The notes below the pieces were generated by a model that worked only from the letters and a program-made list of their open reading frames with translations, was not told the DNA's origin and ran no database searches. Source: Anadara kagoshimensis (taxonomy: Eukaryota > Mollusca > Bivalvia > Arcoida > Arcidae). Taken from it: a stretch of 64,000 nucleotides of DNA. Location of the stretch: contig CM037871.1 in NCBI GenBank assembly GCA_021292105.1, positions 59,852,866 to 59,916,865 of the forward strand, read 5' to 3'. The position numbers were made by a program, and so were the translations under genes. Shown piece after piece: positions 1-64,000 of the stretch (its first letter is position 1; each line of letters begins with the position of its first letter).

Positions 1-2895
1 CAGATGAACGCATACCTTGAATTGTATCTGAAAGCTAATACCGTGTCAATAAAAATACACCTAAATGTCTAAATGATACAGATGGACGCATACCTTGAAT
101 TGTATCTGAAAGCTAATACCGTGTCAATAAAAATACACCTAAATGTCTAAATGATACAGATGGACGCATACCTTGAATTGTACCTGAAAGCTAATACCGT
201 GTCAATAAAAATACACCTAAATGTCTAAATGATACAGATGGACGCATACCTTGAATTGTATCTGAAAGCTAATACCGTGTCAATAAAAATACACCTAAAT
301 GTCTAAATGATACAGATGGACGCATACCTTGAATTGTACCTGAAAGCTAATAATACCGTGTCAATAAAAATACACCTAAATGTCTAAATGATACAGATGG
401 ACGCATACCTTGAATTGTATCTGAAAGCTAATACCGTGTCAATAAAAATACACCTAAATGTCTAAATGATACAGATGGGCGCATACCTTGAATTGTATCT
501 GAAAGCTAATACCGTGTCAATAAAAATACACCTAAATGTCTAAATGATACAGATGGACGCATACCTTGAATTGTATCTGAAAGCTAATACCGTGTCAATA
601 AAAATACACCTAAATGTCCAAATGATACAGATGGACGCATACCTTGAATTGTACCTGAAAGCTAATAATACCGTGTCAATAAAAATACACCTAAATGTCC
701 AAATGATACAGATGGGCGCATACCTTGAATTGTACCTGAAAGCTAATAATACCGTGTCAATAAAAATACACCTAAATGTCCAAATGATACAGATGAACGC
801 ATACCTTGAATTGTATCTGAAAGCTAATACCGTGTCAATAAAAATACACCTAAATGTCTAAATGATACAGATGGACGCATACCTTGAATTGTATCTGAAA
901 GCTAATACCGTGTCAATAAAAATACACCTAAATGTCTAAATGATACAGATGGACGCATACCTTGAATTGTACCTGAAAGCTAATACCGTGTCAATAAAAA
1001 TACACCTAAATGTCTAAATGATACAGATGGACGCATACCTTGAATTGTATCTGAAAGCTAATACCGTGTCAATAAAAATACACCTAAATGTCTAAATGAT
1101 ACAGATGGACGCATACCTTGAATTGTACCTGAAAGCTAATAATACCGTGTCAATAAAAATACACCTAAATGTCTAAATGATACAGATGGACGCATACCTT
1201 GAATTGTATCTGAAAGCTAATACCGTGTCAATAAAAATACACCTAAATGTCCAAATGATACAGATGGGCGCATACCTTGAATTGTATCTGAAAGCTAATA
1301 CCGTGTCAATAAAAATACACCTAAATGTCCAAATGATACAGATGGACGCATACCTTGAATTGTACCTGAAAGCTAATAATACCGTGTCAATAAAAATACA
1401 CCTAAATGTCCAAATGATACAGATGGGCGCATACCTTGAATTGTACCTGAAAGCTAATAATACCGTGTCAATAAAAATACACCTAAATGTCCAAATGATA
1501 CAGATGAACGCATACCTTGAATTGTATCTGAAAGCTAATACCGTGTCAATAAAAATACACCTAAATGTCTAAATGATACAGATGGGCGCATACCTTGAAT
1601 TGTATCTGAAAGCTAATACCGTGTCAATAAAAATACACCTAAATGTCTAAATGATACAGATGGACGCATACCTTGAATTGTATCTGAAAGCTAATACCGT
1701 GTCAATAAAAAATACACCTAAATGTCTAAATGATACAGATGGACGCATACCTTGAATTGTATCTGAAAGCTAATACCGTGTCAATAAAAATACACCTAAA
1801 TGTCTAAATGATACAGATGGGCGCATACCTTGAATTGTATCTGAAAGCTAATACCGTGTCAATAAAAATACACCTAAATGTCTAAATGATACAGATGGGC
1901 GCATACCTTGAATTGTATCTGAAAGCTAATACCGTGTCAATAAAAATACACCTAAATGTCTAAATGATACAGATGGACGCATACCTTGAATTGTACCTGA
2001 AAGCTAATACCGTGTCAATAAAAATACACCTAAATGTCCAAATGATACAGATGGACGCATACCTTGAATTGTACCTGAAAGCTAATAATACCGTGTCAAT
2101 AAAAATACACCTAAATGTCCAAATGATACAGATGGACGCATACCTTGAATTGTATCTGAAAGCTAATAATACCGTGTCAATAAAAATACACCTAAATGTC
2201 TAAATGATACAGATGGACGCATACCTTGAATTGTACCTGAAAGCTAATACCGTGTCAATAAAAATACACCTAAATGTCTAAATGATACAGATGGACGCAT
2301 ACCTTGAATTGTACCTGAAAGCTAATACCGTGTCAATAAAAATACACCTAAATGTCTAAATGATACAGATGGGCGCATACCTTGAATTGTATCTGAAAGC
2401 TAATACCGTGTCAATAAAAATACACCTAAATGTCCAAATGATACAGATGGACGCATACCTTGAATTGTACCTGAAAGCTAATACCGTGTCAATAAAAATA
2501 CACCTAAATGTCTAAATGATACAGATGGGCGCATACCTTGAATTGTATCTGAAAGCTAATACCGTGTCAATAAAAATACACCTAAATGTCCAAATGATAC
2601 AGATGGACGCATACCTTGAATTGTACCTGAAAGCTAATAATACCGTGTCAATAAAAATACACCTAAATGTCCAAATGATACAGATGGACGCATACCTTGA
2701 ATTGTATCTGAAAGCTAATACCGTGTCAATAAAAATACACCTAAATGTCCAAATGATACAGATGGACGCATACCTTGAATTGTATCTGAAAGCTAATACC
2801 GTGTCAATAAAAATACACCTAAATGTCTAAATGATACAGATGGGCGCATACCTTGAATTGTATCTGAAAGCTAATACCGTGTCAATAAAAATACA
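1..2895. repeat. 78-bp minisatellite array (about 37 copies, open at left edge)
   Basis: The stretch is a head-to-tail array of a 78-bp monomer beginning ATGATACAGATGGACGCATA; an 81-bp variant carries an extra AAT after GCTAAT. The array starts inside a monomer at base 1, so it continues to the left of the window, and it stops abruptly at about 2895 inside a monomer. Monomers are nearly identical. They differ at a few recurrent sites: GGACGC/GGGCGC/GAACGC, TATCTG/TACCTG, GTCTAA/GTCCAA, plus the 3-base indel. Because 78 and 81 are multiples of three, C-variant neighbours read through as a 26/27-residue peptide repeat, while every T-variant gives a stop. I treat these open frames as a by-product of the period. 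Confidence 0.97.
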
Positions 2896-4835
2896 AGCAT
2901 TTAAACGTTGTATGATTGCAGCAAAAATAAATGAACAAAATCATTCATGAACATTAACAAAACATTATGTTTTAAAAAAGGTAATGTTTGTATGCGAACA
3001 TAGATTAGTATGATTGTTTAAATATGTTGTAGCTGATGAGTAAATACTCCAAGATAAATATTGTAGAACATGTCATAATTAAACTATATGACCAAAGGTA
3101 TCAAGTAACATATGAAGAAAAATCAGTAATGACACTGTTAATACCATTCCCATTTTGTATGGTGCAAAAATGGTATTACATGTTATACAAGTTTTAATTT
3201 TACAGCAATAGACGGTCGTTTCGGAATACAATTCTTCATCAATAGTGCTTGGACCTAAATTATGAAACCATTTTTTTCCCCCAAGATGTTGAAAAGATAC
3301 ACAAAGGACCAAAACATATTTTACCAGATTCAGCTAAGGAAATACTTTGCATGGGAGTTTTCCTTAGTTTTTGAGGGATTTCAAATTTTAACTAGCAGCA
3401 AATGTGGACAATTTAGTTTATTTCTGACAATAACACACAATTATTGCCAACTGAGTTTGTGATATTTAATGATGAGATTGGGGACGTTTTGTAAGGTCTT
3501 AAACAATTCTGTTCTTTTAATGTTTTGGCTAGTGGGTTTACAGTCATAAATTAATGTATATCACCAAAAAAGCTCTTACCTCTTAAACAGATAGATATGC
3601 ATGTTTATGTTTGTGTTCAAAACACATAACCTTGTTAAAGGATCATGGAGAGAAGACTCCACATACAGCTATATATTTGGATGACTTTAAATCTCTAAAT
3701 TATCCTTTTGGAGATTATGTGAATGCCATCGTTCATACTGAGCTTAAAATAAAAAAAATAAGACTGATTCTTCGAGGTTTGCTTCATATTTAGACTTATA
3801 CCTCAGGCATGATGCCAACCAAAAGCTACATTTGAAAACTTTTTGACAAAAGTGGTCAACTTTTCGTTTCTATGCAACAATATACCTGCTTCTCCTGTTT
3901 ATGGTGTATTTATTTCACAATGAATATGTTACGGTAGAGCTTGTTCCCACTATGGGGAATTTTTACAACGAAGAAAGTTGATTACAAATATATTGTTGAC
4001 TCAGGGATATTGGAAGCCTGGGCTTATCAAGACCCTCAAAACGTTTTATGGCCGCCATTGTAATATTGTTGATAAGCATGGTATCTCTGTATCTAAAATT
4101 AACATGAACATATTTTACTTCCCATAGTTCCATTTCCCTTTCATCGTCAATTTTGATTTCATACGTGGCGGGTGTAGCTAGCTTAACAGTAGGCACATAC
4201 CCTTCCAGAGCACACGGTCTCACTTCCCTGGTGGAAGTTCACGTGTCTAACTTAATTTGTAAGTTTCAAAGCTTTTAATTTGCTTTGGAATTGTGATTTG
4301 AATATGGATTAGTATGTTTGTTTTTGATTTTTCAATTTTCTTGAAAGTAATCAAAATAACAAGGAATAAAGTAATTATGATTTATATTTGAGTGTAGTAA
4401 ACCATCTAGATTTGTTTGAAGACAAGGCTGTTGAATCGATATAAATAGAAATAAATGACAGTACTGTAGCATGTAAATATAGATAATTGTTCAACACAAA
4501 AATCAAATAATACAAGGTATATTATTACTTTACAGTATGTTACACCTCACTATATCAAGGTACAAGCTGGTATAAATATTGATATAGCAATCGTTAATCT
4601 ATTAATCGTGTCTCAATCTGCTTCACGTTAACTATCTCACTACGTAAGGACACTGCCGTGTTGTTACAGACTCAACACGTCACAATGTGCTCGTCTTCAA
4701 CACGTGGTCGATAACCTCGACACGTGGTCTATCTAAGATAAAGGACCATATCAAAAACTAACATACCACCCACTCCACGTCCAAATCACAATCCCCAAAA
4801 CAAACCAAAAACTGACAAATTACACCAACAGATAA
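2896..4835. other. AT-rich non-coding stretch with one dispersed repeat
   Basis: No coding exon is supported here; the open frames are short, unsupported and resemble nothing I know. Apart from the dispersed repeat at about 3872-4243 the sequence looks single copy within the window. Confidence 0.6.
3872..4243 (+). repeat. Dispersed repeat family A, copy 1
   Basis: This block shares long stretches with 37534-37738 (same strand; ATACCTGCTTCTCCTG, GGCTTATCAAG and CCCTCAAAACGTTTT are common to both) and with 19766-20020 in the opposite orientation (the segment around the phrase CTTCCACCAGGGAAGTGAGG). The 86-codon minus-strand open frame across it is part of the repeat, not a host gene. I see no transposase, LTR or tRNA-like head, so its class is unknown. 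Confidence 0.7.
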
Positions 4836-5000
4836 GCGAGGCCGGGGGATACAGATGGGAAATACCTTCAATCTTACCAGCCACGTTGATGCGAGGCCTG
4901 GGGATACAGAAGGGAAATACCTTCCATCTTACCAGCCACGTTGATGCGAGGCCGGGGGATACAGAAGGGAAATACCTTCCATGTCACCAGCCACGTTGAT
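4836..5000. repeat. 55-bp tandem repeat, three copies
   Basis: Three consecutive 55-bp units start at 4836, 4891 and 4946 with GCGAGGCC and end with CCACGTTGAT. Differences between units are a handful of substitutions. Part of the unit (GATACAGATGGGaaATACCTT) resembles the start of the 78-bp monomer at 1-2895. Confidence 0.9.
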
Positions 5001-7072
5001 TTATAACTCCTTGTCCTCACAAATAATTCCAACCCCAGGAACAAATCTTATTGGTTACTGTGCGTTTAAGGCACCTATCGTTGTTAATAAGTTGGACACG
5101 AAGGATTATGCTATTTGATACCATATTGACATCTCATTCGATTCCAAGGTTTGCAACTATTTGTTCCCATATGTGTTGTCCTTACTCTGGTTCATTAGGT
5201 TTGTTGTATACTTGCCTTGAATTTTCGGTTATTGCCAAACCATCAAAACTATCATTTCGTTATAAAACTGCTGAAACCCCTTACAGCTCACAAAGGTGTA
5301 TCCAAGTTTTGTTCACTGTTAGTCAGTACATTATGTGCTTAACACATGTAACATCGCCATTTTAATATTGTAACAAATGTTTTGTTCATTAGTATTTTTT
5401 GTTAACAAATTAATGTGGCTACACCTTTTTGAATTAATTGTTAAGATTTTTGTGTATTTAATTTCATCAATACTGCAAAGTAACTTCCTCTTTATACTAA
5501 TCCTATTATGGTAGTACTAGACATAATTTTTTCGCTAAGAGAATCTATAATTTGATCCAGTTGCTTTCCAATCCAACTGGTCCGAATGGATTTTTCAAGT
5601 CTTGGTTCACAATTTAAAGATTAGAAATATCATTTACAAAATAAATACGTTACAAATTACTTTTATTAATTAATCAGATACAATATTACAAATAATTTCA
5701 TCATTTATGTATGACAAGAAATATATAATGCTTATATAATATACACAAATGACATCATACAAAAATATAAGCATTAGTTAGAACATATAAAATACAACTA
5801 TATGTACTTATTTCGCCATAGGTTCCCAAATATACCTTGTAACACTATAGGGTCCTTTATGTAAAACAAACAAGTCCCTCTGAAGGTACAGTATAGGTAT
5901 ATCAAAAGTTTAACACAAAACTAATGAATAAATGTGAAATCGGCAGTTCACCTAGGCCACTAGATCCTTAAAAGTTCCATTAAGAAATCCTTAAATACCC
6001 TTTAAGATGTCCTTAAAGAGAACATATAGATCCTTAGGTGTCCTTAAAAGGTCTTAAAAAGAACTATAATATCCTTAAAGATGGTAGTGCTTTAAGGGGG
6101 CTTTTATAGGCCTTTAAAGAAAGCTTTAAGGATTCCAGGATCCTTAAATTGCCTGAAATGGAGGGGGGGGGGGTGTAAATCTTGTGCTGTAAGCTGTATT
6201 TTCAAAGCTATTCAACAGCTGCTATCAATTTCTTGGTAGCTTTTTACCCACTATATATAGTTAGACATCCATATCGTGACCTATCAGACGCCCAGCTTCC
6301 AATGTTTTTTCATGCTCCGTGTTAAAATTTGACCATTCTGTACTTTATATAACAATATAAAGGTTCCCTCCTCATAATAAAATTCATTGGAAGAAAACAT
6401 TAATAATTACTATGCTTATATACATGTAAATATACATTACATATTACAAATAGTAAAATGACACAACTTACATGTAACTTTGGTGGGATTTTATTTAGGT
6501 TTAAAAATATGTCAAGATCAATCAATGGACAATCCTACATTTTATCAACATTTCTCCAAAATCGCCAGGCTAGGTGGTTACATTATTCAATTACTTTGTT
6601 TAAAACATTATTTAATAACTTGTTTGAACATTTCCCGCCACGCCTAAAAAACAGAATGTGTGAGGAGGGATCAAAACTCTGTTCGAAAGAAATGTGATAT
6701 GTTTTACCTATATGTTCACAGACTCCTTTAACGGAAACACATTAAAGTCATGAATTTATCTATTTAAATTGTAGTGAAATTTTGAAAATTTTAGTTAATT
6801 AATGCTGAGTGTTCTATGGTGAGTAAAATCATTAAAACTATGGAGAAAATCCATTGATATGGGCTTAGTATTTGTCTCCCAAACCACACCATTAGGGATA
6901 CAAATCAACACTGTTACAATTAAAATCCCTCGGTTTTTTTTTCTTTTGAGCTGAATTCTTGGTATAAAATGTAGGACTGTAAAATGAAAACTATGCAAGT
7001 GCTCAAGCAACTTTTGACATTTATACAGAATGTCTGTATACCTGGTATTTAAAGATCATTTATTTTCAGTTC
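5001..7072. other. Non-coding stretch with CCTTAAA-rich low complexity
   Basis: No exon is supported. Between about 5965 and 6150 the heptamer CCTTAAA or its complement recurs many times in degenerate form, followed by a run of G at about 6162-6172. The segment at about 6190-6335 resembles the inverted-repeat element at 37751-37956 (internal text similar to CAGCTGCTATC and CTTGGTAGC). Confidence 0.5.
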
Positions 7073-9660
7073 GCCTACATGTTCTCTAGGGTTGTCCTTT
7101 TCAGCTTGGTTTGACTGTAATGTTGTAGAAACTGTTTGCCTACATGTTCTCTAGGGTTGTCCTTTTGAGACTGGTTTGACTGTAATGATGTATAGACTGT
7201 TTGCCTACATGTTCTCTAGGGTTGTCCTTTTGAGACTGGTTTGACTGTAATGATGTATAGACTGTTTGCCTACATGTTCTCTAGGGTTGTCCTTTTGAGA
7301 CTGGTTTGACTGTAATGTTGTATAGACTGTTTGCCTACATGTTCTCTAGGGTAGTCCTTTTGAGACTGGTTGGACTGTAATGTTGTATAGACTGTTTGCC
7401 TACATGTTCTCTAGGGTTGTCCTTTCAGACTGGTTTGACTGTAATGTTGTATAGACGGTTTGTCTACATGTTCTCTAGGGTTGGCCCTTTCAGACTGGTT
7501 TAACTGTAATGTTGTATAGACGGTTTGTCTACATGTTCTCTAGGGTTGTCCTTTGGAACTGGTTTGACTGTAATGTTGTATAGACTGTTTGCCTACATGT
7601 TCTCTAGAGTTGTCCTTTTGAGACTGGTTTGACTGTAATGTTGTGTAGACTGTTTGCCTACATGTTCTCTAGGGTTGTCCTTTTGAGACTGGTTTGACTG
7701 TAATGTTGTGTAGACTGTTTGCCTACATGTTCTCTAGGGTTGTATTTTTGAGACTGGTTTGACTGTAATGTTGTATAGACTGTTTGCCTACATGTTCTCT
7801 AGGGTTGGCCCTTTCAGACTGGTTTGACTGTAATGTTGTGTAGACTGTTTGCCTACATGTTCTCTAGGGTTGTCCTTTGGGACTGGTTTGACTGTAATGT
7901 TGTATAGACTGTTTGCCTACATGTTCTCTAGGGTTGTCCTTTCAGACTGGTTTGACTGTAATGTTGTATAGACGGTTTGTCTACATGTTCTCTAGGGTTG
8001 GCCCTTTCAGACTGGTTTAACTGTAATGTTGTATAGACGGTTTGTCTACATGTTCTCTAGGGTTGTCCTTTTGAGACTGGTTTGACTGTAATGTTGTAAA
8101 GACTGTTTGCCTACATGTTCTCTAGGGTTGTCCTTTTGAGACTGGTTTGACTGTAATGTTGTGTGGACTGTTTGCCTACATGTTCTCTAGGGTTGTCCTT
8201 TTGAGACTGGTTTGACTGTAATGATGTATAGACTGTTTGCCTACATGTTCTCTAGGGTTGTCCTTTTGAGACTGGTTTGACTGTAATGTTGTATAGACTG
8301 TTTGCCTACATGTTCTCTAGGGTTGTATTTTTGAGACTGGTTTGACTGTAATGTTGTATAGACTGTTTGCCTACATGTTCTCTAGGGTTGTCCTTTTGAG
8401 ACTGGTTTGACTGTAATGTTGTATAGACTGTTTGCCTACATGTTCTCTAGGGTTGGCCTTTTCAGACTGGTTTGACTGTAATGTTGTATAGACTGTTTGC
8501 CTACATGTTCTCTAGGGTTGGCCTTTTCAGACTGGTTTAACTGTAATGTTGTATAGACGGTTTTTCTACATGTTCTCTGGGGTTGTCCTTTGGGACTGGT
8601 TTGACTGTAATGTTGTATAGACTGTTTGCCTACAAGTTCTCTAGGGTTGGCCTTTTTAGACTGGTTTGACTGTAATGATGTATAGACTGTTTGCCTACAT
8701 GTTCTCTAGGGTTGTCCTTTTGAGACTGGTTTGACTGTAATGTTGTATAGACTGTTTGCCTACATGTTCTCTAGGGTTTGCCCTTTCAGACTGGTTTGAC
8801 TGTAATGTTGTATAGACTGTTTACCTACATGTTCTCTAGGGTTGTCCTTTTCAGACTGGTTTGACTGTAATGTTGTATGGACTGTTTGCCTACATGTTCT
8901 CTAGGGTTGTCCTTTTGAGACTGGTTTGACTGTAATGTTGTATAGACTGTTTACCTACATGTTCTCTAGAGTTGTCCTTTTCAGACTGGTTTGACTGTAA
9001 TGTTGTATAGACTGTTTGCCTACATGTTCTCTAGGGATGTCCTTTTGAGACTGGTTTGACTGTAATGTTGTATGGACTGTTTGCCTACATGTTCTCTAGG
9101 GTTGTCCTTTTGAGACTGGTTTGACTGTAATGTTGTATAGACTGTTTACCTACATGTTCTCTAGGGTTGTCCTTTTGAGACTGGTTTGACTGTAATGATG
9201 TATAGACTGTTTGCCTACATGTTCTCTAGGGTTGGCCCTTTCAGACTGGTTTGACTGTAATGTTGTATAGACTGTTTGCCTACATGTTCTCTAGGGTTTG
9301 CCCTTTCAGACTGGTTTGACTGTAATGTTGTATAGACTGTTTACCTACATGTTCTCTAGGGTTGTCCTTTTCAGACTGGTTTGACTGTAATGTTGTATGG
9401 ACTGTTTGCCTACATGTTCTCTAGGGTTGTCCTTTTCAGACTGGTTTGACTGTAATGTTGTATAGACTGTTTACCTACATGTTCTCTAGGGTTGTCCTTT
9501 TGAGACTGGTTGGACTGTAATGATGTATAGACTGTTTGCCTACATGTTCTCTAGGGTTGTCTTTTCAGACTGGTTTGACTGTAATGTTGTATAGACTGTT
9601 TGCCTACATGTTCTCTAGGGTTGTCCTTTTCAGACTGGTTTGACTGTAATGTTGTATAGA
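7073..9660. repeat. 65-bp satellite array, about 40 copies
   Basis: The array repeats a 65-bp monomer starting GCCTACATGTTCTCTAGGGT and ending ATAGACTGTTT. Variation is clustered at CCTTTTGAGA/CCTTTCAGA/CCTTTGGGA and at TATAGAC/TATGGAC/TGTAGAC. The monomer includes ACTGGTTTGACTGTAATG, which closely matches the terminus of the TACAGTC inverted-repeat element found at 10226, 50264, 55559 and 63383. There is no useful open frame. Confidence 0.97.
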
Positions 9661-10225
9661 ATGTGTCAGGTATAGGTTGACCTTGTATATGGCTTAACTT
9701 TATATACCATAACTTAATGTTGACCATGTCATATTCTCATTCCTAAAATGACAATTACATATAAAACATAGTTTAAATGAGATTACTGTGGATAGATGGA
9801 AACACATAGAAAATTGGTAAGACTGGCTAGCTGATCTTGAAAATATGGTTTAAAAGGTAAACTTTAAGGTATGTTGTTAAATTCTTTTAAAAGTTTACTA
9901 TAGATGAGTATAAGGATTTTACAGTGCTATGTAAAGTATAACATGTTAGACAACAAGTTAAACAGGTATGTAGAGCAAAGTGTATACAGTCAAACCTGTC
10001 TATAAAAGCCACCCCAGGGAACCACATACAAAACGAGCACTCTACTAACTGAGCTACTACTGTAATGATATGTCTCATAAGACAGTTAATATTTAAACTC
10101 AAAGTTGCTTAACAACTAACAGGAAATAAACCACTGTAAAGATACAATAATGACCTGTCCGATTGACCTCTAATTTAAATAATTATTATGAATCAGTTCA
10201 TTTGTGTATGGGGAACACCGATGTT
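9661..10225. other. Short spacer with element fragments
   Basis: At 9985-10023 there is a one-ended copy of the TACAGTC inverted-repeat element, immediately followed by a tRNA-like head in reverse (10023-10064: reverse complement of TAGCTCAGTTAGTAGAGTGC). At about 10150-10200 there is a fragment related to the element at 13340-13575 (GACCTGTCCGATTGACCT). Nothing coding is visible. Confidence 0.55.
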
Positions 10226-10966
10226 TACAGTCAAACTTGCCCATATAATAAAGGCCACCCAAGGGAAACAGTGAAAGTGGCCTCTATATACAGGCTCAAA
10301 TATGAATAAAGCCACCCAAGGGAAACAGTGAAAGTGGCCTTTATATACAGGCTCAAATATGAATAAAGCCACCCAAGGGAAACAGTGAAAGTGGCCTTTA
10401 TATACAGGCTCAAATATGAATAAAGCCACCCAAGGGAAACAGTGAAAGTGGCCTCTATATACAGGCTCAAATATGAATAAAGGCCACCCAAGGGAAACAG
10501 TGAAAGTGGCCTTTATATACAGGCTCAAATATGAATAAAGGCCACCCAAGGGAAACAGTGAAAGTGGCCTCTATATACAGGCTCAAATATGAATAAAGGC
10601 CACCCAAGGGAAACAGTAAAAGTGGCCTCTATATACAGGCTCAAATATGAATAAAGCCACCTAAGGGAAACAGTAAAAGTGGCCTCTATATACAGGCTCA
10701 AATATGAATAAAGCCACCCAAAAACAGTGAAAGTGGCCTCTATATACAGGCTCAAATATGAATAAAGGCCACCCAAGGGAAACAGTAAAAGTGGCCTCTA
10801 TATACAGGCTCAAATATGAATAAAGGCCACCCAAGGGAAACAGTAAAAGTGGCCTCTATATACAGGCTCAAATATGAATAAAGCCACCCAAGGGAAACAG
10901 TAAAAGTGGCCTTTAAAAACAGGTGGCCTTTATATAGAAATGGCCATTAAGGCAGGTTGGACTGTA
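10226..10966. mobile_element. TACAGTC inverted-repeat element (MITE) with 12-fold internal tandem expansion
   Basis: The element begins TACAGTCAAACTTGCC and ends GGCAGGTTGGACTGTA, which are imperfect terminal inverted repeats. Unexpanded relatives are 165-184 bp (50264-50447, 55559-55723, 63383-63564). Here a 57-58-bp internal unit, starting GCCACCCAAGGGAAACAG and ending ATGAATAAA, is repeated about 12 times and brings the length to 741 bp. The TA dinucleotides at the ends and the CAGTC start suggest a Tc1/mariner-type non-autonomous element (inference). The overlapping minus-strand open frames are repeat translations, not genes. Confidence 0.85.
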
Positions 10967-13339
10967 ATAACAAAGGCTACAGATTCCTGAACACAGTTGT
11001 ATGTTACATATCATGTGAGGACAAAAAAAACTTGTTACTATATATAATGGTTACACAATGGAAGATTTGAATGAGAATGTTGAGGCATTAATATTTACAA
11101 AACATAGGAAAATAGAATACAAATGTAAACTAGAACTGTCTCTTGAGAGCCAAATACCCCTCTCCCCAAAACTGACCTTGATCTTTAAGTTATGCACATA
11201 AATTTATTATGGGACACATCACCGCATGTTGGTTTACATTTGTGTCAAATTTGATCAAAATCCATCCATTGACATGGAAGATATGGAGCAGACACAATAT
11301 TGGGACCGACAATCAGAAGAACACAGATGGACGTGGTGATTCCTATAAACCCTCCTAAACTTTGTTTGCTGGGGTATAATAATGTGAAGGTTGTAGAATA
11401 AACTGACATGTTACTATAGCAACAAAAGCAGAAAATGTCTACAGAAGAATGGTAATGTGGTAACTAACAGAATGGCATGTTAGTACTGTCAGAAGTTTCC
11501 TCAGAACAAATGTCAAGTACCTATTAAAAATAAGCGTAAGCAAAACAAATATGTTACCATGGTAAACAGTAAACAAGAATGAACCCTTGATAACATCAAC
11601 CATTACACAGAAATGTGCAAGAAAAACTTAAGGTCATAGGTTCTAGACCACAAAGGCTAGTCTAGACTGGGTGATATTGTCTGCTGCAATTACTTCAAAC
11701 ATAGCAATTATTTTGAATTCAAGTCAATTCGCCCCTAGGTAAATAAATTTGCCCCCACTTTCAAAAAATTCGCCTGGTGAATTTACCATGGGGCGAATTG
11801 ACCAGATACTTTATTTTTCATATTGCTTCAGTCAAACAAGCCTCAAGAAACTGGTACTGGCATACTAAAAGAATTTGTCATTCATCAAAGAATCCTGGTA
11901 ATCTAAGTTGCTATGCAACACTTCTTAGTCTACCCACAGAATTGGTTAACCAATGTAATAAAGTTAGGCTGAATTGAAATATAACTATACCGTGGAGCTT
12001 GTGAAAAGCAAAGCTGAGTTGCAAACCTTGGAAACAGATTATTGGAAATCTGTCTGATTGAGATTGAATTGCTATTAATATCATTAAATGCTGTATGTAC
12101 AAATAGGCTGTGTAAATTGAAAACCTGGTTGAATGGAACCAAATGTTTTAATCAAAAGGTATTCTGTTTATTAAGGTTCAACTGTATAATAAAGGTATAA
12201 ATTTCAATGAAAATTATATGGTGCAGGTGGGAGGGAGGGGAAGACTTATAATGATCAATACAATATTAACTCAACAGGTGTTTAGAAAATCAGGTAAGAG
12301 TTCCTTTTGTACATCCCACCTATTAAATTCAATGTAAAATTTTTGAAAAATTATTTTTCACAGAAATGTTCAAAATTGCTTGATTCTGTCATTTTAAGGG
12401 TTTTTCAGTCAAAATTAAAATTTTAGTGGAGGGTACAAATGGAACTCTTTCCGAAAATCATTTTGCTTATATAATACATACAATCAGTTGTAAGGACAAT
12501 TTCTCATGATTTATGGCTAAAGCCATTTAAACTTACAAAAATTATAAATCAGCTTAGCTGCACAAGCACAAAACTTTGACAAAAGTTTAGACAACCAATT
12601 CAGAATTTGAAGTTGAACAAAAAACTTGACACACCACCATTTGTTTCAAAATCTTTCAATTATTAGAATACATTGGATCAAGACCATGCCTCAAAGTTAA
12701 TTGAATTACTTCAATATTGCAAAACACTGAAATTGTAAATTCATTATAACCTGTTAAAAAGGATTTTTTTAATATGCAATTAACACATGGACTTGGTTTA
12801 ACCCTTTCAAACATAAAGACAAAATATTGGTTCCAAGCAATATACATCTATGGACTCTTGATGAGGCAGACATAAGGATTTACCAACCTCAAAAATACTA
12901 CATTCCTCGAAGCCAATCAGAAAAGGGCAAAATCATTGGCCATATAATAATGTTAAATATCTGTTCCAAACAATGTTATTTAAAAGTTATACAACACAGA
13001 CAAGACTGAGCTAGCTTATAGCTTATTTAATGTTTAAAATAGCACACATTAGGGAAGACTATAAACACAATTAACTGTCAAGTTATCATTTAAACAGAAA
13101 AAACATGGAAGGCTTTGCAAAAATAATGTATAAAATATAAATAACATAAAAAATAATCTGGAATTCTAACTAAATAAATGTGTTAGCTAATAATGGTAAA
13201 ATATTGCACATTAACTTTTACTTCATTAATTAATATAAACACTAATTGAAATAGTTACTAACAAAATATATAGTTCTATAGTTTAATGTAAAAAACAATA
13301 AACCAAAATGTATAATAACAGCTATATTATTAGTATTGA
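10967..13339. other. Non-coding stretch with small fold-back element
   Basis: No exon is supported. About 11123-11380 resembles the repeat at 18720-18951 (ATCCATYSATT with a CCTCC run and a GGGGTATAATAA end). An imperfect inverted repeat of GTCAATTCGCCCC lies at 11723-11802. The remainder is AT-rich and featureless. Confidence 0.5.
11723..11802. repeat. Small imperfect fold-back repeat
   Basis: The left arm GTCAATTCGCCCCTAGGTAA pairs with the right arm, whose reverse complement reads GTCAATTCGCCCCATGGTAA. The total length is about 80 bp, typical of a tiny inverted-repeat element. Confidence 0.6.
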
Positions 13340-13575
13340 AGGCAAACAACATTGTCCTGTCCGCTTGACCTTTGATTCAAATATTCATTATGGACAAGTA
13401 AATTTAAGTAATAGGGATCCAAGTGTATATTTCGTCTATATGTTGTGAACACTAATCATGGACAATGTGTTTATGTATTAACTGCGAATCCTAACACTAC
13501 CTATGTATTGGATGGACCCTCCTATATGAGCATTCCAAATAAAAGGTCAAACGGACAGGTCAATGTTGTTTGCCT
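13340..13575. mobile_element. Inverted-repeat element (MITE), AGGCAAACAAC family
   Basis: The left end AGGCAAACAACATTG and the right end (reverse complement AGGCAAACAACATTG) begin 34-bp terminal inverted repeats that differ at two positions and contain CCTGTCCG. The total length is 236 bp and it has no coding capacity. A diverged relative lies at 49999-50216 and a fragment at about 10150-10200. Confidence 0.85.
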
Positions 13576-13698
13576 ATACATGACAAAGCTTATACAACAA
13601 TATATAACAACCAATTAATAATGATGTATTATTTCACATCCATCACAAAAGTTGTCGTTGGGCCTCGGCTGTTCAAAGCTGTGTGAACTTAAGTAGCT

Positions 13699-13955
13699 GG
13701 CCCCGGTTTCACAATCATTCCTTAACAAAAATATTCCTTAACTTAAACTTAGCAAATTTTGGCAAGCTTTTTTTTTTTAACTTTGAATAAATATTTTTGT
13801 CGACTAAATGCAAATATCATAAGCTTAATATTAGCTTTAAAATGACACCTTAAATTTCCTCATATCTTAAGAATTAACAAAATTATGAAGGGTTTAATTT
13901 GCCAAATATAAGTTAAAGAAAATCTTAGTTAAGAAATGATTGTGAAACTGGGGCC
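13699..13955. mobile_element. Inverted-repeat element (MITE), GGCCCC-GTTTCACAATCATT family
   Basis: The left end GGCCCCGGTTTCACAATCAT and the right end (reverse complement GGCCCCAGTTTCACAATCAT) form about 28-bp terminal inverted repeats followed by CTTAAC on both sides. The interior is AT-rich and non-coding, and the length is 257 bp. Confidence 0.8.
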
Positions 13956-14847
13956 TGGTTAGCGAAATTTTTACTTGTGTTTTTCATGAAAAAATTAATG
14001 CACTTAATTGTTATTATCAAAAGAAGTGATTCAAGTCAAAACATATGTATATGACAAATAATTTTAATAACATTTTCTATTTAAATCACTTACCGTCTAG
14101 TTAAGCAAACAAAGCTTTGAACTGGGTCCTAATAAACAGCTTATAGTAGCTTTTCTCAAACAGATCTTGTTCATAATGAAAAACTATAACAAAAACAATA
14201 AAAAAAAGGTTTTTGAAAAAGAGAGATCTGCAGGTTGTAAGCCTTGTCTGAAAGGTAATGAATTGGGTGCATTACATTTGCGCAAAAGTTTCATAATCCC
14301 TATATGTTACTAGCTCAAAGGGTGAATACTATTATCGCACAAATCTGAATTGCCCATGTTAAACTGTTTAATAAACACCACCTGACCAGTTTAAGTTCAC
14401 AGTACATCACAGTAAAATTATCTACACTATTGTCAATGACCAGGCTAAGTTTACTTCAAAGTTTATGTTATGTTACCCTTGCTGAATAGTGTTCATACTT
14501 TATTATAGTATACAACATTACGAATGAAACATCACTCATTTACAAGTCGGCCGGTGAACATACAATAAGTAATATGGCTTTATCATATTTAGAGACAAAC
14601 AGGGGAAAAATGCCTTATATTTGATGGGTTTACATACAAATAAAGCTATTTTTTGAAAAATGGAGACATCATTTATAGATGTAAGACCTGTAAGGCAAGC
14701 ATAGCAACAGATAAAGATGGTGTTGCTATAATCAAGAGCCAGCTGGATCACACACATGACACTGAGTAACGTAAAGTTGAGACACAGCATTGTGACAGCA
14801 ACTAATAGTATCTGTACGCAACAGATCTGGTGATATATCTGCAAGGC

Positions 14848-15320
14848 CCTCTAAAATAATTAGAACAGAACTTCAAAACCTAGAACAAAATGCTTTGTTG
14901 CCTAGAGATGTACAAAATGTCATTCTTGCATTATACAGAGAACATCGCAAAAAACTACCAACCCTACACAAAGCTAGAGACAATGTTGCATTAAATGCCT
15001 TGGAGATATCTACCAACAAGTTGGAAAGTGTGTTGCTTGTATACGATGTTTAGACCAAAATAATTGTACGTGTATTTTCAACGTTTCTTAACCTGGAGTG
15101 CCTTTGTACTGAGATTAATGAAATTTTTGTAGATGGAACATTTAAATGTTGCCCCAAATATTTTTACTATACATGTATGTACTCTATTCATGGTTGCCAA
15201 AATAAAAAGACATTATGTTCCACTGTTGCTAGCAAAATCAGAACTCTGTTACCGACAGATGTGGAAATCAATATTTAAAATTTGTCAACAAATAAGGTTG
15301 TTATCTGTCAGTGATTAATA
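14848..15320 (+). pseudogene. Relic of a MULE-type transposase
   Basis: Read on the plus strand, the stretch gives a conserved-looking segment from about 14848 to 15050 (ending near KLESVLLVYD), then a TAG stop. It resumes as EIFVDGTFKCCPKYFYYTC, followed after a one-base frame change near 15205 by HYVPLLLAKSELCYRQMW. The DGTFK-CP-F core followed by an IHG-like motif and an HYVPL-LL-K-E-Y-W pattern is typical of the MULE transposase domain (first catalytic Asp in DGTF). Stops and a frame shift show it is dead. No inverted repeats or zinc finger are apparent nearby. Family membership is from remembered motif patterns and should be tested with a profile search. Confidence 0.65.
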
Positions 15321-18070
15321 CATATTGATTTTGAGCAACAGATGCATAATGTTCTTATGGAGATTTTTATATCAAGACTTTTAATACTGCTTTTATCTGT
15401 CTTTGCAATAAATATATCTTACTCGAAATCCCACCTCCACCTCCCCCTGGGAGTAGGTGGCAACAGGTAATCCCTGGCTAACAGAAGGGGTAGTCTTTAC
15501 CTAACATGGTAATTGTAGTTTGAATGTTGTGCGCAATTGTAAAATAAGCCTTTGTGCAATCGTCATATTTTTTGTGCAAAAGTCATATGTGTTTACGCAA
15601 ATGTAATGCACCTGCTGAAATCCATCAAAATGTTCATGGCTACAACTTGCTAAAATGACAATGGCAGCACTATTATAATGCCTTGAACCTCTAAACAAAA
15701 TGGATATATCTGATGTTTTGTATGAAAAATAATCATGGTTATACTGACAAAGTTAATATCATATTTTATAAAAAAAACTACAAGTTACAATGTCAAATAA
15801 TACTGGAAAAGTATATAAATAAATATATAGAACAATATTAATACTTGGCAAAAATATTAACTCAATATCTGGTGGTCTATACAATATCACTCAAAATCTA
15901 GTTACTCCAGTTAAAAATTCATGAAATATGAAAGACAAAAATAAATAGGATTTCAATAAAATTATATTGATATACAGATTAAATTTGAGTGTCTCAAAAG
16001 GAGACTAATAACTTTACCCTGGTAGATCAGTTCTACCACTTAGGTCAAAAATGTTTTATCAGATGCCATTTATTCAATATTACAAATCATCTGGAGAATA
16101 CAAAAATACCAATTTTTTAATACTCTTTACAGTATTTTTATCAACATTATTTTTATCTTTGTTATTAATATCATAAATATATACATATAATTGTCTAGGC
16201 TTGATTTTAAGCAGACTGGTACCCTCTTGTCACTAGAACATAACAGGCGATTGACAAAAATGTGACCTATTTCCTATTGATCACTAAATTTTTATGATTT
16301 CATGAATGATGTGATCAATTTGTGTATCTAAAGTGCAGACCTGTCGGAAGTTAAACATTAACCTAACTAATTAGCATCGAATAGACAGCTCATATTGGCC
16401 TACATCTTGACAGGTATTTAACAGATGCTATCTATCTCTTGCAGTTTTTACGGCCATTAGCCATCCAAAATTCAGCCATTCAGCATCCAAGCTTTGACTG
16501 CTTTCCGTGAGCCATGTGTTAAACTTTTGACAAGTTATCAGTATTACAATGAATTCACTAACACATCTATACATTTTACATGCAAACTATTATAAACCTA
16601 TAACAACTTGTAAGCTTTTTCAAATATATATAAAAAGTTTTGTTAACATATTTTCAATAATTAATGTCATTATAAATTGTAACCGAAACTATTAAAAAGT
16701 AGCACCTGCTGATTACAATCATCTGAACAGGAAAGAAATAAAACTAAAAATTTACACCAACTAAAGTGGAACATATAGCCATTTAAAATCACCTCATTTT
16801 GATGTCATTGTGTTTTGAAGGTAAAATATACAATGAAAACTAGTCACCTCTGTCTTTAACCAGGTGAGCTAAAGTGCCTTTGTTGATGAAAGCCTATTCA
16901 TTCTTATGCAAATGTCATCCATTTTTTCTCTCTTTATCAATAATATAATGAAAATTATCATTTAAAAAGTTTTATAAAGCTTTCAAATTGTGTCCAAAGG
17001 GAGACAACTACAACAAAACTTAACACTATGCATTGAAACATCTTTCTAAATAATTAACATTTTTGTTACACATAAAACAGTTTGTATGGAAGAGTAGCGT
17101 AATGCATATTGTTCTTCAGCAAAAAATTAGTTTAGTAACCATATGATTTATACTTTACAGTTAAACAATACAATATATTTCATCAAAGATATCTATGTAT
17201 TTATAAGAGCACCTGTTTAAAATGGTCTATAAAATCTGTTCTTGATGTGCAGATTATGATTCACTCTTATATCAGGGGCAAAAAAATTGCCTCCTTGCGA
17301 TAAAAGTCTACTTGTTACAAAATAAAGATCAAAGCACTCAACATACCTACCATGAAAATTTATCTTTGTAAACACGCTTTTAAATATAACAAAATAAAGT
17401 TAATAATACATTTTTTATAAATAACGATCAACTGGTATACATTAATCTTGAGCTCAGATTTTCAAAATCTTCTGTGAATACTCTAAAGTCTACTATATCC
17501 ACAGGAATTTTGTGTTGTTTAATTGGTAAAATTATATATTAATAATTGCAAGTCTTTTAGTAAATCAAAAATAACATTTTCAATTCACTTGAGATCTTCT
17601 ATTGGTAAAAAAAATTTTGAAGCTGGGAATTGACAAATCTTGGGTTTGTTTTATGCGACATAAAATGACAAATCAACCAAGAGAATAACAAATATTAAAT
17701 ACTAATCAATCTGGCTGAATGACATCAGCTACAAGTCAACCGTAAAACAACATTAATACAATACTTAAAATACCCTTCAATAATACTATACTTCACAGAC
17801 TCAGTCTTGTACCCCTTCTGGGTACAAACCTTATTTGAGCTCCTGTGTATAAAGCAATTTGTTACTTTGTGAACAATTTTTTCAATTTTCAGCTTAACAA
17901 ATATAAGCTAAATTCTCAAAAATCTTTCTCTCTGTAGACAGTCAATAATGTCCAACTCAAATCATACAACATCAATTTTAGTTTCGAACTAAAAGCTGTT
18001 AATTTGGCACTTTGAACCTTGTGTTCCTGTTGCTAGATAAATTGATTCCAGAATTACCTCCCCTACGTGA
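15321..18070. other. AT-rich stretch downstream of the arrestin-domain gene; probable 3' UTR in part
   Basis: No coding exon is visible. The stretch follows the stop codon of the minus-strand arrestin-domain gene, so its right part is probably 3' UTR. A minus-strand AATAAA hexamer lies at about 16068-16073, but I cannot tell whether it is used. At about 16338-16545 there is a diverged copy of the inverted-repeat element seen at 37751-37956 (GACCTGTCGG-AAGTTAAACATTAA on the left, TTAAACTTTTGACA on the right). Confidence 0.45.
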
Positions 18071-18139
18071 TCAGACTCCTCCATCTATGTTGAAGGTCCT
18101 TTGTGGTATATCACAAAGTGCTAACGGACTTGGATCTTC
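18071..18139 (-). CDS. ARRDC-like gene, last coding exon
   Basis: The acceptor TACTTTAG is followed by 22 codons (EDPSPLALCDIPQ... ending GGV) and a TGA stop at 18071-18073. The DP-P start after the last PPxY matches the short acidic/Pro tail of ARRDC proteins. The exon was found by phase continuity and is too short to show as an open frame. Confidence 0.85.
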   Translation of the reverse strand, partial: EDPSPLALCDIPQRTFNIDGGV

Positions 18140-21100
18140 CTAAAGTAAAAAGAAGATAAATTGATATAAGTTCCTGGCTCTTTATGACTTTCAACACTTT
18201 CTGCGTCTAGGTTCTGGGCAAATACATGTTAAACTGATTAAAATTCAAACTTTCAGAAACCAAAAGTTAATTAAATTTATCAGTCAAAGTTTTCTGTAAG
18301 CAGTAATTTTTAAAAGATGTTCAATAAGAAGTGCAAGGGCCTTAAATCCCTCACCAGAGGAAATCTGTATTGTAATTTGGGACTCCAACTCCACCATTTT
18401 CTCATACAGGTAGGTAAAGGCCATTCAAGTTCTTATATGGCAAAGTATATAGCAAAGTTATTTTTATATTAGAATACAGTCAAACTTTGGTTATTTGAAG
18501 CAGAAGGGTCTTCAACTTCAGGTTTAAAAAAATGGGGGTTTGAATAAGCAAAGTAGGGAACTTGTGTATGTTATGTTAGGACACAAATGTACACATAGCA
18601 CACAACCAAGTGTTGTAGTGAAGTCTGTTTATAGTGCATAATATCATTTATGTGTCTATAATTGAAATTAATAAACAAAATACAGTGTACTGTTATTTTA
18701 ATATTTTATTCAAACTAGAAAAACTGTGAGCCACAAGCTCACAAAAAATACCCCCCGCTCCCAAAAATCCATCGCATCAAATTTTTAAATAGGAGGTGCA
18801 CATCTACATTATATCACAAAGATTGTGTGAAAGTTTCATGAAAATCCATTGAAGGGTTTAGGAGGAGTTGCAGATAAGAGATAGGTACCCTAAGGTGTAA
18901 CGGAAGGACGCCCCTATCACTATATACCCCCACGTTTTAAGCGGGGGGTATAATAAATACCTTTTAAACGGGACACATGCTTAAAGAGCATCAGGATCTC
19001 ACAGTTTTAAGTCATCGGGTACGGAATCATAATACACATAGTCATACATACAATTTCCCGATATTTTTGGTTACAATGCCTAAACCTGTAACATGATGAT
19101 ACAACAAGATAAAATCCACCCAGAAGGAATACACCATGACGTTACCTCAGAGTACGCTGGTGGTGGTCTATAGTTATACACATAGTTGTACATTGGTGTG
19201 TAAGTAAGATCTCCCATGTTACTACTGGGGTCGTCATCATCATCTTCATCATCCCAGATATTAACAGCTCCGCCAACGCTTTCGTGATAGGTGGGTGGAT
19301 CTATAAATATATCAAATACAAACAAAACTGCAATGTTCCTCTTTTACAATTTACTGATACATTAACTCCTAATCACGGTTACGTTCAGGGTCAAATATTT
19401 GGATGACTTCTTAATGTACATGTATGTCTGTGTTAGCCCTGGGAATTTATTACTATTAGCTGTAGACTAATGTTTGTCAAATTTGAGTAGCCAAATTGAA
19501 ATTTGTGTAGCCAACAAAATTGAACAAATAAACAAGTTTTGAATTAATTTTTAAGAGTGAGTTGCCAACCAGCCATTGCTGCGACCTACAGCTGACTAGT
19601 CAGGTTCAACAAGTTTGTAGTAAGACTAATACAACTCAGTACATTTATTTAAGTGAAAGGAAAAATTTAGGAAATAAGTTGTTATTATCAAAAACAACCA
19701 TACTAATCCATGTCCGAATCACAATCCAGAAGCAAAGTAAAAACTTTGGTACTGACAAATTAGGTTAGACACATGAACTTCCACCAGGGAAGTGAGGCTG
19801 GGTGCTCCGGAAGGGTAAGCACCTCCTGTTTAGCTAGCTACACCTGCATGTGTTAAATCAAAATTGTGTGAAAGGAACATGGAACTATGAGACGTCAAAT
19901 ATATTCAGGGCAATCCTGAGCACAGAAACATCAAACTTATCAACAATAGTGTGATGACTTTTTGACATAAAACTTTTTGAGGGCCTTGATAAGCCTAGGC
20001 TTGCAATATCCCTGAGTCATAACTTAGTTATTTTTTTAAAAATTGATCGGATATGTGTTTTTGCCACTTTGGTGATTCTGGATTATTTTCAATCGCCAGA
20101 AATCATGTTTATTGGCCATAGACAAATTGGCGATCGTGTAGCACTCACACAGTATATACAAAATAGTACAGGTCAGACTGAAAAGATAATGGTCTCTGGC
20201 CTCAAGACTGACCTCAGATAACAAGAATAGCCCCAGAAATTCTGGACTGGTCCAAGACTTGGGACCATAAAGACCCAAGAAAAAACTAAATACTGTAAAG
20301 TACATTCATTATCAATGGTTTTTGTCACAAAACTGCAGTGTTTCTCTTTTTAAAATGTATAAATAAAACGATTTATAATTAAAGTAATATGTACAGTATA
20401 AATAATTGTGTATTTGAGGACCAACTGTTATAATTATCTGATATGAAACTCCTCTATGATACTTTCTAATATGACCCATGTGCCAGCCATGGTAAAACAT
20501 ATGTTCGTTCACCCATGACTGTTCTATTTTAGTGACATACTCCCTTATTCATCGTATGACATCATGCTATGTGTCGCAAAACAATGGATTTGACAATTTT
20601 CATTCATAAAATCATTTATTTCAATGGAGGCAAATTGTTTCAATGGACTTTTCTGCAAATAGATAGCAAAATGTACTTCCAAAAAAAGTTAGCAATGTTT
20701 ATTTCAATCCTTTTTATCTAAGTCATGTTAGAATTGAAATAACCAACACTGACCTGTGATATATCATCAAATAATACAAGGACCGGGCGGAGTTACCATG
20801 TGGAAGAATATATAACAATGTGGCTTTTTGATTATTTCTTAAATACCTTCGAAAGGTGGAGGTGGTGTTATACTTTCTCTATATGGTGGTGGTACTGGCA
20901 GGCATTCCATTTCTGTAAATTGTGGTACTGTCTCTCTGAAGAATCTGGTATCTGTAAATCTGAATGTACCACGACTTCTGAACGGGACTGTACCAATCAC
21001 AATGGGTAGATGCATGGTTAGGTTGTATGCTCCAGGTATATGAAGGGCTACCTACAATTAATAGAATTATTTACTAAGTAAGACTGTAAGAATAGATGTA

Positions 21101-22398
21101 TAGTATACTGCAAGATAATGACTCACTGAGAATTAAGTAACAGGGTGCGTTAAAAGTAAGTCAAAGTCACTTCATGAAAGCTAGGTTGATGCTAATAAAA
21201 ATATTGAAACAAGAATAATTTATTCAAAAATGGCTGGGAAGGCCAAATTTCAAAGCTGCCATCTATATCTCTGCAGCTTTTTGGTCACTAGCCGACATAT
21301 CTTGGCCACTTGACAGCTCAGATTTAATTAAACTTTATACTTGTGTATCTACTTACTTTAATATAATAGTCTACTTTCATCACACAACAGTTAATGATGG
21401 AGGGTGACACTGCTGGTATCTTCAGTAACTGTGATTCCCAGTTCCCTCTTGTACCAGGTGCTACCGGTAATCCTAAAACACAGAAAACATAAGTGTATGA
21501 GGCAGATTTTGACTTCCGAGTTATCCAGAAGTTCAATGACTTTGAATCAGAACAACAACAAATAATCAAAGTACTGAAGGTACTGAAGCATCAGCTAAAC
21601 TGAGCAATTTGATAAAAAAAATGTGCACTTGAAACTGAGATTTGTCTAATGAATCAGTAACAAATGAAAATCATGCAAATAATAGATACTGTGATCGGGA
21701 AGCTTCTAACAACAAGTCTGCTTTTTATGCAAGTTGTTAGGTTCTAACGTATAAATATGTTACAATGGTCAAAATGGACATGACACGCAATGTTTATCAA
21801 TTGAGTAAACTAAGTAATTTGCATAAATATAAATTTAAAATTTTTCAAAAACCAAGAGAGGCTACTAAAGACCCGACCCCAAATCTGAGTGAAATATCTC
21901 AAGCGTAACGGAAAAAAGTCCAGAGAAACCATCATTTTGATAAAATTCACAAAGTAAAAGGGGCATAACTCCACTAAAACGCAGTTGACTGGAAGAAAAC
22001 CCAAACTGGATCTATAATCACCACCATCATCATCATTATCACTCCTCATATCACATTTTGATCATCAACATGAAGATATCATCATCATCATCATCGTCGT
22101 CGTCATTACCAGCAGCAGTAGAACCCATGCCATGACAATCACCACCACCATTATATTAATCATTTTCAGAAATCCTCATGTTACATCATTAATATGGTCA
22201 CATCATCATAATAGCTGTTCGTGTCACATAATCATCATCATTATCAGCAGCAGCAGTACTGAATGTCATCATCATGTCACATCATCAGCATGAACACATT
22301 GGCTTTGTTATTATCATCATTATCGTGAATTATTATTATCATCGACAGCAGCAGAACTGAATGTCATCACAACCACCATCATCATCATCACCACCATC

Positions 22399-22433
<35 letters not shown>

Positions 22434-22492
22434 ACTATGGGCAGTGCTCAGCAGTACTGAATGTCATCATTGCCACCATCATCATCACCATC

Positions 22493-22533
<41 letters not shown>

Positions 22534-25500
22534 ACTATGGGCAGCGCTCAGCAGTACTGAATGTCATCATTGCCACCATCATCATCATCGGTAGCAACAG
22601 AACTCATGTCACCATCATAATCATCATCATAGTTCGTCAAGTCACATCGTCATCATCACCATCATCACTCATAGCAGCAGAGCTTATTTTCATCACCACC
22701 ATCACTATCATCTTCTTCATCATGATAATCATTATCATCATCGGCATCAACAGAACTCATGTCATCACCATCATCAACATCATTATCATATCTCCTTGTG
22801 TCACATCATCATCATGGTGACATCATCATCATTATCATCATCATTATATCTCCTCATGTCATATCATCATCATCATGGTGACATCATCATCATCATCATC
22901 ATCGGCAGCAGCAGAACTGAATGTCATCATCATCATTATTATTGTCATCATCTTCACCAGATCATCATGCCACATCATCATCGCCATAGTGTCATCATCA
23001 CAAAAAAACATAGCACTGTCGTGCTGTTGTACAGCGTACAGTAGTTGGGAAAATTGTGTTGTGGCAAGACAGAATATAACCGAAAATTCGGGCGGGGGGG
23101 GGGGGGGGGGGGGGGTAGATCATAGATCAATGCATAGTCCGACGGATGTTTTTTTTTTTTTTTTTTTTTTTTTTTTGTAAAAGAAACAATGTACCAAACC
23201 ATGTATTGCTGAATTAAATGGTAGAAAATAATAATTTCATAAATATATGAAAAAGACAATCGGTAATTAAAATTTAAAAAAGTTGTACCCGATCGTTTTG
23301 TCATTTCGGATAGAGAGAAAGAGTTTTGCAGATCCTACCGCCGCTATGAGGGGGTACATTCTATCGGTTGTATGTAACTGGATCATTTGCTGTTAATCTG
23401 GGTTTTAATTAACTGCTGATTATCACTCACAATATTCCCGTTTCATGTTAATGGTGAAGTACAGTTGTTTTACCAGTTCCGAATTTTTACTACCGAATAA
23501 TCTAAAATTTCAATCCCGTTCAATTAAAGGAATCGCAAAATAACTTTCTAAATTTGCTTCTACTTGAATGTATGGGCATTAATTGTTTAAATAATATTAA
23601 ACTTCAACCGCTTCCTAAAAGGTCGACAGATTGTTGGTGACCTAGTTTAACGATGTAAACAAATCGTGATCACGGAAATGCTTTTTTCAAGAAAACATAC
23701 TACCACGTGTTTTTGAGGACAGGTGTCGATATTTTGGAATCAGTTAACATTTGTATTATTACACAACATAAATTTTATTTCCTCTGCTTGTGGACGACGT
23801 CGGCAGCAGCGCTTATATGAAACCCTGTTCGGAACTGGTAAAACGACTGTACACAACACTGTACGAATTATCTCCCTTTCACGAAAGTAAAATCTAATCG
23901 ATAAACATTTTAAAATATGACACAATTGCCTCAACATCAAAATACGTTATCATAACCTTCAAAATAAATTTAAATTTCCGTAGATTTCGCGAAGAATTAA
24001 TTAAACAACCTGCCGTTGCTGTTCATTTCATAAAAAGTTATGATTTTACATCGTAGGACGCAAACTTCTCGAACTACTTTTTATTGTAAACATGAGATCA
24101 GTTCGCCAAATTGCAGAAATTATTAGGTGCAACTCGTCGCAATATTTTACTAGATTCCGAAATGTATTCCGAAAATTTATTCCAAATGTGCATATGTAAC
24201 CAAATGCATTACCCGTCTCAGAATACATATCTCACGATAAAACAGATATACTTCTTTCACGCTCATTTACCAGGCGCACTATTTCCAGGTGTACTCATAT
24301 CTTATAATTTCATAGCAAAGAAGCTCGATATCTTGGAAGAAAGTGACAACAATGTACGCGTTTTCACGCTGTACAAAAACTTTCACCATGACCAGCTATT
24401 TCCCTTGACTTGCAACTGACAGATTAACCATTGTTGAAGTCATTAATTTTATTCATTGAATTCACAATTAATTTGAAAAAAAATAAAAATAAAAATAAAA
24501 CCTTTGTTTTAGAAATAATTTAAATGTATTTAAAATTATTGTTGAATATATATAAATTGTCCAAGTGAGCTTCAAAAGCCTGAATTGGTATAAACCATCC
24601 TGACACAATAAGCTAATAATCTGTACCTCCCAATTACAGAAGTTGTCCAGGCAACTGTCTCTTTCAAAAAAAGTTTGTTGACAAGAATTGAGTACAAAAG
24701 GGGGGAAATATTTCTGAATAGGATTAATTGAAAATTAATTGATTATTATTTAGACAACTAAAATGTTACAATAAAATTACTTTGAATTTAAGAGAAACTG
24801 TAAGAGGAGTTGAGTTCACAAAGTAGGTACCCCCATTCTAATACTTGCTAAAAAGTGACTAAGTTTCAAAGTCTGGAAAAATGGAGAAAAAATCTTGAAA
24901 TATTTCCATAAAGTCAGGTGCACATCTTCAATATATATATAAACATTCTGTGAAGTTTCAACGCTTTTGGTTGAAAACTGTAAGAGGAGTTGGGTTCACA
25001 AAGTAGGTACCCCCATTCAAATACTTGCTAAAAAGTGACTAAGTTTCAAAGTCTTGAAAAATGGGGGAAAAAATCTTGAAATATTTCCATAAAGTCAGGT
25101 CACATCCTCAATATATATATTAACATTCTGTGAAGTTTCAAGGTTTTGGTTGAAATCTGTAAGAGGAGTTGAGTTCACAAAGTAGGTACCCCCATTCAAA
25201 TACTTGCTAAAAAGTGACTAAGTTTCAAAGTCTTGAAAAATGGGGAAAAAATCTTGAAATATTTCCATAAAGTCAGGTGCACATCCTCAATATATATATT
25301 AACATTCTGTGAAGTTTCAAGGTTTTTGGTTGAAAACTGTAAGAGGAGTTGAGTTCACAAGATTGGTACCATATTTTCCCCGCCCTTAGTTTCTGTTCTA
25401 CTTCACAAACGGTGCTCTATAAATCGGAAGAACTTAAGAAAGCACAATCAGTTTTCCTCCATGTCCAGTGGCCACATTTTATGTGAAATAAAGTAACATG

Positions 25501-28500
25501 GCTTCATTAAAGGAAATTAAAGGTTGTAAAAACCATGGATTAAACTACTGACAACAACTTTAATCGGATATCCACTGAAAAACGATCTAATAAGGACTTG
25601 TAACAAGGTAAATAAATTTTATCTGAAAATTTTAAAACATCGTTTTATTTTCAGTTTTGTTTAGATTTTGATTTCAAGTTGTTCCTTCTTGCGATTTATT
25701 TTGTTGTTTCAAAATAAACAACTGGAAAGGGTATTTAAATGAACATTGATGATGAAATTGTCTGTCTTCGGAGACATATGGTGAGAAGTGGAGTGTGTGC
25801 GGAAGATCGGAAGTATGTAGCAGAGATTCGAGAATAAAGCATGCCGTTTTTATATTAAACTGATAACTGAAAAGGACAGGGTGTCATGATCATTTTAAAA
25901 GGGGCAAGGGTGCACTGGACTAAAAAGGTCAGTCACTACGCTATGTGAATACATTTAAGCAGGGGCATCGGGTGTCAAATGCCATGCCCCCAAACACATG
26001 GCTAATTTGCATACGAACTACGGTATCGATATCCTACACAACTTCACGAGTCACAAACGATTTATCAACATAGCCAATAACTTGTAAATAAACTTCTTCT
26101 TTCAGTTTCGTATCACATTTTTGGGAATAATCTTTGATTTCTACTTTTTTGTTATGCATAATTTCGCTATACCCAATGAAAGCGGGAAAATCCTCGTGAC
26201 GTTATGATGAATATTAATGAACCTGGTCGGGATATCCCAAACACGAAATATTATTGACAATCAATTTTTAAAAAAAATATATATAACTTATCATCAAATG
26301 TGATCCATGTTTGGAGTTATTTAACTTAAAAACTGTTTAATGAGCATACTTTGTGTTTATTTATCTATGTCACTTTGTGTAAATTAAAAAAATCCAATAT
26401 GGCGGCGACTGTAAAACAACCACACGTACAGCACTGTAGGTCAAAAAGAAGAACGTCGGCGCGAACTGACAAGATCGTCATTTTTGTTGGGCTTTCCGAG
26501 GGGCGTATACTTCATGGATTTTTATGGTTTTTATACAAAAGTGAAGAATTAAAAATATATATCCAGCAAAAACAATTACGGACTAATACGCGTATGAATA
26601 CATTTCAGATCGGCACAGGTGTACATGATGAAAACATTGTTTTCGTAACTTTCCGGGAGACCCAATCACTCAGATTAGAGTTTATACATACCTGGGATAC
26701 CCTATATGGAAATTCCCGTAATTTCAGTCGAAACGAACGATTTGATTGGCTGTCAAGGTGAAATGAGAGCGGCGCTAAATACGAAAAAATCCAACGATCG
26801 CTATAAAGCATTCAGCATGGCTGATGCTTTAAAAACTGTTGAGATAATAAAGGAATTTTAGTTATCCATGGTATTAGAGAAGGTCATGTCTGATTTATTT
26901 AAGATATAAGGTAATTTTTTAATGTCTTTATGAACTTGCAAATTATAATGAACTGTCTAAAATTGCATAAAAGGTGAATTAAGATATTGGAAATTACCTT
27001 TTTTCTTATATTTACAATATTTATAAAAATCAATTTTATTACCTAGGAACCTTCCACACCAAAACTGGTTTCAATTTGCCCAGTGGTTTTTGAGAAGGAT
27101 TTTCATAATTTGCTAAAATTGAGTCAATGATCTATGAAAAATTTATCAGAAAAACCTGTTACTTATGTTACTGTCTATATTTCAAATTTGAAGAAAATTG
27201 GTGTAAAATTAATGCACAAAGGCCATTTTAGTGATTTTGCTATTTATAGTAATGGCGGCATTGTATTTTTTGTGGATTTTGTACAAGGTTGCCACGTATA
27301 AACTTTGATCTACTCCATGTAGGAACCTTCCACACCAAATTTGTTTTCAATGTGCCCAATGGTTTCAGAGGAGAAAATTTTCAAGCAAATTGGCTAAAAA
27401 CTTGACCTCATTTGCATAATTGGCTAAAATTGGGTCAATGAAAAATTTCTTGAAAAAACTGTTATATAGATTAAATGACCAGGTATTTACTTTTTATACT
27501 TCAAATATGAAGAAAATCAGTGAAAAATTTAATGCACAATGGCTATTTAGTGATTTTGCTATTTGTAGTAATGGCAGCAATCTTGTATTTTGTACAGGGT
27601 CGTCATGTACAAACTTGATCTACTCCACCTAGGAACCTTCCACACCCAATTTGGTTTTAATTGGCTTATTGGTTTCAGAGGAGAAGATCAAAGTTTACAG
27701 ACAAGACATTAAGGTCAGCTGTATATAGTCAGTTAAGCTAAAAGTCAGTCATGTAATGAAATTGTTACTGGTCATTAGATTAAAACCCTGATCCCAGAGA
27801 TGATTGAACCCTAGATACCAGAGAGATTTAGTCCAATAGTTTTTATATTTTACCAGTTAAGACTGTAAATTTTGTCCTGCGTATCCGTGATTTACCGCTG
27901 GCATAAAAGGATTGTGTCTGGTATAATGTAGCGTATGGTATAACAGTCCTAGATGAATGGTTGTCAAATTCTGCAGAGACAGCAATAGATTCTCCTACAA
28001 AAATACACAATATAGTATAAGATGTCTTTCTTTATGAATTAAACATTTTTGTTTTGTTTAATCCTATGATAAAGTTAAAATTAACATGATTAACTGAACA
28101 ATTTATAACCAATATGAAATCCCATTTTAAAAGCTTCCCCCAAAATAACCCCAACTGGAAAATCCAAAGATTTTTTTTTTGGGGGGGTGGGGGTTGGGGT
28201 AAATGATAGTGACAGTGCAGTGATCCCCTCTTATATGTGACATTCATGTTATCAGTTCCCGATAGACCAGGACATCTTGGATTTTGACATTTTCTAAAAC
28301 TCATCTCATCAGGACACCAAATTTTTTCCCGGATTTTAAAACAACCTGCCACTCTAAAGAAAACATACATCGGAAAATGGCAGAAGGTAACAAATTTTAC
28401 CAGATAGCTCACATTTATGGATGCACATCAATGAACAAGATATACTTAACACTAGTTAACACTAGAAGAAGACACTAGCATAGACACAAATACTGTTTAT

Positions 28501-31500
28501 AACAAAACTTTCTGCACTTTGTGCAGGTGATCTGATAAATTAACATCATAAAATCAAACATTACTTTAAACACCGAACCTGAAAATTCAAGTTCTATAAG
28601 CATGATAAGTACAGTAAAACCTTGATTCATCACCACTATTTATTCGGTTATTCATTATAATGGTAATATTTGGTCTCAAGACAATAATCTAAGGGCTGAA
28701 ATAACCAGTCAATATCCACATTATATTTACCAGGGCAATATCCTCTTCGATCTGAACGAGCCGTTATTGAAATAGGACCGGATGTACACAACCAACAACA
28801 TAATGTCTTCTCAGCACTACTCTCAACACAGTTCTGTAAACAATAAATAAGAAATTCAAGCAACCAAAATTGAACCCCGATTAAATCACATGTTAGTGGG
28901 TTGATCATCAGTAATTTTACCATCAACATGTATTTGCTACATCACAGTTTAATTTTATCTACTATATACTGACTATGTAGTGTGTCACTTAGGAGATAAC
29001 TATGTTACATTTGAAGAGTTCCGACCGTAAAACGTGGATTTTACTGTCGCAAAATGAGTTCTACCTGGCGACGCTTGCGGAGCCAGGTAAACGGTATTTG
29101 CGACAGTAAAATCCACGTTTTACGGTCGGAACTCTTCAAATGTAACATAGTTATCTCCATTCTAATGCAAATCAAAAAAATAATGCTCAAATTAATTGAA
29201 TAAATGAAGATTTCCGATGCTACAGTTAGACATTGTTAAGTACAGACTTGTATCGTTGCGCCACAACACAAGTAAAGTTCTATCACTAAAGCACCTATAT
29301 CCATATAGGTACTATAATTTTATTTTCGAAATACAGATGCCGAATAAATATCGGTATTTAAATATAACAAAATCTTTGTTTACAACGATGAATTACGTCA
29401 CTACGCTTTGTAAACAAAAACACATGTACCGGCGTGTAGGAATACATGACGTAATCGTAGTCTAGACAGCACGCGACGTCATAACTCCGACCGTAAAACG
29501 TAGATTTTACTGCGGTCGGGGTCCAATCAAAATCCTGTTTACAAAATCTTTGCATTAGAATGAGTATTTTACTAGTGTTCTTATTTATGGATTATTTAAG
29601 CAAACACAAACTTGATTTATCACCGACCATGCCTTTTATGTTTCAACACTGGCAGCCATCCCTGTACCAAAGCAGCGTCACAGCAACTAATGACATACTA
29701 GGGTCAGCCAGTTTTAATTTTTTTTGTATGTAATTTAAGCATGCTGGGCCTTTGTCTGAACACTTTTGGCGTAGCTGGCAATCAGTCAATTGTCAGTCTG
29801 TGTGATATTCCTGTTTGTCTATATTGGCCACTTGTGTGACTAAACAAAAGTGACCATGGTAGACAAGAATGAAATTTTTAATGGATTATATTTACATCAT
29901 GTTTATAGAGAATAAAATTTTGGAGATAGTTGGTTACCAAGATATCTTCTCAGAATTCTGATTAAACATTTATGTTCATTTAGTCAGTGGTATATGGAGA
30001 TTCCTTCGTCCCAAAATTGTGAAAACAAACTATGACATTAATAGAGTTATTAAAGTAAGTTGGTAGAGTGCACGTTTCATAAGTGGGGGGTCATGGGTTC
30101 GAACCCTGACTGAGTATGACTCAAGACTTGAAAGTGGGTAGTGACTGTTCTTTCACCAAGCGCTCAGCATTACAAAATGAAAGTCACGGTTCTTTTGGAT
30201 GGGAACTTAAAATAAACAAGGTCCTGTTTCATGGTAGGCTTGGCACAATAATAAACCCAGCTACATAATGGCAGAAGCGTCACGTCACGCACAGGCAAAA
30301 TTTTCGCACCTTCACCTATAACTGGCAAAGTCTCAATATAAGTGAAATATTCTTGACTGGGATGTTAAACGACATTACTCAACTCAACTCGTCCCAAACT
30401 GTGAAAACAAACGATGACATTAATAGATTTAAGACTAGTTATATAGCCTACAGACCTGATATTCTGGTTTGTTTATGTCTATAGGACATATAACTGTAAA
30501 TGCCTTCTTAGTTTTATGATTAAATGACCATGGCTTGTCCATCTCTGCTTTTAACCAATACCGAATACTTCCATGTTTACCTTCAAAGGATGTTGATATA
30601 CCTCTATAATAAAACAAAATCAAAATAATTTTATTTGTTACAACAAAGAAATTACACCATCAATATAAAGAATTTTATTTCAGTATGGTTTGTATTGATA
30701 ATCTGCTTTTAACATAAACCTTTTGAATTGCTACTGTCACCAATCTATAAATTTCAGGGGGATAGTGTTCTCTGAAAACCTTGTTATTATTTTGTTACAT
30801 GGATATTTCAAATATTTTATATAAATATCTAATAACTTTCAAAAACTATTTAAAAATTTACATACCCCATAGGTAGTTCAAATGTAAAGTTAAACTCATG
30901 TCTGCCTTCTAGTAGTGTATCTCTTCCATCTGATACTTCTGAAAAATATAATAAAATTTGGTTTGTTGTATAACTTTACAAAAGTTAACATGGTTTTGAG
31001 CACACATTTTTTTCTCCAAAACTAAAACTTTTAAGAATTTAGCTTAGATGTGTAGCAGTCTGGGTACCTCAAGTGGTAGAGCACTCGCTTATAGTGTGTA
31101 CAGTCCCAAGATTGATCCCTGGTCAGACCCTGCTAATTTTCTCTTCTTGTTAATTTGGTGGCCAGAGTTGCCCTCTGGTAGTGGACTTGCAATTGTTAGT
31201 CAGATTAGTCCATCTGAAGGAATTTTGTGAGATTTTACACTTCGGATCTTGGAAAACTAAAAAGTAACAGGGGTGTAGTGGTTTTGGTAGGTCAACTGGT
31301 AGAGCACTTGTCTGTAGTGCATGAAGTCCCAGGTTCAATCCTTAGTCTGATTTGACCCTGGAATTTTTCTCCATCTCATTTGATGTAGATCCGAAATTCT
31401 CATTTTCAAGATTTAAAGTGGACTTGAAAACATCAGTGGTTCAATTCTGCACCAAACATTCACTTGTAATAAAATGAGTGAGTGAGTTATGGTGTTAAAT

Positions 31501-32282
31501 ATCCCAGTCAAGAATATTTCATTTATATCAAGAGGTCGTCAGCTATAGACAAAGGTGAAGAAATTTTGCCTGTGTGTTGTTCTAATGGCATTATACAGCA
31601 GGGTTCTTTATCGTGACAAGCCTACCGTGACACAGGACTTTGTTTATTTGAAGTTTCCATCCGAAAGAACCACGACTCATTTTGTAATGTCGATTGCTTG
31701 GCGAAAGAAAGCCACTTTCAAGTCTTGGGTCAGACCTGGTTTTATAATAAAATGATAATATTGTACCCATTAAATATCTGAAAACATATCAGAGAGCATT
31801 TCTTTGCTCAATGATGCTATATCTTTAAAATAAAAGTTTAAATTAAGATCTTGTTATTGTTTCATCATTATTGAAATAATTCATTTATTTAGATACCAGT
31901 AATGTTTAATGGATGTCATAAGGTTCATGAAATTTGTTATATTGATTTCTAAAACCATCACCCAAGCATAGGTAAATTGTTAGCAAATCATATGTACATA
32001 ATTTTAAAATTTTGATAAAATACCTCCACCAAAAAGTACTTGGCGTTTAAAGAAGTATTCCACTTCTGCATTGTAATGTTCTGTATAAGATCCCAATCTG
32101 CTACCAGTACTCCGAGATTCGGTCCAGTGAACCTTAGCCACCCCTCTCATAAATATTCTCAAAGATCTCATTTTCATGTCCCCTTTCAATTCAACAATAA
32201 CTTGACCCGAAACTTTTTCGCCTGGATGAAATACAGACTTATTCTCCGTTAATATTATCTCGAAACATTTCAACTTCCCCAT
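18071..32282 (-). CDS. Arrestin domain-containing protein (ARRDC2/3/4-like), nine coding exons
   Basis: This is an alpha-arrestin, a cytosolic adaptor that binds membrane cargo through two arrestin folds and recruits HECT-type ubiquitin ligases of the NEDD4 class through PPxY motifs. Exons (high to low): 32024-32282, 30866-30938, 30456-30603, 28731-28833, 27854-27994, 21357-21472, 20847-21051, 19146-19300, 18071-18139. They sum to 1269 nt, or 422 residues plus stop; every junction is GT-AG and phase-consistent. Arrestin-N covers about residues 1-155 (FHPGEKVSG, SFEGKHGSIRYWLKAEMDKP). Arrestin-C covers about 170-310 (CCWLCTSGPISI, YQTQSFYASGK, PGAYNLTMHLPIVIGTVP). The tail has PPPY (334-337), PPTY (350-353) and PPAY (395-398), with an acidic run DDEDDDDD between. 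Human ARRDC3 is about the same length. The start is ATG at 32280-32282; the frame upstream has only GTG. ARRDC2, 3 and 4 cannot be separated. Confidence 0.93.
18748..18951. repeat. Inverted-repeat element in ARRDC intron 8
   Basis: The left end ATACCCCCCGC and right end GCGGGGGGTAT are perfect terminal inverted repeats. The interior (GTTTAGGAGGAGTTGCAG) resembles the repeat at 11123-11380. It is non-coding. Confidence 0.7.
19146..19300 (-). CDS. ARRDC-like gene, coding exon 8
   Basis: This 155-base exon follows ATTTATAG and ends GAG|GTAACG. It carries PPTYHES, the acidic run WDDEDDDDDP and PPAYSE. The two PPxY motifs bracket the acidic insert. Confidence 0.92.
19766..20020 (-). repeat. Dispersed repeat family A, copy 2
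   Basis: Reverse-orientation relative of 3872-4243, sharing CTTCCACCAGGGAAGTGAG, GTTAAATCAAAATTG and CTTGATAAGCCTAGGCTT-like text. It lies inside the intron between ARRDC exons 7 and 8. Confidence 0.65.
20847..21051 (-). CDS. ARRDC-like gene, coding exon 7
   Basis: This 205-base exon follows ATTGTAG and ends GAAG|GTATTT. It encodes HIPGAYNLTMHLPIVIGTVP, the last arrestin-C strands, then the first PPxY motif (PVPPPYRES) and a PPPPF run. Confidence 0.92.
21357..21472 (-). CDS. ARRDC-like gene, coding exon 6
   Basis: This 116-base exon follows TGTTTTAG and ends AAA|GTAAGT. It encodes WESQLLKIPAVSPSIINCC, the LKIP-VSPSI-C arrestin-C motif. It is separated from exon 5 by a 6.4-kb repeat-filled intron. 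Confidence 0.93.
22019..23012. repeat. Compound CAT/ATC microsatellite in ARRDC intron 5
   Basis: Nearly 1 kb is built of CAT/ATC/CAC triplets with interspersed CAG blocks. Within it, larger units containing AGCAGTACTGAATGTCATCA and CATACTATGGGCAG recur. All three frames are open for long distances as poly-Ser, poly-His or poly-Ile, which is an artefact of the repeat. Confidence 0.95.
23094..23176. repeat. G22 and T28 homopolymer tracts
   Basis: Twenty-two consecutive G (23094-23115) and twenty-eight consecutive T (23149-23176) flank a 33-bp spacer at the right edge of the microsatellite. Confidence 0.95.
23177..24789. other. Intronic sequence without recognised content
   Basis: This is part of ARRDC intron 5. 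Open frames of 60-102 codons occur on both strands but show no recognisable domain or consistent splice structure. Confidence 0.5.
24790..25365. repeat. About 181-bp tandem repeat, three and a bit copies
   Basis: The phrase TGTAAGAGGAGTTGAGTTCA recurs at about 24798, 24979, 25158 and 25339, with the intervening text (GTAGGTACCCCCATTC, AAAGTGACTAAGTTTCAAAG, AACATTCTGTGAAGTTTCAA) nearly identical each time. It lies in ARRDC intron 5. Confidence 0.9.
26399..26761 (+). CDS. Unrecognised open frame in ARRDC intron 5 (possible first exon)
   Basis: From the ATG in AATATGGCGGCGAC an open frame of 120 codons (MAATVKQPHVQHCRSKRRTS...) runs on the strand opposite to the host gene. The start context is locally CpG-rich and contains a match to the YY1 consensus (AANATGGCGGC), which is unusual in this AT-rich window. 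The frame is basic at its start. I do not recognise a domain, and no partner exon was found. It may be a promoter-proximal exon of a nested gene, a non-coding promoter, or chance. Confidence 0.2.
   Translation: MAATVKQPHVQHCRSKRRTSARTDKIVIFVGLSEGRILHGFLWFLYKSEELKIYIQQKQLRTNTRMNTFQIGTGVHDENIVFVTFRETQSLRLEFIHTWDTLYGNSRNFSRNERFDWLSR
26990..27700. repeat. Diverged repeats containing GGAACCTTCCACACC
   Basis: The phrase GGAACCTTCCACACCAAAAC/CAAATT, followed by GGTTTCAATTTGCCCAGTGG-like text, recurs at about 27048, 27322 and 27632, with related text in between. This looks like an old tandem or nested duplication of one dispersed element. The 70-codon open frame inside it is not a gene. Confidence 0.7.
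27854..27994 (-). CDS. ARRDC-like gene, coding exon 5
   Basis: This 141-base exon follows TTTTTGTAG and ends ACTG|GTAAAA. It encodes ESIAVSAEFDNHSSRTVIP and YQTQSFYASGK. The exon before it joins in phase to give the PGES motif. Confidence 0.93.
28731..28833 (-). CDS. ARRDC-like gene, coding exon 4
   Basis: This 103-base exon follows GTTTACAG and ends CCTG|GTAAAT. It encodes EKTLCCWLCTSGPISITARS, the signature start of the arrestin-C domain in animal ARRDC proteins. Confidence 0.94.
28992..29158. repeat. Perfect 62-bp inverted repeat with 43-bp loop
   Basis: The left arm 28992-29053 (starting GGAGATAACTATG) and the right arm 29097-29158 are exact reverse complements over all 62 bases. The 43-bp loop contains a second small stem (CCTGGC/GCCAGG). 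Part of the arm (CTCCGACCGTAAAACG) recurs at about 29486-29502. A flanking pair ATTCTAATGCAAA (29159-29171) and TTTGCATTAGAAT (about 29549-29561) encloses the next 390 bp. The structure lies in the intron between ARRDC exons 3 and 4. Confidence 0.95.
30045..30388 (+). mobile_element. tRNA-derived SINE, full-length copy
   Basis: The 5' head contains tRNA-like control boxes (TTGGTAGAGTGC for the A-box region, GGGTTCGAACCCT for the B box). The body contains AGCGCTCAGCATTACAAAATG and TGACTGGGATGTTAAACG, and the 3' end is the short direct repeat ACTCAACTCAACTC. Near-identical flanks of about 37 bp (GTCCCAAA-TTGTGAAAAC on the left from 30008, GTCCCAAACTGTGAAAAC on the right from 30390) look like an exceptionally long target duplication. 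Confidence 0.85.
30456..30603 (-). CDS. ARRDC-like gene, coding exon 3
   Basis: This 148-base exon begins after TATTATAG and ends CAG|GTCTGT. It encodes TSFEGKHGSIRYWLKAEMD and then VICPIDINKPEYQ, the conserved end of the arrestin-N domain and the inter-domain linker. Confidence 0.94.
30866..30938 (-). CDS. ARRDC-like gene, coding exon 2
   Basis: This 73-base exon lies between TTTTTCAG and ATGGG|GTATG. It completes the split Glu codon and encodes VSDGRDTLLEGRHEFNFTF, the HEF-F-FELP strand typical of arrestin-N domains. Confidence 0.92.
31040..31466 (+). mobile_element. Two tandem tRNA-like SINE heads of a second family
   Basis: Two segments, about 31050-31255 and 31265-31466, each contain TGGTAGAGCACT and a B-box-like element (GATTGATCCCTGG; GGTTCAATCC), followed by about 150 bp of shared body (GTGGACTTG, GATCTGGA-like text). 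The heads differ from the family at 30045. A mature tRNA gene is unlikely because no acceptor stem can be formed. Confidence 0.6.
31478..31744 (-). mobile_element. tRNA-derived SINE, 5'-truncated copy with target-site duplication
   Basis: This is the same family as 30045-30388 in reverse, with the body GGTAGGCTTG, AATGCCATTATA and the GAGT-rich end at 31478. The tRNA head is missing. It is bounded by an exact 11-bp direct repeat TAATAAAATGA at 31467-31477 and 31745-31755, which marks a retroposition event. Confidence 0.88.
32024..32282 (-). CDS. ARRDC-like gene, coding exon 1
   Basis: The exon holds the start ATG and the first 86 codons (MGKLKCFEII...), with the arrestin-N strand pattern FHPGEKVSGQVIVEL and KVHWTESRS. 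The donor GGAG|GTATTT leaves one base of a split codon. Confidence 0.93.
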
Positions 32283-33333
32283 TTTGTTGATTTTTGTAAA
32301 CTCTGTCACCGTTGGGGATCAGTTAATTCAAAAGACATATCATAACCCTGCCCAGGAGAAAAGATGATTGTGACCAACATCCTCAACTTAATATTTATAC
32401 CGGAAGTATTTATCTACAATGCGCAATGACATTTTCGCGGGAAATCGATCCTCGGTTGTTATCTACACTTGCAAGCTTTAAACCCGAGGATTAACAAAAG
32501 CACTGCTATTACTTGACTTGATTCGTATCTGCGTCTCTGCTTAGGAGCACTTCTTGTAATAGGGAGGGTAAAATTCATTTTAATGTTATTAATGTTATTA
32601 CTTTTAGTTACTCGGTGTTTTTATCTATGTCCACTACTGCATGATGATAGCCGGCATCAGAGTCTCAGGTTTTATCTGTCTGAGTTTTATTTCTCTGATG
32701 GCAAATTATGATAATGATGATGTTCACCTCAGCGACATCAAGAGTAGATACTTTTTGCAAGAGCATAAAGTTTACACATATAAGCCATGAAGCCAATTGA
32801 TAGAATAACAAAAATATATAAATATACAAAAATAATCAAGTTACTGCTATGACTGGGTTTTATATGTCTCTGATCACTGTAAATGGTCTACCATGCGACA
32901 GTCAATATTTTTCCTTACGGTCATTCAAAATAGATTGACCGTCATTATTCATTAACCATAGATATAATTAAAACTGTCAAGATCATTAAAGTGATATTTT
33001 TAAAGTAACTTTTTCGCAAAAAGATTTTCCCTAGATTAAACATGATTGCATTTTGCAATTGCCCAACTTCATCTCCAAAACAACCAAGAGAACCGCCTTG
33101 ATCTCTTACAATACGTTTGTCTCGTCTTCCAGTTTATTAATTTCTAGCACGCGAGCTGATATTCTCAATCGTGTTATGTTTTTTTTCTGTATTGACAATT
33201 GTCTACTGTATCTAAATAATTTTCATAATAAAAGAACTTTTAATTTATTTTTTTATACCGTGGTATAATTTTCCAATAATAATATAATTTAACGGTTGAA
33301 AACGTTTCAATGTTAAGTAGCGGTGTTTTTTTT
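32283..33333. promoter_or_regulatory. 5' flank of the arrestin-domain gene
   Basis: This is the upstream side of the minus-strand start codon. It should contain the 5' UTR and core promoter, but I cannot identify a TATA box or a start site. No divergent plus-strand gene is visible. Confidence 0.35.
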
Positions 33334-36300
33334 AGCTCACCTGACCAAAGGTCATGTGAGCTTATGGTATGGTGCAGCGTGTGTATGTGCGTGTGTGCGT
33401 GCGTGTTTGCGTGCGTCGTTAACACACATTTTCGACTTCTCCTCTGAAAATACTTGGCAGATTTCAACGAGACTTGGTCAGAAGCATGTCTGGGTCGGTG
33501 CAATTTAGATTTGTTCATGGCGTTGCCATGGCTACCAAAACTAGGTCACAGTGACCTAGGGGTGCAAAAATCTTGAAAAGTCTTCTTCTCTGAAACCGAT
33601 TATGGGAGAAAAAATCTGATGTGATATTTGGCTTCTTTAGGGTCTTAAGCCTGTAGTTTGTTCATTTCGTGACATTCGGTCGAAAAATGGGTTACGCGTT
33701 TTTGCGTTTAATTTTGAAAAAATCGTAAAATAGCTTCAAATTGGTATAACTTGACTATTTGACCAGATAATGACATGGGGTTTTCAGTTTTGACATCTTC
33801 AAAATGCGGTCAAGGTCAATTGTGAGGTCGTTACCTAATTTTTTTTTACCTCTGATTATAATTATTATCTCGAAAACTATAAACTTTTTGTATAGGCATG
33901 TATATTAGAGTGTTGTAGGCATTGATACAAGGATCATTTTGATGTATAGAAAACGGTCATGGGTTCAAAGGTCAAGGTCACAGATGCGAAACAATACCAA
34001 AATTAATTATCTCAAAAACTATAAACTTTTTGTATAGGCATGTATATTAGAATGTTGTAGGTATTGATACAATTATCATTTTGATGTATAGAAAAAGGTC
34101 ATGGGTTCAAAGGTCAAGGTCACAGATGTGAAACAATACCGAAATGGTTAATTATCTCGAAAACTATAAACTTTTTATATAGGCATGTATATTAGAATGT
34201 TGTAGGTATTGATACAACGATAATTTTGGTGTATAGAAAAAGGTCATGGGTTCTAAGGTCAAGGTCACAGATGTGAAACAATATAGAAATGGTTAATTAT
34301 GTTGAAAACTATAAACTTTTTGTATAGACATGTGTATTAGAATGTTGTATGTATTGATACAACAATCATTTTGATGTATAGAAAAAGGTCATGGGTTCAA
34401 ATGTCAAGGTCACAGATGCTAAACAATACCGAAATAGTTAATTATCTCGAAAACTATAAACTTTCTGTATAGGCATGTATATTAGAATGTTGTATGTATT
34501 GATACAACAATCATTTTGATGTATAGAAAAAGGTCATGGGTTCAAACGTCAAGGCCACAGATGTGAAACAATACTAAAATGGTTAATTATCTTGAAAACT
34601 ATAAACTTTTTGTATAGGCATGTATATTAGAATGTTGTAGGTATTGATACAATTATCATTTTGATGTATAGAAAAAGGTCATGGGTTCAAAGGTCAAGGT
34701 CACAGATGCTAAACAATATGGAAATGGTTAATTATCTCAAAAACTATAAACTTTTTATATAGGCATGTATATTAGAATGTTGTAGGTATTGATACAACGA
34801 CCATTTTGATGTATAGAAAAAGGTCATGGGTTCAAAGGTCAAGGTCACAGATGCTAAACAATATGGAAATGGTTAATTATCTTGAAAACTATAAACTTTT
34901 TGTATATTCATGTATATTAGAATGTTGTAGGTATTGATACAACGTTCATTTTGATGTATAGAAAAAGGTCATGGGTTCAAAGGTCAAGGTCACAGATGTG
35001 AAACAATACCGAAATAGTTAATTATCTCGAAAACTATAAACTTTCTGTATAGGCATGTATATTAGAATGTTGTAGGTATTGATACAACGACCATTTTGAT
35101 GTATAGAAAAAGGTCATGGGTTCAAAGGTCAAGGTCACAGATGCTAAACAATATGGAAATGGTTAATTATCTTGAAAACTATAAACTTTTTGTATAGACA
35201 TGTGTATTAGAATGTTGTATGTATTGATACAACAATCATTTTGATGTATAGAAAAAGGTCATGGGTTCAAATGTCAAGGTCACAGATGTGAAACAATACC
35301 GAAATAGTTAATTATCTCGAAAACTATAAACTTTCTGTATAGGCATGTATATTAGAATGTTGTATGTATTGATACAACAATCATTTTGATGTATAGAAAA
35401 AGGTCATGGGTTCAAACGTCAAGGCCACAGATGTGAAACAATACTAAAATGGTTAATTATCTTGAAAACTATAAACTTTTTGTATAGGCATGTATATTAG
35501 AATGTTGTAGGTATTGATACAATTATCATTTTGATGTATAGAAAAAGGTCATGGGTTCAAATGTCAAGGTCACAGATGCTAAACAATACCGAAATAGTTA
35601 ATTATCTCGAAAACTATAAACTTTCTGTATAGGCATGTATATTAGAATGTTGTATGTATTGATACAACAATCATTTTGATGTATAGAAAAAGGTCATGGG
35701 TTCAAACGTCAAGGCCACAGATGTGAAACAATACTAAAATGGTTAATTATCTTGAAAACTATAAACTTTTTGTATAGGCATGTATATTAGAATGTTGTAG
35801 GTATTGATACAACGACCATTTTGATGTATAGAAAAAGACCATGGGTTCAAAGGTCAAGGTCACAGATGCTAATCAATATGGAAATGGTTAATTATCTTGA
35901 AAACTATAAACTTTTTGTATATTCATGTATATTAGAATGTTGTAGGTATTGATACAACGTTCATTTTGATGTATAGAAAAAGGTCATGGGTTCAAAGGTC
36001 AAGGTCACAGATGTGAAACAATACGGAAATGGTTAATTATGTTGAAAACTATAAACTTTTTGTATAGACATGTGTATTAGAATGTTGTAGGTATTGATAC
36101 AGCAATCATTTTGATGTATAGAAAAAGGTCATGGGTTCAAACGTCAAGGCCACAGATGTGAAACAATACTAAAATGGTTAATTATAATTATCTTGAAAAC
36201 TTTTAACTTTTTGTATAGGCATGTATATTAGAATGTTGTAGGTATTGATACAACGGTTAATTATGATGTAAAGAAAAAAGTCATTGGGGTTTAGTATTTA

Positions 36301-36370
36301 TGTTTTCTTTAATTATATCAGCTAGCCATTAGTTATCAGGTGAGCATATTAGGCCCATGGACCTCTTGTT
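33334..36370 (+). mobile_element. AGCTCACCTGA element with long 144-bp tandem core
   Basis: The left end is AGCTCACCTGACCAAAGG and the right end CAGGTGAGCATATTAGGCCC then ATGGACCTCTTGTTT; AGCTCACCTGA and TCAGGTGAGC are inverted relative to each other. Both ends abut T-rich DNA. The core (about 33860-36290) is a tandem array of about 17 monomers of 144 bp that contain AAAACTATAAACTTTTTGTA and GGTCATGGGTTCAAAGGTCA. A second copy at 42022-43323 has the same ends and only three to four monomers. The architecture (short inverted ends, variable tandem core, no coding capacity) recalls bivalve pearl-type elements (inference). Confidence 0.88.
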
Positions 36371-36443
36371 TATTTTTTATTATTTTAATTTAATTTTTTT
36401 TTTTGCGAAGGCGATTCTCATATACAAGAAAACTATTTGATAA

Positions 36444-36540
36444 TAATTGTCATGTACTACTTTTGAATTTTTATGAAACAGTCACGTGCTACTTTTGAAT
36501 GTATTAATTCATAAAATTCAAAAGTAGCACGTGACAATTA
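36444..36540. repeat. Fold-back repeat, ACTTTTGAATTTTATGAA arms
   Basis: The left arm at 36444-36477 (TAATTGTCATGTACTACTTT...) pairs with the right arm at 36508-36540 over 33 bases with about two mismatches. An additional copy of the arm (GTCACGTGCTACTTTTGAAT, 36481-36500) pairs perfectly with the same right arm over 20 bases. Confidence 0.85.
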
Positions 36541-36768
36541 TAAGACCAACCACATTTCGCTGATAAGACAGATTAGCCTCTTGTAAAAAAAATAACAGGA
36601 CTATCTAATTACTAAAAAACCGTGAAAACTTAAATCCTTTAACTTTAATTTTGATATTTGTTACTTGTACCTTGTTCTTATTTACATTTCCTTGATATAA
36701 ATTCTCTCAATAAAACGGCATTCATTCCCTCCATCTTATCTTGAAAAACATCAACATTTTCGACGCTT

Positions 36769-37020
36769 AAGTTGAGTTGAGTAATGGTGTTTAACGTCCC
36801 AGTCAAGAATATTTCACTTATATCGAGACGTCGCCAGCTATAGGAGAAGGTGCAGAAATTTTGACGGTTGCGCTGATGGCATTATAAAGCAGGGTTCTTT
36901 TTATCGTTCCAAGCCTACCGTGACACGGTAACTCGTTTATTTTAAGCTCCATCGTAACTTAATTTCATTTCGTAATGGCAAGTGCTTGGCGAAAGAATAG
37001 TCACTATCCACTTTCAAGTC
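36769..37020 (-). mobile_element. tRNA-derived SINE, 5'-truncated copy
   Basis: This is the same family as 30045-30388 in reverse orientation, with the tail GTTGAGTTGAGTAATGG at 36771 and the body TTTAACGTCCCAGTCAAGAA. It is flanked by an 8-bp direct repeat CGACGCTT (36761-36768 and 37021-37028). Confidence 0.8.
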
Positions 37021-37533
37021 CGACGCTTTAGTGCAAGACTCAATAAGTATTAGCATTTATATATAAAATTGAAATAAAATAAAGCGAAGGATGGGAAATA
37101 TAACAATTTTTGGGGTGTGGATGTATAGGCAAAAAAAGTGACTTCAGTCCGGCTTTTTTCATATTTTTGGAGACGGAAACACTTTATTTGCCTAGGTGAC
37201 AAATAAACTGCCTGCAAAAAGTACTCATAGATGGATGCAGAGATTTGAAAAGTGCGGAGAAAACCAAACATTGCCACCTTATTAAGATAAAGCGCAAGAT
37301 TTCGCACCCCAATGTTGGGAGACCGGGTGGTGGAGCAACACGCTCCAAATATTTTAAGGCCATAAAATACGTCGAAATATGAAATTTATATTTTTTTATG
37401 AATTATATATTTTCTGAAACTTTGAGACAAAAAATGGTTTCTGAATGTAAAATCGAGATTTTGTTTTTTCCTTTGAGTCAACATTCATACCTTCATGCCC
37501 AGTTTATCTGGACTTTAGTACAACGTTCCTTTT

Positions 37534-37738
37534 CTATGCAGAAATATACCTGCTTCTCCTGCTTATGGTGTATTGATTTTATACTCTACGATAGATCCTA
37601 TTCCCAATATTGGAACTTTATACAACGAAGCAACCTGCTAACAAATAAATTGCAGCTGACCCAAGTTTAATGCAGGAATAGGCTTATCAAGGCCCTCAAA
37701 ACGTTTTGTTGGCGTCAACACAACATTGTCTGTACAGT
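37534..37738 (+). repeat. Dispersed repeat family A, copy 3
   Basis: Same-strand relative of 3872-4243, sharing ATATACCTGCTTCTCCTG, TATGGTGTATT and CTTATCAAGGCCCTCAAAAC. Confidence 0.7.
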
Positions 37739-37750
37739 CTTATTACACTA

Positions 37751-37956
37751 CAGACCTGCCGAAAAGTTAACACTAAGCTAACGATTAAGTACCAAAACGA
37801 CAGTTTATCTCGGCTTCTTGTTACCTATTTATGGACATATTTTCGGCAGCTGCTATCTATCTCTCTTGGCTAGTATAGCTATCTATACCCGGGCTTCTTG
37901 GTAGCTGATCTCTGTTTCCTTTTCTTTATCTTAATGTTAAACTTTCGACAGGTCTG
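37751..37956. mobile_element. Inverted-repeat element (MITE), CAGACCTG family
   Basis: The left end CAGACCTGCCGAAAAGTTAA and the right end (reverse complement CAGACCTGTCGAAAGTTTAA) form about 26-bp terminal inverted repeats. Diverged relatives are at about 6190-6335, 16338-16545 and 21130-21320. It is non-coding. Confidence 0.75.
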
Positions 37957-39187
37957 TACTGTACATGCCAAACTACCTACGGTAACTGAATCCAATACTG
38001 ACTTCTCTCTGTACTGTAAATTGGGATATTTTTATGAGTTAAGCAAATTTTATGATAGTGGTTTCAATATATTTCAGACAATCTACAGTTTGACCACAAA
38101 CTAATTGCAATAGAACATATTTTGTTACATACATAAAATGTTTCATGATGGAAAAAATTTAATAACTGGAAGGCACCTTTTTAATTACTTATTGGTGGTG
38201 GTGGTGGTGGGGGGTCTATAAACAAGCAAGATGTGATTGATTGATAATTCTTGTAAAACAAGTGGGTTCTTTGGTTTCATTATCATATATTTTTACCTAT
38301 TTGAACAAAACGTAAATCAAAAACAGTTGAATCAATCAGTCATTTTCATATATACATTTAACATTCCTGAGCTCATTTAAAGTTATATGGATTCAGTTGC
38401 ATTTGTTTAAAAGTGTCACAATCTAATATTTCTATCAAGGAAGAATTAATGACAGAATCCTCAGGAGTATGAAAATGTTGGTTTTCAACATCAGATGTAC
38501 TTATTTTATAATTTTTTGCATATCAAAATATATTTGAGGTTAATAGTTTTTTCATCTTAATTATCACCATTACCTTATTACTGTTTTGCATAAAGTCATC
38601 CAACAAAATAATTAATTTTTTTACATTCCATTTACACATTGCACCCAGAATTTTCATCCAATTTCTAGGCTGTTCTTCATACAGTAGCAGAGAATACTTA
38701 AAATTTTTGAAAAATTTTGTGTAAAATTTAGGATCACAATACAGAATGATCTCCCTTTTCTATAGAAAATGCTATAAACAAGGCAAATTCCACTGAATTG
38801 AAATTGTTAAGTGAATAATAAGACATTTCCTTAAAACAATACATAAAAGTATTTCCTGTTGCAATTTCTTTGGTTTGGCGCTATCCCTATTTTTTAAAGA
38901 ATGACTTTGATTAATACTGTTGGAGTAAGTTTTAAATGTCAAAATAAAGTATTCTTCAAATTTTTATTTCTGAGTCTTGTTATTCTTCCTAAAATAAAAA
39001 GGGTGCAAAAATTTCCCAATTTACAGTTATGAAGTTAAGGCCAGCTAACACATTTAACTTTCTTTACATACTGGTATATAACAAAATAGTGGGACAACCT
39101 TCAGCTACTTATAACCTTGTGTTTTTTTTGTTAAACTTTACACAAAATGAATGGATACCATACAAAGCTAAAAGTTCTATACTTATA
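37957..39187. other. AT-rich non-coding stretch
   Basis: I see nothing beyond a short GGTGGT run at about 38196-38212 and AT-rich sequence, with no exon-like open frame. It lies immediately left of the LTR element. Confidence 0.5.
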
Positions 39188-39191
39188 CTAG
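39188..39191. repeat. Target-site duplication (CTAG), left copy
   Basis: CTAG directly precedes the left LTR and recurs directly after the right LTR at 49646-49649. Four-base duplications are usual for several Ty3/gypsy lineages. Confidence 0.85.
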
Positions 39192-39880
39192 TAACACCCT
39201 CCAGATGTGCGGGCGGACTGCCGGGGGTGGAGCCCAGGGTTGTCGGAGGATGTTACTATAGGGTGGTCTACCTTGTGGTAGATGGAACAACTAAAACTTC
39301 AGTTATTCTATTTACATCTTTTATTCATCGCCATAACCATGTTACTCTCCTTCTCTCTCCGACTCGCTCTCTCCGATTTTATATTCAAATATACAGTTCT
39401 TATATACATGTAAGTTGACAACCAGAAACACCCTAATGGTTCCAATAACATATGGTATAACTTTGATGTTTTGCTCAAAGCACAATATTTTTGACATTTT
39501 CAAAAAGAATAAATAAACTAGTAAATAAAACATAAATAACTGATATTAATGGGATCATGCCTAAAGGTCATTACTTTGACCAACATGACATGCCTGTTTT
39601 CTAATTACCACATTAAGGGTTTTCTTAAGACTTCTAATGTTCCCCAAAGGGATTAACAATGTTGATATGATAACTCCTACCCCTTAATGCCTATTTATCA
39701 TAAAATTACATCAGATCTCTATATAATAAATTAATGTTTTATATGGGAAATTACTGATTAACAATTATAAAACTACTTTTGTTAATTGAACTGAACTAAA
39801 TTCTAAATTAATAAATATTGTTTTGTATAATTCTAATGAAATGTGGCATATTCAAAATCATTCATTTTTACTCTGTGACA
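39192..39880 (-). repeat. 3' LTR of the gypsy element
   Basis: In element orientation it starts TGTCACAGAG and ends GGGTGTTA. It carries an AATAAA hexamer at about 39320-39325. It is 689 bp, against 686 bp for the other LTR. Confidence 0.94.
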
Positions 39881-39892
39881 TCTCCCTCTTGT
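39881..39892 (-). promoter_or_regulatory. Polypurine tract
   Basis: Read on the minus strand, ACAAGAGGGAGA abuts the first base (TGTCAC) of the 3' LTR. This is where a plus-strand primer for reverse transcription is expected. Confidence 0.85.
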
Positions 39893-42021
39893 CCAGCTAA
39901 ACTTGTTCCACAAGTTTTAAAAATGTTATAAGAAATGAAAGAGGAAAGATTTTTAACTAGAAATTTTGGTTGTCAACTTACCAGAAATTAATATGCATGT
40001 ACAATATATACAATTGCGCAATACAAAAGAAAAAAAAATATATTATCAATTACATTATTCAAAAAAATCTTAAAATGGAAATATGTCTATCTGATAGTAA
40101 ATCAGTAAAATTTCAATAGTTTCCAAAATTCTGAATCATAATACAATTCTGAAAATTTGTAACATAAATCTCATATTATCTCTTGTTAATGGTCATTTCA
40201 ATGACAAATCCTTGCAAATGTTTTGTAATAATGTAAAATGTTCATTCAATGTTAATACTCTGTGAAATGTTCACTCAATGCTATATACTTTGTGAAATAT
40301 TCATTCAATGTTATATACTCGTATGTAAAATGTTCATTCAACGTTATATACTCTATGTAAAATGTACATTCTATGTTCTTTGATTTATGTTACCATCACA
40401 ATGAGTTTTATATTATATCATATATATATATCCCTTTACATATAGTTCATGGTTCATAATGCAATGTCCTTACTGATCAGTCCGTACTTTGTTATGTAAC
40501 ATAAATTCAAAATCATTCATTTTTATAAATGCAAATTATGTAAATATTGAACTTGTAATATAATGACTTATTACTGTCCATCTGTGTCTAAATCATGTCA
40601 AAAAAAAAAATACAAACTATTGTCTGTCACTGATATTCACTAATATAATGTATATTACCGTACTCACAACTTGATTCACCGATAATTCACTGATATTCAC
40701 TATAATATTCACTGATATAATGCTATCACTGGTAACTTGATTTACTGAATTTGTTTTTTTTTTATTAAAATTTTTTTTTTTTTTACACTTGTATATTAAA
40801 CATAACTTTATATATTTAAAAACATATTTCACTTCACTGAATAAAATTCCATTATGAATTTGTTCCTTGAATATGTGAATTTTCCTACGTAACGAATCAC
40901 ATTCAATTTTGTTGTTATTGATTGATCTAACACAAGTCTATGCCTCACATAGTCTCCTGTAGTGTCATGGAGATCCAGCGTTGTACCATTGTAGTCCAGC
41001 GTTGTACCATTGAAGTCCGGCATTGTCCAATAAAGTTCATCGTTGTACCATTGTAGTCCATCGTTGTACTATTGTAGTCCAGCGTTGTACCATTGTAGTC
41101 CAGCGTTGTACCATTGTAGTCCAGCATTGTACCATTGTAGACCTAACATACCATTATCTTTTGCTGGGTTAAGACACTCTGTAACTAGTACAACTACTAA
41201 ACATTGTGCATATAATATTCCAACGTAACATGTGACAACATATTTAATTAATGATTTAGTGAAACTTAAAAGAAATACATGTATATTGAAGTTATAACAT
41301 AATTTTGTTCAGATATTGCCTGTTACACTAGATTATTGAGTATGAAGGGGGAGGGGTACCACTGCTCCCTTACCTAGATATCCCTAACAGTCCTTATAGC
41401 GGTTACATCCACACATTTTACTGTTCACCTGCAATTTAAAGATTGAATTAACCTGGCAGGCACATGATTCACAAGTAATCTAATGTGCGGGTCCCTATAC
41501 TAACTAGCCTACCTGTAGAAAAAAAAGTTTGGCAGTGATATTAAAAAAAAACTGAATGAATGATAATAGAAATGTTATATTTATTTTTAGTTCAATTGGA
41601 TTTTTCTATTCAACTTTTAACCATTTAAGGACAAAAAATTCCGAGATTTGTTTTACTTATTGCCTATTACATGTATTTTTAATTTGTAAACAAAGTAAAT
41701 ATGGAAGTCTTTTTCTTGTTGCAAAAACTTGCATTTACAATTTCTAAAATTTCTTCAACTCCAAAGTAAATGATGATTTCTTTAACACTCCTCAAATGCA
41801 TGTTAACCTACACTTGAGTTTTACACCTAGTCCCCGACACAGTTAAGGTAAGAGACTATTGTATGTGCTAAACAAATACTTATGCTCACAAATGTGACTG
41901 AAAATTATAATTTTGCTTATTAACCAAAAAAATAATTAATTTCCACTTCCACAGTACTTATTTTGTCTTTTATTTATGTGATATTTTAACATGTGAAATT
42001 CTATTTAAAGTTTGTTTTTTT
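39893..42021. other. Non-coding 3' region of the LTR element, with two short tandem repeats
   Basis: This lies between the second frame and the 3' LTR, inside the element. A degenerate 30-34-bp repeat (AAATGTTCATTCAATGTTATA) occurs at about 40236-40380. A 21-bp repeat (CCAGCGTTGTACCATTGTAGT) occurs about eight times at 40974-41142. Short open frames here are translations of these repeats. Confidence 0.7.
40974..41142. repeat. 21-bp tandem repeat, about 8 copies
   Basis: Copies of CAGCGTTGTACCATTGTAGTC with few changes. The array belongs to the 3' non-coding part of the LTR element. Confidence 0.88.
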
Positions 42022-43323
42022 AGCTCACCTGAGCCAAAGGCTCAGATGAGCTATTGCAATCTATCACCGTCCGTCGTCCGTCGTGCGTCGTGCGTCGTGC
42101 GTCGTGTGTCGTGTGTAAACTTTACATTTTAATCTTCTCCTTCAAAACTACTGGGCCATATTTGATGAAACTTGGTGATTATCATGCCTGGGTAACAGCC
42201 TTTCAAAATTGTGTTCGGGGTTTGGCCACGCCCAACAAGATGGCCGCTGTTACTAAAAATAGCAAAAAGACAAAAAAATCTTCTTCTCTGAAACCAAAAG
42301 GTGCAGGCAAATTTTGATTGGATATTTGGATTCAGCATACCTAGGAACATTAAAATTGTGTTTTTCATGAAAATTAGACGAAAAATAGGTTACGCGTTTT
42401 TTGCGTAAAATTATGTAATTTTGAAAATGAGACATTTATTGGTATAACTTCATAATGGCTGAAGATAATTGTATGGAGTTTTCACTGTTGATCTTGTCTT
42501 GCAATTTTCTTCCAATTGATGTCAAGGTCGAAGGTCAAGGTCATGTCCCAGTTTTTGACCTTTGATAAAAAATGCTATTTTTTTAACATTTCTTGTGATA
42601 ATGGCGTAGGGTTTTCAGTTATTTGTAGATATTGACATAACGATCATTTTGATACATAGATCAGGGTCATGGGTTCAAAGGTCAAGGTCACAGATGTCCA
42701 AGAATACCAAAATAGTTAATTATCTGCAAAACTATGAATTTTTTGTATAGGCATGTATATCTGAATATTGTAGGTAATGGCACAATGGTCATTTTGATAT
42801 ATAAATAAAGGTCATGGGTTCAAAGGTCAAGGTCACAGATGTAAACAAGTAATGAAATGGTTAATTATCTCAAAAACTATAAACTTTTTGTATAGGTATG
42901 TATATTGGAATATTGTAGGTATATGCACAACAATCATTTTGATATATGAATGAAGGTCATAGGTTCAAAGGTCAAGGTCAAAGATGCAAACGAATACTTA
43001 AATGGTTAATTATCTCAAAAACTATAAACTCTTTGTATAGGCATGTATATTGGAATATTGTAGGTATTGGCCTAATGTACATTTTAATATACAGATGTTT
43101 TAGCTGTTTATAAATAATATATTGTAGCTAGACTTTAAATATGTTATATACAGCATAATTATATAATAATTATTATAATTAATTTGCAAAAATACTTGCA
43201 TATTATTGGCCCTTACTGCTGAAAATTTTGATTTTCTCTTTATTAATGTCATTGACCATTGAACCTCTGCATAAGATATGTACTCTTCCTCAGGTGAGCG
43301 TTAAGGCCCATGGGCCTCTTGTT
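42022..43323 (+). mobile_element. AGCTCACCTGA element nested in the LTR retrotransposon
   Basis: Ends are AGCTCACCTGAGCCAAAGG and CAGGTGAGCGTTAAGGCCC then ATGGGCCTCTTGTTT, as in the copy at 33334-36370. The core has about three recognisable 144-bp monomers (around 42719, 42862 and 43008). It inserted in T-rich DNA shortly downstream of the stop codon of the element's second frame. The 87-codon open frame near its left end is repeat-derived. Confidence 0.87.
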
Positions 43324-43353
43324 TTTGTTTTTTTTTTTTATTTTGATCCCTTA

Positions 43354-44925
43354 TTAGTTGTTAAGTCCCAAACTACGCAGATGAGCTTCATAACTAGCCT
43401 TGTCAATAAAATCTTCAAATTTATTGACGCACCCTAGAGGACAGTTCGAGTTTGATGCTATTACCCACTCTGGATCATAAATATGTTTTTGTTTGTAATG
43501 TAGTAAGAAATATGGGTTATTGTTCACAATTTTAAATTGTGAAATGTGTGATACAGTTACAAAACTTGGATGTGAGAAGGAAGGCTGTGGATTATTTTTT
43601 GCCTCTTGTTCATTTATGACCCTTTGTTTCTCTATTTCTCCTTTTATAATAGTAAATAATGTTGAGAGTAATTGTTGTTCATTTACCCGATGAATGGGAT
43701 GCCATTGCGATATTTGACCTCGCTGTAATATTTTCATATATACTCTATCCTCAGATATTTTAATTGCTTGAATGTCAAATCTGTTCCAATATATGCATTT
43801 TGAATTGCTTTCTGCCTCACATATAGCAATTGGATATTGACTGATACAAGGTTGCTCCAAGGTTTTAGTCACATCTTTATAATCACATGTGTCAGGCTTA
43901 GGTAATGATGTGGCAGTTTGTACATTGGGAGACATTATTGTTTCATGTGAGTTTATGCTATTGATTTGGGATGTGTTTGACACACAAGGAATACTCATTG
44001 GTTGGGGAAAAGCTATTGGGGGCTGACACATATTTATAAGATTTGGTGGTGGTTTTGAAACATCCACAGGGATTAATATAGGAATATTATGAAATTGAGA
44101 AGATTTGTCTAAACACATTTGATTTTCTGAATGCCTATCTCCCGTTACGTTTTCTAAAGTTATCTGTTGCAATGTGGATGTTGATGGCTGTGGGTCCTGA
44201 CTAGAGTTTTGGCTATTAGATGTAGATGGAGTATTTTGATCTTCGTTATTGTTTTGTGGATTAGTGGCATCATCCTTTTTCTTAAAGTATCTATTTCTTG
44301 GAGGTGGACGTTTTCTTTTTCTACCATTCATGTTGTATAACTTATGAAATTCTTCTTTTAAAGCAAGTGGTACTTGGTATGCATATGCCCATGATGGTTG
44401 ATATTCACGGTTATTCCATCTGATAAGATACTGAGTAATACCATTTTGGGCCACAGCCTTTATGATTTTCTTAATGTCTTCTGAGTTGATTAATGGTAGA
44501 TTATCTTTGTATTTTGTTTTACCATTTCTGCTCCGTTTCTTGTTGGTCTGTTGGTTTCCTTGAGTATTGTCCATATTGTCATTACTGGTACCTGGTTTGT
44601 TTTGATTACTATCTGTATTGTTCTTTTGTTTCTTTTTCTTGTTTCCGCCATTTCGTCCATTGTCATTCTGTGGTATATCATTGTTGATATTGTCAGGTGG
44701 TTGCTGGTTTTGCATTTGGTTTCCATGATCATTTAGCTGCTGAGGCACGTCATTTGGAATTTCGTCAGCATCCATTTCCTCATCTAGCTCTTGATATTGG
44801 TCTGGTATATTTGTTGGTCTGTTGTCTGGGCTGTAATATGGCTTGAGACGTGCGCTGTTGATCAGAGATTTAATTTCTTTATTATTTGAAATTTTCCGAA
44901 TTTTAAAGGTATTTGGTGGACCCAT
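43354..44925 (-). CDS. Gypsy element second frame: integrase C-terminus, chromodomain and long tail
   Basis: The frame of 523 codons starts exactly where the pol frame loses similarity. Its first 32 residues (MGPPNTFKIRKISNNKEI, then RLKPYY) are the second half of the GPY/F module of Ty3/gypsy integrases, so it is the 3' continuation of pol in a shifted frame. A chromodomain-like segment follows at about residues 152-200 (ITQYLIRWNNREYQPSWAYA), then the basic stretch NGRKRKRPPPRNRYFKKK. A long Asn/Pro/Ser-rich region leads to a second chromo-like module near the end (about 455-505: PYFLLHYKQKHIYDPEWV). Chromodomains guide integration to particular chromatin in chromoviruses. Whether the break from pol is a mutation or programmed shift is unclear; I see no typical slippery heptamer. 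Confidence 0.85.
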   Translation of the reverse strand: MGPPNTFKIRKISNNKEIKSLINSARLKPYYSPDNRPTNIPDQYQELDEEMDADEIPNDVPQQLNDHGNQMQNQQPPDNINNDIPQNDNGRNGGNKKKKQKNNTDSNQNKPGTSNDNMDNTQGNQQTNKKRSRNGKTKYKDNLPLINSEDIKKIIKAVAQNGITQYLIRWNNREYQPSWAYAYQVPLALKEEFHKLYNMNGRKRKRPPPRNRYFKKKDDATNPQNNNEDQNTPSTSNSQNSSQDPQPSTSTLQQITLENVTGDRHSENQMCLDKSSQFHNIPILIPVDVSKPPPNLINMCQPPIAFPQPMSIPCVSNTSQINSINSHETIMSPNVQTATSLPKPDTCDYKDVTKTLEQPCISQYPIAICEAESNSKCIYWNRFDIQAIKISEDRVYMKILQRGQISQWHPIHRVNEQQLLSTLFTIIKGEIEKQRVINEQEAKNNPQPSFSHPSFVTVSHISQFKIVNNNPYFLLHYKQKHIYDPEWVIASNSNCPLGCVNKFEDFIDKASYEAHLRSLGLNN

Positions 44926-47900
44926 TTCTGTTTATAATAAGGACCAACATAACACTTCTGCAGTTTTCTGACCTGATCCTTACTACGTTTACTGCAGAGC
45001 AGCCATACTCTATCTCCTGGCAAAAATTCTGGTCTTTGGGCATTTCTGTCGTGAATAGTTTTGTATCTCAATTTATGTCTTTCAGTGTTTTCTGCTGCTA
45101 TTTTTCTGGCTATTTCCAATTTATGTAGTGTAGCTGCCAAATGAATTCTATGGTCTTGTTTCAAGTTGTCTTTTGGAATTAAATTAGTGTCTATTGGAAA
45201 TACGGGTTGTCTACCAAAAAGCAAATAAAATGGAGCATGTTCCGTAGATTGAGTTGCTGGTGTCATTCTGTATGCCATCATAACTGCTGGAAGTATGTCC
45301 ACCCACTTATCTTGTTGTTCAGCACAGTAAGTTTTTAAAGTCTGGATGATGAAACCATTAAATCTCTCAACAGCCCCATTGGTTTCTGGATGGTATGATG
45401 ATGTATACGTTCTCTTCACTTGAAATAGTTCAGAGAGGGCTTTAATTAGCTTTGAAAGAAAGTTAGCTCCACGGTCACTTACTAGTGTTCTGGGTGCCCC
45501 ATATCTTGTAAAAATTTCTTTGAATAGAATATCTGCTATTTCTGTAGCTTCCTGTGTTCGCATTGGAAAACATTCAACCCATTTTGAGAAAGAATCTTGC
45601 ATGACCAAAATGTACTTATATTTTAAAGGACCTGAAGGTGGGAAACCAGATAATATGTCTATGTGCCATCTTGAAAATAGGTCTTCTACTGGTAACGGTC
45701 TTAATGGAGCAGGTTTTCTATGCTGAAATCGTTTAGATTGCTGACAAATTTCACAGGATTTTATGTAATCTAAGACATCCTGGAACATTCTCGGCCAATA
45801 ATATTTTGGTTTCAATGATGCAAAAGTTCTTTCATGACCTTGATGGCCACCACCAGCAATACAATCATGATAATTTTGAAGTATTTCATCTCTCAAAGGA
45901 TGTGGTACTGCAATACATTTAATAATTCTGTCATTCTTGGCCATTCCTTTGCCTCTGATGCTGCGTAAATGATACAGAATGCCATCTATAATTTCGTAGT
46001 CATATGATATTGCAATAACTTTCCTAGCCTTGTGTTTGTCCTCAGGCAAAATTTCTCTCAATTTATAATTGTACACGTCTTCAAAGTCAGTGTCAATTTT
46101 TTGTAAATGCTGCAAATTTGGTACCTGAAGGAGATCATGTTGTTGGTCAGTATTGTCAGGTACTTCAATATTGTCATCATTTTCTGTGTTTTTAAATACA
46201 GGCATTACAGGCACTGACTTGGTAACTGGTATATCCTCATAATATTCCAATGTTACAGATGAAATTTCTCTGATGGAATGACCTTCAATAGCATTGATAT
46301 ATCCATCCATAAATATATCCTGTTGACTATTATTGTCTGGGGTTGGTTCAGGATAATCACGTCTTGAAAGACCATCAGAATTGCCATTATTTTTCCCCGG
46401 TTTGTGAATAATTTCAAAATCGTAGCCTTGAAGCTGAAGAGCCCATCTACCCAAACGGCCTTGTTTATTACGTAAATCTTGTAACCATTTTAATGAAATA
46501 TTGTCTGTGTACACAATAAATTTAGTGTTTGCTAAATAAGGTTTAAATAATTTAATAGCTTCCACTAATGCTAGACCTTCCTTGTCAGTGATGTGCCAAG
46601 CTTTTTCTCTGCCATTGAGACCTCTACCTCCATATGCTATGGGGTGTTCCTTATTATCACTCCCAGTTTGACTAAGTACATAGCCTATAGCTGTATCACT
46701 AGCATCAGTGGATACAATGAAAGGTTTCTCAAAGTCGGGAAAGGCGAGAATAGGTGTATTACATAATGCATTTTTAAGTGTTTGAAAAGCTTTTTCACAT
46801 TTGTCTGACCATTGAAATTTAATACCTTTTCTAAGAAGAGCGTTTAATGGAGAAGCAATATTAGCATAATTTTTTACAAATTTTCTGTAAAAATTACACA
46901 CACCTAAAAATGATTTAACTTGTTTTGCTGATTTTGGTTGTGGGAAAGTTGCAATAGGATCTGTTTTCCCAGGATCAACTTTTACACCATCTTTTGATAT
47001 TTTATGACCTAAATAGTGAACTTCTTTAGCAGCAAAATGACACTTAGTTGGTTGTAGGGTTATATTTCCTTGTCTCAATTTATCAAAAACTAAAGCTAAA
47101 TCTTTTAAATGTTGTTTAAAATCTTGGCTATAAATGAGAACATCATCAATATAACAAAGTGCTATTTTCCAATTTAACTCATTCAGAACCTTTGACATCA
47201 AGGCCTGATATGTCAAGGGAGCTAATTTCAAACCAAATGGTAATCTTCTAAATTCAAATAACCCACGATGTGTTGTAAAAGCTGTTTTATGCTGAGTTTC
47301 TGGGTCTAAACCTATTTGCCAGAAACCATTCATACAATCTATAACTGTAAAAATTTTTGCCTTGGCATCAGCAAGTGTATCAAAAATGTCATCAAGACGA
47401 GGTATAGGGAAGTTAACTGTATCAATAGTAACAGCATTAAGCTTTCTGAAATCTAAAGCTATTCTATATTGTGGGTTTTCGGGGGTAGAAGATTTCTTTT
47501 TAACAAGTACTACAGGACTGCTCCAATATGATGAGCTTTCTGTTATTATATTATGTTTTAACATCTCATCTAAATGTTTGTCTAAATGACGTATTTTGTC
47601 AGGTGATTGTCTGTAGGGTGCAGACCTTACAGGCTTAGCATCTCCTGTTTCTATTCTATGTAGCACTAAATTTGTTTTTCCTAACTCGGATAAATCCTTG
47701 GCAAAGACATCACGGTTTTTTCCTATTAACACAAGTAAATCATGTTTTTCACTTTCATTTAAAGTGGAGTTATCTAGAGTTATACCCAAATCTTTAGCTA
47801 GAGATTTATAATGAGTGTCGGTTAACACTGACTTACTACCTAGTAAGTTATCCTCAGATACAGAATGTATGTATTCATTGTTAGTGTCCTCTGACCAATC

Positions 47901-48671
47901 AACAATACAATCTGAATCTATTTTATAGGCTTTAGCTATAACACAATTTTCTCTAATAAGTATTGGTAAATTGGTGGGGTTTAAAATTTTAAAACAACCT
48001 AACCCGTTACTTACTTGAGTTATACATTTAGCACCTATAAGTTGCTGGTTTATTAATGAAACAGTTGGCTCCAAGAGCAAGGCCTCGTCTTCTGACGCAT
48101 TAGTAATTTTAACCTTAACAACCGTTTCATGATGAGGGGGAATTGGCGTATTAGAGCATGGCCTGACTAATCCACAATTATTTGTATTTTCTGGTGGTTT
48201 AATGAGAAGGGGAACTTCTAACATGCCATTTTTAAGTATTAAGGAACTATTGCTGAAATCAATATGAGCTTCATGTGTTTTGAGAAAATCTATACCTAAT
48301 ATTACTTGATGATGAAGTCTATCAAATACATGGAGTGTTTGATATATAATTAATCCATTTAATTTGATTGGAACTTCTACTGTTCCACATACTCTGTGTC
48401 TCTCACCACAAGCCCCTATAATCGAATGTACTGATGTTGGATGTTTGAGTTCATAATTTTTGAAAGATTTATCTAAAATTGCCTTGGAACAACAAGAAAT
48501 TGTTGCCCCAGTGTCTATGAGACATTTAGTTGTATAATTGCCTAATTTAGCTTTTATTGTATTTTTGTCTAAGTTTAATACTAATGAAATAGGTGGTTCA
48601 TTTAAATTTGAAATATTTTGAGGAGCACTATTTTTACAAATTTCTTTTGAACAATACTTGTAATGGGCCAT
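44862..48671 (-). CDS. pol: Gypsy pol polyprotein: protease, reverse transcriptase, RNase H, integrase
   Basis: The 1269-codon frame is uninterrupted. It has an aspartic protease active site LIDTGATISCC near residue 51 and an RT with LPFGLKLAP and the catalytic YIDD at about 506-510. RNase H begins with STDASDTAIG and ends before HKPGKNNGNSDGLSR. The integrase has the HHCC zinc finger (HDCIAGGGHQGHE ... CEICQQSK, about 930-975) and the core Asp-Asp-Glu in RWHIDIL, LVSDRGANF and HPETNGAVERFNG. It ends in the first half of the GPY/F module (LQKCYVGPYY), after which the frame is wrong and stops. All catalytic residues are present. There is no gag and no nucleocapsid knuckle before the protease; the ATG at 48671 lies about 290 bp from the 5' LTR. 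Confidence 0.97.
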   Translation of the reverse strand: MAHYKYCSKEICKNSAPQNISNLNEPPISLVLNLDKNTIKAKLGNYTTKCLIDTGATISCCSKAILDKSFKNYELKHPTSVHSIIGACGERHRVCGTVEVPIKLNGLIIYQTLHVFDRLHHQVILGIDFLKTHEAHIDFSNSSLILKNGMLEVPLLIKPPENTNNCGLVRPCSNTPIPPHHETVVKVKITNASEDEALLLEPTVSLINQQLIGAKCITQVSNGLGCFKILNPTNLPILIRENCVIAKAYKIDSDCIVDWSEDTNNEYIHSVSEDNLLGSKSVLTDTHYKSLAKDLGITLDNSTLNESEKHDLLVLIGKNRDVFAKDLSELGKTNLVLHRIETGDAKPVRSAPYRQSPDKIRHLDKHLDEMLKHNIITESSSYWSSPVVLVKKKSSTPENPQYRIALDFRKLNAVTIDTVNFPIPRLDDIFDTLADAKAKIFTVIDCMNGFWQIGLDPETQHKTAFTTHRGLFEFRRLPFGLKLAPLTYQALMSKVLNELNWKIALCYIDDVLIYSQDFKQHLKDLALVFDKLRQGNITLQPTKCHFAAKEVHYLGHKISKDGVKVDPGKTDPIATFPQPKSAKQVKSFLGVCNFYRKFVKNYANIASPLNALLRKGIKFQWSDKCEKAFQTLKNALCNTPILAFPDFEKPFIVSTDASDTAIGYVLSQTGSDNKEHPIAYGGRGLNGREKAWHITDKEGLALVEAIKLFKPYLANTKFIVYTDNISLKWLQDLRNKQGRLGRWALQLQGYDFEIIHKPGKNNGNSDGLSRRDYPEPTPDNNSQQDIFMDGYINAIEGHSIREISSVTLEYYEDIPVTKSVPVMPVFKNTENDDNIEVPDNTDQQHDLLQVPNLQHLQKIDTDFEDVYNYKLREILPEDKHKARKVIAISYDYEIIDGILYHLRSIRGKGMAKNDRIIKCIAVPHPLRDEILQNYHDCIAGGGHQGHERTFASLKPKYYWPRMFQDVLDYIKSCEICQQSKRFQHRKPAPLRPLPVEDLFSRWHIDILSGFPPSGPLKYKYILVMQDSFSKWVECFPMRTQEATEIADILFKEIFTRYGAPRTLVSDRGANFLSKLIKALSELFQVKRTYTSSYHPETNGAVERFNGFIIQTLKTYCAEQQDKWVDILPAVMMAYRMTPATQSTEHAPFYLLFGRQPVFPIDTNLIPKDNLKQDHRIHLAATLHKLEIARKIAAENTERHKLRYKTIHDRNAQRPEFLPGDRVWLLCSKRSKDQVRKLQKCYVGPYYKQKWVHQIPLKFGKFQIIKKLNL

Positions 48672-48929
48672 ATTTATTATAATGTCTTGTTTGATTTAGG
48701 AAAAATAAATTGAAATTTTGCAAATATTACAAAACTATTAAATGGATGTAATAAATTAAATCAAAATAAAAATTGAGATTGATAAAATTTTGCCTTAAAA
48801 AAATTTGTCACATGTACAATGGAAAAGCACAATAACAGCAATAGTAGTTGTACTTACAGGAATTGGCATTTTTGTCTTCTCTTCTCTTTAGTCTGTGGGT
48901 CAGGCTGCACTCGACTTGGCATGGAGATG

Positions 48930-48959
48930 GTACCAATAGGAAAGATCCTTCTCCCCATC
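48930..48959 (-). promoter_or_regulatory. Candidate primer-binding site region
   Basis: Read on the minus strand, the 5' LTR end GTGTTA is followed after two bases by TGGGGAGAAGGATC. A TGG start immediately inside the LTR is the usual form of a tRNA primer-binding site, complementary to the CCA end. I cannot assign the tRNA. Confidence 0.4.
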
Positions 48960-49645
48960 TAACACCCTCCAGATGTGCGGGCGGACTGCCGGGGGTGGAG
49001 CCCAGGGTTGTCGGAGGATGTTACTATAGGGTGGTCTACCTTGTGGTAGATGGAACAACTAAAACTTCAGTTATTCTATTTACATCTTTTATTCATCGCC
49101 ATAACCATGTTACTCTCCTTCTCTCTCCGACTCGCTCTCTCGATTTTATATTCAAATATACAGTTCTTATATACATGTAAGTTGACAACCAGAAACACCC
49201 TAATGGTTCCAATAACATATGGTATAACTTTGATGTTTTGCTCAAAGCACAATATTTTTGACATTTTCAAAAGAATAAATAAACTAGTAAATAAAACATA
49301 AATAACTGATATTAATGTGATAATGCCTAAAGGTCATTACTTTGACCAACATGACATGCCTGTTTTCTAATTACCACATTAAGGGTTTTCTTAAGATTCT
49401 AATGTTCCCCAAAGGGATTAACAATGTTGATATGATAACTCCTACCCCTTAATGCCTATTTATCATAAAATTACATCAGATATCTATATAATAAATTAAT
49501 GTTTTATATGGGAAATTACTGATTAACAATTATAAAACTACTTTTGTTAATTGAACTGAACTAAATTCTAAATTAATAAATATTGTTTTGTATAATTCTA
49601 ATGAAATGTGGCATATTCAAAATCATTCATTTTTACTCTGTGACA
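48960..49645 (-). repeat. 5' LTR of the gypsy element
   Basis: Direct repeat of 39192-39880, with the same TGTCAC start and GTGTTA end in element orientation. The flanking CTAG at 49646-49649 completes the target duplication. Confidence 0.94.
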
Positions 49646-49998
49646 CTAGCGTCATATATCACTTTCTGAATGTGTTTTATGATTAAACTCAAAAATGACA
49701 CTAGACAAGTTTGTAAGTCTTATTGGCAAGCTTTATGTCTCTCATCACAATATTGTAGGTATTAATGATATGTACCATGTCTGTGTATCCATAATTTACA
49801 GTGGATATATTTGATGTCCCATTGTTCTAAGTTCCTTACAGTCTCAATTTTGATTTACACATAGTGGATGTAGCTAACTAAACAAGAGGTGCTAACCCTT
49901 ATATGAAGTGCCCTGCCTCACTAGATGGTATGTAACATGATTTGCCAGTTTCAAAGTTTTTACATTTACTTTGCTTTAGGATTTTTTTTAACATGGTA

Positions 49999-50216
49999 AA
50001 GGCAAACAACATTGACCTGTCAGCTTGACCTTTCATTATAAATATTCATATAGGTGGGTCCATCCAGTACATGGGTAGTGTTAGGATTGCGTTTCATAAA
50101 TAGACAATATACGATTCCCATGATGTAGAGGAAATGGACACCCATGTTCCTTTATACATAAATGAACTGGTCCACAATAAATGTTTGGAAAAAGGGCAAG
50201 GAGACAGGTCAATAAT
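49999..50216. mobile_element. Diverged AGGCAAACAAC-family inverted-repeat element
   Basis: The left end GGCAAACAACATTGACCTGT matches the termini of the element at 13340-13575. Internal text (GGGTCCATCCA, ATGGGTAGTGTTAGGATT) corresponds to its interior in reverse. The right end (ACAGGTCAATAATGATTGCC) is a decayed copy of the terminus. Confidence 0.65.
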
Positions 50217-50263
50217 GATTGCCAATATGTTTGTTTTTGATGACAAAACAAAATCAAGTATGG

Positions 50264-50447
50264 TACAGTCCAACCTGCCTTAAAGGTCACCTCTATATAA
50301 TGGCCACATGCACATAAAGGCCAGTATAATTGTATCCGAATTGTTTTTTTATTCATGTTTTTTGAACCTGTATATAAAGGTCACCTGTCCATATAGACCA
50401 CTTTTACTGGTTCCCTTGGGTGACCTTTATAGACAGGTTTGACTGTA
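50264..50447 (-). mobile_element. TACAGTC inverted-repeat element (MITE), intact 184-bp copy
   Basis: Ends are TACAGTCCAACCTGCC and GACAGGTTTGACTGTA. The copy is in reverse orientation relative to 55559-55723 and sits about 70 bp downstream of the ZP gene's stop codon. The terminal TA on each side is compatible with insertion into a TA target. Confidence 0.85.
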
Positions 50448-50496
50448 TATTGAGAAATCTTAAATTTAAAACAAAACATAACTAATGTTTCAAATA

Positions 50497-50502
50497 TTTA
50501 TT
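50497..50502 (-). terminator. Candidate polyadenylation signal of the ZP gene
   Basis: AATAAA on the minus strand lies 15 bases after the stop codon at 50518-50520. This is unusually close, so a later signal may be used instead. Confidence 0.4.
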
Positions 50503-50517
50503 GTTCCATCATGATAA

Positions 50518-50813
50518 TTACTGATGTAATCTAGCAGTACAATTTTTCCTTAGAATGTAATATCGCCTACATACATATATCAGTGTTGAGATGGACAGTA
50601 ACAGAATGATCATAAACCCGGATACAATCACCAACATTAACTGGACTGTTGGAGTATATTCTGATGGTGTTGTGTTTTCTGGTTTCTTCTTGGTCTGCTC
50701 ATTATTTGTAAAGGTGTAATACTTGGATGTTAGGGTGAGCACATCATCATCATCTTTGTCTTCAGTAATGCCATCTGGAGAATCTATAAATAGATCGTCG
50801 AACAGCGAGTTTT
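50518..50813 (-). CDS. ZP gene, last exon: transmembrane segment and cytoplasmic tail
   Basis: The acceptor TTTTTCAG at 50814-50821 is preceded by a polypyrimidine tract. The exon encodes an acidic ectodomain stub, a TKKKPENTT stretch, one hydrophobic helix and a short tail ending RLHQ, then TAA at 50518-50520. Confidence 0.88.
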
Positions 50814-53800
50814 CTGAAAAAGAAAAAAAATAAATAGGAAAACAAACTGTCAGGACATATTTTTATTAACTAGCACTTCATTTGCGTTTGGGACAGTAAT
50901 GCCAGACACAATTTTAAATTTTTTACAACATTAATATCAATTTGGCCTGGCTCTAGAAGAGAAGACTCAGTGGTTAAAAATAAAGACATCTGGCTTTTAT
51001 TTTGAATAACTGAATGTTAAATACCTACTCATCTACTATCAATGTATCAAATCTACATATTAAATTTGAAATAAATCACTCCATAAAAAATCTATAACAA
51101 CAACTGTTTAACTTATTTATAGTAATGGCTGTCAAATCAGATTTCAGCTGGCCATTCAATGTCAGACACAATTTTTAATCTGCATCAACCAAGGAACTTC
51201 TTTACCAAAATTGGTTCTGATCATCCCAGTAGTCTAAGAGGAAAAAGAATAACTGAGACGACCCTTGTATTCAGAATTTCTTTCCCATCCCAGAGGTGGT
51301 CAAGATAAGTGGATTACATTTTATTTTGATGGCTTCAAATTTATCTTATGAATAAAATACCTTATTTTATGCTTTGAGTTGAGTTGAATAATGGTGTTTA
51401 ACGTTGCTGAGTCAAGACTATTTCACTTATACATGTATTTGAATGTTGCCAGCTATGGGCGAAAGAGCAGAAATTTTGCTTTTGCGCTGCCCTGATGGCA
51501 TTATACAGCACAGTTCTTTATCGTGTCAAGCCTACCGTGACACAGGACCTCATTTCTTATAAGTGCCCATCCGAAAGAACTGTGACTTTCATTTCATAAT
51601 GCCGAGTGCTTCGCGAAAGAGCAGTCACTACCCACTTACAAGTTTCAGGTCAGACCCAGTCGGGGTTTGAACCCATAACCTCCCACTTACAGAGACAGCA
51701 CTCCACGGACTGAGCTACAGGTTTTTTTATGCTTTGAATTTGTTTGTGAACATGTATGTCAGGCCAAAGACTAGGGTGGGATAAAAAATTCTGCATCTAC
51801 AAAAATGGGAACAACAAGACAGAAATTCTTGTCCTTGAATGAGAATAAAATTATAAGGACAAATGCTCACTTTACCATGCAATAAGCTGAGCTGACTATT
51901 GCCTGTTGAGCTAAATATGTCTATTGTTATAAAGAGTATGATCATGTGGCACATCATGAAGAATTCCACTGATCATCAGATGCAAACAAACATAAAGCAG
52001 GTTATAAAATTTATGGTTTTAAAGAACAAACTTTTGGAAGATCATTGAAGGTGCATTGAAATTGGTTCATTAAAATAATTTAACCTTTAATAATCATTAA
52101 TATTATATGAAAACTGCTTAACACTGGGCAAAGATGTATAGTACAGGCTATTCTGCATTTTGTGATGCAGGATTAAAAGTTGCATGTTTTATTTTACTTT
52201 ATCAATACATTTTCACCTCACCTTTTTGTAGAGATCTTTTTCTTCTTGCTGCATCTGTGCATGATGACTGGAACAGAAAACAAAAAAATTCTTAATGAAG
52301 CATACAAATTGTGTTTAAATATATCCAATAATAATTATTCAAAAATGAACGAATTTCAATCATATACATCAAGATCTTGGTTTGTAATGACATATTCTGA
52401 AATGCAAATTCCATCAATGAACTCATTCTTCTAGGTTTATAATAGCTGTATTCATTCCATAAAACATCAATCTGTGATACATTGTCACCCTTTAAAGAAA
52501 TTTCTTGCTTAGCGATTGGTTTACTTGCCAGGGTACATAGAACATGTTCAGAAATCTGACAGAGTCCATTAACGCATGTGATGTTTAGAGGTAAAAGGGA
52601 AGTAACTCGTACATCACACACGTCTAGTTACCGTAAACAAACATGGCGACAGCATATGCAAGTCCCACAAAATACAAAATGGAATAAAGATCCAACTCAG
52701 GTAATGCTTTGAAGGGTGACCAAAACGTTATACAGGGATTTGCATTTTTTTGGCAGGTTACACGGCCCCATGTACCCTGTCAAAGATTTATGTACCCTGA
52801 GCTGCAGGCAAAGGGATACATTCATCTTTGATGGGGTACCTGGGGCCGTGTATAACTTTATAATATCAAGTTCAAATAAATATTACCAGTTAATGGTAGT
52901 TCTTATTCAACTTAAAATGTCACCTGTAAAGGCATTAATAGGTTAAACAAACATTTAAATGTCTGAGCAGTTATCAAACTAAAATTTCAAAAATGAACCC
53001 AGTTGTTCAAAGCTTGATTAGTTTAATCAATGATTAGCAGAAATCTAAACATAAAAAAATTTATATCATTATGGCATCAATAGTTTTGTTACAATATGCT
53101 TTAGTTTGATGGAATTGTTATTCACTTTCAACATTTTAACATTAAAAAATACAATATATCTGAAATTATGACAAATTTAAATTTTGACTTATCAATTGAT
53201 TAAACTAATAAGGTCTCATACAACTGACCAATAAAGTGTTTTGTGAGGATGACGGCATTTTATGCTAGTACAACAGAATGTATTTACCCCATCACAGTTT
53301 GACAGACATCCAGTAAAATTACAAGAAAACCGCAAACCAGAATCTTGATCCAGTTGGAATATTTTAAAGTAAGGACTTCTTATAACCCCTGAATTAGCTG
53401 TAAATCCTAATGTCTCTGGAATTATTATACCATCACCACATCTGTAATATATGTAACAATGTATTACAGTCAAACCTGTCTATAAAGGTCACCCAAGGGA
53501 ACCCCTGAATTAGCTGTAAATCCTAATGTCTCTGGAATTATTATACCATCACCACATCTGTAATATATGTAACAATGTATTACAGTCAAACCTGTCTATA
53601 AAGGCCACCCAAGGGAACCCCTGAATTAGCTGTAAATCCTAATGTCTCTGGAATTATTATACCATCACCACATCTGTAATATATGTAACAATGTATTACA
53701 GTCAAACCTGTCTATAAAGGTCACCCAAGGGAACCCCTGAATTAGCTGTAAATCCTAATGTCTCTGGAATTATTATACCATCACCACATCTGTAATATAT

Positions 53801-56800
53801 GTAACAATGTATTACAGTCAAACCTGTCTATAAAGGTCACCCAAGGGAACCCCTGAGTTAGCTGTAAATCCTAATGTCTCTGGAATTATTATACCATCAC
53901 CACATCTGTAATATATGTAACAATGTATTACAGTCAAACCTGTCTATAAAGGTCACCCAAGGGAACCCCTGAATTAGCTGTAAATCCTAATGTCTCTGGA
54001 ATTATTATACCATCACCACATCTGTAATATATGTAACAATGTATTACAGTCAAACCTGTCTATAAAGGCCACCCAAGGGAACCCCTGAATTAGCTGTAAA
54101 TCCTAATGTCTCTGGAATTATTATACCATCACCACATCTGTAATATATGTAACAATGTATTACAGTCAAACCTGTCTATAAAGGCCACCCAAGGGAACCC
54201 CTGAATTAGCTGTAAATCCTAATGTCTCTGGAATTATTATACCATCACCACATCTGTAATATATGTAACAATGTATTACAGTCAAACCTGTCTATAAAGG
54301 TCACCCAAGGGAACCCCTGAATTAGCTGTAAATCCTAATGTCTCTGGAATTATTATACATGTACCATCACCACATCTGTAATATATGTAACAATGTATTA
54401 CAGTCAAACCTGTCTATAAAGGTCACCCAAGGGAACCCCTGAATTAGCTGTAAATCCTAATGTCTCTGGAATTATTATACCATCACCACATCTGTAATAT
54501 ATGTAACAAAGTATTACAGTCAAACCTGTCTATAAAGGTCACCCAAGGGAACCCCTGAATTAGCTGTAAATCCTAATGTCTCTGGAATTATTATACCATC
54601 ACCACATCTGTAATATATGTAACAAAGTATTACAGTCAAACCTGTCTATAAAGGTCACCCAAGGGAACCCCTGAATTAGCTGTAAATCCTAATGTCTCTG
54701 GAATTATTATACCATCACCACATCTGTAATATATGTAACAAAGTATTACAGTCAAACCTGTCTATAAAGGTCACCCAAGGGAACCCCTGAATTAGCTGTA
54801 AATCCTAATGTCTCTGGAATTATTATACCATCACCACATCTGTAATATATGTAACAAAGTATTACAGTCAAACCTGTCTATAAAGGTCACCCAAGGGAAC
54901 CCCTGAATTAGCTGTAAATCCTAATGTCTCTGGAATTATTATACCATCACCACATCTGTAATATATGTAACAATGTATTACAGTCAAACCTGTCTATAAA
55001 GGCCACCCAAGGGTACCCCTGAATTAGCTGTAAATCCTAATGTCTCTGGAATTATTATACCATCACCACATCTGTAATATATGTAACAATGTATTACAGT
55101 CAAACCTGTCTATAAAGGCCACCCAAGGGAACCCCTGAATTAGCTGTAAATCCTAATGTCTCTGGAATTATTATACCATCACCACATCTGTAATATATGT
55201 AACAATGTATTACAGTCAAACCTGTCTATAAAGGCCACCCAAGGGAACCCCTGAATTAGCTGTAAATCCTAATGTCTCTGGAATTATTATACCATCACCA
55301 CATCTGTAATATATGTAACAATGTATTACAGTCAAACCTGTCTATAAAGGCCACCCAAGGGAACCCCTGAATTAGCTGTAAATCCTAATGTCTCTGGAAT
55401 TATTATACCATCACCACATCTGTAATATATGTAACAATGTATTACAGTCAAACCTGTCTATAAAGGCCACCCAAGGGTACCCCTGAATTAGCTGTAAATC
55501 CTAATGTCTCTGGAATTATTATACCATCACCACATCTGTAATATATGTAACAATGTATTACAGTCAAACCTGTCTATAAAGGCCACCAAGGGTACCAGTA
55601 AAAGTGGCCTTTATATACAGGTTCAAATAATATAAATGTAGAACAATTTGGATTTAATTCTACTGTCCTTTATAAGCAGGTGGACCTTATATAGAAGTGG
55701 CCTTTAAGGCAACTTGGACTGTAATTACACCATGTACAATAAATAAGATTCACCAACAGCTTGCCTAAAGAGTCAAGTTAATGAAAAACAAATTTTACCT
55801 TCCTTTTCCAAAATATAATCAAAATATGAATTAATTTTTTTTAAGTAATTATAAAACTGAAACCAAATGTCAGTAAACAGATATATGCCAAAGCCATAAA
55901 TTAAAATGCTATAAAAAAAATAAGTGGCCTCTAAAATTACAGAGTATTAGCATCTTCCACATAGGAAGATTCATGTGCTTTACCAGTGTATATTGACGGT
56001 GTATACATACAAGCCTCTTGAAATTATTTTGTTTAGTGACCTTCAGTTTTAAAGCCAGTATTCTCTAATGGTCTTTGAATCACTGTCACTGTTAAACTTC
56101 AGGAAAAATATTGCAATATATTTTTTTCACTAACCCTGCATTTAAAACCTGGTAGTTAATACTGCTATCATCTTTACCTATAGCAAGGCAGTCAGTTACC
56201 TGTATATTGGAACCTGTAATAAATGATATAATATATACATTCTCTTGAAGGTTGAGATACAGACAACTTTAAATTCTAGCCATGTTTTAGACACTGCTAG
56301 CTTTTAAGTTATTATGATAAGTTAACTGGCAAAGTAAACTTTGATAACACTATAAGGTTTTATCTAACATCAGACTAGTTTTTCTATCTGATTTGACAGA
56401 AATACAAGTTTTATCGAACACGTATGATACAGAATCTTGGCGGTAAAGTACACGTGCACTTTTAGTCCGATTTCTCATTGTTACTTCATTGAGGAATCTC
56501 CAATTTGTCAAATGTCAATAATGACGTCATCACTACAAAGCATACGTCATAACATAGTTCATTGGGTTTCTGTGGTAAAATTAATTTTTTCACATAAAGT
56601 ATTGTTTTTTATTATTTTAAATAACCTAATTGGAAATGTTAGATAAAAATATCATATACACAGTGTGTATGTACAACCCTTCGTATCAGGTCTTGTCCTT
56701 TATCTGTAGCCGTATCACTACTCGTCGCGCATAGTGATACATCTACAAAAGGACTTGACCTGATACTGAGGGTTGTACATACACACTGTGTATATATTAT

Positions 56801-59559
56801 ATGTATTTATCAGAAGGCATATGTTCAGTCTCAGGTATTGGTCAGTCACTATGCATTTAGAAATGAAAGTTGTGGGTTTTTCAAGTGAGACCTTGTAAGC
56901 CAAAGCACTCTCACTGATATTTACCACATTAGAAAGGTATATCTCTGTAACTTCACCTATAGATGGTGACATCTCAATGTAAGTGAAATAATCTTGACTG
57001 GGACATCATACCCATTCCAATCACTAAATCATTAATAGATTAGCCATGCAGATTCTATAGATGTATTTTCACTAGTCTAATATGCCATTTTTGGATTGCC
57101 AAATCAGATTTTTAGTATCGACCTAAATCGTGTGAACACAACAGCGTAGTGCCCCTTTAAGCACTTTTGTATATTTATATATACTATATATGAATTTCAA
57201 TATTGTTTAACTGCTGTATTTTGTATCTTGTAAATGTGTTATTTTGGTGTTTGTATGTTATAATTCATATTTGTAAAATGTTACTTAACATTCTTATATC
57301 TCTACATATATAGAGGAAATAAATAAAGAATGAATGAGCATAAAAAAATGAAAATAGTTTAAATGAATAGATTTAAACATTTAAACATCTAAGTATAGTT
57401 CATAAAGATTTACAGGACAATTTTAGTCTGATGCCATTGGAAACCCTTTGCCAGACAAGGAAAAGTTAGGTGGGGGTATGCTGCTTTACTTAACTTTACA
57501 CTGCTTGATTTTACACTTAATTTATTTTATTTTATTTATCATTAAATAAAATTTACAAAAATACATCTGAAAGTGATGCAAAACTGAATTTCAGTCACTT
57601 GAATCCTTGTATGCAACAATCACAACAGTGCTGTGTCCACTGAATTCATGTCACCAGTAAATAAAATAAGTTTATAATCTTTTTTTTTTAAATTGCCTAT
57701 ATTATTTTTTACAACACTTAAAAGACATCCAAGTGACATTTTTAACCACTGAAAATGATGCAATAGCAATTCACCATGTATATCTTCATCATTATTTACA
57801 GTTGAAGTGGTAAAAAAGTGTTCCTAATTAAGTCACATGGTGATGAAAGTCACATGACACTTCGTCTGGAACTTTGTATCCGAGAAACAGTGTATTGTTA
57901 CATCATAATAAACATAACCTAAAAGGGCAGCTCTTAATTAATGCATCAAATTATCTCCCTTTAGTTGTTGTACTTTTCAGTTACAGTATTCAACATGATT
58001 TCTGTTGTTTAAAGTTAATTTTATAAATAAATGTAAAATGACAGCTAATTCATCTAAAACCATTAACTTATAATATTTACAATATGACTGTATCTCTCTA
58101 TCGATGAAACATGCAGAAGCAATTGTATTGCAATTAATCCCTTTGAAAGACAATTGGCATGGGTTTATGACCCTTGATGTGTATCAATTTTCCTGCAATA
58201 TTATGTCATGTCCCGGTCGCCTGGTCATGTGAGATACGCCGATCTCACATGGCTAAAAACCCTATCTCACACGAACAGGTATGGAAGAAATAGCACCAAG
58301 GGTTGAAACAAATATGGGTACAAAATATTTATTAAAAGAAAGAATTGTAAATATAAGAAATGACATTTTTGCTCATGGTATTTCAAGGGGTAATGCAAAA
58401 TAGGTTGGCATGTGCCAAATTCAAAATGAAGGGTTTTGCCTTTCATCAAATTTGGCACGCGCCACACTATGTTGCATTACCCCTTGAATTACCATGATCA
58501 GAATGTCATTTCTTAATACAAAGACATCCAATCTACATGCAGTGATGGATCTATGGATATATTTTATATATAAAAGTTAACAAGCCAAAAACTGAACACT
58601 CCACTTTACTCCACCATCTCAGAACTGGCCCTTCAGTACAAGTGGAAGAACCCCGATTGGGGCCTAAAGTGCACCTACTAAGCCAACTCTGCTGACCAAT
58701 TAAAAGTTTTTAATAGAAATTACTCCTTTTGAAATTCACTCCTTTCCTTTGGTGGTCTTACTATACTGTATATGTTTATATAGCTCATTAAGACTATGTA
58801 TCTGTTCAGCTTTATAAAATGTATGTACTGTACTATACCCGATACGTTAGCTTTCAGTTGTATCCTCCTGCCAAGTGGTATAGTCTGTCCGTCAATCTGC
58901 TGGTCCAATATGGTGACAATATGGAAATCTACAGATCCTGATAATGTCCCGCCTTCATTTCTTACAATGTTTCTAGGGTTGTATCTAATAAAAAAAACCA
59001 AGCTAAAGATTAATGTTCATTTTCCAAAGTTACAAAATTTATATTTCACTATCTCAAGTCTGTTAAATATTACATGCAATATGTTTAGAAGGTCATTTTT
59101 GTATAATGGTTTATAATTTTATATTTTGGGTTTGGCCAACACAATTTATTGATCACAACACCTCTAGCTGTATGGACCAAAACTCCTGATTCTGGCAGAT
59201 CCTATAGTGAGAAAGTTAGTTTGTTCACTTGCTAAAGGTTGGTGGTTTTTTCAGGTACTCCAGTTTTCTCCCCATCTTATAGAACTGACCGCCTCAATAT
59301 AAGCAATAGTAACTGCATCAGGGCATAAAAATACAAATTATTTCAACTCCACCACAGCAGAATTCATGATTTTAATCAATAATACCGATTTCAAAATCAA
59401 AATACCAATTACTTCTGGGTAAATTAACAATTTAACAAAACACTTATCAAATAATTTTACACTAGACACTGACTTACTAAACGACACTGACATGTAGAAG
59501 ATTGAACATAATCACATCCGTACTTCATGAAGTGTTCAGTGGCAGATTTAAGAGGGGGT

Positions 59560-59607
<48 letters not shown>

Positions 59608-61320
59608 AATTTAAAAGAGAGAGAAAGAGAGAGAGAAAGCTATTGACTTATTATTTTCTTGGCCCCATCGGGGCTCTGCCCTAGACTCCTCGTCTCTGGA
59701 AGCTCGCACCTAGTATTGATATTATTTTCACCCCCCTTTAAAAAAAATCCTGGATAATTCTCAACCCCCCTTTCAAAAAATCCTAGATCCGCCCCTGGTG
59801 TTTACAGTCAATATTGTCAGACATTCATATAACAAGATCTCAATGGTGGACTTTTATGATATTTATTTTATTTTAAACAGTATTGCCATACACAATGATA
59901 TTATTGTATGAAAATTGGAGTTATAGTTATCTCCCATGCATTGTATATACAGTGATTATATATAGTGATTGTTTAATAAACATCAGTATTACTATTACTA
60001 TTGTATTCATAGGATTCTTAAATCTTTCCAGCCTAAAAAAACTGTTTGTAGACTAGAGATACCGGAAAATAAGTAATATTTTTTTTGGCAAGTTTGTGTT
60101 CCAAAAGTAGGATCAGCAGAAGCATATTAATATTTCTCTATCTTTCTATTGTAGCAGGACAGGACTAGTGTTGTGTTGTATACAGTAAATATAATACAAT
60201 GATTTACTGCCAGACTTTCTGGTCCGGATCTTTTAGCCTTGTAGCATAACACTCACTTTTTACCTAGGAGTGCCGGTTCGAACTTCAGGCAGGGTAGTCG
60301 GTGTTTTTTCAGGAGTATTTATTGTTACACCTCTATCTCTATTTTTAGTTTTTCAAATTTTTATTTAATTTTGTTTGATCAGAAATCCTCATTATACTTA
60401 CCCTTTACTTTCACTACTAAGACCGGAGTCTATTCTCTGGGTACCTTTAGACAGACAGCTGACAGTGTATTCCTCATTGTTAGACCCTACATTGCTCTCG
60501 TGTGTTCCGTAATACATCACCAATTTGACAGTTGTTAATCCAGAATCTGGATCAGGATTCTAAAGTAGGGATTGTAAATGTAAAGAATAAATCTTGGGTG
60601 CTAAATCAACTAGAGTTGAGTTGAGTAATTGGTGTTTAACGTCCCAGTCAACAATATTTCACTTATATCGAGGCCTCGTTTATTTTAAGTTCCCATTCCA
60701 AAGGACCATGACTTTCATTTTGTAATGCCGAGTGCTTGGTGAAAGAACAGTCACTACTGTCTTTCAAGTCTTGGGTCAGACCTGCCTGGGGATCGAAATT
60801 ACAACCTCCCACTTACAGAGCGGCTAAATCAACTAGAACTTGTGCAATTTTTATAACAACTATTATAGTAATGAAATATTTTAGAATAACTTTGTTGCAG
60901 CTGAAATGTTTTAATTAATAAACAAAATAAATGATACATTTTATGTTGTTATTTAAATTCTAATATTAAATGGAAGTTTTTTTTCACACTAAAGAATGAT
61001 TTATTTACTTGCTAAATTTATTACTTATGGTTGACTTCTAGGTCGCAGTTCTCAAAATTTAGGTCAAATTTAGCACAATGAATATTGCACACTTGTAGTT
61101 TTGAACACTGGATTTTGATAACATACTTTGAAATAGCAGTTCCCGGTTGAAGAAGTATCAACTCCGTAATATACCAGTATGTCTGCCTTTACTGTATTCT
61201 TATCTATGATATAAACACTGTCACCTGATCCACAATCCACATGTATTTTGACATAAAGATCTGATTTTACTGTTATAGTAGCATAGCTTCCAGGGCTGGC
61301 ATCTCCACAGTCTGGTTCGA
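50518..61320 (-). CDS. ZP (zona pellucida) domain membrane protein, 3' part of gene, seven supported exons
   Basis: ZP proteins are secreted or membrane-anchored matrix proteins that polymerise through ZP-N and ZP-C after furin-type cleavage. Supported exons (high to low): 61127-61320, 60402-60559, 58839-58984, 56135-56213, 53288-53441, 52222-52267, 50518-50813. All junctions are GT-AG and in phase, giving about 356 residues of the C-terminal part. ZP-N has four cysteines (DCGD, VDCGS, GNCYF, SCLSK). ZP-C runs from the fourth to the seventh exon with further cysteines (TDCLA, CGDG, SCNFTGCLSNC, SSC). RRKR in the sixth exon is the furin-type site. The last exon has an acidic stretch, a transmembrane helix (LMLVIVSGFMIILLLSISTL) and a 17-residue basic tail. 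N-glycosylation sequons are NVS, NFT and NTT. The first exon begins in phase 1, so the 5' part lies to the right. The subfamily is not recognised. Confidence 0.88.
51378..51724 (-). mobile_element. tRNA-derived SINE, full-length copy with 13-bp target duplication
   Basis: Read on the minus strand it begins with a tRNA-like head (TAGCTCAGTCCGTGGAGTGC; B box GGGTTCAAACCCCG), continues with the family body and ends CATTATTCAACTCAAC. An exact 13-bp direct repeat TTTTATGCTTTGA flanks it (51365-51377 and 51725-51737). It lies in the ZP intron between the micro-exon and the last exon. Confidence 0.93.
52222..52267 (-). CDS. ZP gene, furin-site micro-exon
   Basis: This 46-base exon after CTGTTCCAG encodes SSCTDAARRKRSLQK and ends AAAG|GTGAGG. 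It links phase 0 on its left to phase 1 on its right. It supplies the last ZP-C cysteine and the RRKR cleavage motif that releases the mature ectodomain in this family. Confidence 0.87.
52292..52621 (-). CDS. Unrecognised open frame in a ZP intron
   Basis: A 109-codon frame contains ITCVNGLCQISEHVLCTLAS and VSQIDVLWNEYSYYKPRRMS. The composition looks protein-like, but there is no ATG at its start, only GTG after a TAA, and no clear acceptor. It reads towards the ZP micro-exon and stops before it. On the other strand ACATGGCGACAGC begins a 14-codon frame at 52644. It could be a decayed retrocopy or an exon of a nested gene; I do not recognise it. Confidence 0.2.
   Translation of the reverse strand: MCDVRVTSLLPLNITCVNGLCQISEHVLCTLASKPIAKQEISLKGDNVSQIDVLWNEYSYYKPRRMSSLMEFAFQNMSLQTKILMYMIEIRSFLNNYYWIYLNTICMLH
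52757..52856. mobile_element. 100-bp hairpin element, ACACGGCCCC ends
   Basis: The left end GTTACACGGCCCCATGTACC and the right end (reverse complement GTTATACACGGCCCCAGGTA) are imperfect inverted repeats. The locally raised GC content contrasts with the surrounding intron. Confidence 0.7.
53288..53441 (-). CDS. ZP gene, ZP-C exon whose 5' end is amplified upstream
   Basis: This 154-base exon follows ATATATTACAG and ends GATGGG|GTAAAT. It encodes CGDGIIIPETLGFTANSG, then FKIFQLDQDSGLRFSCNFTG and CLSNCDG, the typical F-F-F-C-C-C end of ZP-C. The first 56 bases of the exon, with its acceptor, are repeated 18 times directly upstream (53442-55590). Confidence 0.92.
53386..55590. repeat. 116-bp array of exon fragment, splice acceptor and MITE end (19 copies including the real exon)
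   Basis: The unit starts CCCCTGAATTAGCTGTAAAT (reverse of the ZP-C exon's coding start) and continues through the acceptor (CTGTAATATATG) and 20 bp of intron. It then enters the TACAGTC element and ends ACCCAAGGGAA. Unit starts step by 116 bp from 53386 through 53502 to 55480. One copy has a 5-base insertion near 54356. Copies differ at AAGGTCACC/AAGGCCACC, AATG/AAAG and GGGAA/GGGTA. The junction between units carries AACC, present both in the element (GGGAACCAGT) and in the exon (TATAACCCCT). The full element resumes at the array's right end (55559-55723). Confidence 0.96.
55559..55723 (+). mobile_element. TACAGTC inverted-repeat element (MITE), 165-bp copy at array edge
   Basis: It begins TACAGTCAAACCTGTC and ends GGCAACTTGGACTGTA. 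It is the complete parental copy from which the 116-bp unit took its last 40 bp or so. It sits in the ZP intron between 53441 and 56135. Confidence 0.87.
56135..56213 (-). CDS. ZP gene, small ZP-C exon
   Basis: This 79-base exon follows TTATTACAG and ends GCAGG|GTTAGT. It encodes SNIQVTDCLAIGKDDSSINY and QVLNA. Only this frame is open, and it joins both neighbours in phase (split Gly codons on both sides). It was found from phase continuity. Confidence 0.85.
56656..56793. repeat. Imperfect fold-back repeat, about 63-bp arms
   Basis: The left arm starts ATACACAGTGTGTATGTACA; the reverse complement of the right end starts with the same 20 bases. The arms diverge slightly (TTCG/CAGT after AACCC) and meet at a CTCGTCGCGC loop. 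It lies in the ZP intron between 56213 and 58839. Confidence 0.88.
57001..58353. other. Intronic AT-rich sequence
   Basis: Part of a ZP intron. I see only a SINE body fragment at its left edge (about 56935-57005, AAGTGAAATAATCTTGACTG) and simple AT-rich text. Confidence 0.5.
58354..58515. repeat. Imperfect fold-back repeat, about 75-bp arms
   Basis: The left arm (TAAGAAATGACATTTTTGCT, then CAAGGGGTAATGCA) pairs with the right arm (reverse complement TAAGAAATGACATTCTGATC, then CAAGGGGTAATGCA). The centre holds GTGCCAAATT and AATTTGGCAC. Arms are about 80-85% matched by eye. Confidence 0.87.
58839..58984 (-). CDS. ZP gene, ZP-N/ZP-C linker exon
   Basis: This 146-base exon follows TTTTATTAG and ends TCGG|GTATAG. 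It encodes YNPRNIVRNEGGTLSGSVDF and GQTIPLGRRIQLKANVS. The PLG-R-LKA stretch is characteristic of the start of ZP-C. Confidence 0.88.
59541..59797. mobile_element. GGCGGATCTAGGA-type inverted-repeat element with a 47-base G run
   Basis: The right end (reverse complement CAGGGGCGGATCTAGGATTT) and the left end (GGCAGATTTAAGAGGGGG) are imperfect inverted repeats. The left G tract has expanded to 47 consecutive G (59560-59606), followed by a GAGA-rich stretch. Two internal stretches (AACCCCCCTTTCAAAAAATC; CACCCCCCTTTAAAAAAAAT) repeat each other. Confidence 0.7.
60402..60559 (-). CDS. ZP gene, ZP-N exon B
   Basis: This 158-base exon follows TACTTTAG and ends AAAGG|GTAAGT. It encodes NPDPDSGLTTVKLVMYYGTH and NEEYTVSCLSKGTQRID, the last ZP-N strands with the final conserved cysteine. 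Confidence 0.87.
60615..60823 (-). mobile_element. tRNA-derived SINE, shortened copy with 14-bp target duplication
   Basis: The tail GTTGAGTTGAGTAATTGG is at 60616 and the head is cut inside the tRNA-like part (ACAACCTCCCACTTACAGAG). An internal segment of the body is missing. The exact repeat CTAAATCAACTAGA flanks it (60601-60614 and 60824-60837). It lies in the ZP intron between 60559 and 61127. Confidence 0.9.
61127..61320 (-). CDS. ZP gene, ZP-N exon A
   Basis: This 194-base exon follows ATAATTTCAG and ends TTCAAA|GTATGT. It encodes EPDCGDASPGSYATITVKSD, DLYVKIHVDCGSGDSVYI and DILVYYGVDTSSTGNCYFK. It starts with two bases of a split codon, so another exon precedes it. Confidence 0.87.
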
Positions 61321-61734
61321 CTGAAATTATAGAAAACAACTTTATTATTAAGTTACACATCAACCTGATCATGATGTGGGATTGGCATGTGGAATGAAGT
61401 TTTACGTCCAAGTCAATGTTAATTCACTTTAAGTAAGGTTGCCAGTTCTGAAATGGTGGAGGAAACCTGAGTACCCAAAGAAATCTACTGACTTTCAACA
61501 ACCAAACTGTCTCATACAAGAATCTGTCAGTCCAGAGAGTAGTATTCAAAAACAACTAGCCAGTGACACTGTTTACAAGCCAGGGTTTAGACCATACAAC
61601 CCCTGGCACCAGGATTGCCTCTTCGGTTACTAGTAGGTAATAAACATTTCATAATCATGTCTTTAAAATGATACCAGCTGATAATACTGTATTGATAGTT
61701 CTGCTGTCATCAGTAATCTAAATATTATCTTGAG

Positions 61735-62060
61735 GAAACTAAAGTATCCAGAGAAAACCATTAATTGAAATTCAGCAAGACATCACTAGAATAGCAGCCA
61801 GAGGGAAAAACAACTGAGACATTACTAGGGTGGCAGCCAGAGGGAAAAATGACTGAAAGACATCACTCGTTTGACAGCCAGCAGGAAAAACGATGTGGCA
61901 GCCAGAGGGAAAACAACTGAAAGACATCACTAGGGTGACATCAAAAGTGTAGCAGGCAGAGAGAAAAATGACTGCAAGACAGCATTAGGATGGCAGCCAG
62001 AGGAAAAAAATGACTGCAAGACATCACTAGGGAGGCAGCTAGAAGGAAAAACAAAAAGAT
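61735..62060. repeat. Degenerate tandem repeat with GCAGCCAGAGGGAAAAA
   Basis: Phrases CAGCCAGAGGGAAAAA and GACTGCAAGACATCACTAGG alternate irregularly about eight times with a spacing of 30-55 bp. It is an old, eroded minisatellite. Confidence 0.75.
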
Positions 62061-62345
62061 GATAACCTAAGTCAACTTGAAAAACAATGAAAAAAAAAAA
62101 TGATGGTGGATGGACTAGCTGGAATACAGACAAAGCAGCAGTGAAGGACAGACAAAAATGGAAAGATAGCATTGTGGCCTTATGCCTTTTCTGGCAATGA
62201 GGAGAACATTAAGGTTAAGGTAAGACATTCAGCTAGCAATATTTGACTTTCTTTCATTATAATTTACTGTGACATGGGCTTTAGACCACTCAGTCACTAA
62301 GGTTACTCTAGGCATAACAACTATGGTTTAGGGAACTATATATAC

Positions 62346-62395
62346 TTGCCAGCTAAAATAAAACCGTCTGGAACCTTGGCAATAATAACAGAAAC
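62346..62395 (-). CDS. Possible further ZP-gene exon
   Basis: A 50-base segment between TTCATTTCAG and GGCAA|GTATAT is open as VSVIIAKVPDGFILAG, which would suit the first strands of a ZP-N domain. Its end phase does not join the exon at 61320, so either another exon lies between or this is a coincidence. Confidence 0.35.
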
Positions 62396-62466
62396 CTGAA
62401 ATGAAAAAAATCAAAGAGAAATCAAACAAGATCAGAAATGGACAATATAATTACAGGTAATATTAT

Positions 62467-63133
62467 AACTTTATACAAAAAAGTCTGACATCATGTAGCT
62501 TTATAACAAAAAATCTGACATCATGTAACTTTATAAGAAAAAGTCTGATATCATGTAGCTTTATAACAAAAAATCTGACATCATGTACTTTATAACAAAA
62601 AGTCTGACATCATGTAACTTTATAACAAAAAATCTGACATCATGTAACTTTATAAGAAAAAGTCTGACATCATGTAGCTTTATAACAAAAATTCTGACAT
62701 CATGTAGCTTTATAACAAAAAGTCTGAAATCATGTAACTTTATAACAAAAATTCTGACATCATGTAGCTTTATAACAAAAGGTCTGACACCATGTAGCTT
62801 TATAACAAAAAGTCTGACATCATGTAGCTTTATAACAAAAAAGTCTGACATCATGTAACTTTATAACAAAAAGTCTGACATCATGTAGCTTTATAACAAA
62901 AAAGTCTGACATCATGTAACTTTATAACAAAAAGTCTGACATCATGTAGCTTTATAACAAAAAAGTCTGACATCATGTAACTTTATAACAAAAAGTCTGA
63001 CATCATGTAACTTTATAACAAAAAGTCTGACATCATGTAACTTTATAACAAAAAGTCTGACATCATGTAACTTTATAACAAAAAGTCTGACATCATGTAA
63101 CTTTATAACAAAAAGTCTGACATCATGTAACTT
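62467..63133. repeat. 30-bp minisatellite, about 22 copies
   Basis: The unit is AGTCTGACATCATGTAACTT followed by TATAACAAAA. Some units read GTAGC instead of GTAAC. In 62800-63000 the two forms alternate together with an extra A, giving a 60-61-bp higher-order unit; from 63000 on, only the GTAAC form remains. Both strands are open for about 90 codons, as expected from a 30-bp period. Confidence 0.96.
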
Positions 63134-63382
63134 ATATTTCCAATAGTCATTTTCTCCTTAATAACACAGTCCACATAATAAATTGTGGAAACAGCTTGTA
63201 GTAACATGTACAATCTATTAACCAATTAACCATAGTATTTTAATGACCCAGGCAGTTCAGTAGGTACTAATAAAGCACAGGTAGAATAGTACCCCGTTTG
63301 ATCCCTAATGCAAACTTATATTTTTCTCCATCCTGTTAGATTGGTGTTGGAAGTGGCACTGTCATTTAGCTCTAAATTTGAG

Positions 63383-63564
63383 TACAGCCCAACCTGCCTT
63401 AAAGGTCACCTCTATATAAGGAGGACCTGCTTATAAAGGCCTGTAGAATTGTATCCTAATTGTTCTTATTCATATTATTTGAACCTGTATATAAAGGCCA
63501 CCTGGCCATAAAGGCCACTTTTACTGGTTCCCTTGGGTGACCTTTATGAACAATTTTGACTGTA
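63383..63564 (-). mobile_element. TACAGTC inverted-repeat element (MITE), intact 182-bp copy
   Basis: Ends are TACAGCCCAACCTGCC and AACAATTTTGACTGTA. The interior matches 50264-50447 closely (GAACCTGTATATAAAGG, CACTTTTACTGGTTCCC). It is non-coding. Confidence 0.85.
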
Positions 63565-64000
63565 ATAAAATTTTATAACAAGAAATGTGTGCCCGTGTTA
63601 TTCATGTTAATCATAAAATAACGTTAATAAAATTCACATGACACTTTCCATAGTCTTAAAATAGTTTCACTGGATTCCATTCACATAAAAAATGGATGAA
63701 GGAAGGTTAAGTATCCAATGCCTTTACATCAAAATATTAAATTTTAGTCTGATCTCAATCTTGCAAATTCTAAAGCTAAAATAACTTAAAAATACTGTTT
63801 TCTGCTTTGTTAGGACACTCTGGTTTCTCCAATGTCAACAAACTGACTGCTTTTATTCAAATTCAAATTTCTTCATTTCTCATAATTGCACATTTACAAT
63901 ATTGAGAACATATAAAATATAATAATTTCATATACAATAGGCATGCATATGCATGAACAGACAAATTTATATAGACAATATAATTAACCTCGAGGACTGA
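63565..64000. other. Right edge, no feature seen
   Basis: AT-rich sequence without a supported exon. It probably lies in an upstream intron of the ZP gene if that gene continues to the right. Confidence 0.4.

Follow-up and report, generated by a model that had tools for sequence, protein, structure and literature searches.

Clusters of tandemly duplicated, mutually exclusive exons of the Dscam type consist of whole exons with donors and open frames. In another class of repeat, represented by the minisatellite of IFI6 (6-16/G1P3), it is a splice site itself that is multiplied, and this repeat is said to be short, to lie at an exon end and to lack a transposable element (TE) end. According to Turri et al. 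1995, as cited in passages of PMC4526556 and PMC3618361, it contains multiple splice donors, and the relevant passage of PMC4526556 states that two downstream repeat units act as splice donors to generate three mRNA species. Satellites seeded by TEs are well documented (sections of PMC6947457 and PMC5139131), and those derived from TEs or MITEs, including bivalve BIV160 and oyster HindIII, are reviewed in PMC6947457, although the words 'splice' and 'intron' occur 0 times in its main text. In addition, part of PMC4974935 describes intron gain by tandem genomic duplication.

The window, a stretch of 64,000 nucleotides from the bivalve Anadara kagoshimensis, contains a tandem array in which each unit carries a 3' splice site, the start of a coding exon and the end of a MITE. 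It was originally predicted that such amplification is not a described mechanism, which holds only in part: TE-seeded satellites and a splice-donor minisatellite are known, whereas an acceptor-bearing tandem array was not found in limited searches of open-access literature text.

The ZP gene carrying the array

The array lies in a ZP gene, of which six exons were read:

61127..61320, minus strand: exon e1, from splice sites and frame reading
58839..58984, minus strand: exon e3, from the spliced frame
56135..56213, minus strand: exon e4, from the spliced frame, with the donor AGG/GTTAGTGA (the slash marks the splice junction) facing the array; 100% identical in a second locus
53288..53441, minus strand: true ZP-C exon e5, with the donor GGG/GTAAATAC, from the open spliced frame, the splice sites and the VERL_C match
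52222..52267, minus strand: exon e6, from the spliced frame, with an RRKR cleavage-site-like motif
50519..50813, minus strand: exon e7, from the spliced frame, with a hydrophobic (transmembrane-like) segment and the stop

Exons e3 to e7 join into an open frame that ends in the hydrophobic segment and the stop, with GT and AG present at every exon join. As the phase at the end of e1 does not match that of e3, an exon between the two has probably been missed. The VERL_C family of Pfam (PF25272) matches residues 66-194 of the query, from e3 to the start of e6, with an E value of 4.3e-39; the query joined e1 to e3 out of phase, and the match lies outside e1. Vitelline envelope ZP 8 (VEZP 8) of Haliotis rufescens, the sole protein past E 0.001 among 242 candidates, matches 52% of the query at 44% identity. 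The VERL_C (ZP) domain, a putative furin-type site and a putative membrane tail are all found in this gene, the RRKR motif and the hydrophobic tail having been read from the sequence. The predicted exon model is thus sound, and the host of the array is, judged by its predicted protein, a mollusc-like gene of the vitelline-envelope (VERL) type with a predicted role in the egg coat.

The 116-bp array and its unit

The intron before the ZP-C exon contains a real array of 116-bp units, which confirms the initial observation:

53384..55596, minus strand: 116-bp tandem array of 18 decoy acceptors and the true exon start, from TRF, unit splitting and the acceptor list
53442..53464, minus strand: intron portion of ~23 nt, present in each unit, from the sequence

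TRF reports a period of 116, 19.0 copies, 98% matches and a score of 4246, so that the units are head-to-tail and near-identical as in a satellite or minisatellite. Read on the minus strand, the unit comprises 58 nt of exon start, the 39-nt end of a TIR element, 4 nt of which are in common with the exon, and an intron part of ~23 nt with AG at its end. The content foreseen for the unit is correct, while the lengths given for its exon and intron parts (56 and 20) are not. Both TRF and the acceptor list bear out the 18-fold array of acceptor, exon start and MITE end. The first exon base of the 18 decoys ranges from 53557 to 55535, the true acceptor is at 53441, and the true exon is, as had been proposed, the last copy in transcription order.

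The junction ATATATTACAG/ATGTGG is kept exactly in 18/18 decoys of the window. Upstream of the acceptor the decoys are identical to the true copy over 18-116 nt; downstream, identity extends over 57-58 nt in 16/18, over 48 nt in one, and over only 14 nt in one that has a 6-bp insertion. The best branch-site-like word, TTGAC, is located in the element end, just outside the repeated intron part and 29 nt before the exon, where its inferred role is putative.

A second homologous locus

A search of the genome (1.115 Gb, 36 contigs) with a 261-base probe revealed a second homologous locus with the 116-bp unit on contig C15, ~258 kb from the window, which is new here and was beyond what the original prediction could see. 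Two blocks hold its copies, 33 in 60164826-60168598 and 237 in 60172622-60199901, the true exon included, and matches to a 75-nt core in these blocks have mean identities of 99.6% and 99.4%. The array-bearing intron of ~35.6 kb thus holds ~269 decoys, an approximate number because of many 1-nt indels that are probably uncorrected read errors, and decoy number differs ~15-fold between the two gene copies (18 vs ~269). Between the two blocks, a ~4-kb insertion at 60168640-60172620 has inverted CACTTTATAGACAAGCCCG ends and TGTA duplication-like flanks; its reading frames do not exceed 110 aa.

All six exons read are present in the second locus with 97.4-100% identity and with AG and GT kept. Over e3-e7, 11/240 codons differ between the loci, 6 synonymously and 5 non-synonymously, and intact coding in both copies provides modest evidence that both may be functional. 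The exact splice-junction 34-mer occurs in 239 genome copies, all on one strand; since the 18 in the window and the 221 in the second locus, true exons included, account for all of them, this exact junction is restricted to the two genes. A third gene copy was not seen among the matches listed, and ZP exons elsewhere have at most 49% identity (best 150 of 290 candidates).

The homology between the loci covers at least 59836363-59920682 and 60115043-60214000, with 2.5% substitutions (range 1.0-5.1%) over 34.8 kb of alignments longer than 1 kb, some array and exon sequence being part of these. A divergence of 2.5% is within the range possible between alleles of a polymorphic mollusc. The array could be an assembly artefact, or the loci two alleles wrongly placed in tandem, as this low divergence would allow and as the indels in the large array, suggestive of unpolished reads, would also fit; in the latter case, the difference in decoy number would be a copy-number polymorphism instead. 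However, the unit was found in two separately assembled places, and runs of N are absent from both stretches. For a 3-kb piece lying farther right than the second locus, the 44 matches listed (best 40 of 8320 candidates) include no partner close to the window; this observation speaks for a segmental duplication rather than misplaced alleles but is not proof. An artefact or misplacement is considered unlikely.

The TIR element and the origin of the array

The element part of the unit has an identifiable source:

55559..55723, plus strand: near-complete TIR element (MITE, TACAGTC...GACTGTA) at the promoter-proximal array edge, source of the element part of the unit; 165 bp, 78% to the 184-bp copy

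The 184-bp reference copy lies at 50264-50447, and the fetched sequence contains six near-full-length copies of 155-184 bp, one being the query's own source. With TIR-like ends of TACAGTC.../...GACTGTA, short length and high copy number, the element has the properties of a MITE. A 29-mer from its end has 4754 exact matches in the genome, these arrays included, compared with 0 for a backward control. TA stands at both ends of five of the six near-full-length copies, which is compatible with a TA duplication; an empty site was not found. Parts of the element are also present in two other arrays of the window, one at 7069-9664 (65 bp x 40; 82% over 39 nt of the TACAGTC element) and one at 10243-10923 (58 bp x 12; 85% over 47 nt), and thus the element may be prone to tandem growth here. 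Both recur in longer form in the second locus, with 54 and 21 copies.

Other repeats and insertions were noted in passing. A retroelement at 43354-48695, which we take to be Gypsy-like, has two long reading frames, one of 525 aa and one of 1277 aa, and lies within 37644-49929, a segment passed over in the colinear alignment with the second locus. A 78-bp array of ~37 copies occupies window positions 1-2895 at the left edge, outside the ZP gene. On C4, a 59-Mb contig, four COX1 matches with internal TGA, one on the plus and three on the minus strand, are found within 50 kb (4487676-4537603), and represent either mitochondrial insertions or a misjoined mitochondrial stretch. For a COX1-like stretch, the best of the 120 hits listed has 72% identity.

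The locus is probably best explained by insertion of a MITE, followed by tandem duplication and growth of the array, with the terminal exon still real and the resulting splicing burden tolerated. Presumably first, a TIR element of ~165-184 bp, from a family with thousands of end copies, would have inserted ~23 nt upstream of the ZP-C acceptor, where the element end is now found. The anatomy of the unit agrees with the original proposal that this MITE end was amplified together with the adjacent acceptor and exon start. Two breakpoints, one 58 nt into the exon and the other 39 nt into the element, meet at the unit junction in 3-4 nt of shared sequence, and a tandem duplication joining them would have created the 116-bp unit. 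The AACC microhomology reported at this junction is correct for the common element sequence, whereas the local intact element shares only ACC, and an overlap of 3-4 nt is too short for the mechanism of the founding duplication to be proved from it. Unequal exchange, a process with little direct support, may then have grown the array to the 18 extra copies counted in the assembly here and the ~269 of the homologous locus. The real exon persists as the terminal copy, its frame and splice sites reading as intact in both genes. The present state would most likely be a tolerated burden on splicing, in which the products of decoy use would end prematurely and be degraded, and the terminal acceptor may win often enough because it alone continues into a complete exon.

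Variation within the arrays

The decoys comprise 6 distinct sequences among 18 in the window and 175 among 269 in the second array, the alignment of units behind these variants having edge artefacts at its first columns. Two variants occur in both arrays, an A/G difference at element position 90 (8/18 and 114/269) and one at intron position 3 (4/18 and 24/269), and hence the array was multi-copy before the loci parted or exchange has taken place between them. Neighbouring units share the element allele barely more often than expected by chance, at a frequency of 0.40 vs a shuffle mean of 0.33, the highest of 2000 shuffles being 0.42, and so lend unequal exchange little direct support. Along the long array, unit types recur with weak periodicity, the best lag, 35, being at 0.231 and other lags at 0.096-0.223.

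It has also been considered that the true exon acts as a master copy that keeps the exon parts of the decoys clean by recurrent exchange, the array being the conversion partner of the gene. Substitution variants in the second array (266/269 decoys counted, one odd-length stretch dropped) point in this direction, as those in >=5 copies, a threshold chosen after the data were seen, affect 1 in 57 exon-derived sites vs 12 in 59 intron and element sites (Fisher p 0.002), with 11 singletons in the exon part and 8 elsewhere; exon-part indel totals were left unused because of an edge artefact at exon positions 46-48. At >=2 copies, however, the counts are 6 and 14 (one-sided binomial p 0.07), few independent events are involved, and the GGC variant of the true exon of the second gene is not among the 16 exon variants (of 17) that were listed. 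Such cleaning is distinctly unlikely, and a MITE-seeded array under tolerated burden remains the preferred reading.

Predicted consequences for splicing

The claim that decoys have no donor is not upheld. The 8 GT sites listed per unit include GTG/GTGATG (1.10), TGG/GTGACC (0.99) and CAG/GTTTGA (-0.04); with a human-type matrix, five real donors of the gene span -0.89 to 7.97, and the scores of all three sites fall in this interval. The first of them is also present in the true exon, and its use in a decoy would leave a 5-nt exon. With decoy candidates no worse than some real donors, a simple exon-definition argument is weakened. Among the six acceptors read, that of e5 has the tract poorest in pyrimidines (0.59 vs 0.65-0.94).

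By contrast with the missing donors, frame-breaking by decoy use is borne out in translation, each of the five routes translated ending in an early stop. Read-through meets its stop within the first element end. With an 82-nt decoy exon, whether included one, two or three times, the stop falls at the start of the next copy, and with a 65-nt decoy exon it falls a few codons into the next exon; a 10-nt decoy exon, which corresponds to no GT site, was set aside.

These stops would suit a regulatory rheostat, in which decoy number sets the amount of productive egg-coat mRNA through competition among acceptors and decay of decoy-spliced products. The ~15-fold difference between two intact genes is likewise compatible with it, as is the retention of the exact 17-nt acceptor in 18/18 decoys of the window and 246/269 of the second array, where ACAG/AT is kept in 267/269. 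Yet such conservation is expected anyway in young homogenised arrays, and no signal was obtained for RNA structure of the unit as a device to hide decoys, 183/200 shuffles folding at least as well (z +1.39). We hold this regulatory role to be very improbable. The least probable account combines the two, making the array a satellite acceptor that lives on its gene, with a master exon cleaning the decoys and decoy number tuning egg-coat protein per copy; if true, it would be a fast-evolving dial on a fertilisation gene.

The locus provides a natural experiment on splice-site choice, with up to ~269 acceptors ahead of the true one in one intron. If correct mRNA comes from both sister genes, the choice of acceptor must depend on exon context downstream; if it does not, the number of decoys acts as a brake on an egg-coat gene, and one that can be measured directly.

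Comparison with known systems

Like Dscam-like clusters, the ZP array places several similar acceptors in a row, but its units are exon fragments, and the translated routes give stops. It shares with intron gain, as far as PMC4974935 describes it, a tandem duplication across coding sequence, whereas here no new intron is evident and a pre-existing acceptor has been multiplied. Similar to satellites of the BIV160/HindIII type, known in molluscs from parts of the satellite review, it has part of a MITE or MITE-like element built into its unit; unlike them, it lies inside a gene and its unit also holds coding sequence together with a 3' splice site that is apparently functional. The array shows how coding sequence can be drawn into a satellite by a high-copy element beside a splice site.

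The IFI6 minisatellite, in the accounts cited above, is likewise a tandem repeat multiplying a splice site. It multiplies a donor, whereas the ZP array multiplies an acceptor, in a 116-bp unit that has a MITE end and reaches up to ~269 copies, and here use of a decoy would truncate the protein. What sets the ZP array apart is this extreme copy number within an apparently intact fertilisation gene.
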